Under the pieces are notes generated by a model. It searched no databases. It was not told the DNA's origin and saw nothing but the letters and a program-made list of their open reading frames with translations. The position numbers were made by a program, and so were the translations under genes. A stretch of 64,000 bases of DNA. Origin: Prorocentrum cordatum (Eukaryota; Sar; Dinophyceae; Prorocentrales; Prorocentraceae). The stretch spans positions 491,501 through 555,500 of the forward strand of contig CAUYUJ010014338.1 of the NCBI GenBank assembly GCA_963575745.1, in the 5' to 3' direction. This document shows, in pieces, positions 1 to 64,000 of this stretch (within the stretch, counting starts at the first letter, position 1; each line of letters begins with the position of its first letter).

Positions 1-35
1 TCTCATTGTGCGGCCATCTCTGTACTGCTCTCTCG

Positions 36-87
36 CTCTCTCCTCCTCTCTCTCGCTATCTCTCGTCTCGCTCTTTCGCTCTCTCTC

Positions 88-120
<33 letters not shown>

Positions 121-150
121 TTTTCTATACATATATATATATATATGAAA
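36..150. repeat. (CT)n tract followed by (TA)n
   Basis: CT/TC dinucleotides run to about position 120, followed by a short TA alternation at 127-146. A very similar CT-then-TA block lies in the same orientation at 1257-1335. The two flank the G-rich minisatellite between them. Reading frames through this tract encode only Ser-Leu strings and are not genes. Confidence 0.9.
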
Positions 151-156
151 AAGCGT

Positions 157-293
157 GTTCTACCGCTGCTGGCGGAAAACCGGCCGGGGGGGGGTCACTA
201 CCGGTTCGAGGTTCGAACCCCTCCCCCCCCCCCCTCTGGAAAACTGGGGGGGGTCACTACCGGTTCGAACCCCTCCCCCCCCCCCCCCAGTTC
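157..293. repeat. Left arm of an imperfect inverted repeat
   Basis: The arm carries AGCGTGTTCTACCGCTGC, then AAAACCGG, a G run, and GGTCACTACCGGTTCGAAC followed by a C run. The reverse complement of 945-1250 gives the same modules in the same order (AGCGTGATCCACCGCCGC, AAAACCGG, GGTCACTACCGGTTCGAAC). The last module occurs at least twice in each arm. Confidence 0.7.
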
Positions 294-299
294 ATCATG

Positions 300-905
300 A
301 AAAGGGGGGGGTCAGTGGTGGGGACGGTGTTGGTGGGGACAGTGGTGAGGGGACAGCGGGACAGTGGTGGGGACAGTGGGACAGTGGGACAGTGGTGGGG
401 ACGGTAGTGGTGGGACAGTGGTGGGGACAGTGGTGGGAACAGGGGGGACAGTGGACAGTGGTGGGGACGGTGGTGGTGGGGACAGTGGTGTGGGGACAGT
501 GGGAATGAGGTGGAAACAGTGGGACAGTGGAGGGTACAATGGTGGTGGGGACAGTGGTGAAGGCGGTGGCGAGGACGGCGGTGGGACAATGGGACAGAGG
601 TACAGTGGGGACAGTGGTGGGGACAGTGGGGACAGTGGTGGGAACAGTGGGACAGCTCAGTGGGACAGCGGAGGAGTCAGTGGGACAGTGGGGACAGTGG
701 GGATAGTCGGGCAGTGGTTGGGGCCGTGGAGACAGTGGGGAGAGTGGAACCGTGGTGGGAACAGTGGTGGGGACAGTGGGGACAGTGCGACAGTGGTGGG
801 GGCACTGGTGGGGACAGTAGGGACGGTGGTGGAACCAGCGGGAACAGTGGTGGTGAGGACAGTGGCGCTGGGAACAACAGTGGGGGATGTGATGCGGACG
901 GTGGT
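300..905. repeat. G-rich minisatellite (GTGGGGACAGTGG family)
   Basis: Degenerate tandem copies of a unit of about 12-15 bp such as GTGGTGGGGACAGTGGGACA run without a break for about 600 bp. The plus strand is rich in runs of three to four G, so G-quadruplex formation is plausible. Several frames are open only because the repeat lacks stops. Confidence 0.9.
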
Positions 906-944
906 AGGGACCGGGAGTCGTTTGCTGGCGGTGCGTGGGGGGGG

Positions 945-1250
945 GTCGAACCGGTTGTGACCCCCCTCCGGTTTTCGAGGGGGGGGGGGGTTCGAACCGG
1001 TAGTGACCCCCTCGGTTCTCCGGATCCGGAGGGGGTGGAGGGGGTTTGAACCGGTAGTGACCCCCCCCCGGTTTTCGAGGGGGAGGGGGGGGGGGGGGGG
1101 TTAGGGGAGGGGGGGGTTTTGCCGGGGGGGGGGGGGGGGGGGGAGGGGAGGGGGTCCTGGGGGGGGGGGGATTTTCGGAGGGGGGGGGGGGGGCGACCCC
1201 CGGGTTCCGGAGGAAAAGGTTGGCAATTTTCCACAGTAAAGCGGCGGTGG
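945..1250. repeat. Right arm of the inverted repeat with long G runs
   Basis: This holds repeated GGTTCGAACCGGTAGTGACC modules, CCGGTTTTCGAGG spacers and G runs of 10-20 bases between 1081 and 1195. It is the inverted counterpart of 157-293. The homopolymer lengths are likely to be unreliable in any assembly. Confidence 0.7.
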
Positions 1251-1256
1251 ATCACG

Positions 1257-1299
<43 letters not shown>

Positions 1300-1335
1300 A
1301 TATATATATATATATACATATATATGTATATAAAC
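1257..1335. repeat. (CT)n followed by (TA)n
   Basis: CT dinucleotides at 1259-1295 run into TA/CATA alternation. It matches the block at the left edge of the window in order and orientation. Confidence 0.9.
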
Positions 1336-1498
1336 GTGCGCAAAAATATCCATATGTGTGCATGGATGGCTTTTTCCCCTGTCTCTACCTCCATTTCTCG
1401 ACCTCTCTGTACGTAGCTGTATATGCACGGCACGTGCCTCTCGATCTGAGTCCTGTCCCCAGCGGGTGCTAGCGGTCATGCCTGCCAAAAAACACTTG
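1336..1498. other. No gene recognised
   Basis: Ordinary-looking sequence between the CT/TA tract and the next minisatellite. I see no coding pattern or RNA gene in it. Confidence 0.4.
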
Positions 1499-1519
1499 CT
1501 TGGCATGCGGCTCCGGCTT

Positions 1520-1712
1520 TTCGCCTGATGGCACCCGTGCCAACCTCGTGCCCGCCCCGTGCGCTGGCTGGGCGGCTCTGGACGTTTGGCAGGTGCGCGC
1601 CCGTGCCGCTCCTGCCACCCCGTGCGCGGGCTGGTGGTTCTGGACACTGGGCCGGTGGGCGCCCGTGTCCGCCTCGTGCCCTCCCGGTGCGCTGGCTGGC
1701 GCGTCCGGGTGC
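1520..1712. repeat. Minisatellite, about three copies of a 65-bp unit
   Basis: Units begin near 1527, 1593 and 1658. Each carries a CCCGTGCC start, a CGTGCCC.CCCGTGCG middle and a GGCTGG...TCTGGAC block. The copies differ at many positions, so the array is old. Open frames here are a by-product of the repeat. Confidence 0.7.
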
Positions 1713-2454
1713 AAGTATAAGGTGCGCTGCGTTGACTGCGCCACACAAGCTCCTCTTTCAGAGAAGGACTAGGGTCGACCTCCTTCCGAAGCTCGAGTTC
1801 GCGGTGTCCCTCGGTGCATGTTTCAAACCAATGTTACCCGATCGCTCATTCAAAATGTAAAAGGCTACACTGTCAGCCAGGCCCGTATCGCCCCCCCACC
1901 TCATCCCCTGCCAAAAATCGGATGTGGTGCGCACACGTTGATCTAACAAGTGAGCTTAACAGTTCTGATGAAGTAGTTCAATGCAACATCCTACCAACAC
2001 CGATGGTTTTCGAAGAATTCCCAGAAGTGGGAGAACCCACTGTTTGGGGGCCATGCTGGCAAAGATGCATTCATCTATCCCTCGCATGCTCCGCCCCTTT
2101 CCCCTCACCTTATCGCATTACCCCCTCATGTTCTCAATTCTCGTTGTCTTAGGGAGCGATGATGACCGAACCGCATCCCTCACATCCCCCAGATCCCGAG
2201 ACCCCCTCCTTACCTGACAGCCCACCACAGTCCTACGAAGCCTGCGATCGACCCCAAACCAGATCCAAGAGACGCAACAAAAACGACATCCGGTTGTGAG
2301 AATGTTCGCTCCATGGAGGCCGTTCCCCCGCCCTGGAACCGTCAAACATCAGGCAGCGCAGGCTCCAAATAGAACAGAAGGCTGAAATGAAAAGGACTGG
2401 AGTGGACTGAAGAAGACTGTCCTGGAGTAGGCTGGACTGGACTGGAGCAGACTC
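1713..2454. other. No gene recognised
   Basis: Mixed-composition sequence of lower GC than its surroundings. Short open frames are present on both strands but none has a recognisable motif or a clear coding bias. A degenerate ACTGGA run begins near 2395. Confidence 0.4.
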
Positions 2455-2625
2455 TACTCCACTCCATTCTACTCTACTCTACTCCATCCTACCCGACTCT
2501 ACTCTACCATACTATATTCGACTCGATCCCACTCAAAGCTACCCTACCCTACCCTACCCTACCCTACTCTACTATTCTATACTCCACCCTACCATACCCT
2601 AGCCTACTCTACTCTACTCCGGTTG
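2455..2625. repeat. (TACTC/TACCC)n pentanucleotide tract
   Basis: Degenerate CTACTCTACTCTACC and CCTACCCTACCC runs. The same family recurs at 3490-3935, on the other side of the coding-like block 2630-3320. Confidence 0.85.
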
Positions 2626-2823
2626 GTTTGACTTGAGCTTCGCGACGACCGCAATGCGGCACACGCCGCCGCTGGGCTCGCCAGCGGCGCTGGGCTTCGA
2701 GACGCTGCTCGCCTCGTCCGCGCTGCCGAAGGTCTGCTGCGCACGGCGGTTGCCGCGCTGGCCAAGCCCTCCCTCCCCGCGCCCGCGGCGGCGCCACCAG
2801 CGGAGCCCGCGGTTGCCCCTCGG

Positions 2824-3321
2824 ATGCGGTGGCGTCGGCCTCGCGGCCGCGGGGGAGCGGCTGGAGCGGACGGAGTGGCTGAGCGCGGCCTCGGCGACGT
2901 TGGCATGACAAAGGAGGGCGGGGCGGCAGGAGGCGTGATGCATGCGGCAGCTGCGCCGACCGTGCCGATGCTGGAGGACGCCCTGGACGACGCCTGGGCC
3001 GACGAGCTCCCCGTGGTGATGCCGCCGCCGCGGCGGATGGCAGCCCGCGGCTCGCCCTCCAGCGCAGGCCGAGGCAAAGTCAGGGATTACGGGAAGGGCA
3101 AGGGCGACCCGCTGCAGGACCGTGGCCTTGCTGACGTCCGCGCGCGCGTCGCCGCCCTCCACGGCGACCTCGGCCTGCCCGTCGACTGGGACTCGACTCC
3201 AGACACCCCCGACGAGCTGCTGGAGGTTTTCGAGGGTCTCGCCCACCGCGCGAAGGCGTTGAGCGGGCCACCGAAGGCTGGCTGGGGCATCCCGGTGGGG
3301 GGGGGGCGGAGGAGGCGGTAG
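2824..3321 (+). CDS. Hypothetical protein, probable exon
   Basis: The open frame runs from an ATG to TAG, 165 codons. The second half (residues about 70-155) looks like real protein rather than repeat: a short basic RGKVRDYGKGKGD segment, then an acidic amphipathic stretch with GLPVDWDSTPDTPDELLEVF near residue 120. An internal ATG at 2907 is an equally good start. The upstream sequence 2630-2820 is GC-rich and may belong to the same gene in another frame. No domain is recognised. The block is an island between two TACTC tracts, so it could be one exon of a longer gene or a captured fragment. Confidence 0.4.
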   Translation: MRWRRPRGRGGAAGADGVAERGLGDVGMTKEGGAAGGVMHAAAAPTVPMLEDALDDAWADELPVVMPPPRRMAARGSPSSAGRGKVRDYGKGKGDPLQDRGLADVRARVAALHGDLGLPVDWDSTPDTPDELLEVFEGLAHRAKALSGPPKAGWGIPVGGGRRRR

Positions 3322-3489
3322 GAGCTTGGCGCAGTTCGGTTGGGCGCAGTCCTCCTCCCCCCCCCCTCGGGCGCGTGCCCACCTCGCCCTCGGCACAAGG
3401 CTGGGGGCTCGAGCGTGGAAGGCCTGTCGGCGTGCTGGCCACAGACGCTGACCCCCCTCGTGGGGTTACTGACAACAACCTGTGGATAT

Positions 3490-3935
3490 TCTACTCTACT
3501 CCTACCCCGCTCCAATCTAATATCCTCTATTATTCTCTGCTCTGCTCTGCTCTACTCTACCCAACCCTACGTGGTCATCCGTCCTCCTTTACCCTACTCG
3601 AACATACCTTCATCTACTCTACTCTACTCTACCCTACTTCATACTCTACACTCTACACTCTACACTCAACACTCAACACTGTGCAATGCTCTACACTGTA
3701 CTCTACTCTACTCTGCGCTTCTCTGCTCCACTCCTGCTCTACTATACTCGACTCATTTCTACCCTGTATTCTCTTCTCTGCCATACTATAACCATACGCT
3801 GCGCGACTCTACTCCTGCTCAGCTCAACTCAGTTTAAATCAACTTTGTTCTACTCTCATCGAACACATACGCTGTTGTATTCGACTCTGCTCAGCTCTAA
3901 CCATATATCTTCTCTCTACTATGATATTCCCTACT
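3490..3935. repeat. (TACTC)n-type degenerate tract
   Basis: About 440 bp of CTCTACTCTACT, ACACTCTACACTC and related permutations. It is the second block of the family seen at 2455-2625. Confidence 0.85.
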
Positions 3936-6540
3936 TCTGAGTTGGACGACCGTGAGGACGCCTTTCGCACAGCCACAGGAGGCCATTGCAATAGCAGGGG
4001 AAGCCATTGCAATATCAGGATCTACGGTAACGCAATAGCAAAGGACACCATTCCACTCGCAGACGAAGCCATGGCAATGAGTTGACGCAAAAATAACAGG
4101 GGGGAGCAATGCGCCAGTTCTCTACGCATTGAGCTCGGACTCCTACATGCAAGGTTACGTGGAGAAAACATACTCGTAATGAAAAGCTGGCCCTGGGTAC
4201 GGGGTCGAGATCCCCAGGGACCAACATCATGAAACAACACGACATGCAACGTCGGAGGAGAAGGTGGGTGGCTGGAGGGCTGTGAGAAAAGATTCATATC
4301 CTCTTCTTACTCCTCCTGGTTCTCCCCTCCACCAGGAATTTCCCCATGTCCCAATACACTTTCATTACCATCAACAGCCTCCCCCATCCCATCGGAATCC
4401 CCAAACGTTTCGTAGTCAGGCATCCTGACCTCCAACATGGTCTCTGTTCAATTACCCTGAGCTATGGCGCCGCAGTTTCTCACACCGTGGGCCCACAGAC
4501 GCTCTGACCACATCCCCACAGCATGTTGTTCGTCGCGGATCTTATTTTCTGTTGCCCCAGGACCCGAGGGAGACAACGAACTTCACGTCCTTGTCTCTGG
4601 AAACAGGGCCTGTCGCTGTTCTTGTTCGCGATCCGAGGAAGTCTGGATACGATTTGACACGCCCCACCATGCCTCCGCGATGAATGGTCGATAGCCCACG
4701 CCAGTGGACCGAATTCCAGCGAAAGGCCCGCGGAGCGGGGCCCAGAAATTTTGAACACAACGGCTTCGGCGTTTGCACAAACTGCCACGTCGGCGCGCAT
4801 CATAATCTATGCACGTGTCACGCCAACACATGGGCGGATCGCATCCTTGCGCAGAATAGCATTGCAAGCCTGGGCGGCATGGACGTGAGGGGCAAACACA
4901 CTTGTTCTTCTGGCGGTCATGTGCCACCTCAGTCGCGATAGGATATGCACAGGATGCCGACATGTATCTTGCACCCTGCCATGAGGGTGGGAAGGCCGTG
5001 TTGCGCTGAGAGCGGCAGGCGGGAGCGGTAGACCCCAGCTGAGCAGTGAGCATGTAGCCCACCAACAACACACAACAAAGACGTGCGCAGACACGCGCGC
5101 ACATTCTGCAGCGATGCCACCATTTCTGACACCGAGGATATAAACACACAATTTCCTCTGCCAACGCGGTAGACAACGACCGCGTCAGCAAACACTGTGC
5201 GATGACCAACGCAAAACAAACATCCGTGGAAGCCTGGATGAGAAACAAGCTTATCCAATCGATGCACGGAAACAGGAGAACACACCCTGAGCCACCACCA
5301 CACACGTATACAAACTCACACGCAACACGCACGTCGCGACCGTGCAGGCACCGACGCGGCGGAATCAGGCCAAAGCGGGCGGAGCCCAAGCCCAGACGGA
5401 ATGCGCGCGCCGCGCTCTCACCAAACAACCCGGGCGAGGTGCGCTACGCTCACGGAGGTGACATCCGCGACGGAGACCAAGTGAGGCCTACAGGCGGCAG
5501 GAGGGAGGAGTGCACACGGCTGAAAGGCAGAGGCCTCGCGGGCACGCAGGTGGTGATGGGGGGGAGAGTGGGCGCGGACGAGGAGGCAAGGCAGCGGTGG
5601 AAGAGACCAGGCAGGCACAGTGCAGGGCGGCGATCATGCACGTATACCCAGACATCCTCCGATCTAATGCTTTCAATCCGCGGCCCCAGAGCTCCCGACC
5701 CCTTCGCTGGGCGTTCTTTTTACGACGACATGGGAGCAATGAAATGATCTAAGCAGTCGGTGCTTGGCTCGTGATTGCACCACGTATTGAGCAAGGGGGC
5801 ACCTCGGATGACACAAAAGCCTTACCCGACACAGCTCACCGCTCGGAAGATTCGATACAGTGAGTGCTCGTCGCTGCAGTGTCCCCCTCAGCGGGGGGGT
5901 CTGCCTCATGCCTTGGCGGCTGTGCGCTGCAACGGTGCCGCACACGTGCTGCAGGTGGTCAGGCGCTGGAGCGGTGGGGTAGACCCTAGACCACCGTGTA
6001 GGCCGACCATACTCACAAATAATCCGTCCAGAAATTCGCGTCTTAACCGAAGAAGAAAATACCGTGTCCTGCTTGCCTGCTGACTTTTAAGAATGGAAAA
6101 TGGGGGGAAGAGGTTACGTATGTAATGAGGCCAGCAAGGGGAGGAAGGAAGGTAGAAGCCGACGTATCGTGTGCAGGAAAAGGAAAGAGTGCGTGACAAC
6201 ACTAGGAACAACAAAAAGTCGGCGGCCTCCGCGTCAGCGGCGAGGTCTGGGTCCTCATCATTATCATCGGCGTGGGGCTCATAGACGGGTCCTGGCACTG
6301 TCACTTGAGCTGGCGTCAGTGCGAGCGTCGAAGCTGGGATCAGTTCTCAGCTGACGAATGTGATATGGCGATCTTGCGAAAATGATCCAGCCAACTCGAC
6401 ATCTCCTCCTCGAGCCCGCCTGCTGGGGCGGGGCCCACGTGGCACTGAAATCGGCCTTCGGCCCTGAGGCCGTCGATCACTAGCCTGCGGGCTGGCAAAT
6501 CCTTCGCGAGCATCACTCATTGAGCGGAACTAGGCGTAGC
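3936..6540. other. No convincing gene; several Cys-rich open frames
   Basis: The longest open frame is on the minus strand at 4583-5428 (281 codons). It is rich in Cys and Arg but has no repeated spacing, transmembrane pattern or motif I recognise, and overlapping frames on both strands are equally open. Short direct repeats occur near 3975-4020 (GCCATTGCAATA). I read the stretch as intergenic or intronic. Confidence 0.4.
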
Positions 6541-6689
6541 TTATCGTGCCAGATCCAGTTTCAGTGGCCACGGGGCCCAACAACTGGAAAAGGCCAAAAT
6601 GGTGGAACATCAGCGCGAAGGAAAAACTAGCCTGGCGAAAGACCCAACCAAATGCAGTTGTAAGCAACGCAGTTGTGAGTATAGTCTTC

Positions 6690-8530
6690 GGTGGAACTCC
6701 CTATGGGGCCAAGAAACGTGTGAAGGTGTGCCGAAATGGGTGCGGCGGGCGCATGCGAACGCAGCCACTGGAGCCTTCGGTGGGGTCCCCTATGGGGCCA
6801 CTGCTAGGGGTGTGCCGAAATGGGTGCGGCGGGTACATGCGAGCGCAGCCACTGGGGCCTTCGATGGAGCTCCATACGGGGCCACGAACTGTGCGAGGGG
6901 TGTGCCGAAATTGGTGCGGCTGGCGCCTGCGAACGCGGCCACTGGGGCCTTCGGTGAAGCTCCCTATGGGGCCACGAACTGTGCGAAAGGTGTGCCGAAA
7001 TGGGTGCGGCGGGCGCATGCGAACGCAGCCGCCGGGGCCTAGGGCGGAGCTCCATCTGGAGCCACCAAACGTGTGAAGGGTGTGCGGAAATTTGTGCGGC
7101 TGGCGCATGCGAACGCAACCACTCGGGCCTTCGGTAGAGCTCCGTATGGGGCCACGAAAAGTGTGAAGGAAATGCCGCAATAGGTGCGGCGGGCGCATGC
7201 GAACGCAGCCACCGGGGCCTTCGTTGGAGCTCCCTATGGGGCCATGAAACGTGCGAGTGGTGTGCCGAAATTAGTGCGGCGGGCGCATGCGAACGTAGCC
7301 ACTGGAGCTCCATGTGTGGCCACAAAACGTGCGAGGGGTGTGTCGAAACGGGCGCGGCGGGCACTTGCGAGCGCAGCCACTGGGGCTATCAGTGGAACTC
7401 CCTATGGGGCCACGAAACGTGCGAGGGCTGTGCCGACATGGGTGCGGCGGGCACATGCGAATGCCGCCACTGGGGCCTTCGGTGGAGCTCCACGAGTGAG
7501 GGTTGTGCCGAAATGGATGCCGCGGGCGCATCCGTATGTAACCACTGGGTCCTGGAAAGTACGGACCACTGGGTCCTTCGGTGGAATTCCCTGTGACGCC
7601 ACAAACTGTTCGAGGGGTGTGCAGAAGTGAGTGCGGCGGGCACATGCGAGCGCAGCCACTGAGGCCGTCGGTGGAACTCCCTGTGGGGCCACGAGACGAG
7701 TGTGGGGTGTGCCGAAATTGGTACTGCGGGCGCATGCGAACGCAGCCACTGGGACCTCTGGTGAAGCTCCGTATGGGGCCACGAAACGTGTGAAGGGTGT
7801 GCAGACATGAGTGTGGCGAGTGCAGGCGAACGAATGCAGCCACCGGGGGCTTCGGTTGAACTCCATATGGGGCCACGAAACGTGCGAGGGGTGTGCCGAC
7901 ATGGGTGCGGCGGGCGCCTGCGAACGCAGCCAGTGGGGCCTTCGGTTGAACTCCCTATGGGGCCACGAACTGTGCGAGGGGTGTGCGGAAATTTGTGCGG
8001 CTGGCGCATGCGAACTTAGCCACTGGGGCCTTCGGTGCGGCTCCCTATGGGGCCACGATGATGGGTATGCCGAAATGGGTGCGTCGGGCGCTTGCGAACG
8101 CAGCCACTGGGGCCTACGGGAACTCCCTATGGGGCCACGATACGCGCGAGGGGTGTGCCGAAAAGGGTGCGGCGGGCACATGCGAGCGCAGCCACTGGAT
8201 CCTTCGGTGGAGCTCCATATAGGGCCACGAACTGTGCGAGAGGTGTGCCGAAATTGGTGCGGTGGAGACCCCGGTGGAGACGTGGAGCCTCTGGGGCCTA
8301 CGGTGGAGACCCCTATGGGGCCACGAAGCGTGTGAGGCGTGTGCCGAAATGGGTGCGGCTGGCGCAGGCGAACGCGACAACTGGGGCCTTCGATGGAGCT
8401 CCGTATGGGGCCACGAAGCGTGTGAAGGGTGTGCCGAAATGGGTGCGGCGGGCGCGTGCGAACGCAACCACTGGGGCCTTCGGTGGAGCTCATGGGGCCA
8501 CGAAGCGTGTGAGGGGTGTACCGAAACAGA
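6690..8530. repeat. 90-bp minisatellite, about 20 copies
   Basis: The unit includes GTGCCGAAATGGGTGCGGCG, GGCGCATGCGAACGCAGCC, ACTGGGGCCTTCGGTGGAGC and TCCCTATGGGGCCACGAAAC in order. Copies diverge by point changes and small indels, and one segment near 7550 is partly replaced. Because 90 is divisible by three, long frames stay open on both strands: a 30-residue repeat on the plus strand (VPKWVRRAHANAATGAFGGA start) and a 30-residue Arg/His/Pro repeat on the minus strand that stays open for over 400 codons. No flanking coding exon was found, so non-coding satellite is the simpler reading. Confidence 0.9.
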
Positions 8531-8683
8531 GACATGCGGATGGCAGGGGCAAGGATGAGACGAGGGAAGAGGGAGAGGAGACGAGGAGAGGAGAGGAGGA
8601 CGCGGGGCGCTGTCTCTTCAAAACGAGGACCAAACACCAGAGGATGATTGGGAAAAACATCATCGGATGTTCGACCAAACCAA

Positions 8684-8802
8684 GACAAAGACACAGACAC
8701 AGACACAGACACAGACACAGACACAGACACAGACACAGACACATACACAGACACAGACACAGACACACACACAGACACACACACACACACACACATACAC
8801 AC
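8684..8802. repeat. (ACAGAC)n to (CA)n microsatellite
   Basis: ACAGAC repeats grade into CACA repeats and end at an ACGCGCGCGC alternation. Confidence 0.9.
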
Positions 8803-11100
8803 GCGCGCGCTCACGAACACGCATGTTGTGCGCGGCGGAGGACTCGCGCGGCGGAGCCCGAGCGAGGCGTCCGGCAGCAGGGCGCGCAGAGGCTGGGCTG
8901 CGGCTGCGGCGCGCGCTCGGCGCTCTGTGATTAGGCGAGGCTGCCCCGGGCTGCTGTGCGGTGAGGACGTGCAGGGCCGCAGCCGTCAGGGACATACTGG
9001 CATCGCATACGAACAACACTAGTTTTGCAGAACGTCCCCACCCTCCGCCCGGGGAAAAATCACCGTCCGGGCAAGAAGGCGGTCGGGAATCAGGGGCCCG
9101 GCCACCCCCTGGCGATGCGAGCGAGAGGGGGGGAAACACGAAAGGCGAACAAAACAAAATGTGGAGACGAAAGCAAGGAAATACACGTGCCCAAGCAGAT
9201 GGGCGGTCGGCCACCAGTGACGGAAGCAGGTGCGGGGACAGGCCTGGTGCCTCACGGGCCAGGGCCGTTGCCCGCTCAATAAATCGTGCAGTTCGCAACC
9301 CTGTGCTGGCGTGAGAATGCATAGAGATGCCGAATTAGGAGTGCGCAGCGAACCACCCCAAGAGCCATCACGCAACAGGAAACCACGGCCTGTACAGTCC
9401 CAGCGGTCCATAGCCAGGAGGCCCCCCCAAAAAGTCCAAGAATGCCAACATGCTGCAATTTCCTAGAATGCTTAAAAGACTTGAAATTCAAACCATTGAA
9501 TACCTAGAATACCTAGAATTCAAGACATAGAATATCTTGAATACGTAGAATACCTAGAGTTCAACCTAGAATACAAAGAATGCACTCTTCGAGCACGTGG
9601 AGCTCACGCCTGGAATGCCCAAATCGCCGCCGAAGCGAAGCTTACTCAGCCCAAACCCATGCTAAAACATGATACGGGGCGCCAATCGGACGTTCGATGT
9701 GCGCGGGATCTGCGCCGACAGTTACGAGCACCCCACAATGTCAATGGGGCGGGCCCCAATGATAGAGTACCATGAGCGTTTCGCACGCGAGGACCCAGGC
9801 ACGCCAAGAACATGTCTTTCGGCGAACGCACCACACAGAACGGCGCTGAGTTACCACCCCACCTCCCCGGGAGCGCGGGTTTGAAAAGACGACCCATCGT
9901 CCGCCATCTGGCGAAATCAACACGCGGGAGCGCCATTCCCGAGCGAGCGGCAAGGACGCATCTTGTGGGGGCAGAGATACCTAACAAAACGAGAGGCCAT
10001 CTCAAGCTGGTCCAGCCGTTTTTCATATTTCGGGGAAGGCCGAAAATTCAGTAACCCGAATCCAATCAAAGCCTCAGACCCACCCATTGCAAAATCATAG
10101 TCTGATCGACGATTAACGACTACGTTCGGGGATTGGCGGAATGCCGCACAAGCGGAACAAGGAACGGGCCCGCAAGCAGACGCTCGACGACGACCAAGGG
10201 GACCACCGTGGCGCCCCAGACAGTCCACTTGTCAATCATCTGCCAAAAAAACCCAAAGACAGCAAACCCAACACAGACATTACGAACCCAAACTACCACA
10301 AGACACACAATACGCTTACCCACAAACTCCACAGACCTGAAGACACGGGATCAAGCGTCACATCCTTCAAGCGGTTCTCTAAACACTAAAAGCTGAAGGC
10401 CCGCGCAGAGACTAAGAGTTGTGAGTCGCCCCCTGCGCTCCCAGATCTACTACTTAGCTACTGCATCTGCCGGCGAGATGCGCGCCCGCGCGCCTCGGTC
10501 GCTAAACGACTCGCCCAGCGGCACCCCCCTGCCCTTATCTGTTTTCTCTACGCGGCACAACCTCACTCGGAATCCAACTGCTCTGTGACAGTCTGCAGAC
10601 TCGCGAGGGGGCGGCCTAGCCCGAACAACCGGCCACCCCGAGCCATATTGCCCCGCTCCCGCGCGCCCATGGCCCACGCGGCGCAAACGTCGGAAGGTCT
10701 GGCAGCGGACAGAAAATCTGAACGCCTCCAACTCAGCAGCTCCTGATCTCCTGACCCGGGTCAATCCAGACCTGGGTCGGCAGGGGGCCAAGAACTGCAA
10801 AGCAGAAGAAAAGATGCAACGCACATCCTCGCAGACCCGGGTCAGCGGATATGAAATATGCGCGGCCGCCTCGCGGCCGCGAGCGGCTCGCTAACCCGGG
10901 TCAGCCAGAGGGGATCTTCGCAGGATCCCGCAGGATCTGGCGCCCTGGCTGACCCCCGCGCGCGCTGACCCCCGTCTCAAGGCTCCCGACCCAAGGCCCC
11001 TCCCACCTTCACGGCCTCAACCCTGTTCAACGGTTCTCTCTGCATCCGATCCCCGAAATGCAAATACAAAGAACACCATCCATGTGAAAACGCTTTCGCT
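8803..11100. other. No gene recognised; small repeats
   Basis: 9480-9585 is a decayed tandem of GAATACCTAGAATACCTA type. 10740-10915 has four ACCCGGGTCA or closely related palindromes. There is no coding pattern that I trust on either strand, and the open frames are short and mutually overlapping. Confidence 0.4.
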
Positions 11101-11104
11101 GTAT

Positions 11105-11165
11105 CACTTCCTCCCTCTCTCTCCCTCTCTCCCTCTCTCACTTTCTATCTATCTCTCTCTCCCTC

Positions 11166-11233
<68 letters not shown>

Positions 11234-11310
11234 TCTCTCTCTCTCTCTCTATATATGTCTCTCTATGTCTCTCTCTCTCTCTCTCTCTGTCTCTGTCTCC
11301 CTCTCCCCCT
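11105..11310. repeat. (CT)n microsatellite
   Basis: About 200 bp of CT/TC with CCCTCT interruptions, immediately 3' (on the minus strand) of the decayed coding region that begins at 11345. Confidence 0.9.
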
Positions 11311-12509
11311 GTCCCCACCCCGCCACTCCCCCCCGTAGATGAGCTACGCGCGCGTGCATCTCGCAAACCCCCGCCATTTCCGCCACTGCGGACTGACTTG
11401 GGCGAGACAAGCCAGCTGCAAGAAGCCTCCAGCGGCTGCGCCTTCAGCGCCCGCCTGCGGGGCGACCTGGGGGCCGGCGGCCTGATCGCCGCTGGACTTG
11501 CCTTCATCGCCTTCGGCAGCTTCAGCAAAAACTGGGGGAGCTCCGCGCCCGCCCTCTGCGCGACGCCCTCGATCTGCTCGGCCTGCGCCCTGAGCTCGGT
11601 CGCCGAAGATCTCTGGTCATTGAGCAAATTGTCTGACGCCCAATCCACCATGATGACCTTCTTGCCGTAAAGCCTCTGCTGGTAGCCGTGCTTGTAAGCG
11701 TCTTTCAAAGTCTTGGTGAAGAAGACGCCGCACTGCTGAGCCTTCCGCAAGTAGTCGAGCAAGATGCCGAGCATTTGAACTTGCGGGTTCAGCTTCTGGC
11801 GGTCGGGGTTGCCGAAGATGAGCTGCTGCGTGCTCAAGTCTGTCAAGAGCATCGCATCGTCGATGGTGGAGCTTGGAGGGCGCATGTCCGCGAGGGCCTC
11901 GGTCTCCCTGGCGACGCGTGCGGCATATTCCTCGTGGGCCACGGACAGCCGGGCATCCGCCCAGCAGACGGCGGCAGGGCCGTCGTCGAACTTTGCCTGA
12001 TAAACTTGGGCCCTCCATCTCCCGCCAACGATCGCGCGACTCTTTCCTCGAGAATGCGCCCATTGGTTTGCCCTCTTCTGTCACCGAAATGACATGCTCA
12101 AGCGCGGAAGGAATCGAACATCCACTCAGCAACGCACGACAGCCAGCCGACGTAATCTGGATGAAACGCTTCATAAACTCGACGCGCAATACGACAACAC
12201 TGTTAAATTCTGACTCCAACAGCGCAACGATGTTGCCATCAATGCTGGGGTCGGCGAAGAGGCTAGACAATCGCTCGCACTCCTCCTTCCCTGGGCCAAG
12301 GCCCCGAAGGTGATCGGCTCAATGCGGGGTGGCTACGAAGGCTTTGCACTGCATGAACAAGTTCGAGACCTCCTCGAACGGCTTCTCCAAAGCCTGGCTG
12401 AGGTGCTCCTTCGCGCCCTTGGGCGCGGCGGCAAACTGGCCCTGCTGGAGGGGGGCGCGAACGGGGAAGGGGGGCCGGGAAGCGAAGCCGCGTCGAACCT
12501 CCCCCTCGC

Positions 12510-12510
<1 letters not shown>

Positions 12511-12538
<28 letters not shown>
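12511..12538. repeat. Poly-C run
   Basis: An uninterrupted C run of about 28 bases, inside the presumed intron of the decayed minus-strand ORF. Confidence 0.9.
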
Positions 12539-12540
<2 letters not shown>

Positions 12541-14713
12541 GCCTTCCCCAGCTGGCCTGGGCCAAGGGCCCAAGGCCGAAGGCCTGCGGGGGGCGGGGGG
12601 GGGGCACGTTTGACGAGCGCCAGGCGAAGGAACGCGAGGGGGGGCAGAACGAGCGAGCAACAGAGAGAGAAGGGCACGCACGCACGAGCACCATATGGAG
12701 CGAGAGAACGGAGCGGGGAGCTCGGGGGGGGTCGGCGACGGCAGGTATACAGCAGCAGCAGCAGCAGCTGCAGCAGCAGAGCGGGGCTGCAACGCGAAGC
12801 TGCCTCCGCCTGGCACCCGCGCTCCACGCCTCCTCCTCCCCAGCGGCCCTCCCTCTTGATCCCTCCTCCTCCGCTCGCCGACGCCTCGACCGCCTCCCTC
12901 GTCCTGAGCCGCCTCCACCGCCGCGCGCGCGCCCGAGCTCCTGGATGCCCCTGAGTTTGGCGCGCGCGCACTTCAAGGCCGCCTTCGTCATCGGCGAGCA
13001 CATCTCGAGGTCGATGCCGACCTTCACGCGCCAGCCCTCGATCGACGCCCAACAGTCGAGACTGGTCAGGGAAATCAGATCATCTCGGGTCATGTTCTGC
13101 AAGTCCTTGGACTCAGCGAAAAGAGAATGCTTGCTGCACCACTCGCGGCAACAGCTGACGACCCCGCAGCGAATCTCTCTGATCTCGGTAGTGCTCTTCC
13201 TCTTCGACTGAACCAACTCGTCCACGATGGCGAGCGCGGCCATGACATCGTCGTGAGTCTGGTCGTTCGGAGCGAACCACGAGTCTGGATCAACGTACCT
13301 CGTCGCCCAAATGCCGATGAGATGATCGGCCATCGCGAACAACGCCTCGTCCACGACTTCTAGATACTCCGACGCCATCTCCGGGCTCTCCTGCTTGGGC
13401 GACATGAAGATGCATATGTCCTTCCACTCCGCCAAGTCTGACAGCGCGGACTGCGAAGAGGTCAAGAAGCCACGAACTCGGGATACCTTCATGACAACCT
13501 CCGCCTCAAAGATCACGCTCTTCCTGCACTCCTCGACAGCGCTGGCGGATTGGTCCAGGATCAGCTCCCCAGAGGCCTTGAACTGCGTCAGGAGGTAGAG
13601 AAAGCCAGCTTGCAGATCCTCGTCCGCCCCGTCCTTCAGCAACTTAAGCGAAGCACCCACGGCATCAGCATCGCCGCTCTGTTCGAGGCGAGAGCTGCAA
13701 AGGAGCGCGTGGAAACTAAGCGCGCGCTTCAATAAATCACCATCGACGTGCGCTCTCGTTTCGGGGACCAGGAAAGGCCGCAAACGGGCGCCCAGCGCCG
13801 AGCAGAGGGCCGCGGTATCGACGTCCATCTGGAGCTTCGCTGCAATCATGTCGGCGATGCATTATTCCTGAACTGCTGGGGCTTTTCTCATGTCATTCTT
13901 CGCGGTCAGACCGAGCTCCGAGAGCTTGAACTCGGAAAGCTCTGCTGGGTACTCATCGCATTATGGGAGGCATCCAGCACGTCGTAATGCGTCTCCCAGA
14001 AGTAGACGCAATTGATCTGGCAGTCTTCTTTATCAAGTAGGAACTGCTGGGGGCTGCGGATGCTGGGAATCCAGGCCTCCTGCGCCTTCGAGTTAGCCGC
14101 GCCACCATCCAGACGATCCATCATCTTCATGTTCGAATCCACCATCTGGAACAAGTGTTTGACGAGTGACGCTTCCTTCTTCTCAGTATCTTCCGTCTCC
14201 TCCACCTCAGCTTTCTGTGCTTTCTCGATGCACCTCCTGATGTTCTTCTGCTGCGCCGTCCATTTATCGCTGAAACACACAGAAGTGGCATCCGCCGTCT
14301 CAAAACGTTCGAGTTCACGAGCCTTGATGGCACGAGGAGTTTCTGGCGCCCTGCCCCACTTGCCCTTGTTCGGATCAGCTCGGCCAGAACTGCCTCCGCC
14401 ACCGTTGCCGCCGCCGCCCCCGGCACCTCGGGGGGGCGCAGCGCCGCCAGACCTGCCGCCACCGCCGCGGCCTTGCTTGTTAGGCGTAGCCGCCGCCACC
14501 CGACGCTGCTGCGACTGCCTGCCCCCGGATGGCCGGCCGCCTGCGCCGCGACCGCCGCGGTCGTCGTCATCCAAAGCGTCGGCTAAACCCCAGTTCCTCT
14601 TCTTCCCCTTGGCGACCGACGGCGGCGTCGCGTTCTGGGCGGCGCCGCCTCGCGGGGCTGGGGGCTGGGGGGGGTCAAGCGCCGCCGAAACTGCAACCGC
14701 CATCGACGATGAC

Positions 14714-14786
14714 GTTTGACGACGAGGCCGACGACGCCAACTACGATGACTCATCGTAGTTGGCGTCGTCGGCCTCGTCGTCAAAC
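14714..14786. repeat. Perfect 36-bp palindrome with 1-nt spacer
   Basis: The arms 14714-14749 and 14751-14786 are exact reverse complements around a single C. The arm begins GTTTGACGACGAGGCCGACG. It lies inside the coding part of the decayed minus-strand ORF and encodes an acidic Asp-rich stretch in one frame. Confidence 0.95.
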
Positions 14787-15799
14787 ATCGACGTCGTCGA
14801 ATCTTCGTCGCCGAAGTCGTCGCAGTCGCAGCCGTCGTCGCCGCAGAGGACGGGAGGACGGGCTCGAGCTGCAGAGGGCGGGGGGGAACGGGAGGGCGGG
14901 AGGACTTCGTCGCCATCGCGCCTGCGGGCACGGGCGCAGAGGACTTATCCTGAGCCTCCTTCCGCGCGGCCGCGATCATCTCGGCAAGCGCGCCGGCGCC
15001 CTTGGCGGCATCCGCGATGCTGGACATGCCCGCCTGCTGCGCGCCCTCGAGCAGATCCTCAACCTCGTTGTCGCTGTCGCCCGAACTCTGCTCATGAAGA
15101 AGTTCCGAGGCCTTGTGCAAGCGCGAGATTTCTGTCTGGAGTTCCCAGGGCGCGTCCTTCTTGGGAGGCATGATGACCACCTCCTGTCCATGCACCAACA
15201 TATTTTTATGGCCTAAGTGCTTCTGGAGCGCGGCAGAAACCGTCTCCTTGCATTCTGACCAAGGTAGAACATCCGGATCAGGAGGGAGGAAAGACTCCTT
15301 GCAATGCTTCTCGCGCGATAACTTATTGCTCTTCTTCTTATCGCCTGAGCCGATGCCTTTGCCAGGGTAGGTGCATGTCCAAGTGCCCGCGTCGCGCTTC
15401 TTCTGCGCCTTGAGGCTGCTCGCTGCCCGGTGGTTCGAGAACTCGCCCATTTTGTCCTTGTCCTCTCGCATGTCATTGATCTGGCGATCCCGATCAGTAG
15501 TTGTGTGCCTATACTTGCCCCTGTAGACTCCCGCGCAGAAGAAGCGCGCCGTCCCGCTGTTGTCAGGGCACCCCCATTCAAACCTGTACTCGTCTGGATA
15601 GATGGGCGACGGCGCCACGCCCAACTCCGCGCCGCACAGGAAGGCGCAACGCTTCGACGCGGCGCCCGAGCTGGGGCCGCCGTCGGCCCCCGACAGCGGG
15701 GGCCGCTTGCCCCGGGGGCCGCCGCGGCGCGGCTGGCCCGACACGATTAGAGTGACAGCTCTAAGTCGAGAGCCCGAGAGCTCAGCGCATGGCGCAACC

Positions 15800-16837
15800 G
15801 CTCGAGCGATTCGGGCCATCCAACAAGCGGGGGGGGCTGAGCTGGAAGAAGGTGAAAGTGGCGGCGATGAAGAACGAGGTGGACGAGGGCACCCCGCCGC
15901 CCGGGGCCTGCGATGGCCCGGTTTCGCGTCGACACCCGAAACGCAGGGGGCAGGGGGGGCAGGGGCGGGGGGGGGGCGGGGGCGGGCGGGCGCGGGCCCG
16001 CGGCCGACAAGTCTCTAATGTTCATCCCAATCGACCCATGACAATTCGACGTCTAAACCAAACGGCGTGCCGGCCTCTATGGGCCATGGGTCAGACGAAA
16101 CTGATAGCCTGATAGAGTCGTAAAGTAATTGCGGGTTCCAGAATAGATTGGGCGTCGGCGGCTTCGGCCAGACCACGTGCTACAGAGAAGCAGCGAACCC
16201 AAACCATGCTCGAAGTACGACGGCTCAAAAACAGACTCAGACCTGGGAGCCCGAAACACGAGGCCCAGAACTTTGCGCCTGGCGGCCAGGGATGCGACGG
16301 CAAGGGCGCAAGGGCCCCAGAAAGCAACGATCGCAATCCTCGACGACAGCAAGCCCAAACGCCGAAAGACGCACGCGCCCCTGGGCGCGCCCGACACGAG
16401 CTTAGACTAGACCAAGCCTGAATGAATTTTCAAACGAGTCGCATTGCAATATCTCCCTGTCCGAAAAGCGACCCCACCTGGATACTTGACCCGAGCCAGG
16501 CCACGGGCCGCGGAGCTCGCGCCCCGCGGGGGCCTGTTCTCACAAGAACTCGCCAATGCCGCCATCGATTTCCTGCGGGGAGCTCGGCTCGGACCCCGCG
16601 CCGCCCCCCTGGGGGGGCGCGGGAGGAGCGGAAGGCAAAGACCTGAAGATGCGAGCGGCATGAAACTGTTGGGCTGGAAACTTACGAAGGATGAAAAGAA
16701 GAAGCGGCGACGGGTTGAGTGCGCAGAACGGGGCAGGGAATGGCGAGCGCCTCCGCCCCCTCCCCCTCATCCCCCCCCTCCTCCGCCTCCTCCTCCTCCT
16801 CTTCCCCCTCCTCCTCCTCCCCCCCCCATCGCTCTTC
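15800..16837. other. No gene recognised; CCT tract near 16780
   Basis: Between the decayed ORF and the methyltransferase-like gene. 15930-16000 is G-rich and 16750-16870 is a CCT/C-rich tract. I see no coding motif, and this could be a spacer or introns of the flanking genes. Confidence 0.4.
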
Positions 16838-17840
16838 CTAGCCTAGCCCGACCGCCCCCCCCCTGCCCCCGCCCTCGCCGCCGCCAACGCCCCGCCCGCC
16901 CCTGCGCCCGGGGCCCCCGTCAGCGCCCCCGTCGCCAACCTGGGCGCCGCCGTTGTTGACCTGGGCGTCGCTGCTCTCGCCGTGGCCCTCTTGCCCCAAG
17001 AACGCATGGATCTTCGAGTCGCAGAAGTCCCGATGGAAGAACGGATCCAAGCCTGTACGCCTGAGCTCCTGCGGCGATAACAAGCGGCCAGGATCGAAGG
17101 GGGCGCGGGGGAAGATGCCGATCCACACCGCCATCAGCACGAACGAACTCATGGCGTTGCCAGCCATGGCAAGCAAGTCTGGAATCTCGAACCTCTGGCC
17201 CTTGTGCTGGATGAGAGCGGCTGGGGAACCCTGAAGCTCAAGCGTCTCGGCCCCAGTCAAGTCCCTCTTCCACAGGTGCAGCCACGGACGCCCATTAGAC
17301 ACTAAGCAAGGGAATTCGCATGTCTGCGATACTTGCCAACCCAACTTCACGTTCGAGTCAATTACCTTCTCGGATTTGATATCGGCCGCCTGCGGGCCCA
17401 TGTAATGGAAGTAAGCGCGCCCCTTGAACCTGCGGGGCAAATGCTCCGTGCACTCTGGCAACCCCGCTGGCTCGCAGGCCTTCTCGGGCTCTGGCCAGGT
17501 CAACTGCGCCCTGCTGAAAAATGCCAAGTGTTCGGACTCGAAGTCCAAAACACGAGAAGTCCTGCTCCGCGCTTCCTTGTCGGTCGTCGTGCTCGTCCCG
17601 TGGGCCTTCCACTCCCCCACCTCCTCGTGGGAATCTGGGAGTAGAAACTCGTCGAGCACCATGCCGTGCCCCGCCAGCTGCCGCACCGTCGCAAAGACGC
17701 GGGGGGGGGGGGGGGGGGGCATCTCGCATACCGGCTGATTGATCTGAGCGCCAGTCTCGTCGAACAGCGCGCAACGTGGATTGTTCTTGATGAGCAGGTC
17801 CAACGAACGACTGTGAAGAAGAGAAAAAAAAACAAAAAAA

Positions 17841-17907
<67 letters not shown>

Positions 17908-19020
17908 ACCATGTACAAGCGCGGCCTGCTCTGCGGGCTGTAGTCCTTGGTGTCGATCTTCTCCATCCTAGCAATACACCATGGAGCAATAGAAAACGTC
18001 GTAAGTTCTCTAGGTCTGCCTGCTTGGTCTTCCAGTCGTTCTCCCAAACGACCGTGGGTGGCAACTGCTGCTTGACGTGCCTCACGAGAGCGTCAAGCGC
18101 GCTCCCGCTTTTGCCGCTGGCGGACGCAGATACACTAGAGTCATCCGATCGTGTAGAAGTTGAGGGCGATCCAGTTGTCGCACTCCGTGCCCGACCAAAA
18201 TATCACAACCTGGCACGGCCTGGAGCGCCTGCGACCTCGCGTCAAACGCCCTTGGGAATGACAGCTCCATCAAACCCTTGAAGAGGAACTTGGGACGATG
18301 GCGGCGCAATGTGAAATCCCGCGCGACGGCGTTAGCCTCGCGCGCGAAGATGCGCTGATACGGCACTCGCGCGCCGTGAGTCAAGGACCAATGATCCAGC
18401 GAACCTCTGGGCGCAGATCGGCCGCGAGTCAAGGGCCAACGACCCAGCGAACCACCCCGGGAATCCGATCACCAAACGTCCTAGAGGCCCTGGGGCCTCT
18501 CTGGGGATTCCCAGCCTGGTCTGCGCAAGGGTTCTGCGTGGCTGCGAAAACGGAGTACCAATCGGTAAATATTGAGGCTGTCTTGGAATTGACCTAACTC
18601 GGGCCCCCAGGGCGAACGCAACTCCAGGATGTCCCCGACCAGGAACCTAAGACCCAGGACCAATGAGATCCTGGGCGGCGCGGCCACAAGAACGACCCAC
18701 CCCGATACCTCGGACACCTGAGCCCCCCGGGCCCACGCCCAAGCGCCAGGCCCAGGGGCCCCGCCCGAGAGCCCAAACACCGCCACCAGCAGCGCTGGCT
18801 GCAGCCGCCCTCGCCCACCTGCTGGGCTGCGCGAAGCGTGGAGAACAGCCGAGCACGCCCAGCGCGTAGAAGGGCATGTCCGTGCCAGAACACGCGGCGC
18901 CGATCGTGAGGAGCTCGCCAGTCCCTCGCAAAGAACGGTCCAGAGTGTTCAGGTTCGAGAGGAGTTTGTTCAGGTTGCGGCTCTGCAACTTCGATAGAAT
19001 TCCTTGGCCCCCCTCTCGGG
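16838..19020 (-). CDS. Divergent cytosine-5 DNA methyltransferase-like gene (multi-exon, disrupted)
   Basis: Read on the minus strand, the motifs of a C5-methyltransferase appear in order. Motif I is TIGAACSGTDMPFYALG (18912-18865). Motif IV, carrying the expected catalytic Cys, is SGTECDNW (about 18195-18171). Motif VI is VVWENDW (18053-18032). Motif VIII is DYSPQSRPRLYMVV (17945-17905). Motif IX is RDLTGAETLELQG (17267-17229). Motif X is LAMAGNAMSSF (17174-17144). The last exon begins near 17812 (LDLLIKNNPRCALFDETG) and ends in Gly-rich sequence near 16850. A poly-T intron separates motif VIII from this exon. Around motif IV the coding signal jumps between three frames within 60 bp (DILV, then GTECDNW, then DDSSVSASASGKSGSALDAL). 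Either two indels have broken the gene or the assembly has errors there. The likely role is cytosine methylation of DNA; activity is doubtful as read. Confidence 0.65.
17824..17905. repeat. Poly-A run (poly-T on the coding strand)
   Basis: About 80 bp that is almost pure A on the plus strand, with a few C interruptions at its left end. It lies within the presumed intron between the motif VIII exon and the last exon of the minus-strand methyltransferase-like gene. Confidence 0.95.
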
Positions 19021-19189
19021 CAGGCTGAGCTCCTCGGGGGGCGGAGGGGCCGGGGGCGCCCGAGGCGCCTGCCCCCCTCCTTGCCCCCCCCACCCCCTTC
19101 CCGCCCAGGGCGCTGGCATTGCGAGTTTTCCGGATGCCCCCACCCCGAGTCTGCGCGCGCCCGCGCCCGGCGAAGAGGGGGGGGGGGTG

Positions 19190-19280
19190 GCGGAGGAGGG
19201 CGGAGGTGGAAGAGGTGGCTGGAGGAGGAGGAGGAGAAGGAGGAGGAGGAGGAGGAGGAGGAGGAGGAGGAGGAGGATAA
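19190..19280. repeat. (GGA)n tract
   Basis: GGAGGAGGA with GAAGGA interruptions, upstream (minus strand) of the methyltransferase motif I exon. It is probably intronic. Confidence 0.9.
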
Positions 19281-19354
19281 TCATCGGGGCTTGCGACTGC
19301 GCGGCCCATCGGGTGCCCTAGACCTTCGAAATCATGGAATTCCGGACCGGAGAC

Positions 19355-19605
19355 GTTCGCGTGTCTTGGACTTCTTGGACTTCCTGTCCAGCATTCTTGG
19401 ACTTCTTGGATTGCATTCTTGTCCGGGCCTGGTGGAATTTCTACAGGTGCCTAATGGAATTTCTACCGGGGGGGTTCTCATCGCAACAGACAGTGGGGCA
19501 AAACTACCGGCACAACTACCGGACCCCAAGAATGCTGGTCAGGAATCCCAGGAAGTCTGGTCAAGAATGCCAAGAAATCCCAGAAGTCCAATAAGTCTGG
19601 TCCAG
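19355..19605. repeat. Degenerate TTCTTGGAC minisatellite
   Basis: Repeated CTTGGACTTCTTGGACTTCC and GAATGCTGGTCAGGAATCCC-like units in both senses. It separates the repeat-protein exon from the methyltransferase-like exons. Confidence 0.7.
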
Positions 19606-19624
19606 AATGCAGAAGACCGCCCGA

Positions 19625-20757
19625 CACAACTGATTCGCCACGCCCCTCGACTCCGGATGGCGGGCGGCTGGCTCGACCGAATCTGCGAGGTCTGCGGGCC
19701 TCGGGTCTGCGGCGGGCTCGACCGAATCCTGCGCGTCCGCCGCGGGGGGCGGCTCAAGCGAATCGGACAGGTCCACGACGTCGAACAACCCATCCAAGCA
19801 GAGGCGGCGCCGCTTCTGCTCTGGCGCGCCCTGGGCTTCAAGCCGCCGGTCCGTCGTCGCAGGCGTCGAGGGCGCGCGGGGCGCCGGGGGCCCCTCGACC
19901 TGGCGCGCCGGGAGCGCTGGAGGCCCCTCAGCCTCTGCCGCGGACGACGGAAGCACCTGGGATGCTGGGGGCCCCTCGGCCGCGGCTGCGAGCGGCATGG
20001 GCCCATCGGCCTGGGGCGCCACGGGCCCTGGAAGCCCCTCAGCCTCTGCCGCGAGCGAAGGCGCCTGAGATGTTGGGGGGCCCTCGGCTGGGGCGTCCTG
20101 GGGAAGCGCGGGCAGCGTGGGCTCATCGACTTGGAGCGAATGGGATGCCGGGGGCCCCTCAGCCGCTGCCGCGGGCTTCGAAGGCGCCTGGGATGCTGGG
20201 GGGCCCTCGACTGCGGCTTCCTGATGTGCAATGGGCTCCTCGACCTTGGGCTTCAGGGGCGCTGCAGGCCCCTCAGCCGCTGCCGCGGACGCCGACTGCG
20301 CCTGGGATGCTGGAGGCTCCTCGGTTGCGGCTGCCTGGGATGGCACGGTCCCCTCGACCTTGGGCGTCGGGGGCGTTGGAGGCTCCCTCGCCGCTGCCGC
20401 GGGCGTCGAATGCGCCTGGGATGCTGGGGGGCCCTCGGCTGCCGCATCCTTGGATGGCATCGGCATGGGCTCCCCAACCTTGGGCTTCAAGGTCGCTGGA
20501 GGCCCCTCAGCCGCTGCCGCGAGAGTCAAAGGCGCCTGGGGTGCTGGGAGCCCCTCGGCCGCGGCGTCCTGAAATGGCACGGGCCCCCCAACCTTGGGCG
20601 TCTGGTGCGCTAGAAGCCCCTGCGACGCAGGAGGCCCCTCGATCGGGGGGCCCGGCGCCTGCTCCACGGCCGCTGGCTCTCCTCCTGCTGCAGCGAACGT
20701 CGCCTGACGGAGCGGGGGCTGACAAAGAAGAGCATGGGGCATGGGGGGAAGCGGGAT
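19625..20757 (-). CDS. Ala/Pro/Glu tandem-repeat protein exon
   Basis: An open minus-strand frame of about 375 codons encodes imperfect repeats of roughly 30-40 residues with cores such as AAAAEGPPASQAPS and LKPKVEEP. It then has a non-repetitive tail with a basic KRRR cluster (possible nuclear localisation signal) and an acidic DLSDSLEPPP segment. The repeat is imperfect at the DNA level and keeps its frame, which favours real coding. It lies just upstream, on the same strand, of the methyltransferase-like exons and could be its N-terminal region, but no splice junction was verified. The upstream edge merges into a CCT tract. Function unknown; disordered linker is the likely nature. Confidence 0.45.
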
Positions 20758-20782
20758 CGGGGCGAATCGGGGTAGCCTGAGG

Positions 20783-21290
20783 CCCCCTCCTCCTCCTCCT
20801 CCTCCTCCTCCTCCCCGTCCCCCTCCCCCTCCTCCTCCTCCTCCTCCTCCTCCTCCTCCTCCTCCTCCTCCTCCTCCTCCTCTCCTCCTCCTCCTCCTCC
20901 TCCTCCTCCTCCTCCTCCCTCCTCCTCCTCCTCCTCCTCTCCTCCTCCTCCTCCTCCCTCCTCCTCCCTCTCTCCTCCTCCTCCTCCTCCTCCTCTCCTC
21001 CTCCTCCTCCCTCCTCCCCTCCCCTCCTCCTCCTCCTCCTCCCTCCTCCTCCTCCTCCCCCTCCTCCTCCTCCTCCTCCTCCTCCTCCTCCTCCTCCTCC
21101 TCCTCCTCCTCCTCCCCTCCCTCCTTCCTCCTCCTCTCCTCCTCCCTCCTCCCCCCCCCCTCCCCCCCCCCCGCCTCCCCCCCCCCCCCCCCCCCCCTCC
21201 TCCTCCCCCTCCTCCTCCTCCTCCTCCTCCTCCACCCCCCCCTCCTCCTCCTCCCTCCCCCCCCCCCCTCCTGGATCCCCCCCTCCCTGC
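20783..21290. repeat. Long (CCT)n polypyrimidine tract
   Basis: About 500 bp of CCT repeats with C-run and TCT interruptions. The Pro/Leu/Ser and Gly/Glu/Arg frames through it are artefacts of composition. A polypurine-polypyrimidine tract of this length can adopt triplex structure. Confidence 0.95.
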
Positions 21291-22149
21291 CACCCGCCTG
21301 CAACGGCAGGAGGCCGGGGGGGGAGGGCGGGAACCATTGACCATTGGGACTTTTTGCAAGTTTCCGCGCCCTCACCCACTCCGTCTACATCTACACCTCC
21401 CTGACCATCTGCTCCCCCCACCTGCCTCCCAGGCAGTTTTGTCCTACTCTCCCCCCCCCCCCCACACCCCATGATCCATCACCTCCCCCTCCGCCCATCC
21501 TCCCTTCCCCGCCCCGCCCCGGCCCCCCTCCTCGCCCTGCCTCCCTCCCCCTTCTCCTGTCGCATCTCCTCTTCTTTCGCTCCCTCGCCCCTGCCTTGCT
21601 CCGCCCCCCCCCACCCACCCCCCCCCATCGCCCCCTGCCCGGCCCCCCGGGTGGCCAACTGCAGCTGGCGGCCGCCCCGCTGCGGCGCGGCGCGAGCCCT
21701 GCGGCCCATGCTGCTCGCCGGACGGGCGGGGGCCCGCCCGCGGCCGCCGGCGGGCGCCGCGGCTGGCGGCTCGGGGAGGAACGCCGGGCGCGGCGAGGAC
21801 ATGCGCTGCGCGCGCATCACCGCGACGAAATTACATTGCGACTTACGACCGACCTGACGCAGGCCCACAGAATCCACGAGGCGCAAGCCAGACGAAACGC
21901 TGAGGAAACACAGCGCGGGGGTGGGCCGCTGCTCACGCTGCAAGTTTTCCGCTCAGAGTCGCGTCGACCCCCCCCCCCCCAGAGACCCTCAGAGGGCCCG
22001 GGGGCCACCGTCATCGCTGCCCCAGGGGCGCCTTCAGAACAACAAGGCTGCCCTCGATGGCTACAAGACTGTCGGGGAGGTCTCAAATGGCGTCGGAGAA
22101 GAAGGCTTCCAAATGCTTCCGATGGCTTTCGAAGGACACCCGAGGGCTT

Positions 22150-28083
<5,934 letters not shown>

Positions 28084-28099
28084 GAATTCATAAACTTCT

Positions 28100-28600
28100 A
28101 ATCCTTGTAGAATGCCTTCTCAAGCCGACCCACGGGGATTCTCCAAGTGCAATGGGCTCGCAGCGGGATGTGGCAAACAAGGCAAACATCTGCGCTCTGG
28201 CGATGCTGGCGGAGAATCGTCAAGAAGCTCCGCCCCAGGGTCATCATCAAGCAGGTTGTCCACTCGCATGGTGATCATGGGTCAGACTCCTGGCACCAGG
28301 CCGACCACAAGATAATCTCAACATCAGGTCGTGTGGCGAAACATCGAAATGAATGGAACCGATCGAGCAATGCGTTTGAATCCTTGGGCACAAAAACTAA
28401 TGGCAACGCGGGGGGGGGGGGGGGGCTGAGGATTGCGCTGGCCTTGGATATCAGCAGTCATACATCAAATACGGACAGGGGAAAGCAACACTAGAAACAT
28501 GAAACGCACTGTCAAAACTTACATCTCACCCCTCCTCTTTTTATTATGTTCATCCGACTTGACCTAATTATCCTTCTCCTGCTCATTGTCCTCCCCCTGC
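28100..28600. other. No gene recognised
   Basis: Between the minus-strand gene and a dispersed repeat. It has a G run at 28411-28424 and nothing else of note. Confidence 0.4.
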
Positions 28601-28604
28601 GTCC

Positions 28605-28815
28605 CTTGGAAATTAACCTCCTTTGGAAAAACTGCTGGTTTGGTGGTGTCCTCGTGGTGGGCGTCCCCGGATGTCTTCGCGGTGCCCTCTTGTTGGAGTC
28701 CTCCTGGTGGTGCCGCCATGGAATCCTAATTTTGGTGTCCTCATTGTCCAATGGTTGTGTCCGCTGGGTGTCCTCATGGTGGTGTCCTCTGGGGATCAAG
28801 GTCCAGGCCTTCTGG
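28605..28815. repeat. GGTGTCCTCATGGTGG-type dispersed repeat, copy 1
   Basis: Degenerate GGTGTCCTCATGG units end with GGGGATCAAGGTCC. The related block at 43615-43830 begins with ACCTTGATCCCC and carries the same TGTCCTCATGGT units. Confidence 0.6.
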
Positions 28816-28866
28816 GTGGCCCCCCCCCGCCCTGTGTCCCGACCACCTTAAGGACACTCGAGACAG

Positions 28867-28913
28867 ACGGTGGGTGTCAGGACCTCACCCACCGAGGTCC
28901 TGACACCCACCGT
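28867..28913. repeat. Perfect 20-bp inverted repeat, 7-nt loop
   Basis: Arm 28867-28886 (ACGGTGGGTGTCAGGACCTC) and its exact reverse complement at 28894-28913. Confidence 0.95.
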
Positions 28914-29507
28914 TGGCGTCTGTTGGCGCCTGAGCACGACCCTTCGGGGGGGAGGCCAACGCATGCGACTTCAAACGAAACAACACGTTAAAGTAGGCAG
29001 CGCGCCAACAGTTTTCGCAAACTAGCACACGCACACACTCAATGTAACCGCAAGCTTTCGCACACACTAATTCACTATTTGTATCACAACTGCATAGCCG
29101 TTTCTATATTGAATCGCACCCCCAAGGTGCTAACGCGTAACAGAACATCTCGGCTCGTATTCTCTTCAAAATGCACGTGCACACACACAACAACAGCAAC
29201 ATCATACGGCACACGCGCAACACAGCGTCACTACCTTCGAGGGACTCAGGAGTTGATCAATCTTCACTGGCGGAAGGCGGCGGAAGTAAGAAAGGGGCCC
29301 CAAGAAACGCCAAGAGTCACTCACCTCCTGTCGTGCGCTTTCTCTACACGCCTCCTCATCTATCCCCAGTCGCTGCTGTTCCCGCCGTCCCTCCTCCTCC
29401 TCCGCCTCCTCCTCCGCCTCCGCCTCCTCCTTTTTTTCGTCGAGGGAGGCGTCTGCTGCTATTCTGCTCAGCAATTTTAGCTTTTGCGTTTTCGCCATTG
29501 TCTTGAT

Positions 29508-32500
29508 ATGAGTACCAGAGCACTAGCATTTGCGGTTGGCAGCAATGCTCACATTGAGAATGGAAACGTGCGCTTCCACTCTATGGATTCTCTTTGCAGA
29601 GCTTTGTCTGAGGTTGCCCAGGTTTGCCAGGTCTCGAAGGCCAACGTGGCCAAGGGGGCTAGAGCTGCCCGGCGCCGACAGCTCCAGGACGTGGACTGGG
29701 GCACGTTCAAGAGCCTCGTCGCTTACATGGGACCTGTGGTTTCGCGGGATGAGTGCGAAGAGATGCATGGTCTGAATCAGGCGGGGGCAGGGGGGGGTGC
29801 AAGGGCTAGTGCACTTGGGGACTAGAGAGCAGCAAGTAGTGAACGGCGCGTTTGGTTCAGCATACTGGAGCTGCTTCAATGATTATTGTTGTTGCGTTTA
29901 ATTTCATTCGGCCTTCGAAGTTGGAAGGGGAGGTGCTTACGCCGTCGTCTCTGCCTTCGTCTCTGGATTGCAGTTCTACGGTTACTGCGACAGTATCGCC
30001 GCAGCAATCATTTTGCTTCTCGGATGCTTCTCTTGAAACGGGCAGGCAGCCTTCGCAGGATATGCTCGTCGAAGTCGACGGTGACGGCGACGGTGACGAT
30101 TTCGAAGATATCGATGTGAAAGCATTATCAGTTCAGCAGCTTCGCAAACGCTTCAAGTCATACAAGAAATCAACGCATAGGAAAATTGCCAGGAGGGATG
30201 CCGCGATCGATGAACTTAAAGAAGAGATGCGAGCACTGAAACAAGCACAGCAAGATGCCGAGTTTCGGCGAGGGCCCCAAGGGCGATATCTGACAGACAG
30301 GGGTGGCATGAGGATTGCGATGAGACGAATCATCTCCAACGCCCCTGCAGCATGTTTGGGGCTGGCATGCGAGATGAATATTTCAGGGCCAACGGTGGCT
30401 GACTGGGAGATCAAATTGAGGGCTGCCATGGTAGCAGCGAATAAAGCGTGGCATCACCGCATGATTGGAGATCTTCGGGAGTACCATGTTGGTGCTGGTG
30501 TTCGTGCAGAGACTTGCTCTACTACGGTATCGTTACATGTTCTTCGTGGTGACGCCACGAACGCCTTCATTTGGCAACGATCGAAACTCCATACGATGGA
30601 AGTCGGAGTGGGCTACACCAGGGAGGCTCGACGAGGGCAATCTAAACGTCCAGTCCCTTGGGGTGCGAAGGTAATCGCGCTTCGCGCATCGCGGTATTGG
30701 CTGAAGAGGTCCCCTTCTCCAGGGGACCGCGGGGGGCACGAAGATAACCGCGCGTCGCAGTCCACCTGGGCACCTGGGAGGGAAGTAGGAGGGGGGGGAG
30801 GATTCCAAATGTCATCGCAGGCCATCCACGAGCATGACAATTGGGAGCACGTGCTGAGGAATATGAGTTTCAGAAAATGCATGGGTGACCTTCAAGTGGT
30901 GAAACAAAGCAACATTCTCGGCACGTACGGTATGATCAAAAAACAACTCGCCAGCACATATGCGACGAATTGGTATACTCGAGTTGTCGATCATCGCCCC
31001 TCTCTCGCTGCCCTCTGCGACGACTCTAGAGAGGGGACAGCCACACCATTGCTGATTGCTGATCATTCGGATGCACCTGTGCCTGTCGTTGCGGATGGTC
31101 CTGCAGCCATTGTGCCAAGTGGTGCTGCAGACTCGTGCACTGACGTTCTAGCGTGCCAGTGGGAGCGCGAGGGGGCCACGTGTTTGGGGAATCGTCACAT
31201 CGAAGTTTGGATGATTACTTCAGATGCAGGTGGTGACGAGGTCGGGTCACGGGCACTGATCCATTCGGAGACTCTTGGGAATCCTTGGTGCTGGGTGTTC
31301 GACGGGGGTTGCATGATGCACCAGCTTCACATCATGGTTCGCAACTCGCTAGAAGAATGTGACTTCATGCTGCAGGAGATACCGAGGGCCGAGTAGTCCG
31401 TTTCTCTGCTTTCTCCTACTATTCCTCATCTTATTCCTCCTCCTCCTCCTCCTCCTCTTCTCCCTTCTCCTCCTCCTCCTCACTGGAAGTCCTCCACCTA
31501 GGAGGTCCTCCACGTAGGACCTCCGGAAGTCCTCTTCCGGAGGTCCTCCACCTAGGACCTGCGGAAGAAGAGAGCTGCCCTTCGAAAGGAGAAGGCTCCG
31601 ACGAAATTGAGGCGCTCTGCGGAGCTGAAGCAATAACCCCCTCCTGCTTCAAAATAGTTAAGGTTTCTTTTTGTTTGGGGGGCTGCAATTTTTTGGAAGG
31701 GGGGGCTGAAATTGTTGGAGAGGGACCTGCCCAGAGAAGGTATTACGCCACCCTGGCCAAGATTATGCACTTATGGAGAGAGCATGCTCGCACCGTCTTC
31801 AGCATGTGGGCTAAGCACGTGGACCCCTCGAGCGCCATGACCTTCGCACACTCGGTCCCACCAAAACCATTAGTCGGAAGATGGGGAAACACCTCGAAGT
31901 GCGAGGCCCACATTGACCGCTGCCCGTTGAGAGTGCTGCGACCAATCCTGCTTACCCTGATGTGCAAAAAAAAAGATGATGCTGAAAAAACTGTTGAGAG
32001 GGTGACCGCGAAAATGAAGAGGGAGGAGGGCAACGGTGCGAGCAAGGCAGACATCGACGAGATGGGACACGACGACATGGCAGCTTTCGCAACTAAGCAA
32101 AACAAGTGGGCAACCGACGCAGCAGAAGGTGTAAAAGACGATCTTTTCTTTGCAGTATTAAAGGTGTCCAAGGCGGCAAAAGGGCCATACGACGCAGCGC
32201 TGTATTCTCTCATGAAGTATCGGGGGGCAAACACACCATCAAGTCTTGCAAGATTCGTATGGGGCACAGCAGCTGCTATCATGGGCAAGCTTGACGGTGG
32301 GGACGCATGGGGCTGGGGAGTTCTGCAATCATGATGGGTCTTGCAGTATGAGCAGAGCACCTTGGCATACCATGTTTGCTGCCATCATGTTATCTCCTCC
32401 TCCTCCTTCTCCTTCCCAACATGGTTCTATTGAAGTAGAAACATGTTGGCAGCACTGCCAGAGTGTTGTTACCCTCCTCCTCCTCCCCCTCCTCCTCCTG

Positions 32501-35377
32501 CTCCTCCTCTGCTCATTGCCGTTCTCCCTCCCGCTGCGCTGCTGGCTGCCGCTGCGCTATGATGTGCATTGCTACGCTGAGGGGAGGATTTCTATCACGT
32601 TCGACTTGGGAATACGTGCTTCAGCTGGTGCCAACTGACTTGAGAGATTTCATGTGGAGTAGAATCAAACGTTTAGTGCTGAAGATGCGAGCGGAATACA
32701 ACAGACGCATTATGCGGCGAGTGACGTCCTACCCATACGCATTGTTACACTTAGTGTTCCGACCAGCGACCCACGACTGCAGCATCCGCAAACGAGCAGC
32801 TCGAGAACTTCTTGATGCGGACAATCTGAGCTTGCACGCTACCGCTCTGAAAGTGAAAATACTGTTTGGGGAGGCTCTGTCCAGGGCAGCTGACACAGGC
32901 ACGTTAGATATGCAGCTCTTTGCACCTTTGATGTTCGTGGCAATCCACTGGCGGGGGGACACCCAGGAAATCGAAGGGGTGAACAATATGCTTCAGTGTA
33001 TCACAAGGCCCTTCGGGGCTAAACATCATGGCCCACTCCCCCCCCCCTCCTCCAACTCTCTCTCTCTCTCTCTCCTTACTCCTCCTGGCCTCCCTTGCGC
33101 CCTCCTCATTACTTCCGCCCTCCGTCCGCTCACTCCTCATCACGTCCTCTTTTTTTTGTTCTGTGGCTTAGGCACAAGTAAGCGTCCGAAAACTAGGAGG
33201 TCAGGGGTCCTGGACTGAACCGTCTGCAGGCGAGCACCCAGAATACGGCTGCCACTTCTCGACGCTCGAGTCGCGATTCGGAAACAGGTTGGCTTTGGCT
33301 TCGGTTCGGAATCTTTTGGGAGTTCACGTAAGTGGTCCGACATCGCATCCACAGTGGACCAGATTATTAATGAGGCTCTGGAGTACTCTGATTTCGTTGA
33401 CGATATCCTTGGGAACAAATCTCGATGGGCCTTGCCAGATGTAGCTGAGAAAGATTCTGTGCACGACACCGGCAAGGGTAGGCCAGTCGACCCATCAGTA
33501 CGCGTGAAAGATATGGCCGACCTGCTTTGGGCTGCTCGCTACAATAGAAAGTGGTTCAGCGCTTTGTCCAAGCTCCAGCTGGCTGGCAATACAGAATCTG
33601 CCTACGTGCTTCGATTCCACGATGATGCCACGGAATGCTGGCTGCTTGTTCTTACGCACGAGCGGTCCGGGCACTTCGTGAAATGCAACGCAGATGCTGG
33701 CGTGCTCGCTGTCACCTACCCGTTGGAAGAGGTATCGTCACTGCATCGATTCGCCCGCTTTTATGGTGCCTGTTGCGAGGGAGTCGAGGGAGGGGACAAA
33801 CAAGTAATTAAGACATTCGGAACGACTCTGAACTGGGACCAGGTGCGATTGCAGGGGGAAGCGTTGGATGGTTGTAAAGCAGTAGAGGGCATAGAGGATG
33901 TGCTGTTCGAGTTAAACGATTCTCCACCTACCCCGAGGAAGAAACCCAAAAAGGAAACTACAAAGACTCAGGACGACGATGGTGTGCTACCGATTGAAGC
34001 TGCACAGGCTGCGTCCTGGGATCAAATCCATGAAGGCAAAATGGGGAGGTCCTGGGTCCTGGGATCCTGGGATCAAAACCATGAGCGCATAATGAGTGCC
34101 GGGTTGTTACTGGGGTAGGGTAGGGTGTCTAGTGCGGATACGTGGGTGAGTTCGCAAGGGGAGGGAGCTTGCGACGCAGGGAGTCCTCGGCTATGACAAG
34201 TCTGACAACTTGGAGTATGAACTCGAGTGCCTGTTGGAGGAACTCGGAGGTAGAGACGTTGCTGAGGACGTCGGCGGGCTCATTGATGATGCCGACGTCT
34301 TGCTGGGAAAAACAGAAACTGAGCGTCGTGACGCGCACGAGACAGCAGCAGGCGCGGCTGCCTTGGGCGATGCTGGTTTCTCTGCAGTGCTACAAGAGCT
34401 CCTCGGCGAAGAACAGCAGGGTATGATGTCAGACGCGAGTATCGTTATGGATGCAGGGATCGCCAAGGATCTCCACGCTGCTGCCATAGAGACTGGCTGC
34501 TCGTCTTCTGGCGCTTCGTCTTCTTCTGCAGGTGTTCCCCGAGTTCCTGCGCATGTTCATCCAACTCCTCTGAGTGATAACGTGGTCGCTACTCATCGCC
34601 AGTGGCGTGCGCAAGTGGAGGAGTCACTTGCTGCTCTGCAGGGTGCTCGCGAAGCATGTATTCACAATGAGGCTGGCGAGAGAAATGAGGTGTCACTCGT
34701 TGAGGTCGAGTGGGACGACGATACATACATCGAGTACGTGAACTGGTCCAATCCGGTTACAAGAGTCGGCCAGAAGGTTCGTGTCGACAACGAGGGTTGC
34801 TTGATATTTTCTATGCAGGTTGGCAAGTACGCCCAACCATTTCGGGATTACAGCCATTGCCGCGTGATCCACCCAGCCTGCGGTGTACGTATGCACAGAG
34901 TTCTCGGGGAAGGGAAGTGTTAGCTTCGTTGGATTGGATGTAGCAAGTAGCAGTGCTAGCAAGTCACCCATCCCCTCCATATCTCATCCTCTGCCAATGC
35001 TGATCTCGAGTGTTGCGTCTGGCTTGCGCCCTCGATCCCACCTTGCGGCGGTGCAGGTTCGCAGAACTATCGGGCGGCCTGAAGTTCCAGGACTTGTGCG
35101 GCGCTTGGAGTCTGTGGCTGTCAGCTCGGTGAAGGCTGCCGAGCCCATTCACGCTTGCTACATCTGTGGCAACAGTGGCACAGGTCTGTTCACATGTTGT
35201 ATATGTTTGTTGACTCTTCATCGGTCGTGCCTTCAAGAGTGTGCAGGTGCTCTGCAATCGCTCGACCTCCCAGCTCGGCCTGGCATGCCGCTCCCTTCTT
35301 CAATTTTCAATGCTGTTCAGAGCGGTGACTGCACGTGCTCCTTGTGCTCGCACGTGCTTGAAGGGTGCACTCAGTGA
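29508..35377 (+). CDS. Multi-exon transposase-like gene with C-terminal PHD-like zinc finger
   Basis: Plus-strand exons, approximate: 29508-29780, 29940-30620, 30810-31390, 31735-32320, 32585-33010, 33250-34015, 34200-34900 and 34950-35377 (TGA). The start is ATG 29508 (MSTRALAFAVGSNAHIENG). Exon 2 has an acidic GDGDGDDFEDID segment and a coiled coil (LRKRFKSYKKSTHRKIARRD). Exon 3 has ITSDAGGDEVGS followed by WVFDGGCMMHQLHIMVRNSL. An Asp followed by CxxH is how the middle of hAT-type transposases reads. Exon 4 has a PLVGRWGNTSKCE segment comparable to the RW motif after it. The C-terminus is CYICGNSGTGLFTCCIC...HRSC...CTCSLC, a PHD/RING-like zinc-binding pattern. The introns hold TCC tracts, a GGATC tandem and a palindromic element. 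Transposase relation is inferred; a domesticated nuclear protein is the alternative. Confidence 0.5.
30622..30808 (+). other. Probable intron with hairpins
   Basis: The frame happens to stay open, but residues here are Arg/Gly/Ser low-complexity unlike the flanks. It contains GTCCCCTTCTCCAGGGGAC, a hairpin, and a G-rich 3' end just before the next exon. I treat it as intron. Confidence 0.5.
31435..31495. repeat. (TCC)n tract in an intron
   Basis: TCC repeats in the intron between exons 3 and 4 of the plus-strand gene, just upstream of the palindromic block at 31490-31560. Confidence 0.85.
31490..31560. repeat. Nested inverted repeat
   Basis: 31514-31527 (AGGACCTCCGGAAG) pairs exactly with 31532-31545 across a 4-nt loop. 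Flanking CCTCCACCTAGGA copies extend the symmetry. It lies in an intron of the plus-strand transposase-like gene. Confidence 0.85.
32348..32516 (-). mobile_element. Short TIR element with double-hairpin core, copy 1 (intronic)
   Basis: It is bounded by 10-bp inverted arms (ATGAGCAGAG at 32348-32357, CTCTGCTCAT at 32507-32516). The body is TCC tract, a 64-nt core (about 32412-32475), then TCC tract. The core is the reverse complement of 38365-38428 with 62 of 64 positions identical by my hand count. It holds two hairpins (TGGCAG-CAC-type and CATGTTTCTA...TAGAACCATG). The element lies between two exons of the transposase-like gene. Confidence 0.7.
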
Positions 35378-35389
35378 TTAATTCGTTTG

Positions 35390-35596
35390 CGATGATGCGT
35401 TGATGACTTCAATTTGTTGCTTTTGTTGCTGATGTACGTGTGCGCTAAGTGCTCGATTGGGGGCGGTTGTGCTCGGGACTTTGGACTCAACTGGCGGGCT
35501 GGTGCACAATAACATGCATTCGAAGAATGCCGATAGAAATGTATCTTAGGTATTTACCCTTCATCTCGTCCACCTCGAGCCAGACTGGGATCCATG
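35390..35596. other. Intergenic; no gene recognised
   Basis: Downstream of the plus-strand gene. On the minus strand a short ORF (MDPSLARGGRDEG, ATG at 35595) follows the spliced-leader-like sequence and ends after 13 codons. Confidence 0.4.
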
Positions 35597-35625
35597 CTTG
35601 AGCCCTTGAGCCAATCTGATTACGG
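35597..35625 (-). other. Tandem spliced-leader (DinoSL) relic
   Basis: On the minus strand, 35625-35605 reads CCGTA, six bases (ATCAGA), then TTGGCTCAAG. This is the same 21-nt length as DinoSL without its first base, with 17 of 21 positions matching. It is followed at once by GGCTCAAG (35604-35597), the 3' end of a second SL, one C, and ATG. Tandem SL relics before a start codon are the known mark of repeated trans-splicing and retroposition in dinoflagellates. Confidence 0.6.
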
Positions 35626-35629
35626 ACCC

Positions 35630-36105
35630 CTCATGTTCCCTCCCTCCTTCCCCATCCTCTACCGTACCTTCCCAATCCCAGAGAAGTAGCAAAAGCAGTG
35701 TCTGCGGCGCTCCTTGTTCCCGAGTCGTGGACCCCTGACAGTCTGGAGTCTGGGGGGCGCTTCGATAAGTGCGCTTCGCTTGGCGGCCCACCATGGCCTC
35801 GTAGGCCCGCTGGGCGTGCAAGCGCTGCTTTGGGGGCGGTCGGGGGGGCACCATCGCCATCACCACCAATCAGCATGAGTCATGATCATCATGGCGATCA
35901 TCATCATCACCATGTGTAACGCCCCCAAACCGTCCAGACCATGAGAGTGGTCAATGGGTGTAGTCAGGGAATAGGAAGAGGAAAATGAGAAGAGGGAGGA
36001 GGAAGATGAGGAGGATGAGGCCACGTGTTGGGCGTGATCACAGAGAGTCAGGACCACCAAGGACGGGGTCGGGACACAATCCAAACACCTCGATGTGTTA
36101 GCCTA
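35630..36105. other. No gene recognised
   Basis: Contains a GGA-rich stretch (35965-36020) and a (CAT)-like run near 35880-35915. No coding motif seen. Confidence 0.4.
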
Positions 36106-36109
36106 ATGG

Positions 36110-36870
36110 TGGGGTCGGGACCAAGTCCCGCGACGCATCAGGGGATCAGGACCAAGTCCCGACGCGCATCAGGGGGTAAGGACCTGGTCCCGACCATCAC
36201 CGATGCGTCGGGACCTGGCCCCGACCGTCTGGTGGAGGGTCGGGGCCTGGTCCCGACCATCTTGGGTAGGGGTAGGGAGCTGGTCCCGACCGTCTTGGGT
36301 GGGGTCGGGACCTGGCCCCGACCGTCCCAAGGGGTAGGGAGCTGGTCCCGACCATCTTGGGTGAAGGTCGGGAGCTGGTCCCGACCGTCTTGATGGGGTC
36401 GGGACCTGGTCCCGACCGTCCGGGGGGGGGGTAGGGAGGGAGCTGGTCCCGACCGTCTTGGTCGGGGTCGGGACCTGGTCCCGACCATCTTCGGGGGGTC
36501 GGGACCTGGTCCCGACCATCTTGGGTGGGGGTGGGGACCTGGTCCCGACCATCTCGGGTGGGGGTCGGGACATGGTCCCGACCGTCCTGGGGGGTAGGGA
36601 GCTGATCCCGACCATCTTGGGTGGGGGTCGGGAGCTGGTCCCGACCGTCTTGAGGGGGTAGGGAGCTGGTCCCGACCATCTTGGGTGGGGGTCGGGACAC
36701 GGTCCCGACCGTCTTGGTGGGGGTCGGGAGTTGGTCCCGACCGTTCCTGGGGGTCAGGACATGATCCCGACCGTCCTGTGTTGGTCGGGACTAAGTCCCG
36801 ACCTTCCTGTGGCGGTAGGGACCTGGTCCCGACTCTCTTGGGATGCTAGGAACTAAGTCCTGACCAATCT
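36110..36870. repeat. Minisatellite of self-complementary units (GGTCGGGACC..GGTCCCGACC)
   Basis: About two dozen units of 28-36 bp. Each is a near-perfect hairpin (GGTCGGGACCTGGTCCCGAC) joined by CTTGGGTGGG or CGTCTTGG linkers. Every unit can fold on itself or pair with its neighbours. The array ends about 30 bp before the SL-like relic of the next gene. Confidence 0.95.
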
Positions 36871-36901
36871 AGCCGAAGGTCAGGGCAGCACCCTGAACGT
36901 G

Positions 36902-36926
36902 TCCGTTGTTAGCCATTTACCTCAAG
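36902..36926 (+). other. Degenerate spliced-leader relic upstream of a start codon
   Basis: The plus strand reads TCCG, a four-base insertion, TAGCCATTT, ACC, TCAAG. DinoSL has TCCG-TAGCCATTT-TGGC-TCAAG. The 5' block, the nine-base middle block and the TCAAG end are kept in order. The ATG of the next gene is 46 nt downstream. Confidence 0.5.
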
Positions 36927-36971
36927 CGTTTTCGGGGACCTCGCTCTGTTTCTCCTGGTCAACTTGCAACC

Positions 36972-38264
36972 ATGTCTGACGAGCTGGGCGTCTCTGAGCC
37001 AGCGATGGTTGCGGGCATCGCAGTCGAACCCTTCGCTCCCTGCCCGCACATTGATCAGCGTCTGCCTCATCTAGAAGGCGCAGCCCGCCTGGACTACGTC
37101 ATGAACAACTACGCGCTGTCGCCAAGCGCCAGTCTGAGGGTGTGGGACACCAGCAGCGGCGGTGGAAGTTCAGAGGAACCTCGTGTGCGCGTTAAGCGCT
37201 GGCATGGGAACAGCAGAGTCCAGAAGTCAGTGGTCGCCCGCTACGCTCGCGGCATCTTGAAGCATGGCATCCAAGTCGCGTTTCGCGGGCGCCTCTGGCA
37301 CATGTGCTCACCCATTGCCGTCGGGTCCGCAGTTGAGCCAGATTCTGAACTGGTGGGCGGTGGGACTATGGTCGAGGCGGCTGTGGTTGCCTACAAAATG
37401 AGCAAGGACAACAAGCATGTGCAGTGGGTCGTCGAGCATGGCATTCCGGACACAATTTTGCTAAAGACAGGAACGCCTGACGATGTACTCCGGTGGATCA
37501 AGCACCAGGCCAACCAGTTCCACCAGGGGTCCGAGATGACAATCATCGAGCTCTACGACGAGTGCATCGCAGTGTTCTTGGGCTGGGAGATGTACAGGAA
37601 TGAGCACGGCATAACCAAGAACAGCTGCCCCAAGAAGGGCCCGCTTCGATACGAGAAGCAACGCGAGACCTACGTCATCACGCAGCACAGCGATTTCTTC
37701 GGCGAGTGCAAGTGGCAACAGTTCGACAATTGCAAGGTTTTCCAAGCTGAGCTTGAACGATTCGGAATTTACAACGAGTACAAAACGACGGTTGAGAACA
37801 AGATGGATTTTGCGGACAATCGAGTAGATAATTTCAAAATCATCAAGGAGAACTTCGAAATCCAGGACTTCGTCAAGACCAACTTCGAAGGCGCGATGGA
37901 CACGCGCGTGTTCGGCATCACTCTGCTTGAAATCCTGAAGTTCGCGGCCCCGCTGCTCGAGAACGCCGAGGACTTCCTGAAGCCTGACGTGGACTTTCGC
38001 TTGGAAGCGCCGTGGGTTTTCCAGGCAGCCAAGGACAGGGTCAAGCTGGAGTGGTTGAAGGCGCCGATGGGCGGATCAGTGGTGTTCGAGAAGGGCAACA
38101 AACGGACCGGCGGCAAGCGCACAGCCACGGCTGCGGGGCTTGATACTGTGCCAGAGGACATGGAGATCACGCCGCACGAGCAGAAAGAGCCACAGGAGTC
38201 ACAGGAGCCGCAGGAGCCAGCACCAGGACCAGGGGCTTGTTTTCCACCCCCACCACCATATGTT
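36972..38264 (+). CDS. Orphan gene, exon 1
   Basis: ATG 36972 opens a frame of about 430 codons with strong coding character (MSDELGVSEPAMVAGIAVEP). Later parts are charged and globular (WHGNSRVQKSVVARYARGIL; FGECKWQQFDNCKVFQAELE), followed by a Pro/Gln/Glu linker near the end. I recognise no family. The 3' boundary lies within the terminal inverted repeat of the element at 38240-38505, because the frame in exon 2 differs. The SL-like relic just upstream suggests the locus may derive from a retroposed mRNA. The product is intact, without stops. Confidence 0.65.
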
Positions 38265-38505
38265 GGAGGGGGATGAGGAGGATGAGGAGGAGGAAGAGGC
38301 TGAGGAGGAGGGAGGAGGAAGGAGGAGGAGGAGGAGGAGAAGGAGGAGGAGGGGGAGGAGGAGGAGGGTAACAACACTCTGGCAGTGCTGCCACCATGTT
38401 TCTATTTCAATAGAACCATGTTGGGAAGGAGGAGGAGGAGGAGGGGGAGGAGGAGGAGGAGGAGGACTCCCTCCCCCTCCAACTTATGGTAGTGGTGGTG
38501 GAAAA
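38240..38505 (+). mobile_element. 266-bp TIR element with double-hairpin core, copy 2 (probable introner)
   Basis: Arms 38240-38272 and 38473-38505 are inverted repeats matching at 30 of 33 positions (TTTTCCACC...GTTGGAGGGGG). Between them are GGA tracts around the 64-nt core 38365-38428, which starts GGGTAACAACACTCTGGCAG. The core is nearly identical, in the opposite orientation, to one in an intron of the neighbouring gene at 32.4 kb. The element sits between two exons read in different frames, so it must be spliced or must break the gene. Confidence 0.75.
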
Positions 38506-40539
38506 CACGCCCATCAAGGCAGGGGCAAGGGCAGGGGCCGTGGCCGCAGGGGCAGGGGCGGCAAGGGCCGCGGCGGTCGGAGTCGAAGCGACGACACGGT
38601 GTCTCAGTCAGACAGCGAATCATCCTGGGTGGTGTCAGTGCAGACGGCGGACAAGACTGTGAATCGCGAGAAGTACTTTTTGGATGATCTGGTCGGTGTG
38701 ATTTGGGGCCCCGTGAAGAACCTGCGCCGCACCCAGATCATCTGGCCAGAGCTCGCGAAAACGATGCACCAGGGGCTGACCTTTCTTTGGACCGGCGAGG
38801 TCAAGGTGAACGGCGTGCCCTTCAACAAGTGGAGCAAGCTTCGCTTGGAACTACGGGCCAGTGTTGCACGGAGCCACTCCCACCTCTTCGGAAATCTCGA
38901 TGGGGCATCGTCGGAGCAGCTCGCCGATCAAGTTAACACGGATCTGGCAAATGCCGAAGCGACGGAGGGGGCCGACAATAAAGCCAAGGCCGCCGCAGCA
39001 GATCCCGCCGACGACGACGGTGCAGGTGTAAGCCTGTCGCAAGCTAACCTTCAGAAGCTCGGCAAGGACCGCGACTGCGTCATGGGCATCGTTTCCTTCA
39101 TGCAGCAGACGCCGCTGGAGACGCCGCCGCGCTTCCACGTCAATTTCACCGCGCTCCTTCAGGACGTCGCGAAGTGGGACCAGAACATGCGCCTGAAAGC
39201 GATCATGACTAAGATCGAACCCCTGATGGTCAAGCTGATCCCCTTCGAGTTCATCGACTTCGCCGTGCTCACGAGCACCGTTGCTCTGGAGAATAATGAG
39301 AATATCGACGACGTGTCTTTCGGCATCTTCGATACAGAGGAGAAGGCGCAGAAGTTTCGCGCCCTTCGTACCAACTACATCACGGAGCTGCTGACTGCTG
39401 GTAAGACTCATTTCAAGCTTGGCCTGGCAAAACTGGAACCAATGATTCTCACTAGGCACTTCGACACCCTGGTTGACTACGACCTCATGACAGATGCAGA
39501 GAACTGGACTTTGTTTTGGGAAAGCGTGGTCGAACACTCCGAGGCGCTGAAGAACAACAAGACATCGGTCGCCCAGATCGCCCGGAACGTCATCGAGATT
39601 GCGATGGAGGTGGAGGCGAAGGCTGACGCTATAGCGGCACCTGCGGAGCCGCCGGATGAGTCCAAGGCGTCGGCGGCGGCGCCAGCCGCCGCGGCGGCGG
39701 CTGCACAGGCAGAGAAGAGCGGCCAGAAGGACGGCAACAGCGGCGACCAGCAGCAGGACGGCAACAGCGGCGAGAAGCAGGAGGGCGGCAAGAAGACCAA
39801 GGACGGCAAGAGCGACGGCGGCGAGGGTGTGGCGGCGGAACCGGCCCGTGCCCTCAAGGAAATTGCGACGATGTTTGTGAAGGTCGATTCGTCGACTCCG
39901 AGTGCTGCTGTGCTCGAGGGCTTCGAGAAGCAGTTGGAGGGCTACCTGTGGATGACTTATGCTTCTAGCCTGGGGGCGGCCCCGCGCATGAAGGGCATGA
40001 GCGTTGTTTACGCCAAGCCGTATGACAAGCCACCCCGTCTTGTCGCGAAGACGGTGCTCGCCGATGACATTTGCTTCCCCTTCCTTGGCAGGGTTGCCCG
40101 AGTCCCCGCCAAAGGCAGCCTGCAGATCTGCGAGGCATGGGGCGTGAAGTTCTACGTCGACGGTACGAACCACCAGACCTTCACAAGCGACAACTTCGTA
40201 CCAGCATGGATGACGACGCTGACCGACGCCAAGGGGGCAACGTCTGCAACGATGAGCCTGCACAGGGAGGAAGTGGCTTGGCGATTCACATACATCCCAT
40301 TCGGCACCAAGGAAACCCAGAAGGAGGTCCGCCTCACCATCTTCTACCTGTTGCCGTCGTCTAAGGTCGTCGGCGCTAAGGAGGTCGAGCTGAGCCGCGG
40401 CCCCATCATCGAGGCGGTGACGGCCGCGCAGGTGACGGAATTCCAGAACGCCAGCAAGCGGACCCCGAAGGAGAAGACCACGCGCCAGCAGATCATGTCC
40501 ATGCCGCAATGGAAGGCCTGCAAGCACGTGTTCCTCTAA
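38492..40539 (+). CDS. Orphan gene, exon 2
   Basis: The frame runs to TAA at 40537. It starts with a Gly/Arg-rich, RGG-like low-complexity stretch (about residues 1-35, HQGRGKGRGRGRRGRGGKG), which often marks RNA binding. Then come several hundred residues of helical, charged sequence (FMQQTPLETPPRFHVNFTAL; KTHFKLGLAKLEPMILTRHF), an Ala/Gln/Gly/Asn-rich linker near 39650-39830, and a C-terminal globular part (LGRVARVPAKGSLQICEAWG; MSLHREEVAWRFTYIPFGTK). No domain is recognised. Codon use is GC-rich like the dinoflagellate average. With exon 1 the protein would be about 1100 residues. Coding is convincing; function is unknown. Confidence 0.65.
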
Positions 40540-40571
40540 AGCTTGATCGGCTCATCTGGCCAGGCCAGACA

Positions 40572-40688
40572 GCCAGGAGTGATGAGGGGGACGATGAGGA
40601 GGAGAGGAGGACGAGGAAGTTCGGAAGAGGAGGACGAGGAGGAGCAAGAGGAGGAAGATGAGGGCGAGCAGTAACTCAATCACTCCTG
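40572..40688. mobile_element. Short GGA-rich element with 11-bp terminal inverted repeats
   Basis: CCAGGAGTGAT (40572-40582) and its inverted counterpart ATCACTCCTGG (40678-40688) flank a GGA/GAGGACGAGG tract. It resembles the TIR elements at 32.4 and 38.3 kb in layout but lacks their core. It starts 33 bp after the stop of the orphan gene. Confidence 0.5.
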
Positions 40689-40689
40689 G

Positions 40690-41318
40690 ACTGGGCAGAA
40701 TTCAAGACCACGCTATTCGCAGCAGAGCGCTTTTAAATGCGCCTTCTTCCCATCATTTTGGCGACCGCCCAGAGGTGCCCTTGGATCCTTTAATTTTTGA
40801 GCGTGTGTGTGTGTGCGTCCATGGCTTTGTAAGCCAGGGGCTTGCGACGCCCGCTGGGGCGCTGGGGGCACCGCGGTCGATAGTTGCCCGTATGTGTATT
40901 TCTTTCCGCATACTTGGGTCCAACAGGGCCTGGAGCTAGGACGCACTGCAGTGCGAAGTCAGTTGCATGTTGCATGCGGGTGCGCGGCCACATCAGTCAG
41001 AGAGATCTTCTAACGAGCGCGAGCGTTGAAGACAAGGTCGCCCCCAGGGGCGCGGAGACAATGGCGCTTCACGCGCCCCAAGGGGGCGGCACTAAAGCAC
41101 GGCGGCACGAATATACGTAACCAATCCATCCTCCCTGTTAAAGCTGACCGCATCCCGTCCTCTGTGAGTCTGCGAGTGTTGGGCGCAAAGATAAACGCGC
41201 TTCACGCGCTCCCAAGGGGTCCTTGGAAGAAACGTAACCAATACATCCTCCCTGTCAACACTCATCGCATTCCGTCCTCTGTGACACTGTGTTGGTTGGT
41301 TGGTTTCTTTAACTGCAG
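40690..41318. other. Intergenic with short repeats
   Basis: It has direct repeats such as AACCAATCCATCCTCCCTGTTA (41120) and AACCAATACATCCTCCCTGTCA (41234), each followed by a near-copy of a CATCGCATCCCGTCCTCTGTGA-type segment. No gene recognised. Confidence 0.5.
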
Positions 41319-41332
41319 CCGTTGGCTTCAAG
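41319..41332 (+). other. Possible truncated spliced-leader relic
   Basis: CCGTTGGCTTCAAG equals the first bases and the last ten bases (TTGGCTCAAG) of DinoSL with one inserted T and the middle deleted. It lies 9 nt before the methyltransferase ATG. Weak on its own. Confidence 0.3.
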
Positions 41333-41341
41333 GTTTGCGCT

Positions 41342-43033
41342 ATGTTCGCGCCACAGAGGCCACACAGCATCCCGGTTGTGCAATCCTTGCGAGACTCCTT
41401 CCGATGGGCTGAGCATGGCCTCGCAGTGGTTTTGGAGCGCAGCGGTGTTTCGATCGAGAGGCTAGGTTCACATCTGCTGGGAGCGTTGCAAGTATGTACT
41501 CTGAGTACAGCCTGCTCGGGGATTGGGGGCGCAGAGGTTGCGATGTCTTTCCTGTCTAGCTGTATCCAACGCTTTGCTGGGCATCCAATCCAGACGCCCA
41601 TTGAGCCTCAGACCACCTTTGCCATCGAATGGTGCGCAAAGAATCAGTATGAGTTGATGATGCTAGACCCTCCCCCGACCTACCTTTTTGGCGACATTAC
41701 TCAGATTCTGAACCCCACTGTGTCGGACACTCTCACTTCTTGTATCAATCGGATGCACATTGACGACCTGGTCAGAGTCATAAAAACCAAAGGGTTGGTT
41801 CTCAATAAAGGCGAATGCCTTATTCATGAGAGGAGTTGTTCTTGCCGCCGGTCGCAGATACATGTGGAGACATAAGCAAACGCCCACCCACTCCAGCCCC
41901 CCAGTCCTCCCCAGGCCCTCCCCTATTTTGTCGGTCGGTGCGGGTGGTACAACTGGGTTGGGCGGTCTCTCCTCCTTCGAGGTGGCTGGCACGCCATGTC
42001 CAATGTGGTCTCGACAGCGTAGAAGAAGCAGTTCAATGCTGGATTTCAAGACCAGGCAGGATTTCTTGGTTTTTGTATGTTGGGCGGCTCAGAGGCTTCT
42101 ACTCCAAGAGGATCTGGTCGTTCACGAAAACGTCCAGGATTTCCCAATATGGCTTTTGGAAACGATATTCGCTTCAGTGTATGTAGTAAGTACGGCTATA
42201 TTAGATGTCGCCAACATGGGTTTTCCTGTGAACAGGGAGCGTAGGGTAACCATCATGATCCATAAACGTCTGATTGCAGATTATTTGCCCAGAACAATTT
42301 CCCAGTGGACATGGGCTGAATTTGCACAGTGGGTCGCCCGAGAATGTGGCATCGACTTCAGAGCTTTCTTGCTGGCGTCTTCAGATGAGCTCGAGTCCGA
42401 GCTTGCATGGGCCTCTTCGAGAAGATCATCTCGGGCCTATACCCTGCCCGTGGAGGCGCGGACCTTCGAAGGAAGCCTCAGTGACTTTGAGATCGGGAAC
42501 TTACACGCTTATATCCGAAATGGGTGCGAGGGCGCATGCATTCTAGACCAAAACCCTGATTTCCATAGCCACACTACTGGGTCTGGGCCAAACTTATTCA
42601 CCATTGTGAAATCGTCCACCTCGATCATTTACTGCGTGCGGGAGCATCGCTGGTTTACACCTCTGGAGGCGATATTGTCAATGGGATTCCCTGTCTATCC
42701 GCAGTTCGCAGATCTTGGAGGGGAGGGAAGGGAGTCAGGGGAGTTTCATTGTTCAGACGCTTGTAGATTGTAATGGGAAGTGGGGAGGGAGGCTCGACGT
42801 CTTTTTCGAGGAGGCGCGAGGCCTTTGACTTGCCCGCCCGGGCGAGGAAGGCGGTCCTAGAGCAAGCAGGGAATTCATTCAATCCTTGCATTGTTGGGTT
42901 TGCAATATTCTTTTTCATGGTGCGGCACTGCCCGTGGACCCCCGAAGCAGGCGAACCTTCGTCAGTCGTTCCACAAGCGTTGGTTCGGGCTGCTGCGATC
43001 AGTAGTCGCAGAGTCGCCAGGAGACTGTCATAG
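41342..43033 (+). CDS. Cytosine-5 DNA methyltransferase, three exons
   Basis: The enzyme transfers methyl groups from SAM to cytosine C5. Motifs in order: I LSTACSGIGGAEVAMSF (41501 on); II AIEWCAKNQYELM; FGDITQ; IV VAGTPCPMWS with catalytic Cys codon 41997-41999; VI EDLVVHENVQDFP (42112 on); VIII GFPVNRERRVTIMIHKR; IX REHRWFTPLEAILSMGFPV; X AVLEQAGNSFNPCIVGFAI (about 42850-42905). Exons are 41342-41863, 41982 to about 42717, and about 42811-43033. Intron 1 (41864-41981) begins GTGG, ends AG, and is followed by GTGG in the next exon, restoring IHVAGTPC in frame. Intron 2 seems to lack a GT donor (GAGG repeat at both edges). ATG 41342 is chosen because coding quality starts there. Total length near 490 residues is normal. 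The C-terminus after motif X is uncertain. All catalytic motifs are intact, unlike the copy at 17-19 kb. Confidence 0.85.
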
Positions 43034-43099
43034 CGAGCGCATGTCATTGCACGTACAATCTCGGTGCATTGCGAATGAAGCATTGAGCCGTCCTACAGT

Positions 43100-43171
43100 G
43101 GAGGAGGAGGAGGAGAAGGAGGAGATGGAGGAGGAGGAGAAGGAGGAGAAGGAGGAGAAGGAGGATGAGGT
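43100..43171. repeat. (GGA/GGAGAA)n tract
   Basis: GGAGGAGGAGAAGGAGGAG tract of about 70 bp just 3' of the methyltransferase gene. It could be an intron if the gene continues. Confidence 0.9.
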
Positions 43172-43234
43172 GAACTATCAATTTGCGCTGCCGCGCGAAC
43201 CCGCCAATGGAAGTTCTAAGCCCCCCTCCCCTTG

Positions 43235-43610
43235 ATAAATGCATCTCCAACTGGCGATAACATGATATACAACCCACTGCACCATGATAAACTCACTCAA
43301 CCCACTTGCCAAATACTTAAAATGACTCCGAGCAGACTGCCCAGTTGATCATTTATATCATTGTCGGTGTGAGGTTTTTCTATAATATACCAACACACGA
43401 TCGCCCTGTTGTATTAAATAAAGAAAACGCGGCGAACGCAATATCAATTACTAACGTCGCCGCGGCGTGCAAGTACAATACTACCGCGTTGCTGAAGTGT
43501 CGCGTAACATAACATAGCCTCCCACGGATGTCCAGGAGGACCTGTGCGTGAGAGGTCGGGACAGAACGTGTCTGTCCCCACGGTCCTTAAGGAGCTCCTG
43601 ACAGAAGCGC
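43235..43610. other. AT-richer intergenic segment
   Basis: Lower GC than its neighbours. It includes palindromic GGTCGGGACAGAACGTGTCTGTCCCC near 43554. No gene seen. Confidence 0.4.
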
Positions 43611-43614
43611 GGGG

Positions 43615-43830
43615 GGGTCATCAAAGACCTGGGGACCTTGATCCCCAGTGTCCTCATATGGTGTCCTATGGCCTATGGTGGTGTCCTCATGGTGGGTGTC
43701 CTTGGGTGTCTTCGTGGTGCCCCTATTTCGGTGTCCTCATGGTCATGGTGTCCTCATATGGTGGCGACCGTCGGATATCTGGTGGCGACCCATTGGTGCC
43801 CTCGAGACGTTGTCCTCTCGGAGTTCCTGG
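43615..43830. repeat. GGTGTCCTCATGG-type dispersed repeat, copy 2
   Basis: It begins GGACCTTGATCCCCAGTGTC and continues with TGTCCTCATATGGTG and TGTCCTCATGGTGG units. It is related to 28605-28815. Confidence 0.6.
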
Positions 43831-43849
43831 AGTCCCGAACTCGGATGCG

Positions 43850-44210
43850 AAGGAGGGACGGGGGAAGGAAGAGGAGGGAGTGGACGAGGTAAAGGGTGAG
43901 AAGGGGGAGGGGAAGGAGGACGGGCATAAGGAGGAGGAGGAGGGTGCCGTCTCATCCTGGTTTGTGTGCTTACTGCTAACTCACACCTCACCCCGTTCGC
44001 GAGGAAGCGTCGGAATCGAGCGCGGGCGAGGCTCTAAGGCCTGCCCGCTGCCCCCCCTGCCGACGTCGCTTGGGCCGCGGGGAGGGCGGGGCCAAAGGGA
44101 AGGGTCCAGGGGGGGAGGAGGAGGGAGGAGGAGTAGGAGTAGGAAGAAAAGGAGGTGAACGAGGAGGAGGAGGAGGAGGAGGAGGAAGAGCAGGAGGACG
44201 TGATTAATGA
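43850..44210. repeat. GGA/GGGA-rich low-complexity tract
   Basis: Two purine-rich blocks (43850-43950, 44085-44200) around a short normal segment. Frames here are Gly/Glu/Arg artefacts. Confidence 0.7.
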
Positions 44211-44629
44211 CGACCCCCTGCGTAGAACTATCTCATGATCTCATGATCATTCCGCCAGCCCTGTGCAAGGCGACCCAATGGGAATCTCCGGCGCGTGGGC
44301 CAAGTTGTGCCCGCCCGACCCTTTAGAGGAAGACACAGGCAAACCACTTTTCCCGGAAAACTGGCAACTTCGAGATTCTCGCTGTCATTTCCCAAGAAGC
44401 GTCTGCCCTAGAATCGCCGGGGTTCTTGGACACACTCTTGGGCTGGTGAGTGCGCGCGGGTTTCCAATATACGTACATACGCATGCAATACAATTCAGCG
44501 GGTTATCTCGGGAATGTTTTTTCGGATTGGTGTCCTGGGGCGCGCCCGCACCGATGTCCTCAAAGTCGAAGTTAAGGAGACCTAGGGCCTAGGGGGCGAA
44601 AGACAAGAACAAAAGAAAGGCGTCTAACA

Positions 44630-44830
44630 TATATTCCTAGAATTCTAACATTATTGTCCATATATTCCTGGAATTCTAACATTGTTGTCCAAACATTTCC
44701 TGGGATTCTAACAATATTGTCCATACATTTCCTGGGATTTTAACAATATTGTCCAAATACTTCTGCATTCTTGACATTGTTGACCCTTCATTCTGGCATT
44801 ATTGTCTTATCATGTTGGCATTATTTGACT
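44630..44830. repeat. Minisatellite of about 40 bp, five copies
   Basis: Units contain ATTCCTGGAATTCTAACATT and ATTGTCCATACATT in order. The copies drift from left to right. It is clearly AT-rich against a GC-rich background. Confidence 0.85.
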
Positions 44831-44849
44831 TTTTAGGCGGGCCTCCTGG

Positions 44850-47080
44850 CTATGGACCACTGGGACTGGACAGGCCACGGCACGACGTGGAGCTTGGTAA
44901 CGCCGAGGTTGCCAAGCTGCCAAATGCAAAAAACGAGATTGGGCAAGGGCCCTCAACCGCCGATGCGAAGAACTAAAATCTGCCGACACGTTGATCACAA
45001 GCTGGTGCCAGCAGGCACAGGTGAACGACATGTTCGCATGGAATGTCGGCGCCAGCGTACATGTTCAAAGCGGCAGAACGACCAGACATGTAGCACCTGC
45101 GCCCTAAAACAACGTTTGACCATAGCTCATCCCCGCGGCTATCATAGTGCTTGCCACCGCGGCGTATTCAGGCGCACTCCCGTCACATGTACAATATGCT
45201 GCAAGCATATCCCTGCTGGCCATCGCCCAGAGCAGCAATCATCCCAGCAGCATGTAAACTCGCCCAAGCAGAAGGTATTGTTTCGACCAATCAGAAGATA
45301 TTGCTGTTGGCTGTGACGGAAGATCGGCATGCTGCAGTGGTAGATCAAACTTGAGGCCAAGACAAGTAATATTGCTGTCCGACAAGTTGGTGCTGCAACA
45401 AGCAGAGTCAAGTTGCACTGCCAAACACTAGCGAACACCAATCGTCGCCAAATCACTGATGATACAAATCTAGGACTTGATGCACATACAACACACAACA
45501 AGACTACTAATATTCAGACACATGTAGTGGCACTGGTGGCGACAGAGCAGCACCCAATTCTGACAACCCCAATGCACACACACACACACACGCACACACA
45601 GGCACACACACACACAGCACACACAGAAACATCACCACATCAGCCCGGCCCCGACGGTGCTCAAGCTGGCTACTGCTAGAAGGCATTACATCTGGCACCT
45701 GCTGCTTCCTCTCATCCCCCTCACCCACCCACTAGCGGAGGTGAAAACTGGATCGGCGACAGCAGTTGGCCCGCAGCCCTGGTCTGACCATTCTCACAAT
45801 CGCACTATCAATCAACATCGAATCGCAATATTGGGTCGGAGCAGAACGGATGCGCACCGAATCGGGCTACATTCGCACGGAGTCGCAACCGACTCGAGCC
45901 AGCCACGGCAAGGAACAAACCTATTCCTTGTGAAAACAAAGTTGTATTTCCTGAAGCACACCACACTTGGAAACGGCCGTGGGGCCTGCGCTGGATGGGT
46001 CACGAGAGAATGTGCCAAGAGGGGGGGACGAGGGCAAATCATCTCGAAATCGGTCCATGTACCCCTCCCGGGGTAGAAACTAACAAGTTGTTCGAGCCGC
46101 CCAGCCGTGGCGACGAGGGGGGCCCTTCTCCCCCATTCTGCTGGCCGAACTACTGTTTGGACATCTCAGCCCCCCAGCAGGCACCAACAACAAACCACAC
46201 TCCCTACACCCACCGTGTTGCCAAGTGTTGCTCAGCGTGTTGCCGAGTGTTGCTTCGTCGAACGAGATATCACGCGATGGGGCGGGGCAGATCAAAGAGC
46301 ACCCGGGATTTGCTAGCCCGAGGCTTTACGCTATGCTGAGAGAAAAGCCTTCCCAGGCCCTCAAGAAATCGAAGTCGAGACCACCCACCCAAGCAGTTGC
46401 TCAAACTGGCGATTTGAAGAGCACGTGGTCTGCCTGCCGCTGCTCCACCAAGTTTCTACGGTTCCAATGCGAACGTGTTGGACGGAGCGGCAACGAGGAT
46501 TCCTGTGGACTTGGCCAAATGCTCTGATCTGACCTGAGCGGGCCCACTGGGTGGCCCAGTGGTCCCCAGACGCTTCTGGCGGCGCACAGAGAGGGGTTGG
46601 CACGCAGCGGGGAGGGACCTAAGAAGGCTAGGGTCTTCTCAGAAACCCTCCCGCGCTCTAAGAAGGCTTCTTAGAAGCCCCCGGGCCCTGGAAAGAAGCC
46701 CCCCTGCGTTCTCAGAAGGTCCACCCTCCCGAATCGCCACCCCTCTTGCGTGCGCCGCTAGCACTCGCTGGTGACCCCCGAGAGAATCTAGTCCCACCTG
46801 GGAGGCGGGTGGGGTCGGGTCGTGTCCGTCGGGCGATCACTGAACACGGCAGATTCGTGTCGTGCCAGATTCGGCGATGGTTTCTAACGCCACGTGGATC
46901 GTTCAGCCTTGAGTGCTCGTGGCTCCCCAATAGCGCATGCGGGTAGATATCGGCCGGCTCTGGGCCACCGCGCTGGGGTCGCCACCGCGTCGGTACGACC
47001 CTGAGATCCGACGTGACAAAAAAAATAATCGTACGAAGAATCTCGGTCAAAGCCCTGGACCCCATCTTTCCGATGCATTT
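44850..47080. other. No gene recognised
   Basis: Includes a (CA)n tract at 45572-45622 and self-complementary AAGAAGGCTTCTTAGAAGCC near 46661. The many short frames carry no motif. Probably intergenic. Confidence 0.4.
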
Positions 47081-47329
47081 GTCGAACCAGATCGATCCGT
47101 GAGGGCCCCAGGGCCCGAAACAAGGCAAAATCGCCCGTTGCAAACAAATTGCGACGCCAGGATTCTGGGGGACACGAACCTGCCGTAGCCCTGCGAACCA
47201 CTGCGTCCTCACCTGTCTACTCGAGACCTCGCGCGAACGCAACGGTAGTCAGTGCTGGCGCAGATCCGCCCCCCACCGCCACGCGCCCCGCGGCTCGCGC
47301 TGGCGACCCGGCTCAGGCCAGGTCCAACT

Positions 47330-49907
47330 CCACGCCCTGCCAGTGGCACTTCCTCTGGACCTCCGCCTTCACCTCCGCCTTTCCGGCGCAAAGCCCCCGC
47401 AGCAGCATCTGGAGCCGGTTTTGTCATCATTCGCGAGAAGGCCACTGACTGGCCCCGCCTCTGCCCCCCTCCCCCTCACCTCCACAGTCACGTCACGATT
47501 CGCGCCAGCGCCGTCCAGGAACTAGCCATTCCAGACGGCGCCGGCGCGAATCGTGACGTGACTGGACCCCTCCCCCGCTCCCCCCCATGTTCACACCCGT
47601 TATCGTCAGGAAATGAAAGAACGCTCTCCTGCCCCCAATACTGCATCAGCGGGTCGTCCTTCTGGTCGCACAGCGCCGACACGGCGGCGGGCACCCCGCC
47701 CTGGCTCACGATGCGGTCCACGACCTCGTCGCCGACGCCAAGCATCGCCTGCAGCATCATTGCCGCCGCGCGCCGCGCCTCCAAGCCCGCGCTCGGTGCC
47801 TTCAGCACCTGCACCGCGGCATCTGCGCCGCCCTCCGCGGCCACGGCCACGCCGGCCTGCGAGCTGCTCGGAGGGCCAGGTGAAAACTTAGATGATGTTT
47901 AAAGTGCTGGGGGCGTTTTGTTGTTCGTTTTGGGTCAGTTTTTTTCCGTTCGTGATTCTCGTCTCGCAACAAAAAACATTAAAAAAAAACGCCCAATGCG
48001 TTTTTCACATCACCTGAGGGGGGGGGGCAGCGGCGGATCTCCCGCCAGGCCCAGGTCCGTTCAGAATCGGTCCCCGCACCCCTCCCAGGGTCCATCCTGG
48101 CCCGCTTGTCGAGTCGGATCCATCCGTGTCGACGGAAAGCTCCCAGGAGGCCCGAAAAGGACAAAACACGCCAGGGAGGACCGCCGTTGTCTCAACTGGC
48201 TCGCCTCCGAGCTGCCGAGCGCGAGGATCTCCAGCGCGTTGCAGGCCACCTGCTGCAGCGGGCTGTGCTGCGGGTGCGCCGTCAGGGCCGTGCAGATCGC
48301 CTCACAGGCACCCGCCGCCACCAGCTGGGAACACGTGTCCCTCTCCTCTGGAGGACCCCTCAATGGGCCCAGGGTAGATGGGGCCAGAGCTAAAGGAACA
48401 GAAAACTACCCTGGGGCCAGATCTGACCTCCCTGGATGCGTCTCCAGAGCCGTCCCAGGCGCGCTCCACGCGCAAGGGAGGGACCCAACGCAGATCCAAG
48501 AAATCCGCGCGGACCTCCGAAAGTTGAGGCTTGTTTCATTCGTTCTTCTTCGAAGATCGCACCACGTCGCCAACGCATCGGGCGATGAACAGCGGTGACG
48601 CCAGGAAGAGGAAAACCAGCCTCCGAATACATAGCCCGTTTTGTTAGTATTTGTGATAACGTCCGTGCCTGGCCCCGCCCCCCCGCCCCATCCCCCCCAC
48701 CCTGTCGCGTCACGATGTGCGCCTGCGCCGTCTGGGAACTAGCCAGTCTTAGGTATTCCCAGAAAACGACGGCGCGAATCGAGACGTGCCCGGCCCCCTC
48801 ACCCCTCCTCCCCTCCGCCCCAGGTCACGCCCGTTACCGCCAGGGGATAAAAAAGAACGTCATCTACACGGACGTCCACGGCAAGGGCAGACCCGAAAAC
48901 CGACCGAACCGACAGTGACCGAAACAGGCGCACAGAGAGTAGCACACGAGGCCGCGGCAACGCAGCAGCCGACCGAGCCGAACCAGCCGAGTGCAGCCGA
49001 CCGCGACGTGGCCAATCGAACCGAGCCGCGGACACCGTCGATCTACCAGGAAGCTGAAAACACGCATGACTGGATTCACATGTGGGACAGCTGGAGGCCA
49101 CGCGCTAGACTCACAGGTGGAAGCCCTGCGAGCCTGACCATAGAAGGGTCGAGCGCTGGGGAGACAATTGGCTACATGTGTATCCAGCTCTCGCCTACGC
49201 TGGCCGCGTCATGTCTATCCAGCTTCCCCGTAAACATAGCGCGGCTCCCGCCCAATTTGGGCGGCCTTCAAAGGTACAAGGAAACTGCATAAACATGAGC
49301 GGCGCTGGGAGCCCCCTGGCGGCGTATATGTTTATGCCGCATCTTTCCCTTCTTCGGATCTGTGCGGCCGAAATCCTCCGAGGCCGCCAGGTGCTGCAGG
49401 GCTCCGGCGGCAGCGATCTGCAGTTCCGCGTCGGCTGGATGCCGCTGCATCGCCAGCACCAGCGAGCGGGCGCCGTCTGCGTCCAGCACGCGGCGGTGGC
49501 ACCGGCAGCTGCGCAGGGTGGCGGCCTCCAGTGCCTGCAGACACCACCACGGCGACAGCGGTGGCCGCGGCAACGGCCACGACGACGACGGCCACGACAA
49601 CGGCCGCGATGTCGACGGCGGCGGCGGCGCTGCCGCCGACGCGGCGACGACGACAACGATGACGACGACGGCCATAAGCACAACGGTGGCGGCGGCGTCG
49701 GCCATGACGACGGCGGCGGCGGTAGAAAAGGACGACCGCGACTGCGACGGCGCGGCGGCGAGGCAGCAACGGACCGACCGAGGCCTCGCAGGCCGCCCGG
49801 CACTCGGCCACGTCAACCGGGGTCGTGTCGCTCAGCGCCGCTAGTGCGTCTTCGACGTCCGGCGGCCCGGCGGCCTCCCGCTCTGGCCCGGGCGGCTTTG
49901 GCGTCAT
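47330..49907 (-). CDS. Armadillo-repeat protein, multi-exon
   Basis: Minus-strand segments together read as ARM repeats. Exon 1, about 49907-49760: MTPKPPGPEREAAGPPDVED start, then DALAALSDTTPVDVAECRAA. Exon 2, about 49550-49375: LDADGARSLVLAMQRHPADA, then LQIAAAGALQHLAASED. Exon 3, about 48335-48195: LVAAGACEAICTALTAHPQH, then PLQQVACNALEILALGS. Exon 4, about 47875-47632: EGGADAAVQVLKAPSAGLEA, then RRAAAMMLQAMLGVGDEVVD and RIVSQGGVPAAVSAL. A last exon near 47425-47330 (MLLRGLCAGKAEVKAEVQRK) is possible. The G/A..I..AL and QQ..AC.AL..LA patterns are the helix 2/3 signature of ARM units. Such proteins bind partner proteins; the partner is unknown. Four introns carry repeat elements. The start at ATG 49907 is provisional. 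Confidence 0.65.
47445..47632 (-). mobile_element. Introner-like palindromic element, copy 1
   Basis: Arms 47485-47520 and 47530-47565 are near-perfect inverted repeats (CAGTCACGTCACGATTCGCG) around CTAGCCATT. A GGCCCCGCC...CCCCTCC block flanks one side and CACCCGTTATCGTCAGG...AAAGAACG flanks the other. The same order of blocks is found at 48662-48862. The element fills the intron between ARM exon 4 and the putative last exon. Confidence 0.65.
48105..48175. repeat. Dispersed intronic repeat (TTGTCGA..GGATCCATCCGTG family)
   Basis: CTTGTCGAGTCGGATCCATC...GGCCCGAAAAGGACAAAACA resembles 47078-47140 (TTTGTCGAACCAGATCGATC...GGGCCCGAAACAAGGCAAAA). This copy is in the intron between ARM exons 3 and 4; the other is downstream of the gene. 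Confidence 0.5.
48465..48560. repeat. GGATC-containing dispersed repeat, copy 1
   Basis: CGCAGATCCAAGAAATCCGCGCGGACCTC...AAAG. It is related to the inverted pair at 60230-60350. It lies in the ARM gene intron between exons 2 and 3. Confidence 0.5.
48662..48862 (-). mobile_element. Introner-like palindromic element, copy 2
   Basis: Arms 48704-48737 and 48757-48790 pair imperfectly (GCGTCACGATGTGCGCCTGC against GGCGCGAATCGAGACG) around GAACTAGCC. The flanking blocks match copy 1 in order, including CACGCCCGTTACCGCCAGGG...AAAGAACG. It lies in the intron between ARM exons 2 and 3. Confidence 0.65.
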
Positions 49908-50064
49908 GGCGTCCCGACGGCTCCCCAGGTTGCCAGATTCAGACAACGAACGTCTTGAAAAAATGCTCCTCGTGTTTGTTTCTCTTCCTCCTCCTGCACC
50001 ACCTTCTCCTCCTCCTCGTCCTCATCCTTCTCTTACTCCTCCTCCTCCTCCTCCTCGTCATCAG

Positions 50065-50072
50065 CAGCATCG

Positions 50073-50120
<48 letters not shown>

Positions 50121-50203
50121 ACACAATCATCATCACCATCATCATTACCATCATCATCACCATCATCATCACCTGTATCATCATCAGCATCACCGTCATC
50201 ATC
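50065..50203. repeat. (CAT)n microsatellite, left block
   Basis: CAT/ATC trinucleotides with CAC and CAG variants. It directly abuts the 2.1-kb element that starts TTCTAGGCG at 50204. Confidence 0.95.
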
Positions 50204-52284
50204 TTCTAGGCGTTCACGTCGGCCCCGCCCGCTGGCCTAAGCATATCTCTGGAGCGGTGGTGCGCAGCGCGGGGTCCTGAAGAGGACGCGCGCCATCGCT
50301 CCCTGGCATGCTGCGACGGTGCCGAAACGTGGGGCATCATCGACAGTAGCGGCAACATCATTTAGCGGCGAAGCCTGGTCAGGCGGAGTCGACGGACTGT
50401 GGCATACACGCAGCGACGCAAACCATATCATCGCTACTCCTTGATATTCGGGTCCCTCTGGCCATTCGTGTTCCTCTTCGTCTACGTTTTCCACGGACGC
50501 ACCGTTGGCGGGTGGGACGGGCCACCGAGCGTTTACGCCATCCGGAATCATCTAGGCTCTTCGTCGGGGAGTTAAGGCGCCTGGTATTATGCTCCCCGCC
50601 GCCAGCTCGTGGCCCATGGCATAGCTCGGAAAGCTGCGGGTTGCGTCCAAACATGTTCAACAAAACGCGTTCGTGGTTCCAGTCTCCGTCTACCTCTTTC
50701 TGTTGTCCCACATGACTCTGGCGCGGTTGGTGGATATTGGGTGTGAGAAGCCACTTCGCAGGCACGCTGCGGTCGGTCACTTCTGCATGCGCGTTGCCAT
50801 CACCAGCTTCCAGTGCTACTGACACGTAGAGCTCTACGGCGCATTCGGGCTCATCCTCGGCGTCGCGGTGTTCGCACTAGGGGAGGCCTTTTTCGCGAGG
50901 GTGTTCGTGGTGGTCTTTAGCGCGCCGGTGTTCGCGGAGGCCTTCCTCGCGCGGGCGTTGGCAGTAGTCTTCCTCGCGCGGGTGCTCGAGAGGATCTTCG
51001 TCGCGTGGGCAATCGTTGAGGCCTTCTCTACGGGGGTGATCTTGGAGGCCTTCATCTTGGGGATGCTCGCGGGCCTCTTCACGCGGGCGCCGGTGGGGGT
51101 CTTCTTCGTGGGAGTGCTCGCGGATGTATTATTCGCGCGGGTGTCCGTGGAGGTCTTCACCGTGTTGGCACTCGTGGAGGCGACGCCGCCGCGACGACCC
51201 GTGACGCCGTGACACCGGGGGCGCCGTTACAACTCAGTTCCGGCCGTGCCACCGCCGTTACGACATTTTCTTCGCGTGAGTGCTGGCGGAAGTCTTCCTC
51301 ACGCGGGTGTTCGTGAGGGTCTTCAACGAAGGCCTTATTCAAGGGGATGCTCGCGGAGGTCTTCGTCGGGAGAACGCTCGTGGGCCTCTTCTCGCAAGCG
51401 CCAGTGGGGCCATATTCGTGGAAGTGTTTGTGCAGGTAATCTCCGCGCGGGTGCACGAGGTCTTCGTCGCGCTGGTGTTTGTGGAGGTCTTCTTTGCGCG
51501 GGTGTTGGCGGAAGTCTTCCTGATGTGGGTGCTCGTGAGGTTCCTCGTCACGCGGGCAATCGTTTGAGACCGTTCCAGAAGGTGCTCGCGGAGGCTTTCG
51601 TCGGGCGGGGGCTCGTGGGCCTCTCCAGGCGGGCGGTGGCGGGGGACTTCCTCGTGGGTGTTCAAGAAGATATTCTTCATAGCGTCGGTGTCCGTGGAGG
51701 CCTTCTTCGCACGAGTGATGGCGAGTTTTCCTCATGCCGGTGCTCGTGGGGGCTTTCTCCGACAGGATTCTCGTTGAGGTAATCTTCGCGATGGTGTTCG
51801 TGGAGGTCTTCTTCATGCAGGTGTTCGTAGAGGCCTCCTTCGCGTGGGCGGTCGTGGTAGTCGTCTTCGCGCAAGCGCCTGTGGGGACCTTCTTCATGCG
51901 GTTGTTCGTAGGGACATAATTCGCGGAGGTGTTCGTGGAGGCTTTTTTCAAGCGGGGGACCTGGAGGTTTTCTTCTTCGAGAGGCTGCTCGGGGAGGTCT
52001 TCCAGGTCGTCGTCGCGCGAGTGGGCATGAGCGTCCCTCCTCTGAGGTGGGCTCATCATCTTCTAGGCGCTCACGTCGGCCCCGTCCGCCGGCGTAAGTC
52101 TCCAGAACGGTGGTGCGTAGTGCGGGGTCCTGAAGAGGACGCGCGCCATGGCTCCCTGGCATGCTGAGACAGTGCCGAAATGTGGGGCATCACCGGCAGT
52201 AGCAGCAACATCTTTCAGCGGCAAAACCTGGTCAAGCGGAGTCGACGGAGTGCGGAATATACGCAGTGACGCAACACACCATAC
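50204..52284. mobile_element. 2.1-kb element with direct terminal repeats, inserted in (CAT)n
   Basis: About 225 bp at 50204-50432 and 52061-52284 are direct repeats. Both start TTCTAGGCG and share GGGGTCCTGAAGAGGACGCG, GTGGGGCATCA and a GACGCAA(A/C)...CCATA end. (CAT)n lies outside both. The interior 50870-52030 is a degenerate minisatellite of about 30 bp (GCGGGTGTTCGTGGAGGTCT type). No enzyme-coding sequence is visible, so the element would be non-autonomous. The terminal repeats are not the A or B repeats of the neighbouring retrotransposon. Confidence 0.6.
50870..52030. repeat. Degenerate 30-bp minisatellite
   Basis: Units such as CGCGGGTGTTCGTGGAGGTC vary freely. Because the period is near 30, frames stay open on both strands (a minus-strand HPREEDLHEH-like repeat of about 300 codons). 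I do not call it a gene. Confidence 0.8.
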
Positions 52285-52332
<48 letters not shown>

Positions 52333-52333
52333 G

Positions 52334-52389
<56 letters not shown>
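52285..52389. repeat. (CAT)n microsatellite, middle block
   Basis: About 105 bp of CAT with a few ATG/CCT interruptions, between the 2.1-kb element and the tyrosine-recombinase retrotransposon. It abuts both directly. Confidence 0.95.
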
Positions 52390-52606
52390 CATCTCCTGCT
52401 ACACCCCAGGCCACCCGAACATTTCTGTGTGGCGGGCGTCCGGGGCGATTCCACCAGAGGCGCAGCAGCGAGCGAACGAGACACATGGAAGAGAGAGAGG
52501 AGGAGGAGGAGGAGGAGGAGGAGGAGGAGGAGGAGGAGGAGGAGGAGGAGGAGGAGGAGGAGGAGGAGGACCCAACGCACCCATACAACACCGAGGAGGA
52601 GAGAAA
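52387..52606 (-). repeat. Split repeat B, terminal copy
   Basis: It begins CATCTCCTGCTACACCCCAG (plus-strand reading) at the (CAT)n junction, has GGCGATTCCACCAGAGGCGC, then a GGA tract, then GAGGACCCAACGCACCCA. It aligns with 52722-52878 over its whole length, the main difference being GGA tract length. Confidence 0.9.
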
Positions 52607-52630
52607 GAGAAAGAGGGAGAGGAGGGCGGG

Positions 52631-52726
52631 CCAGAAAAAGACTTGAGCCGACGCGGTTGCGGCGCATCAGCGCGACCACGACGGCCCTCGGTTCCACCTG
52701 AGATGAGATTTGCAAACACGGCCATC
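52631..52726 (-). repeat. Split repeat A, internal copy
   Basis: About 95 bp match 59037-59130 with five substitutions and a 2-nt length difference in an A run, counted by hand. The inner end CCATC fuses directly with the start of the internal B copy. Confidence 0.9.
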
Positions 52727-52878
52727 TCCTGCTACATCACAGGCCACCCCAACGTTTCTGCGTGGCGGGCGTCCCGGGCGATTCCACCAGAGGCGCAGCA
52801 GTGAGCGAACGAGACACACGGAAGAGAGAGAGGAGGAGGAGGAGGACCCAACGCACCCACACAATACCGGGGAGGAGA
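52722..52878 (-). repeat. Split repeat B, internal copy
   Basis: It starts CATCTCCTGCTACATCACAG (plus-strand reading), shares its first bases with the end of the internal A copy, and carries only four GGA units where the terminal copy has about 25. Confidence 0.9.
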
Positions 52879-52899
52879 CCCGAGCCCGAGAGGAGATTT

Positions 52900-53120
52900 G
52901 GCGACGGCAAGGCGGCGCCGAGATTACATAATCTTAATCAACAAAGCATTTGCGAATGTACTAATCAGAAACGGGACAGGCAAGGGTGACCAAATGTTCG
53001 AGACCTTGAAACCCAGTTTGCCTTGCAAATGAATCCGGGAAGTAGCTACAAAATGCACAGGGTAAGGCTCAGCGAGTCGGGTCCAGAGGATCCCAGAAAC
53101 GGGATCGAGACCAGAGAGAA
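52900..53120. other. 3' untranslated part of the retrotransposon
   Basis: Between the stop of the methyltransferase-like domain (53121) and repeat B. It is less GC-rich, and no reading frame or motif is seen. Confidence 0.5.
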
Positions 53121-53745
53121 CTATGTGGGGCTTCCCCGAAAAAAACAAATACCCTTTCTACATCTGCAACGCGGCATCACGAGACACTCAAGGTGATCAC
53201 GGGCCCAGCAGGCCACTCGCGTGAACTTCCTCCAACGGGCCACGAACGAGCAGATGTCGACGTCGAACGACACGGCGTCCTCGGCCCCCAGTTGGGCCTT
53301 CAGCGCGGGCGTGGCCCAGACCCGCGAGCCTCCAGGGTTCTCGAGGTAGACGGGGACCCCGAGCGAGCGGCACAGCGCGATCAGACCGTGGGCGAACCTG
53401 AGCTGCTGGTTCCCGAGGTCAACGGCCGCCTGCGTCCTGGCTGCCAGGTTCGGCAGCCCCCAAACGTGGCCCCTCGAGCGGATGGTGCACCAAGAGGTTC
53501 CCGGCGGCTCATGTCTGCCCCGACTCCAAGACGAACAAGGCAGAGCGATCCAAAGGACCGACCGAGGCGACGCCGCCTCGCACCCATCCCCGGACAGCCT
53601 GACGGACGACGGGAAGGTCAAGATCGCTCCATCTTTTCCATGCGAAGTCCATCGGCAGCGCGGCCAGCCCACGGCGGCTCAGCGCTGCCGACAGGCGGCC
53701 CGTCCCAACGCACAACTCCAAGACAGCGGTTCGACGGGGGGGCCC
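53121..53745 (-). CDS. Methyltransferase-like C-terminal domain of the retrotransposon
   Basis: It begins near 53721 with LCVGTGRLSAALSRRG (SAM-binding motif I pattern), shifts frame near 53620, and continues with VLWIALPCSSWSRGR (53560-53519), HVWGLPNLAARTQAAVDLGN, GVPVYLENPGGSRVW (about 53361-53320) and CSFVARWRKFTRVACW, ending at TGA 53121-53123. PC followed by ...ENP is the order of motifs IV and VI of cytosine-5 methyltransferases, not the DPPW signature of the Dam-like domain in classical DIRS elements. It follows the recombinase on the same strand. I infer a DNA modification or DNA-binding role for the element. The target-recognition part and motif X are not evident, so catalytic activity is unproven. 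Confidence 0.6.
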
Positions 53746-53899
53746 TTCTGACCTCTGAAACTCTCGTGAAGTTCTCTGAGGAGGTTGCGACGGATCGATT
53801 TCGTCGAAGGGCTTCCCACGTCTGGGCCTGCAAGCTCCAGCGCCCGCGCGAGGTCAGGCACGGCCTGGACAGCGGCGCCCCGCGCAGGAACACCTCCGG

Positions 53900-54830
53900 C
53901 AGCATGGCGTCCATGGACTGGCCGAAGGAGACCACCTGCTGGCCGACGCGATGCAGCTCTGCTATGATGCGAGCCTGCTTCGTGTAGCGCTTGAAGTTCT
54001 TGTCGGAAGCCCATCCTTCGCGCTGCTGAACGTCGAGGGCCGCCCGCCTCTTCGCCAAGAGGTCGTCCGAGGCACCCCCGTGGCGCAGTCCGTAGGCTGG
54101 GGCTGGGAAGTCGTCCAGCCCCAGCGCGCAGGCTGCCTCCTTCATGCCGGTGCCGAGCGAGCCTGGGGGGGGGGGGGGGGGGGGGCGACCGCAGCCGCGA
54201 CGTTCCCGATGGCGCTCGCCGCTTCAGGCCGAGGAGCGCGGGCACCAGGAAGACAATGGTGTCTGTCACCACCGTGAAGTCCCACAGGCCTGTCTTCTCC
54301 GGCCGCCCCAGCTCGCCAGGGCACAGCAGCAGCGCGGCGAGCCCCGAGCCCTCGGCGCCCGCCGCGACGGGGGGGGGCGACCTGCATGGCCGCCAGCTGG
54401 TCGCACTCGGACGGCCTGAGGTAGCACGCGAAGCTCAGGGTCATCGCGATCGCCTGCTCGATCGGGCCGCGGTGGAGCATCGCGCCAGCCAGAGCGGCGA
54501 CCAGCAGCCAAGGCAGCGGCGCGCGCGCCCTGCGGGGGGCGCACATCCCCCGCCCCGCAAGGCTGCGGGAGGCACGGTACAGCGCCTGGTCTCCCCAGCG
54601 GCCGATCGGCGGTAGGAAGAACTTCAGGGCCGCCAGGAGTCACGACGCGTCGTCGCCGCTGTGCCCGTGGAAGTATAGGTAGTCGAAGTAGGTCACCACG
54701 ATCGTGTCTAGCTGGCCCCAGCTGTTCCAATCCAGGTGGAGCTGCGAGAACCCGCCCTCCTCTGGTAGTCGCTCAGAGTGGCCTTGCTGACCGACCGCTG
54801 CTCGAGGTAGGTGACCCCCGTCAGGAGGCC
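53900..54830 (-). CDS. Tyrosine recombinase (integrase) of the retrotransposon
   Basis: The N-terminal SAM-like part is GFSQLHLDWNSWGQLDTIVV and YFDYLYFHGHSGDDAS. It is followed by an in-frame TGA at 54642-54640 and then LLAALKFFLPPIGRWGDQAL. Catalytic box I is LSFACYLRPSECDQL (54438-54393). There is a frameshift at the G8 run 54370-54377, then FTVVTDTIVFLVPALLGLKR, then a G run of about 22 (54164-54185). Box II is YGLRHGGASDDLL (54094-54056), where Tyr replaces the usual His of HxLR. GWASDKNFKRYTKQA, near 54010-53966, holds the nucleophile Tyr. Both Arg residues and the Tyr are present. The enzyme would insert the circular cDNA. Confidence 0.75.
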
Positions 54831-54835
54831 CCCCC

Positions 54836-55690
54836 TCAAGGCCCCCCGCTCGCGAGCGGCCGCTGCCGGCGGGGGCCCCTGCCCCGGCGGCCAGGGGGGC
54901 GGGCTGGAGGTGGGGGGCGCGTCCTGTCAGCATCGGCGGCCTGGCCGAGCGGCCTCGCTTCCCCGCGGCCGCCGCCGTGAGCAGGGAGACGGTCGCCAAG
55001 GGCCCCAGCCACCTCGGAGCCGACGCCTTTGATGCACCGGAGGCCCCGCAAGGGCGCGTCGGCAAGACTGAGCTCGCGGGGGGCCCGCCTCGCGACGACG
55101 CGCAGCCTACTGGGCAAGGCGCAGGCGCAGATCTCTCGCAAGACGCCGCGCTGCTGCGGCGTGGACCCGCGGCCCTTGCCAATGGCCGGGGCGAGCGACG
55201 CGTTGTCGACGAGGCACGCGATCCTCTTCCTAAAGGCGTCGGCGGACCTGAGCTGGCGGCGCAGGGCGGGCGCGACGGCGAGCCCCTCCGCGCGGTAGAT
55301 GCCGATGGGGGCCCCTCCACGGGAACGAGCGCGCGATGGCCCAGCCGTCACCGATGAAGAGGTTCGGATCGACCTCGCCGAAGGGCACGTCCCAGTTCTT
55401 GGCCTCGCCCGACGGCAGGGCGCCAGGATCGCGGAGCACAGCCCCAGGTGAGCCAGGGCCCAGTGCGTGATCGCGGGCGCGGGCCGACTCCTCAAAGAGG
55501 AACCGCCATCTCTCCGCGGTGCGGCCGATCTCGGCCACAGTCTCGCGGTCGCAGCGGCGGCGGCAGACCCCGCAGCCCCGGCCCGAGGCGTCGCTGGCGG
55601 CGATCTCGCCATGCCAGTCCGCGTTAGCGAAGACGACGAAGAGCGGCAGCAGCGACCGAACCTGCCAAAGCTCGCGACGCACTAGAGGTC
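54836..55690 (-). CDS. RNase H domain of the retrotransposon
   Basis: In one frame: NADWHGEIAASDASGRGCGV (first Asp) and IGRTAERWRFLFEESARARD. Near 55320 the coding frame changes. It continues with GIYRAEGLAVAPALRRQL (Glu), CLVDNASLAPAIGKGRGS (second Asp), LREICACALPSRLRVV and APRELSLADAPLRG (final Asp). The spacing fits the RNase H fold found after the RT in DIRS-type elements, where it removes the RNA template. The catalytic acidic residues are present. At least one frameshift is needed. Confidence 0.65.
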
Positions 55691-55859
55691 AAAGTGGCAG
55701 CGCCTCGTCCCGCGACACAAGGATTAAGGCGTAGACCGCGTCGAAGATCGCCAGCGAGCATCTCTTGAGGAGCATGGCCCAGGTGCAGTGGCCGACGACG
55801 ATCTAGAGGATGGACCCGCGCACCTTCGGACGGCGGACGGGTTCCTCAACGGCGCGGCG

Positions 55860-57231
55860 AAGCCGCTAGGCTCGTCGTGCGGAGACCCGCGCTGAGTGGT
55901 GATGTCCATCAAGTTCCAGTCCGACGAAGCTGGTAGTCTTGGTAGCCTCGACCTGCTCGTGGACGACAAAGCCGAGGTAAGACAGCTCGCGCTCGTTTTT
56001 TTCCTGACCACGACCTGGACCTTGGCGCGCTGCGGGCCTGCCACCAGGTAGTTGTCGACGCACGCGGCGCCAGCGGCAGGCAGCTCGGGCGACAGCGCGA
56101 CGCCCCGGCTGCGGTCGCGCACCTGCTGCGCGGGGCCGATGCGAGCTCGAGCGAGCGCGGCCTCGGATGCACGCTGGCAGAGGTGCAAGGCCCGGGGCCG
56201 GCCCATCGGTGAGGTCGCGAGCTCAGGTAGCAGCCAATCGGGCTCGCGGATCGCGATGCCACCCAGCTGAGTAACACCAGCAGGACCAGCGCGCACCGGC
56301 GGCTACGAGAAGTACTCGCAGAGATCCTCCAGCACCTGCATGGCGTAGAAGGCGTTCGCGATGCCCCCGCTGCTGAACCAGGTGTCGCCGCAGCCCTGCG
56401 TCTCCATGCGAGCGAAAGCGCTGCCGCTGGGCCGCTCGGCGCAGGGCGGCGGTCCGAACCGCGCGTCGCATGCGCGGGCGTCGAAGATGAGCCGCTGCTG
56501 GCCAGATTCCTTGGCGACCGCGAAGACCCCGCGGAGACCACGCCGGCCGCGAGCAGGAGACAGGCGCAGCATGCCCCTACCAAGGAGCTCGTGATGACAC
56601 CCCCGTAGGTGGCAGGGTGTCGCAGTTTAGGGTCCATGTAGGGTTGAGCAAGTCCGAGATCTCGTCGAAGAGCCGCTGCCTCCGCCAGAGGGCGAGGCGC
56701 GCGGGCCTTCCAATCCTGCAGCCATTAACGGTCAGCCTCCAGAAGTGCGCCGCGCAGCGCCGCAGGCGCCGAGCCGCCAGAAGGCCAGGGCACGAGGCCC
56801 TTGCAGTAGGAGACCGCGTCGCCACAACCAGCAGAGCAGAGCGGGCAACTGGGGCAGATGTCGGAGAGCGAGCTCGCGGGAGAGATGTCAGAAGGCGGGC
56901 CGTCCAACTTGACGTGCAGAGCAGCGATGTAGTCGAGCGACCGCAGCTGCATAACTGTGGGCCGCTTCCGAGTTGGAGGCGCCCCTCCCCCGCCGAGCCA
57001 GTTGAGCGCCTCGATGCCGTCGTTGGCCCAGTCGATCCGAGCCTGCGCAGCGGCGCGCCCGCCGGCGTCGAGGGGGCCGTCGCGAGGAAGTAATGGAAGA
57101 GGGGGGACACGTCGCCGACGGCTGACTGCCGCGGCGCGGCGACCAAGACGCCAGGAGCGATGGGCCGAAGGGGGGCCCTCCAGGATGGCCGAAGTCCTGG
57201 CGGCCGCTGCGAGCACCAAGGGAGACGAGGG
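55860..57231 (-). CDS. Reverse transcriptase region of the retrotransposon (disrupted)
   Basis: The N-terminal part starts just after the Gag stop and includes RIDWANDGIEALNWLGGGGA and a Cys-rich ICPSCPLCSAGCGD. A frame change near 56750 leads to WRLTVNGCRIGRPARLALWR and LLNPTW, another to MDPKLRHPATYGGVI, then SGQQRLIFDARACDARFGPP (RT block 2). Motif A reads WFSSGGIANAFYAMQ: Gly stands where the catalytic Asp is expected. TAG at about 56303 interrupts the frame. Motif B is LATSPMGRPRALHLCQ, motif C AACVDNYLVAG (VDN rather than YxDD). A shift at the T7 run near 55998 leads to LSYLGFVVHEQVEATKTTSF and VGLELDGH. The enzyme would copy element RNA; this copy looks dead. Confidence 0.75.
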
Positions 57232-58452
57232 CTAAGACTTCCCAGCCTTGCCCGCGCCGCCGCCCTGTCCACCGCCACGGCCGCCAGCGGGCGGGCGGGG
57301 CAGCTGCCGCTCCTCGCGCGCCTTGCGGCGCTCCTTCGCGATGGCCGATTCGGCAGCCAGCTGCTTCGAGATCCACTCGGACAGGGTGGGCGCCACCGCG
57401 AGCCCGCGCGTGGACTGCATGCCCGTGAAGAAAAACTGCCCATCGCCTCCGTTGCCCAGAAAGCGCGAGCATACCAGCTTGTCCTTGTACCGTTCGTCGC
57501 AGAGCTGGAGCTGTCTCGCGACGAGCTCCATCGCCGCCAGATTCGACCCATCGACCTGGTCGCACGACTGCGCGACCTGTATGATCTTGGAGTACTCGTG
57601 GTGCATGGACACGATCGGGTCGTCCACAGGCACCGTCGAGCCAAGGGCCGCCTCCCAGGCCAAGTGGTGACCCATGGGCGAGCCGCCGTTCTCCACCTGG
57701 TACGTCGCAACCCAGTGGTAGGTGGAGGGACCCGGGATGGGCCAGTCTGGGAAGGACGTGGGCCGCATGAGCTGGACGCCCTCCCTGAACTCATTGTGAC
57801 GTTGGCCCTGCGAGTCGTGCGCCATCGCGAACGTCCGAAGATCCCCAAGTCCGCCACCTCCGCCTCCATCGACTCCGGTGTTCCCAGCAGCAGCGGCGCC
57901 GTCATCTCCTCCAGCAGGCGGCCCAGCCACCAGTGCTGCGAGCCCCGCAAGCCCGCCTCCAGCGGCAGGCGCGACCGCCGCGCCTGCAGGGGCTGCCGGG
58001 GCGGGGGCGGCGGCGGCGGCGGCTCCGCCCACGGCCGCGGGGGCGCCCGCAGCGATGCCGCCTCCCAGGGGCCCACCGCCGGCGGGAGCAGCGAGGGCAG
58101 GGAGCGCACCGCCAGCGGCACCAGCACCAGCAGCAGAGGCAGCAGCCACGGGGCCCGCCCCAGCGGCCTGGTCGTGCTCGGCGATCTTCGCGGCACCCAA
58201 AGCGCAGGCCTGCGCGAGCTGGGCGACTGTCGGCGGCGCGGCGAAGTCGTACCGTCGAATCCCTGCTGGGATGACGGCTCCCGGCGGCGCCGCGGCGTGG
58301 CCCCATTCCTTCCACCCATTGCGGATGTCAGCATTTCTTCCGTCGCACTCCTCCACGTAGACGTCAAAGTCTGGCGTGAGCACCGCGTAGTGCTCCAAGT
58401 CTCGAGACGACATGGCAACCACGATGCGCCAAGCGGGGCGGCGGCTCGTCAT
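57232..58452 (-). CDS. Gag-like ORF of the retrotransposon
   Basis: An intact 406-codon frame runs from ATG 58452 to TAG 57234-57232. Residues 1-60 are polar (DLEHYAVLTPDFDVYVEECD). Residues 80-200 are an Ala/Gly/Pro-rich linker. Residues 205-370 are globular and helical (AMAHDSQGQRHNEFREGVQL; FPDWPIPGPSTYHWVATYQV; FTGMQSTRGLAVAPTLSEWI). The tail is basic and Gly-rich (KERRKAREERQ, then a GGRGGG stretch), as in nucleic-acid-binding Gag tails. There is no CCHC knuckle. Its place upstream of the RT, with the stop 13 nt before the RT-side frame opens, is the Gag position. I infer packaging of element RNA. This is the only long ORF in the element with no lesion. Confidence 0.7.
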   Translation of the reverse strand: MTSRRPAWRIVVAMSSRDLEHYAVLTPDFDVYVEECDGRNADIRNGWKEWGHAAAPPGAVIPAGIRRYDFAAPPTVAQLAQACALGAAKIAEHDQAAGAGPVAAASAAGAGAAGGALPALAAPAGGGPLGGGIAAGAPAAVGGAAAAAAPAPAAPAGAAVAPAAGGGLAGLAALVAGPPAGGDDGAAAAGNTGVDGGGGGGLGDLRTFAMAHDSQGQRHNEFREGVQLMRPTSFPDWPIPGPSTYHWVATYQVENGGSPMGHHLAWEAALGSTVPVDDPIVSMHHEYSKIIQVAQSCDQVDGSNLAAMELVARQLQLCDERYKDKLVCSRFLGNGGDGQFFFTGMQSTRGLAVAPTLSEWISKQLAAESAIAKERRKAREERQLPRPPAGGRGGGQGGGAGKAGKS

Positions 58453-58482
58453 ACTCGACCCAGATCTCGTCGCCCACTGATC

Positions 58483-59016
58483 TCATGAGAAACGGCCCAG
58501 CCCACCAACGCGAGGACCACGGCGCTCAGGCGAATCCACCCGCACAAGCTGTGGTGCGTGCGGGTTCGGGTCGCCCCCGATGGCGGGCCGCCTGGCGCGG
58601 CCCCGGCAAGGGATACGGCCCGCCGCCACGGCAAGCGAAAGCCCCCGGCGCAGCAGCTCGGAGGCCAGGAGCAGGAAGCCGCACAGCGCCGCCTCCCAAG
58701 CGAAGGAAGGCCAGGGCCCGCTCCCTGCCTCGCAAACGGGGCAGGGCGGGCAGGGCGACGGGCAGGCGCGCGCCGCTTCCCCCGCGTCCAGGGCAGCCGC
58801 CAGGCAGTCAGCCAGCGGGACCTGGACCCCAGCGGCCTCACCCGGCGCTGGGAGCGGGCCCGCCTCGAACAGCGGGGGCGGCGCGGCCGCCTGCACGGGC
58901 GCCGAAAGCGCCTCGGGGACCGCGGGCGCGGTCGGCTGAAACCACCAGGGAGCCAGCAGCAGCAGAATGGCGTTGCTCGCGAGCGGGAGGCCGAACCCGG
59001 TGCCACTGAAGCGCAT
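58483..59016 (-). CDS. Small N-terminal ORF of the retrotransposon with membrane segments
   Basis: ATG 59016-59014 is 30 nt downstream of the spliced-leader-like 3' end in repeat A and opens 177 codons. It has a hydrophobic N-terminus (NAILLLLAPWWF), a CPSPCPPCPVC cysteine cluster near residue 92, and a second hydrophobic segment (AALCGFLLLASELLRRGLSL). From about 58570 the better coding signal is in another frame (LCGWIRLSAVVLALVGWAVS), again hydrophobic, so a frameshift may have truncated it. A membrane or envelope-like accessory function is only a guess. It could be the 5' part of the Gag reading frame. Confidence 0.45.
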   Translation of the reverse strand: MRFSGTGFGLPLASNAILLLLAPWWFQPTAPAVPEALSAPVQAAAPPPLFEAGPLPAPGEAAGVQVPLADCLAAALDAGEAARACPSPCPPCPVCEAGSGPWPSFAWEAALCGFLLLASELLRRGLSLAVAAGRIPCRGRARRPAIGGDPNPHAPQLVRVDSPERRGPRVGGLGRFS

Positions 59017-59036
59017 CCGGGCGAGGGCCTCACCCT

Positions 59037-59130
59037 CCAGAAAGACTTGAGCCGACGCGGTTGCGGCTCATCGGCGCGACCACGACGGCCCTCGGTTCCA
59101 CCTGAGATGAGATGTGCAGACACGGCCATC
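59037..59130 (-). repeat. Split repeat A, 5' terminal copy
   Basis: It matches 52631-52726. The outer end GGCCATC runs directly into (CAT)n. It contains the SL-like sequence at 59046-59066. Confidence 0.9.
59046..59066 (-). other. Spliced-leader-like sequence in repeat A
   Basis: On the minus strand it reads CCGCAACCGCG then TCGGCTCAAG. Against the 21 nt of DinoSL after its variable first base, 15 of 21 positions match without gaps, including the last eight. The internal A copy has the same sequence at 52662-52642. The first ORF starts 30 nt downstream. Confidence 0.4.
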
Positions 59131-59239
59131 ATCATCATCGTCATCATCATCATCATCATCATCAGCAGCATCAGCATCACCATCAACAACAACAACAACA
59201 TCATCATCATCACCATCATCAACAGCAGCATCATCACCG

Positions 59240-59299
<60 letters not shown>

Positions 59300-59466
59300 G
59301 CATCAGCATCAGCATCAGCATCAGCATCTGCATCAGCATCCTCAGCAACATCACCATCATCATCACCATCATCATCATCATCGTCGTCATCATCATCATC
59401 GTCATCATCGTCGTCATCATCATCATCACCATCATCATCATCACCATCATCATCATCGTCACGCTG
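59127..59466. repeat. (CAT)n microsatellite, right block
   Basis: About 340 bp of CAT/ATC with CAG, CAA and CGT variants. It abuts the 5' end of the retrotransposon. Confidence 0.95.
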
Positions 59467-62345
59467 CATGTTCGTAGTTTCCGGCCCAGGGGGCCGTCAC
59501 AACAATCGCTCAGGATGAAGAGTCGGCCCTAGAGAACCCAAGGCATCGGATCTCCCGGGAGGTGCCCCTGGCCCAAAGTGCCCCCCAGCCTTCGCCCCAC
59601 TCTGGAGCCCCTGGGCCTGCTGGGCTTCGTGAGCGGTGCTCTTGCGGCCGTGGGGGCCTCCCTGGGAACCCTGGGGACACATTAGGCCAACGGCACGGTT
59701 CGGCCACGCGAAGGGGTTTCCCCGGGCACGAGTGTACTTTGGTGCGCGGCTGGCCAACCGCTGCGTGCGATGCAACAGTAGTAACCTTCGTGTCCGGGCG
59801 TGGCCCCGCCATGCTCCCCGAAAACCGCGCGCCAAAGGCCACCCTGGCGAAGGCCAGTCTTTCGGCGGCCGCCTTCTGAGAAGGCCTGCCCCGTCGGCGC
59901 GCCGCCAAGAGACACCTCGGCTCCCGTTCTGGCAACCCCACCCCCCGCGCGCGCCCGGGAGACGGCGCTTTCGGGAAAGACCAAGAGGGGCGGGGCCGCG
60001 GCACGGCGGCCTCGGGCTGGGCGACAGGGGGGGGGGGCAGGGGGGCAGGGGGTGAGGGGGGGAGGGGGGAGAGGTGTGCAAGGGGGGATCGGGTCAGAGA
60101 GCCGATCCCGCCCTGGGTTCAACAGAATGTCGATGACGAAGCGAAGCCCCGCAGCCAAAGGGCAGAAGTCTCCCTCCCATGTATTCGTGCCTGGGCCGAG
60201 AGGGCGATAGCTCAGGGCAAAGGAGATTTGAGAAAAATCCGTGCGGATGTCCTGGATCCGCGCGGGTTCGCAGAGCGCGCCAGAGGCGGCGCTGGAGGCG
60301 CCGCCACGGGGCCCAGCGCCGATCCAAGACATCCCCGCGGAGCTCTGAAAGCGTGTTCACCTTCGGAAGAAGGAGGGGCAGGGCACTGCGCAGGGGGCAG
60401 GACTGCAGCCTCAGAGAGTGCGGCCTCGGAGCGCCGCCCGAGAACGAGCAGCGCCTGGCGAGCGGCCGCGAGGTGCGGCAGGCCTCGGAGGGCGTCGCAG
60501 AAGATGCCGAGGGCACAGGCGGCGACCGATGGGAGGGGGAGAGAGTCACGAGCGAGAGGGGAGAGGGGGGGGAAGGGGGGGTGCGGCAGGGTGGGGGGGA
60601 GTGCGGGGAGGGGACAGAAGGGGGGGACGGGGGGGGGCGACGGGGAGGGGGAACGGATATGTGGTTGCCTGACGTTGTGGGAAGGGACGGGGGAGGGACC
60701 CTGCTATTTAGATCTGCTGTCGCTGTTCGGGTCGGGCGAAAAAGAGAGGGTCAGTGAAGGAGGGGTGGTCGGCGAATCGACGCACGAACTGGAAGCACTG
60801 GGCGGGGTCCAGGCGGAACTGGGCCACTTCCTGGAAGCACTCGACCCCGTGCACGCCCAAATGGTGCACGGCCACATCCACATACATGACTGGGTCGGTA
60901 GTTCGCGTTCTTGGCCCTGCGCCGCAGGACGAGGATGGCTATGGCTTTCTGCACATAGTGCCGGAGAGGCGATCCTATCGCGCAGATGGCCAGATGGTCA
61001 GAGGTTCCGCCTGGCAAAGGCGCACCTGGTTCAGGAGAGCCTCGGCCCCCGCGTGTGAATGGAGGGGTATGCTTTCGAGGTAGCTTTCTTTATCCTTCGG
61101 GGGCTTTCAAACGGTGCAGCGACCACAACATGTGGTGAGTGTGGGGATTCGGGGTGACCGCGTTTTGGGATTTGGACCGTTCTCCGAGGTCTCGGGCGAC
61201 TGAGGCCTCGGAGGTCCCAACACCATGCGGTGAGGTCTCTTGGGATTTCGAGGTCACCTCGCGGTCCGTCACCGCACCGTTTTGGGACCCCCGAGTCCTC
61301 CGCTCGACCGTGGCACAGTATCGATCATTCGGATACCCGATGCCACATCGGCGCACCCCATCTGCCCTGGCCTACCCTAGCAATAGGCTTCGAGTCTCAA
61401 CTTCGGTGACAAACTTTACTGGCCTACCTGGCACGTGTTGACCATGTCACACGGTAGCCCTTCCCACACACGTGAACATGAACACTGGTCGCATCGTGCT
61501 CGTCGCAGCAAACGCCACCTTATTGATTGCAATTCGCACCTCAGACAGGCTCATCGAGTGTAGCCGGTCTAGACAGCGTACCATGGCGTATGCACGCACA
61601 AATAAGTGGGTAGCTACTGTCAGGGGCTCGCAACCGATACTTGGTAAGTGGCAGGGTGACTGCAGTTGTCCCCTGCCTGACATTGCAGACTGGTAAGGGA
61701 AATTACGTCGGCAACGACGACCACGACAAAGCCGCAACTTACTGTAACCCGGAGAAGACGAGCATGCAATGAAGACAGTCCTTAACCTGTTCGTGTACGC
61801 TGGCGTGTCGGCACTGGCAGCTAAAAGCAGTACTGATAACATGACAACCCATGGAAAGGCAATGCTGTCAGATGGAGACATCGCAGCGCGCTATTGCTCT
61901 GCAGTCAACTCGATTTCCCAACATTCGCGGAGAAGCCCCATCAGGCATCCGAGTGCTGTGCCGACACAGCTCAGGCAAGCTAATTGTGAGAACTGGAGGC
62001 TCCGCCTCATCAGTCTCATGGTCATTGTCCGGTGCTGTCGTCCGTCCTCCCGATTGGCCTTTGAAATTCACATCGCTTGTCGGCTGCACGGCAAACGCTC
62101 TGATCCTCCTAATCCCACCAGCCCTTTGGGCGTGCGTGGTTTAGGGAGCTCTCTCTGTTCTCAACCCCCCTTCTTCCCCTTCGGGGAGGGGTTTACCCCT
62201 CCCCCTACCCCCTCCCCCTGGACCTGGAAAGGGGGTTTCGCGGGTCGTTGGATGTGTCTTTTTCGACTCCTGGGAGGGCTAAAAAACGACGACCCTCACG
62301 AGGATTCTGGCCCCGACGGGGGGACCCAGTTTGGCCCCTCTGCTC
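59467..62345. other. No confirmed gene; one weak exon candidate
   Basis: A minus-strand segment near 60885-60740 reads YVDVAVHHLGVHGVECFQEV then AQFRLDPAQCFQFVRRFADH, which has coding character but no known motif. 60540-60660 is G-rich. The rest shows nothing that I recognise. Confidence 0.35.
60230..60350. repeat. Inverted pair of GGATC-containing repeats
   Basis: AAATCCGTGCGGATGTCCTG-GATCCGCGCG at the left and CGCCGATCCAAGACATCCCC-GCGGAGCTC at the right are imperfect inverted copies around a GC-rich core. The right one resembles 48465-48560. Confidence 0.5.
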
Positions 62346-62470
62346 TTCTTTAAAATAACAAAAAACCAAAAAAAAAAAAACAACCTTATACACAAAAAAA
62401 ATAAAATTTAACACACACAACAAAAAACAAATTACAACGCACAATCAAAATTTGATTGTCGGGTTTATTT
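62345..62470. other. A-rich island
   Basis: About 125 bp of A-rich sequence (AAAAACCAAAAA, ACACAAAAAAAATAAA) in a GC-rich setting, ending in the palindrome CAATCAAAATTTGATTG. It could be a decayed poly-A tail; no transcript unit is evident upstream. Confidence 0.5.
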
Positions 62471-62589
62471 ACTGGTGCTTTTGAGGCACCTCGTGGGGCC
62501 GCGCTCATCTTCCGTCATAGCAAAATCATTGCTTTTACGAAGGTTTTGTCCCCATTTTGTCCTTTTCAGGGGGCAGCTCTCGCTTGCGC

Positions 62590-62815
62590 TTCTGAGGAGG
62601 CCCCCAGAGGGGCCAAGATGGCCCCCTAAAGCCCAAGAGGCCAAGAGCCCCCCAGAGGCTGCCCCATAGCGGTCTCCCAGGAGTGCCCCCAAGAGGCCCA
62701 CCATAGGTCCCCCAAGAGGCCTCCAAGAGCCCAAGGAGGCGCCCGTCTGCGTAGGCCCCCCAAGAAGCTCGCCCCGAACGGCTGTGCCACCAGAGGCCCA
62801 AGAGGCTCCAATAGC
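62590..62815. repeat. CCCCAAGAGGCC-type degenerate minisatellite
   Basis: Units such as GGCCCCCCAAGAGGCCTCCA. The same family appears at 63640-63920, outside the CGAACGACTCACACC array. Confidence 0.7.
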
Positions 62816-62834
62816 TCCACGAGGCCCCAACGAA

Positions 62835-63185
62835 GAGCCCGAACGACTCACACCAGAAGGAGGGGCCCGAACGACTCACACCAGGACGACGCGCCCGAAC
62901 GACTCGCACCACGAGGAGCCCGAACGACTCACACCACGACGAGGGCCCCGAACGACTCACACCACGAGGAGCCCGAACGAGTCACACCAGGACGAGGGGC
63001 CCGAACGACTCACACCAGGACGAGGGGCCCGAACAACTCACACCACGAGAAGCCCGAACGACTCACACCAGGACGAAGAGCCCGAACGACTCACACCACG
63101 AAGAGCCCGAACGACTCACACCAGGAAGAAGGGCCCGAACGACTGACACCCGAACGACTGACACCAGGACGAGAAACCCCAAACG
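62835..63185. repeat. Minisatellite CGAACGACTCACACCA(C/G)GA
   Basis: About 15 copies of a 21-30 bp unit, CCCGAACGACTCACACCACG with GAGGAG or GACGAGGGG spacers. The spacing is too short and variable for a CRISPR array. Confidence 0.9.
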
Positions 63186-63635
63186 ACTTAAATCACGAGG
63201 AGCGCTTTCTCTCCCTTCTCCTCCGCCTCGTCCTTCTCCCGCTCCCCCCACAAGGAGGATGTACAAGGAGGCAGGAGGAAGGAGGAACAGGGGAGATATG
63301 CGGGGCCAAGCGGACACACGCCTGAAAAACACGACTGTCGGCATGCTTCGCCAGAGTTGCTGCTGTGAGATGGGCTGGTGGGGATACGCGAAGCGTAAAG
63401 AATTCTCACAACCTTCCACCGTGCCTCTGACACGAAGTAGAATGCCTCAAGGCTCACAGCTGTGCTGCTGCCGCAACCACGATTTTAATTCCTAAAAGGC
63501 CCAATGCTCTGAAGTTCCGTGCGTCCCGAGGTCTTCCAGGGATTCTCCCGTGAGTTCTGGGGTGTTTCCTGCTGATCCTCTGGACCCTGTGCTCACCCAA
63601 AACGACCTCCCGAACCCTCCGATGTGTCCAAGAGG
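63186..63635. other. No gene recognised
   Basis: Mixed sequence between two minisatellites. Open frames are short and unsupported. Confidence 0.4.
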
Positions 63636-63639
63636 GCTC

Positions 63640-63920
63640 CGATTCGCCGACAGATCGCTTCAAGACGCCCAATGTGGCCGCAGACGGCCCACGAGGCCTC
63701 CAAGACGGCTCAAGATGCATCCAAGAGCACTCCCAAGAGGGCCCCAAGAAACACAAGTCCTTGATGTTCCCCAATTCCTTGTTCATTTTCGGCCCTCCGA
63801 CGGCCCGAGACAGCCCAAGAGGCCCCAAAGATCGCCACATGATCGCCCAAGAGGCCACCAATATTGCCCCAGGACGGCCCAAGAGGCCTCCAAGACGACC
63901 CAAGAGGCATCCTAGACAAT
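63640..63920. repeat. CCCAAGAGGCC(T)CCAAGA degenerate minisatellite
   Basis: Units such as GCCCAAGAGGCCTCCAAGAC repeat with drift. It is related to 62590-62815 and probably the other edge of the same array. Confidence 0.7.
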
Positions 63921-64000
63921 TCAAAAGGAACGCCCCACCGGGGGATCCTTGAGGGGGGACATGAACTCATGTTTCGAGCTCTCCGCCCCAACATGCCCTC

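Follow-up and report, generated by a model that had tools for sequence, protein, structure and literature searches.

The window, the whole 64,000-nucleotide stretch of DNA analyzed here, carries on its minus strand a tyrosine-recombinase (YR) retrotransposon of Prorocentrum cordatum at positions 52390..59130, with repeats arranged as A...B-A-B. The element is 6741 bp long and has GATG (CATC on the plus strand) at both termini. Its ends, 52390 and 59130, were set by comparing 11 copies; the original prediction had placed them at 52387 and 59130, and the other copies left the second in place and corrected the first. The 5′ terminal half-repeat A1 (59041..59130, minus strand, 90 nt) is identical at 86 of 90 positions to the internal half-repeat A2 (52637..52726, minus strand, 90 nt). 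The internal half-repeat B1 (52723..52880, minus strand) was delimited by repeat comparison and the other copies, and the 3′ terminal half-repeat B2 (52390..52602, minus strand) holds an expanded GGA run; the two copies of the B core (52723-52846 and 52390-52513, 124 nt) are 94% identical. The end of B1 and the start of A2 share a GATG (52723..52726, minus strand), the putative circle junction. On either side lie the microsatellites that would be the target, (ATC)n in the 3′ flank (52283..52389) and an (ATC)n-rich tract in the 5′ flank (59131..59470). The terminal repeats are direct and fit the PAT-like split A1-B1-A2-B2 layout, and none of the six inverted pairs found joins the element ends as DIRS1-like inverted terminal repeats would. 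Scanning the window for Rfam families and tRNAs yielded no matches.

The modules follow one another on the minus strand in the order 194-aa frame, Gag-like frame, reverse transcriptase (RT), RNase H, YR, and methyltransferase (MT). The 194-aa stop-to-stop frame (58483..59067) overlaps A1 and is a candidate frame only; it gave tblastn matches in all 10 other copies and a median pN/pS of 0.67 (55 pairs). The 416-aa Gag-like frame (57232..58482), named from its position, has no match in a Pfam scan, contains stretches 72% identical to P0041 of P. cordatum, and was matched in 10/10 other copies with a median dN/dS of 0.31. The RT (about 55902..56623) is interrupted by stops in the window copy and has stretches 66-76% identical to P0043. 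Neither its pieces nor P0043 match a Pfam model, and an RT relative in copy L050 aligns to positions 3-187 of the 205 of RVT_1 at E 0.0013, below the Pfam cut-off. The RNase H region (about 55049..55690), spread over two frames with limits drawn by eye, is kept in 9/10 other copies, and a relative in L052 matches DNA_pol_viral_C below cut-off (E 0.0037). The YR (53873..54854) is divided over three frames and has stretches 72-84% identical to P0040. Pfam found no match in its own pieces, and PF00589 matched two of eight YR relatives weakly (best E 5.2e-5). In an alignment of the eight relatives, R209, K249, R315, and W339 are invariant and the Tyr is kept in six; we take these five to be the catalytic residues. 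A low-confidence structure model of the YR (pLDDT 55.8) resembles Cre, which we give supportive weight only. With stops in the RT and YR and frame changes in the YR and MT, the element is complete, as had been claimed, in its ends and modules but not in its coding.

A genome-wide comparison with the A repeat scored 40 matches among 113 candidates, and 10 other copies were chosen for paired A matches among these 40, single matches being left out. B-A-B is present in 10/10 and the full set of modules in 9/10; the MT was likewise found in nine of the 10 copies fetched. The MT gave 10,777 first-look candidates in the P. cordatum genome, and 153 matches came from the 150 scored. Among the best 30 MT loci, a YR lies upstream in 29 and A/B repeats downstream in 29; two of these 30 fall within the 10 A-selected copies. 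The counted loci are related to each other, and their counts are not independent. Because other copies show this module order and these repeats again, the layout reflects more than chance. The original prediction of a split-repeat YR retrotransposon with its MT after the recombinase is therefore borne out by the further copies whose collection it had proposed. We also looked for copies without A/B repeats, for an MT of unrelated fold, and for an MT present only in the window copy; none was encountered, the last being ruled out by the recurrence of the MT in other copies. A scan of viral contigs with P0021 gave two pattern matches and one of prokaryote contigs with P0005 gave 64, no relative being confirmed in either set.

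The MT (53020..53733, minus strand) is read in three pieces, 53733-53563, 53558-53139, and 53133-53020, with changing frames. It is 66-69% identical to P0005 and 44% identical to P0021 over 145 aa, and it is under constraint. Evidence on its fold comes from a confident structure model of that 44% identical relative, P0021, whose best 50 PDB rows are C5-cytosine methyltransferases, at low Foldseek TMq (0.27-0.42) and an rmsd often above 6 (VIA rmsd 3.5-4.9). PDB sequence searches with the MT, the YR, or one open frame returned nothing usable. A PC cysteine and an EN glutamate are motifs of C5-cytosine DNA methyltransferases. The Cys of P-C-x-x-[FW]-S is present in 34 of 42 MT-bearing loci and the Glu of ENP in 36 of 42, while Arg replaces the motif IV Cys in 6/43; the 43rd locus, L017, is without an MT, and these counts leave out L024, L042, and L053, which repeat other loci. 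The predicted fold of the relative and the motif residues together support the C5-type assignment originally proposed. PF00145, the Pfam C5 model, does not match the window MT pieces or P0004. Across 34 relatives it gave one match, to motif I of P0021 (E 0.12), and none reaches the cut-off; PHROGs gave one weak "DNA methyltransferase" match (E 0.19). A DPPY-type motif marks adenine methyltransferases. Although MethyltransfD12, an N6-adenine model, fits P0021 better than PF00145 does (E 9.9e-4, below cut-off and at motif I only), we consider it highly improbable that the MT methylates adenine in the manner of the Dam-like MT known from DIRS/PAT elements, as the alignment read by eye is without a DPPY-type motif and the P0021 fold neighbors shown are C5 enzymes. 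The CpG observed/expected ratio is 0.91-1.08 in the copies versus 0.89 in the rest of the window; there is thus no depletion and no trace of CpG self-methylation. A tree of 41 MTs, to which 23 of 33 P. cordatum loci contributed, limited to uninterrupted stretches, separated the P0004 group from the post-YR MT group at 100/100, with a long-branch warning. We put a probability of about 0.8 on the reading that the window copy is a decayed member of an abundant P. cordatum family of YR retrotransposons with a divergent C5-cytosine-type MT downstream of the recombinase.

Eight of the 11 copies start exactly at GATG, and GAT repeats precede 10 of the 11. The GATG links B1 to A2, and the identical 4-nt overlap occurs in L049, L050, and L052, divergent copies picked by their MT that also end at GATG adjoining GAT repeats. 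A GATG at the B1/A2 junction is as expected for insertion of a circle by a YR. GATG stands at each end as well as where B meets A, in keeping with insertion at a circle junction free of target duplication, but a short duplication would be indistinguishable within the microsatellite, and no empty site was seen. According to the mechanism that we propose, element RNA would be copied into DNA, and the split repeats would enable this DNA to circularize with GATG as its B-A junction. The recombinase would then swap the junction GATG with a GATG in a (GAT)n run, an exchange that would leave no target duplication. The predicted MT might methylate cytosines in newly made element DNA or in its surroundings, so that the element passes as host DNA or shapes its own chromatin. 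Because the copies were chosen non-randomly, by A-repeat pairs, GAT targeting might be an artefact of copy survival or selection; we regard this as very unlikely, given that the three MT-picked divergent copies also end at GATG by GAT repeats and have the same 4-nt junction. The GATG junction provides a simple, testable rule for the landing sites of a YR retrotransposon.

A C5 MT in a split-repeat DIRS element is already known. SymbioDIRS-Dnmt3 of Symbiodinium, as described by de Mendoza et al. 2018 (PMC5890265), has such an MT in an A-coding-B-A-B element, and the combination is not unique to the present element as had been supposed. The earlier claim of a distinct lineage finds support only in the MT family, as separated in the tree of 41 MTs; split repeats with an MT already define PAT in the published classification, which defines Ngaro as lacking an MT (PMC4157794). 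What is new here is another, Pfam-silent MT family placed after the YR, and the microsatellite targeting. It is nonetheless conceivable that the element is SymbioDIRS-Dnmt3 as published, merely in another dinoflagellate. Both have A-coding-B-A-B repeats, RT, RNase H, YR, a C5 MT, and a dinoflagellate host, and the published DNMT lies in the ORF of the RT (PMC5890265), while the MT is in the RT frame in 6/9 divergent copies here. We judge this identity unlikely. PF00145 was the model used to look for the DIRS DNMTs of that report, which group with Dnmt3 (PMC5890265), whereas the window MT and P0004 give no PF00145 match and only one of 34 relatives gives any (E 0.12). By its text description, the MT of SymbioDIRS-Dnmt3 is a PF00145/Dnmt3 domain inside Pol rather than 3′ of the YR (PMC5890265); that of the window element is a Pfam-silent C5 family 3′ of the YR, mostly in another frame than the YR. 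Furthermore, among the matches listed, PF00145 sites and MT loci of the genome do not coincide by eye.

Like the window element, PAT combines an MT domain with direct repeats split as A1-B1-A2-B2 (PMC4157794), but the DIRS-class MT described before 2018 is Dam-like (PMC5890265), in contrast to the C5-like fold modeled for the relative here. Ngaro and VIPER also have split direct repeats with the internal repeats downstream of the YR and are described without an MT (PMC4157794, PMC6681497), which the window element and 9/10 other copies possess. DIRS1-like elements, as described (PMC3266345), have a pol with RT, RH, and MT that the YR frame may overlap, and insert by recombination at a short junction of their circular form, leaving the target unduplicated, as we infer for the window element. 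They differ in their inverted terminal repeats, their 3-bp junction, and a catalytic YR 3′ of the overlap (PMC3266345), the MT of the window element following the YR. The element encoding the ENA protein P0004 has an MT that belongs to this family, with 29% identity across 67% of the 271-residue query, but carries it after RNase H and ahead of the YR, all in one frame. Both DIRS MTs tested in the 2018 work produced 5mCG in yeast, and its survey of retrotransposon cytosine methylases used the Pfam C5 model (PMC5890265). A second MT family missed by that model means that DIRS elements scored as DNMT-less may carry one.

The frame of the MT relative to the YR was read in 28 loci, after dropping 13 of 41 (12 with a stop in the YR and one without a YR): it is offset by two in 19, the same in six, and offset by one in three. 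L049-L052 and L054-L061 were chosen partly for long open frames, which biases them towards a stop-free MT frame. Per-locus p-values for stop avoidance over the 28 loci run from 0.03 to 1.0, none decisive alone. When the loci are split by the way they had been picked, the 19 whose choice did not depend on frame have four stops across the YR in the offset-two frame versus 24.9 expected, and stops in the third frame exceed expectation. At the sequence level, this stop-poor frame, offset by two from the YR, suggests overlapping genes. The MT frame probably belongs to the RT frame and passes through the YR gene, which would leave the YR in an overlapping frame of its own, nested between RNase H and MT. 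Of the divergent copies, 6/9 have their RT and MT in one frame and three are shifted; in the window's own family the two modules share a frame in only 4/10 copies, where chance is a third.

Alternatively, the MT may be a separate gene downstream of the YR with its own ATG, expressed by re-initiation or from a trans-spliced message, the open frame through the YR being a by-product of base composition. This is a serious contender, if at less than even odds: an ATG shortly follows the YR stop in L049, L050, and L052, the MT lies mostly outside the YR frame, and P0006 begins with Met just ahead of motif I. However, stop avoidance is confined to one frame while the third exceeds its expected stops, and a by-eye comparison of the window's family, leaving out L017 and L018, found no ATG common to its copies. 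Overlapping genes lead us to a broader, tentative proposal, to which we would also give rather less than an even chance: a dinoflagellate group of YR retrotransposons in which the pol frame would enclose the whole YR gene, with RNase H on one side and a Pfam-silent C5 MT on the other, about 1 kb would encode two proteins, a GATG core would direct insertion into GAT microsatellites, and the MT would mark new DNA. If so, the group is possibly a large, unrecognized source of C5-type methylases in dinoflagellates. With its stop-poor frame across the YR, this eukaryotic element allows the nesting of one gene in another to be put to the test. An early reading of the MT as a fusion to the YR was dropped. 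So was a single 941-aa RT-RH-YR frame in L049, a copy in which RT and YR occupy different frames.

The element at 52390-59130 on the minus strand is a tyrosine recombinase (YR) retrotransposon that carries a C5-type methyltransferase-like domain (MT), with a plan close to those of SymbioDIRS-Dnmt3 and PAT. Location of the paired repeats bore out the split-repeat layout of the original prediction, A1-coding-B1-A2-B2 on the minus strand. The two A copies (59041-59130 and 52637-52726, 90 nt each) match at 86 of 90 positions and lie 6404 nt apart, and the minus-strand B copies, 124 nt and 94% identical, sit on either side of the inner A. Between the ends, the minus-strand frames run in the order 194-aa frame, Gag-like frame, reverse transcriptase (RT), RNase H, YR, and MT. 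The element had also been called complete, which holds for its parts but not for its coding capacity, because stops are present in RT and YR and frame changes in YR and MT.

To identify other copies, we searched the 4.13-Gb P. cordatum genome, window included, with the A repeat. Of 113 first-look candidates, 40 were scored and all 40 matched, giving 11 A pairs spaced 3.6 to 6.4 kb with the window's own pair counted. We extracted all 10 other pairs; as these were selected by paired A repeats, the A pairing itself is no independent evidence. B-A-B was found 3′ of the coding part in 10/10, the second B matching only partly in copies L011 and L018, and nine contained all modules in the same order as the window. 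The tenth, L017, is without RNase H, YR, and most of MT. A genome query with P0005, a protein relative of the window MT, returned 10,777 first-look candidates, of which 150 were scored, yielding 153 matches. Among the 30 best-scoring MT loci, YR lay immediately upstream in 29 and A/B repeats downstream in 29; two of the 30 (L024 and L042) fall within copies already in the A-pair sample.

The same arrangement was found in three divergent copies, L049, L050, and L052, whose MTs are just 47 to 49% identical to P0005. A search covering gag, RT, YR, and MT gave the order gag-RT-YR-MT, as in the window, and each copy carries repeats of its own: A copies of 86 or 116 nt that are 99-100% identical, and B copies of 145 or 167 nt that are 96-99% identical. 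Judged from these sequences, the layout of repeats and modules is old and common to divergent lineages, and some copies are young.

How YR and MT are read was then considered from the frames. A TAG closes YR shortly upstream of MT in 6/9 copies examined, a sense codon taking its place in the window, L014, and L016. Across 28 scored loci, the MT frame was offset from YR by 2 in 19, by 0 in six, and by 1 in three, and the offset-2 frame was stop-free within YR in 26. Compared with shuffles preserving the YR protein and its codons, this frame held four stops against 24.9 expected in 19 loci not picked by frame, and none against 18.7 in nine divergent loci whose selection depended in part on long frames. 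In the remaining frame, stops exceeded expectation (106 versus 87.9 and 83 versus 58.1, respectively). RT and MT share one frame in 6/9 divergent copies; in the window's older family they do so in 4/10, which is not above chance. Long open frames reach 1826 aa in L049 and 1799 aa in L052, and among the matches listed, at least 19 matches to P0005 lie in open frames of at least 1700 aa. From the stop-poor offset-2 frame and the RT/MT frame shared in divergent copies, we propose with moderate confidence that YR would occupy a nested frame inside pol, flanked by RNase H and MT. Alternatively, MT may be a separate gene: in L049, L050, and L052, the YR stop is closely followed by an ATG that would allow such a start. 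In DIRS1-like elements, too, pol and YR can overlap, but the catalytic YR domain there sits in the non-overlapping 3′ end (PMC3266345).

The ends of the copies point to a preferred target. GATG is exact at 8/11 element starts (the other three being GACG, AGTG, and TATG), at the B1/A2 junction in 7/11, and at the 3′ end in 8/9 copies with a located 3′ end, those of L011 and L018 not having been located. We scored 30-nt flanks by their share of in-phase GAT triplets, with a threshold of 0.4, which the upstream flank reached in 10/11 copies; in the eleventh, L016, the GAT-rich flank is the downstream one. Background windows reached it in 32 of 22,706 cases (0.14%), and other GATG sites in the window, a fairer control, in 29 of 559 (5%). 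In L049, L050, and L052, the end sequences differ but the 4-nt overlap is identical, and the flanks are again rich in GAT. This pattern is predicted by a circle inserting through a short core identical to its target, and we propose from the end and junction sequences that a circle may insert via GATG into GAT repeats. For DIRS1, insertion of this kind is described with a 3-bp junction (PMC3266345).

As described in PMC4157794, PAT combines split direct repeats with an MT, and Ngaro and VIPER are without one; PMC5890265 reports a C5 MT combined with A-B-A-B repeats in SymbioDIRS-Dnmt3. The present element differs from SymbioDIRS-Dnmt3 and PAT in its MT family, in the position of MT after YR, and in GATG targeting. 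In the available text of the open-licence literature on DIRS, Ngaro, YR retrotransposons, and dinoflagellates, no report was found of this MT family, module order, or GAT targeting. Given the known plan, we therefore regard the element as a variant of YR retrotransposons and not an unprecedented type. The published relatives produced 5mCG in yeast and were proposed to methylate cDNA (PMC5890265), and by analogy we infer that this MT may play the same role. CpG is not depleted in the copies (observed/expected 0.91-1.08), which does not show methylation and agrees with the lack of a difference published for SymbioDIRS.

The Pfam C5 methylase model PF00145 gave 3988 candidates in the same genome, of which 123 were scored with 129 matches; by eye, none among the matches listed overlapped the listed P0005-type MT loci. 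These methylases are highly repeated on many contigs, many in frames of about 380 to 480 aa, and the recurring frames are reminiscent of published LINE-borne DNMTs. In the ENA protein P0004, a 1602-aa frame, RT and RNase H are followed by a member of this MT family and after it by YR (domains by eye), so the MT occurs before the recombinase too. Three deposited P. cordatum gene models (P0002, P0003, and P0041) appear to splice retrotransposon pieces into single proteins: P0002 joins a YR end and MT to a second RT-to-YR stretch followed by another MT-like motif I (by eye), and P0003 is named 'DNA-directed DNA polymerase' in UniRef.

Beside the element, a 240-nt direct repeat (50196-50432 and 52053-52288, 86% identical) encloses a 27-nt minisatellite; its left copy begins where an (ATC)n tract ends, and its right copy ends at the element's own tract. 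This repeat pair may represent another element, a non-autonomous one, within that microsatellite. Elsewhere, self-alignment of the window revealed tandem arrays at 6683-8526, 19862-20628, 36142-36865, and 62830-63205, and two inverted 114-nt copies, 96% identical, lie at 32396-32509 and 38331-38444.
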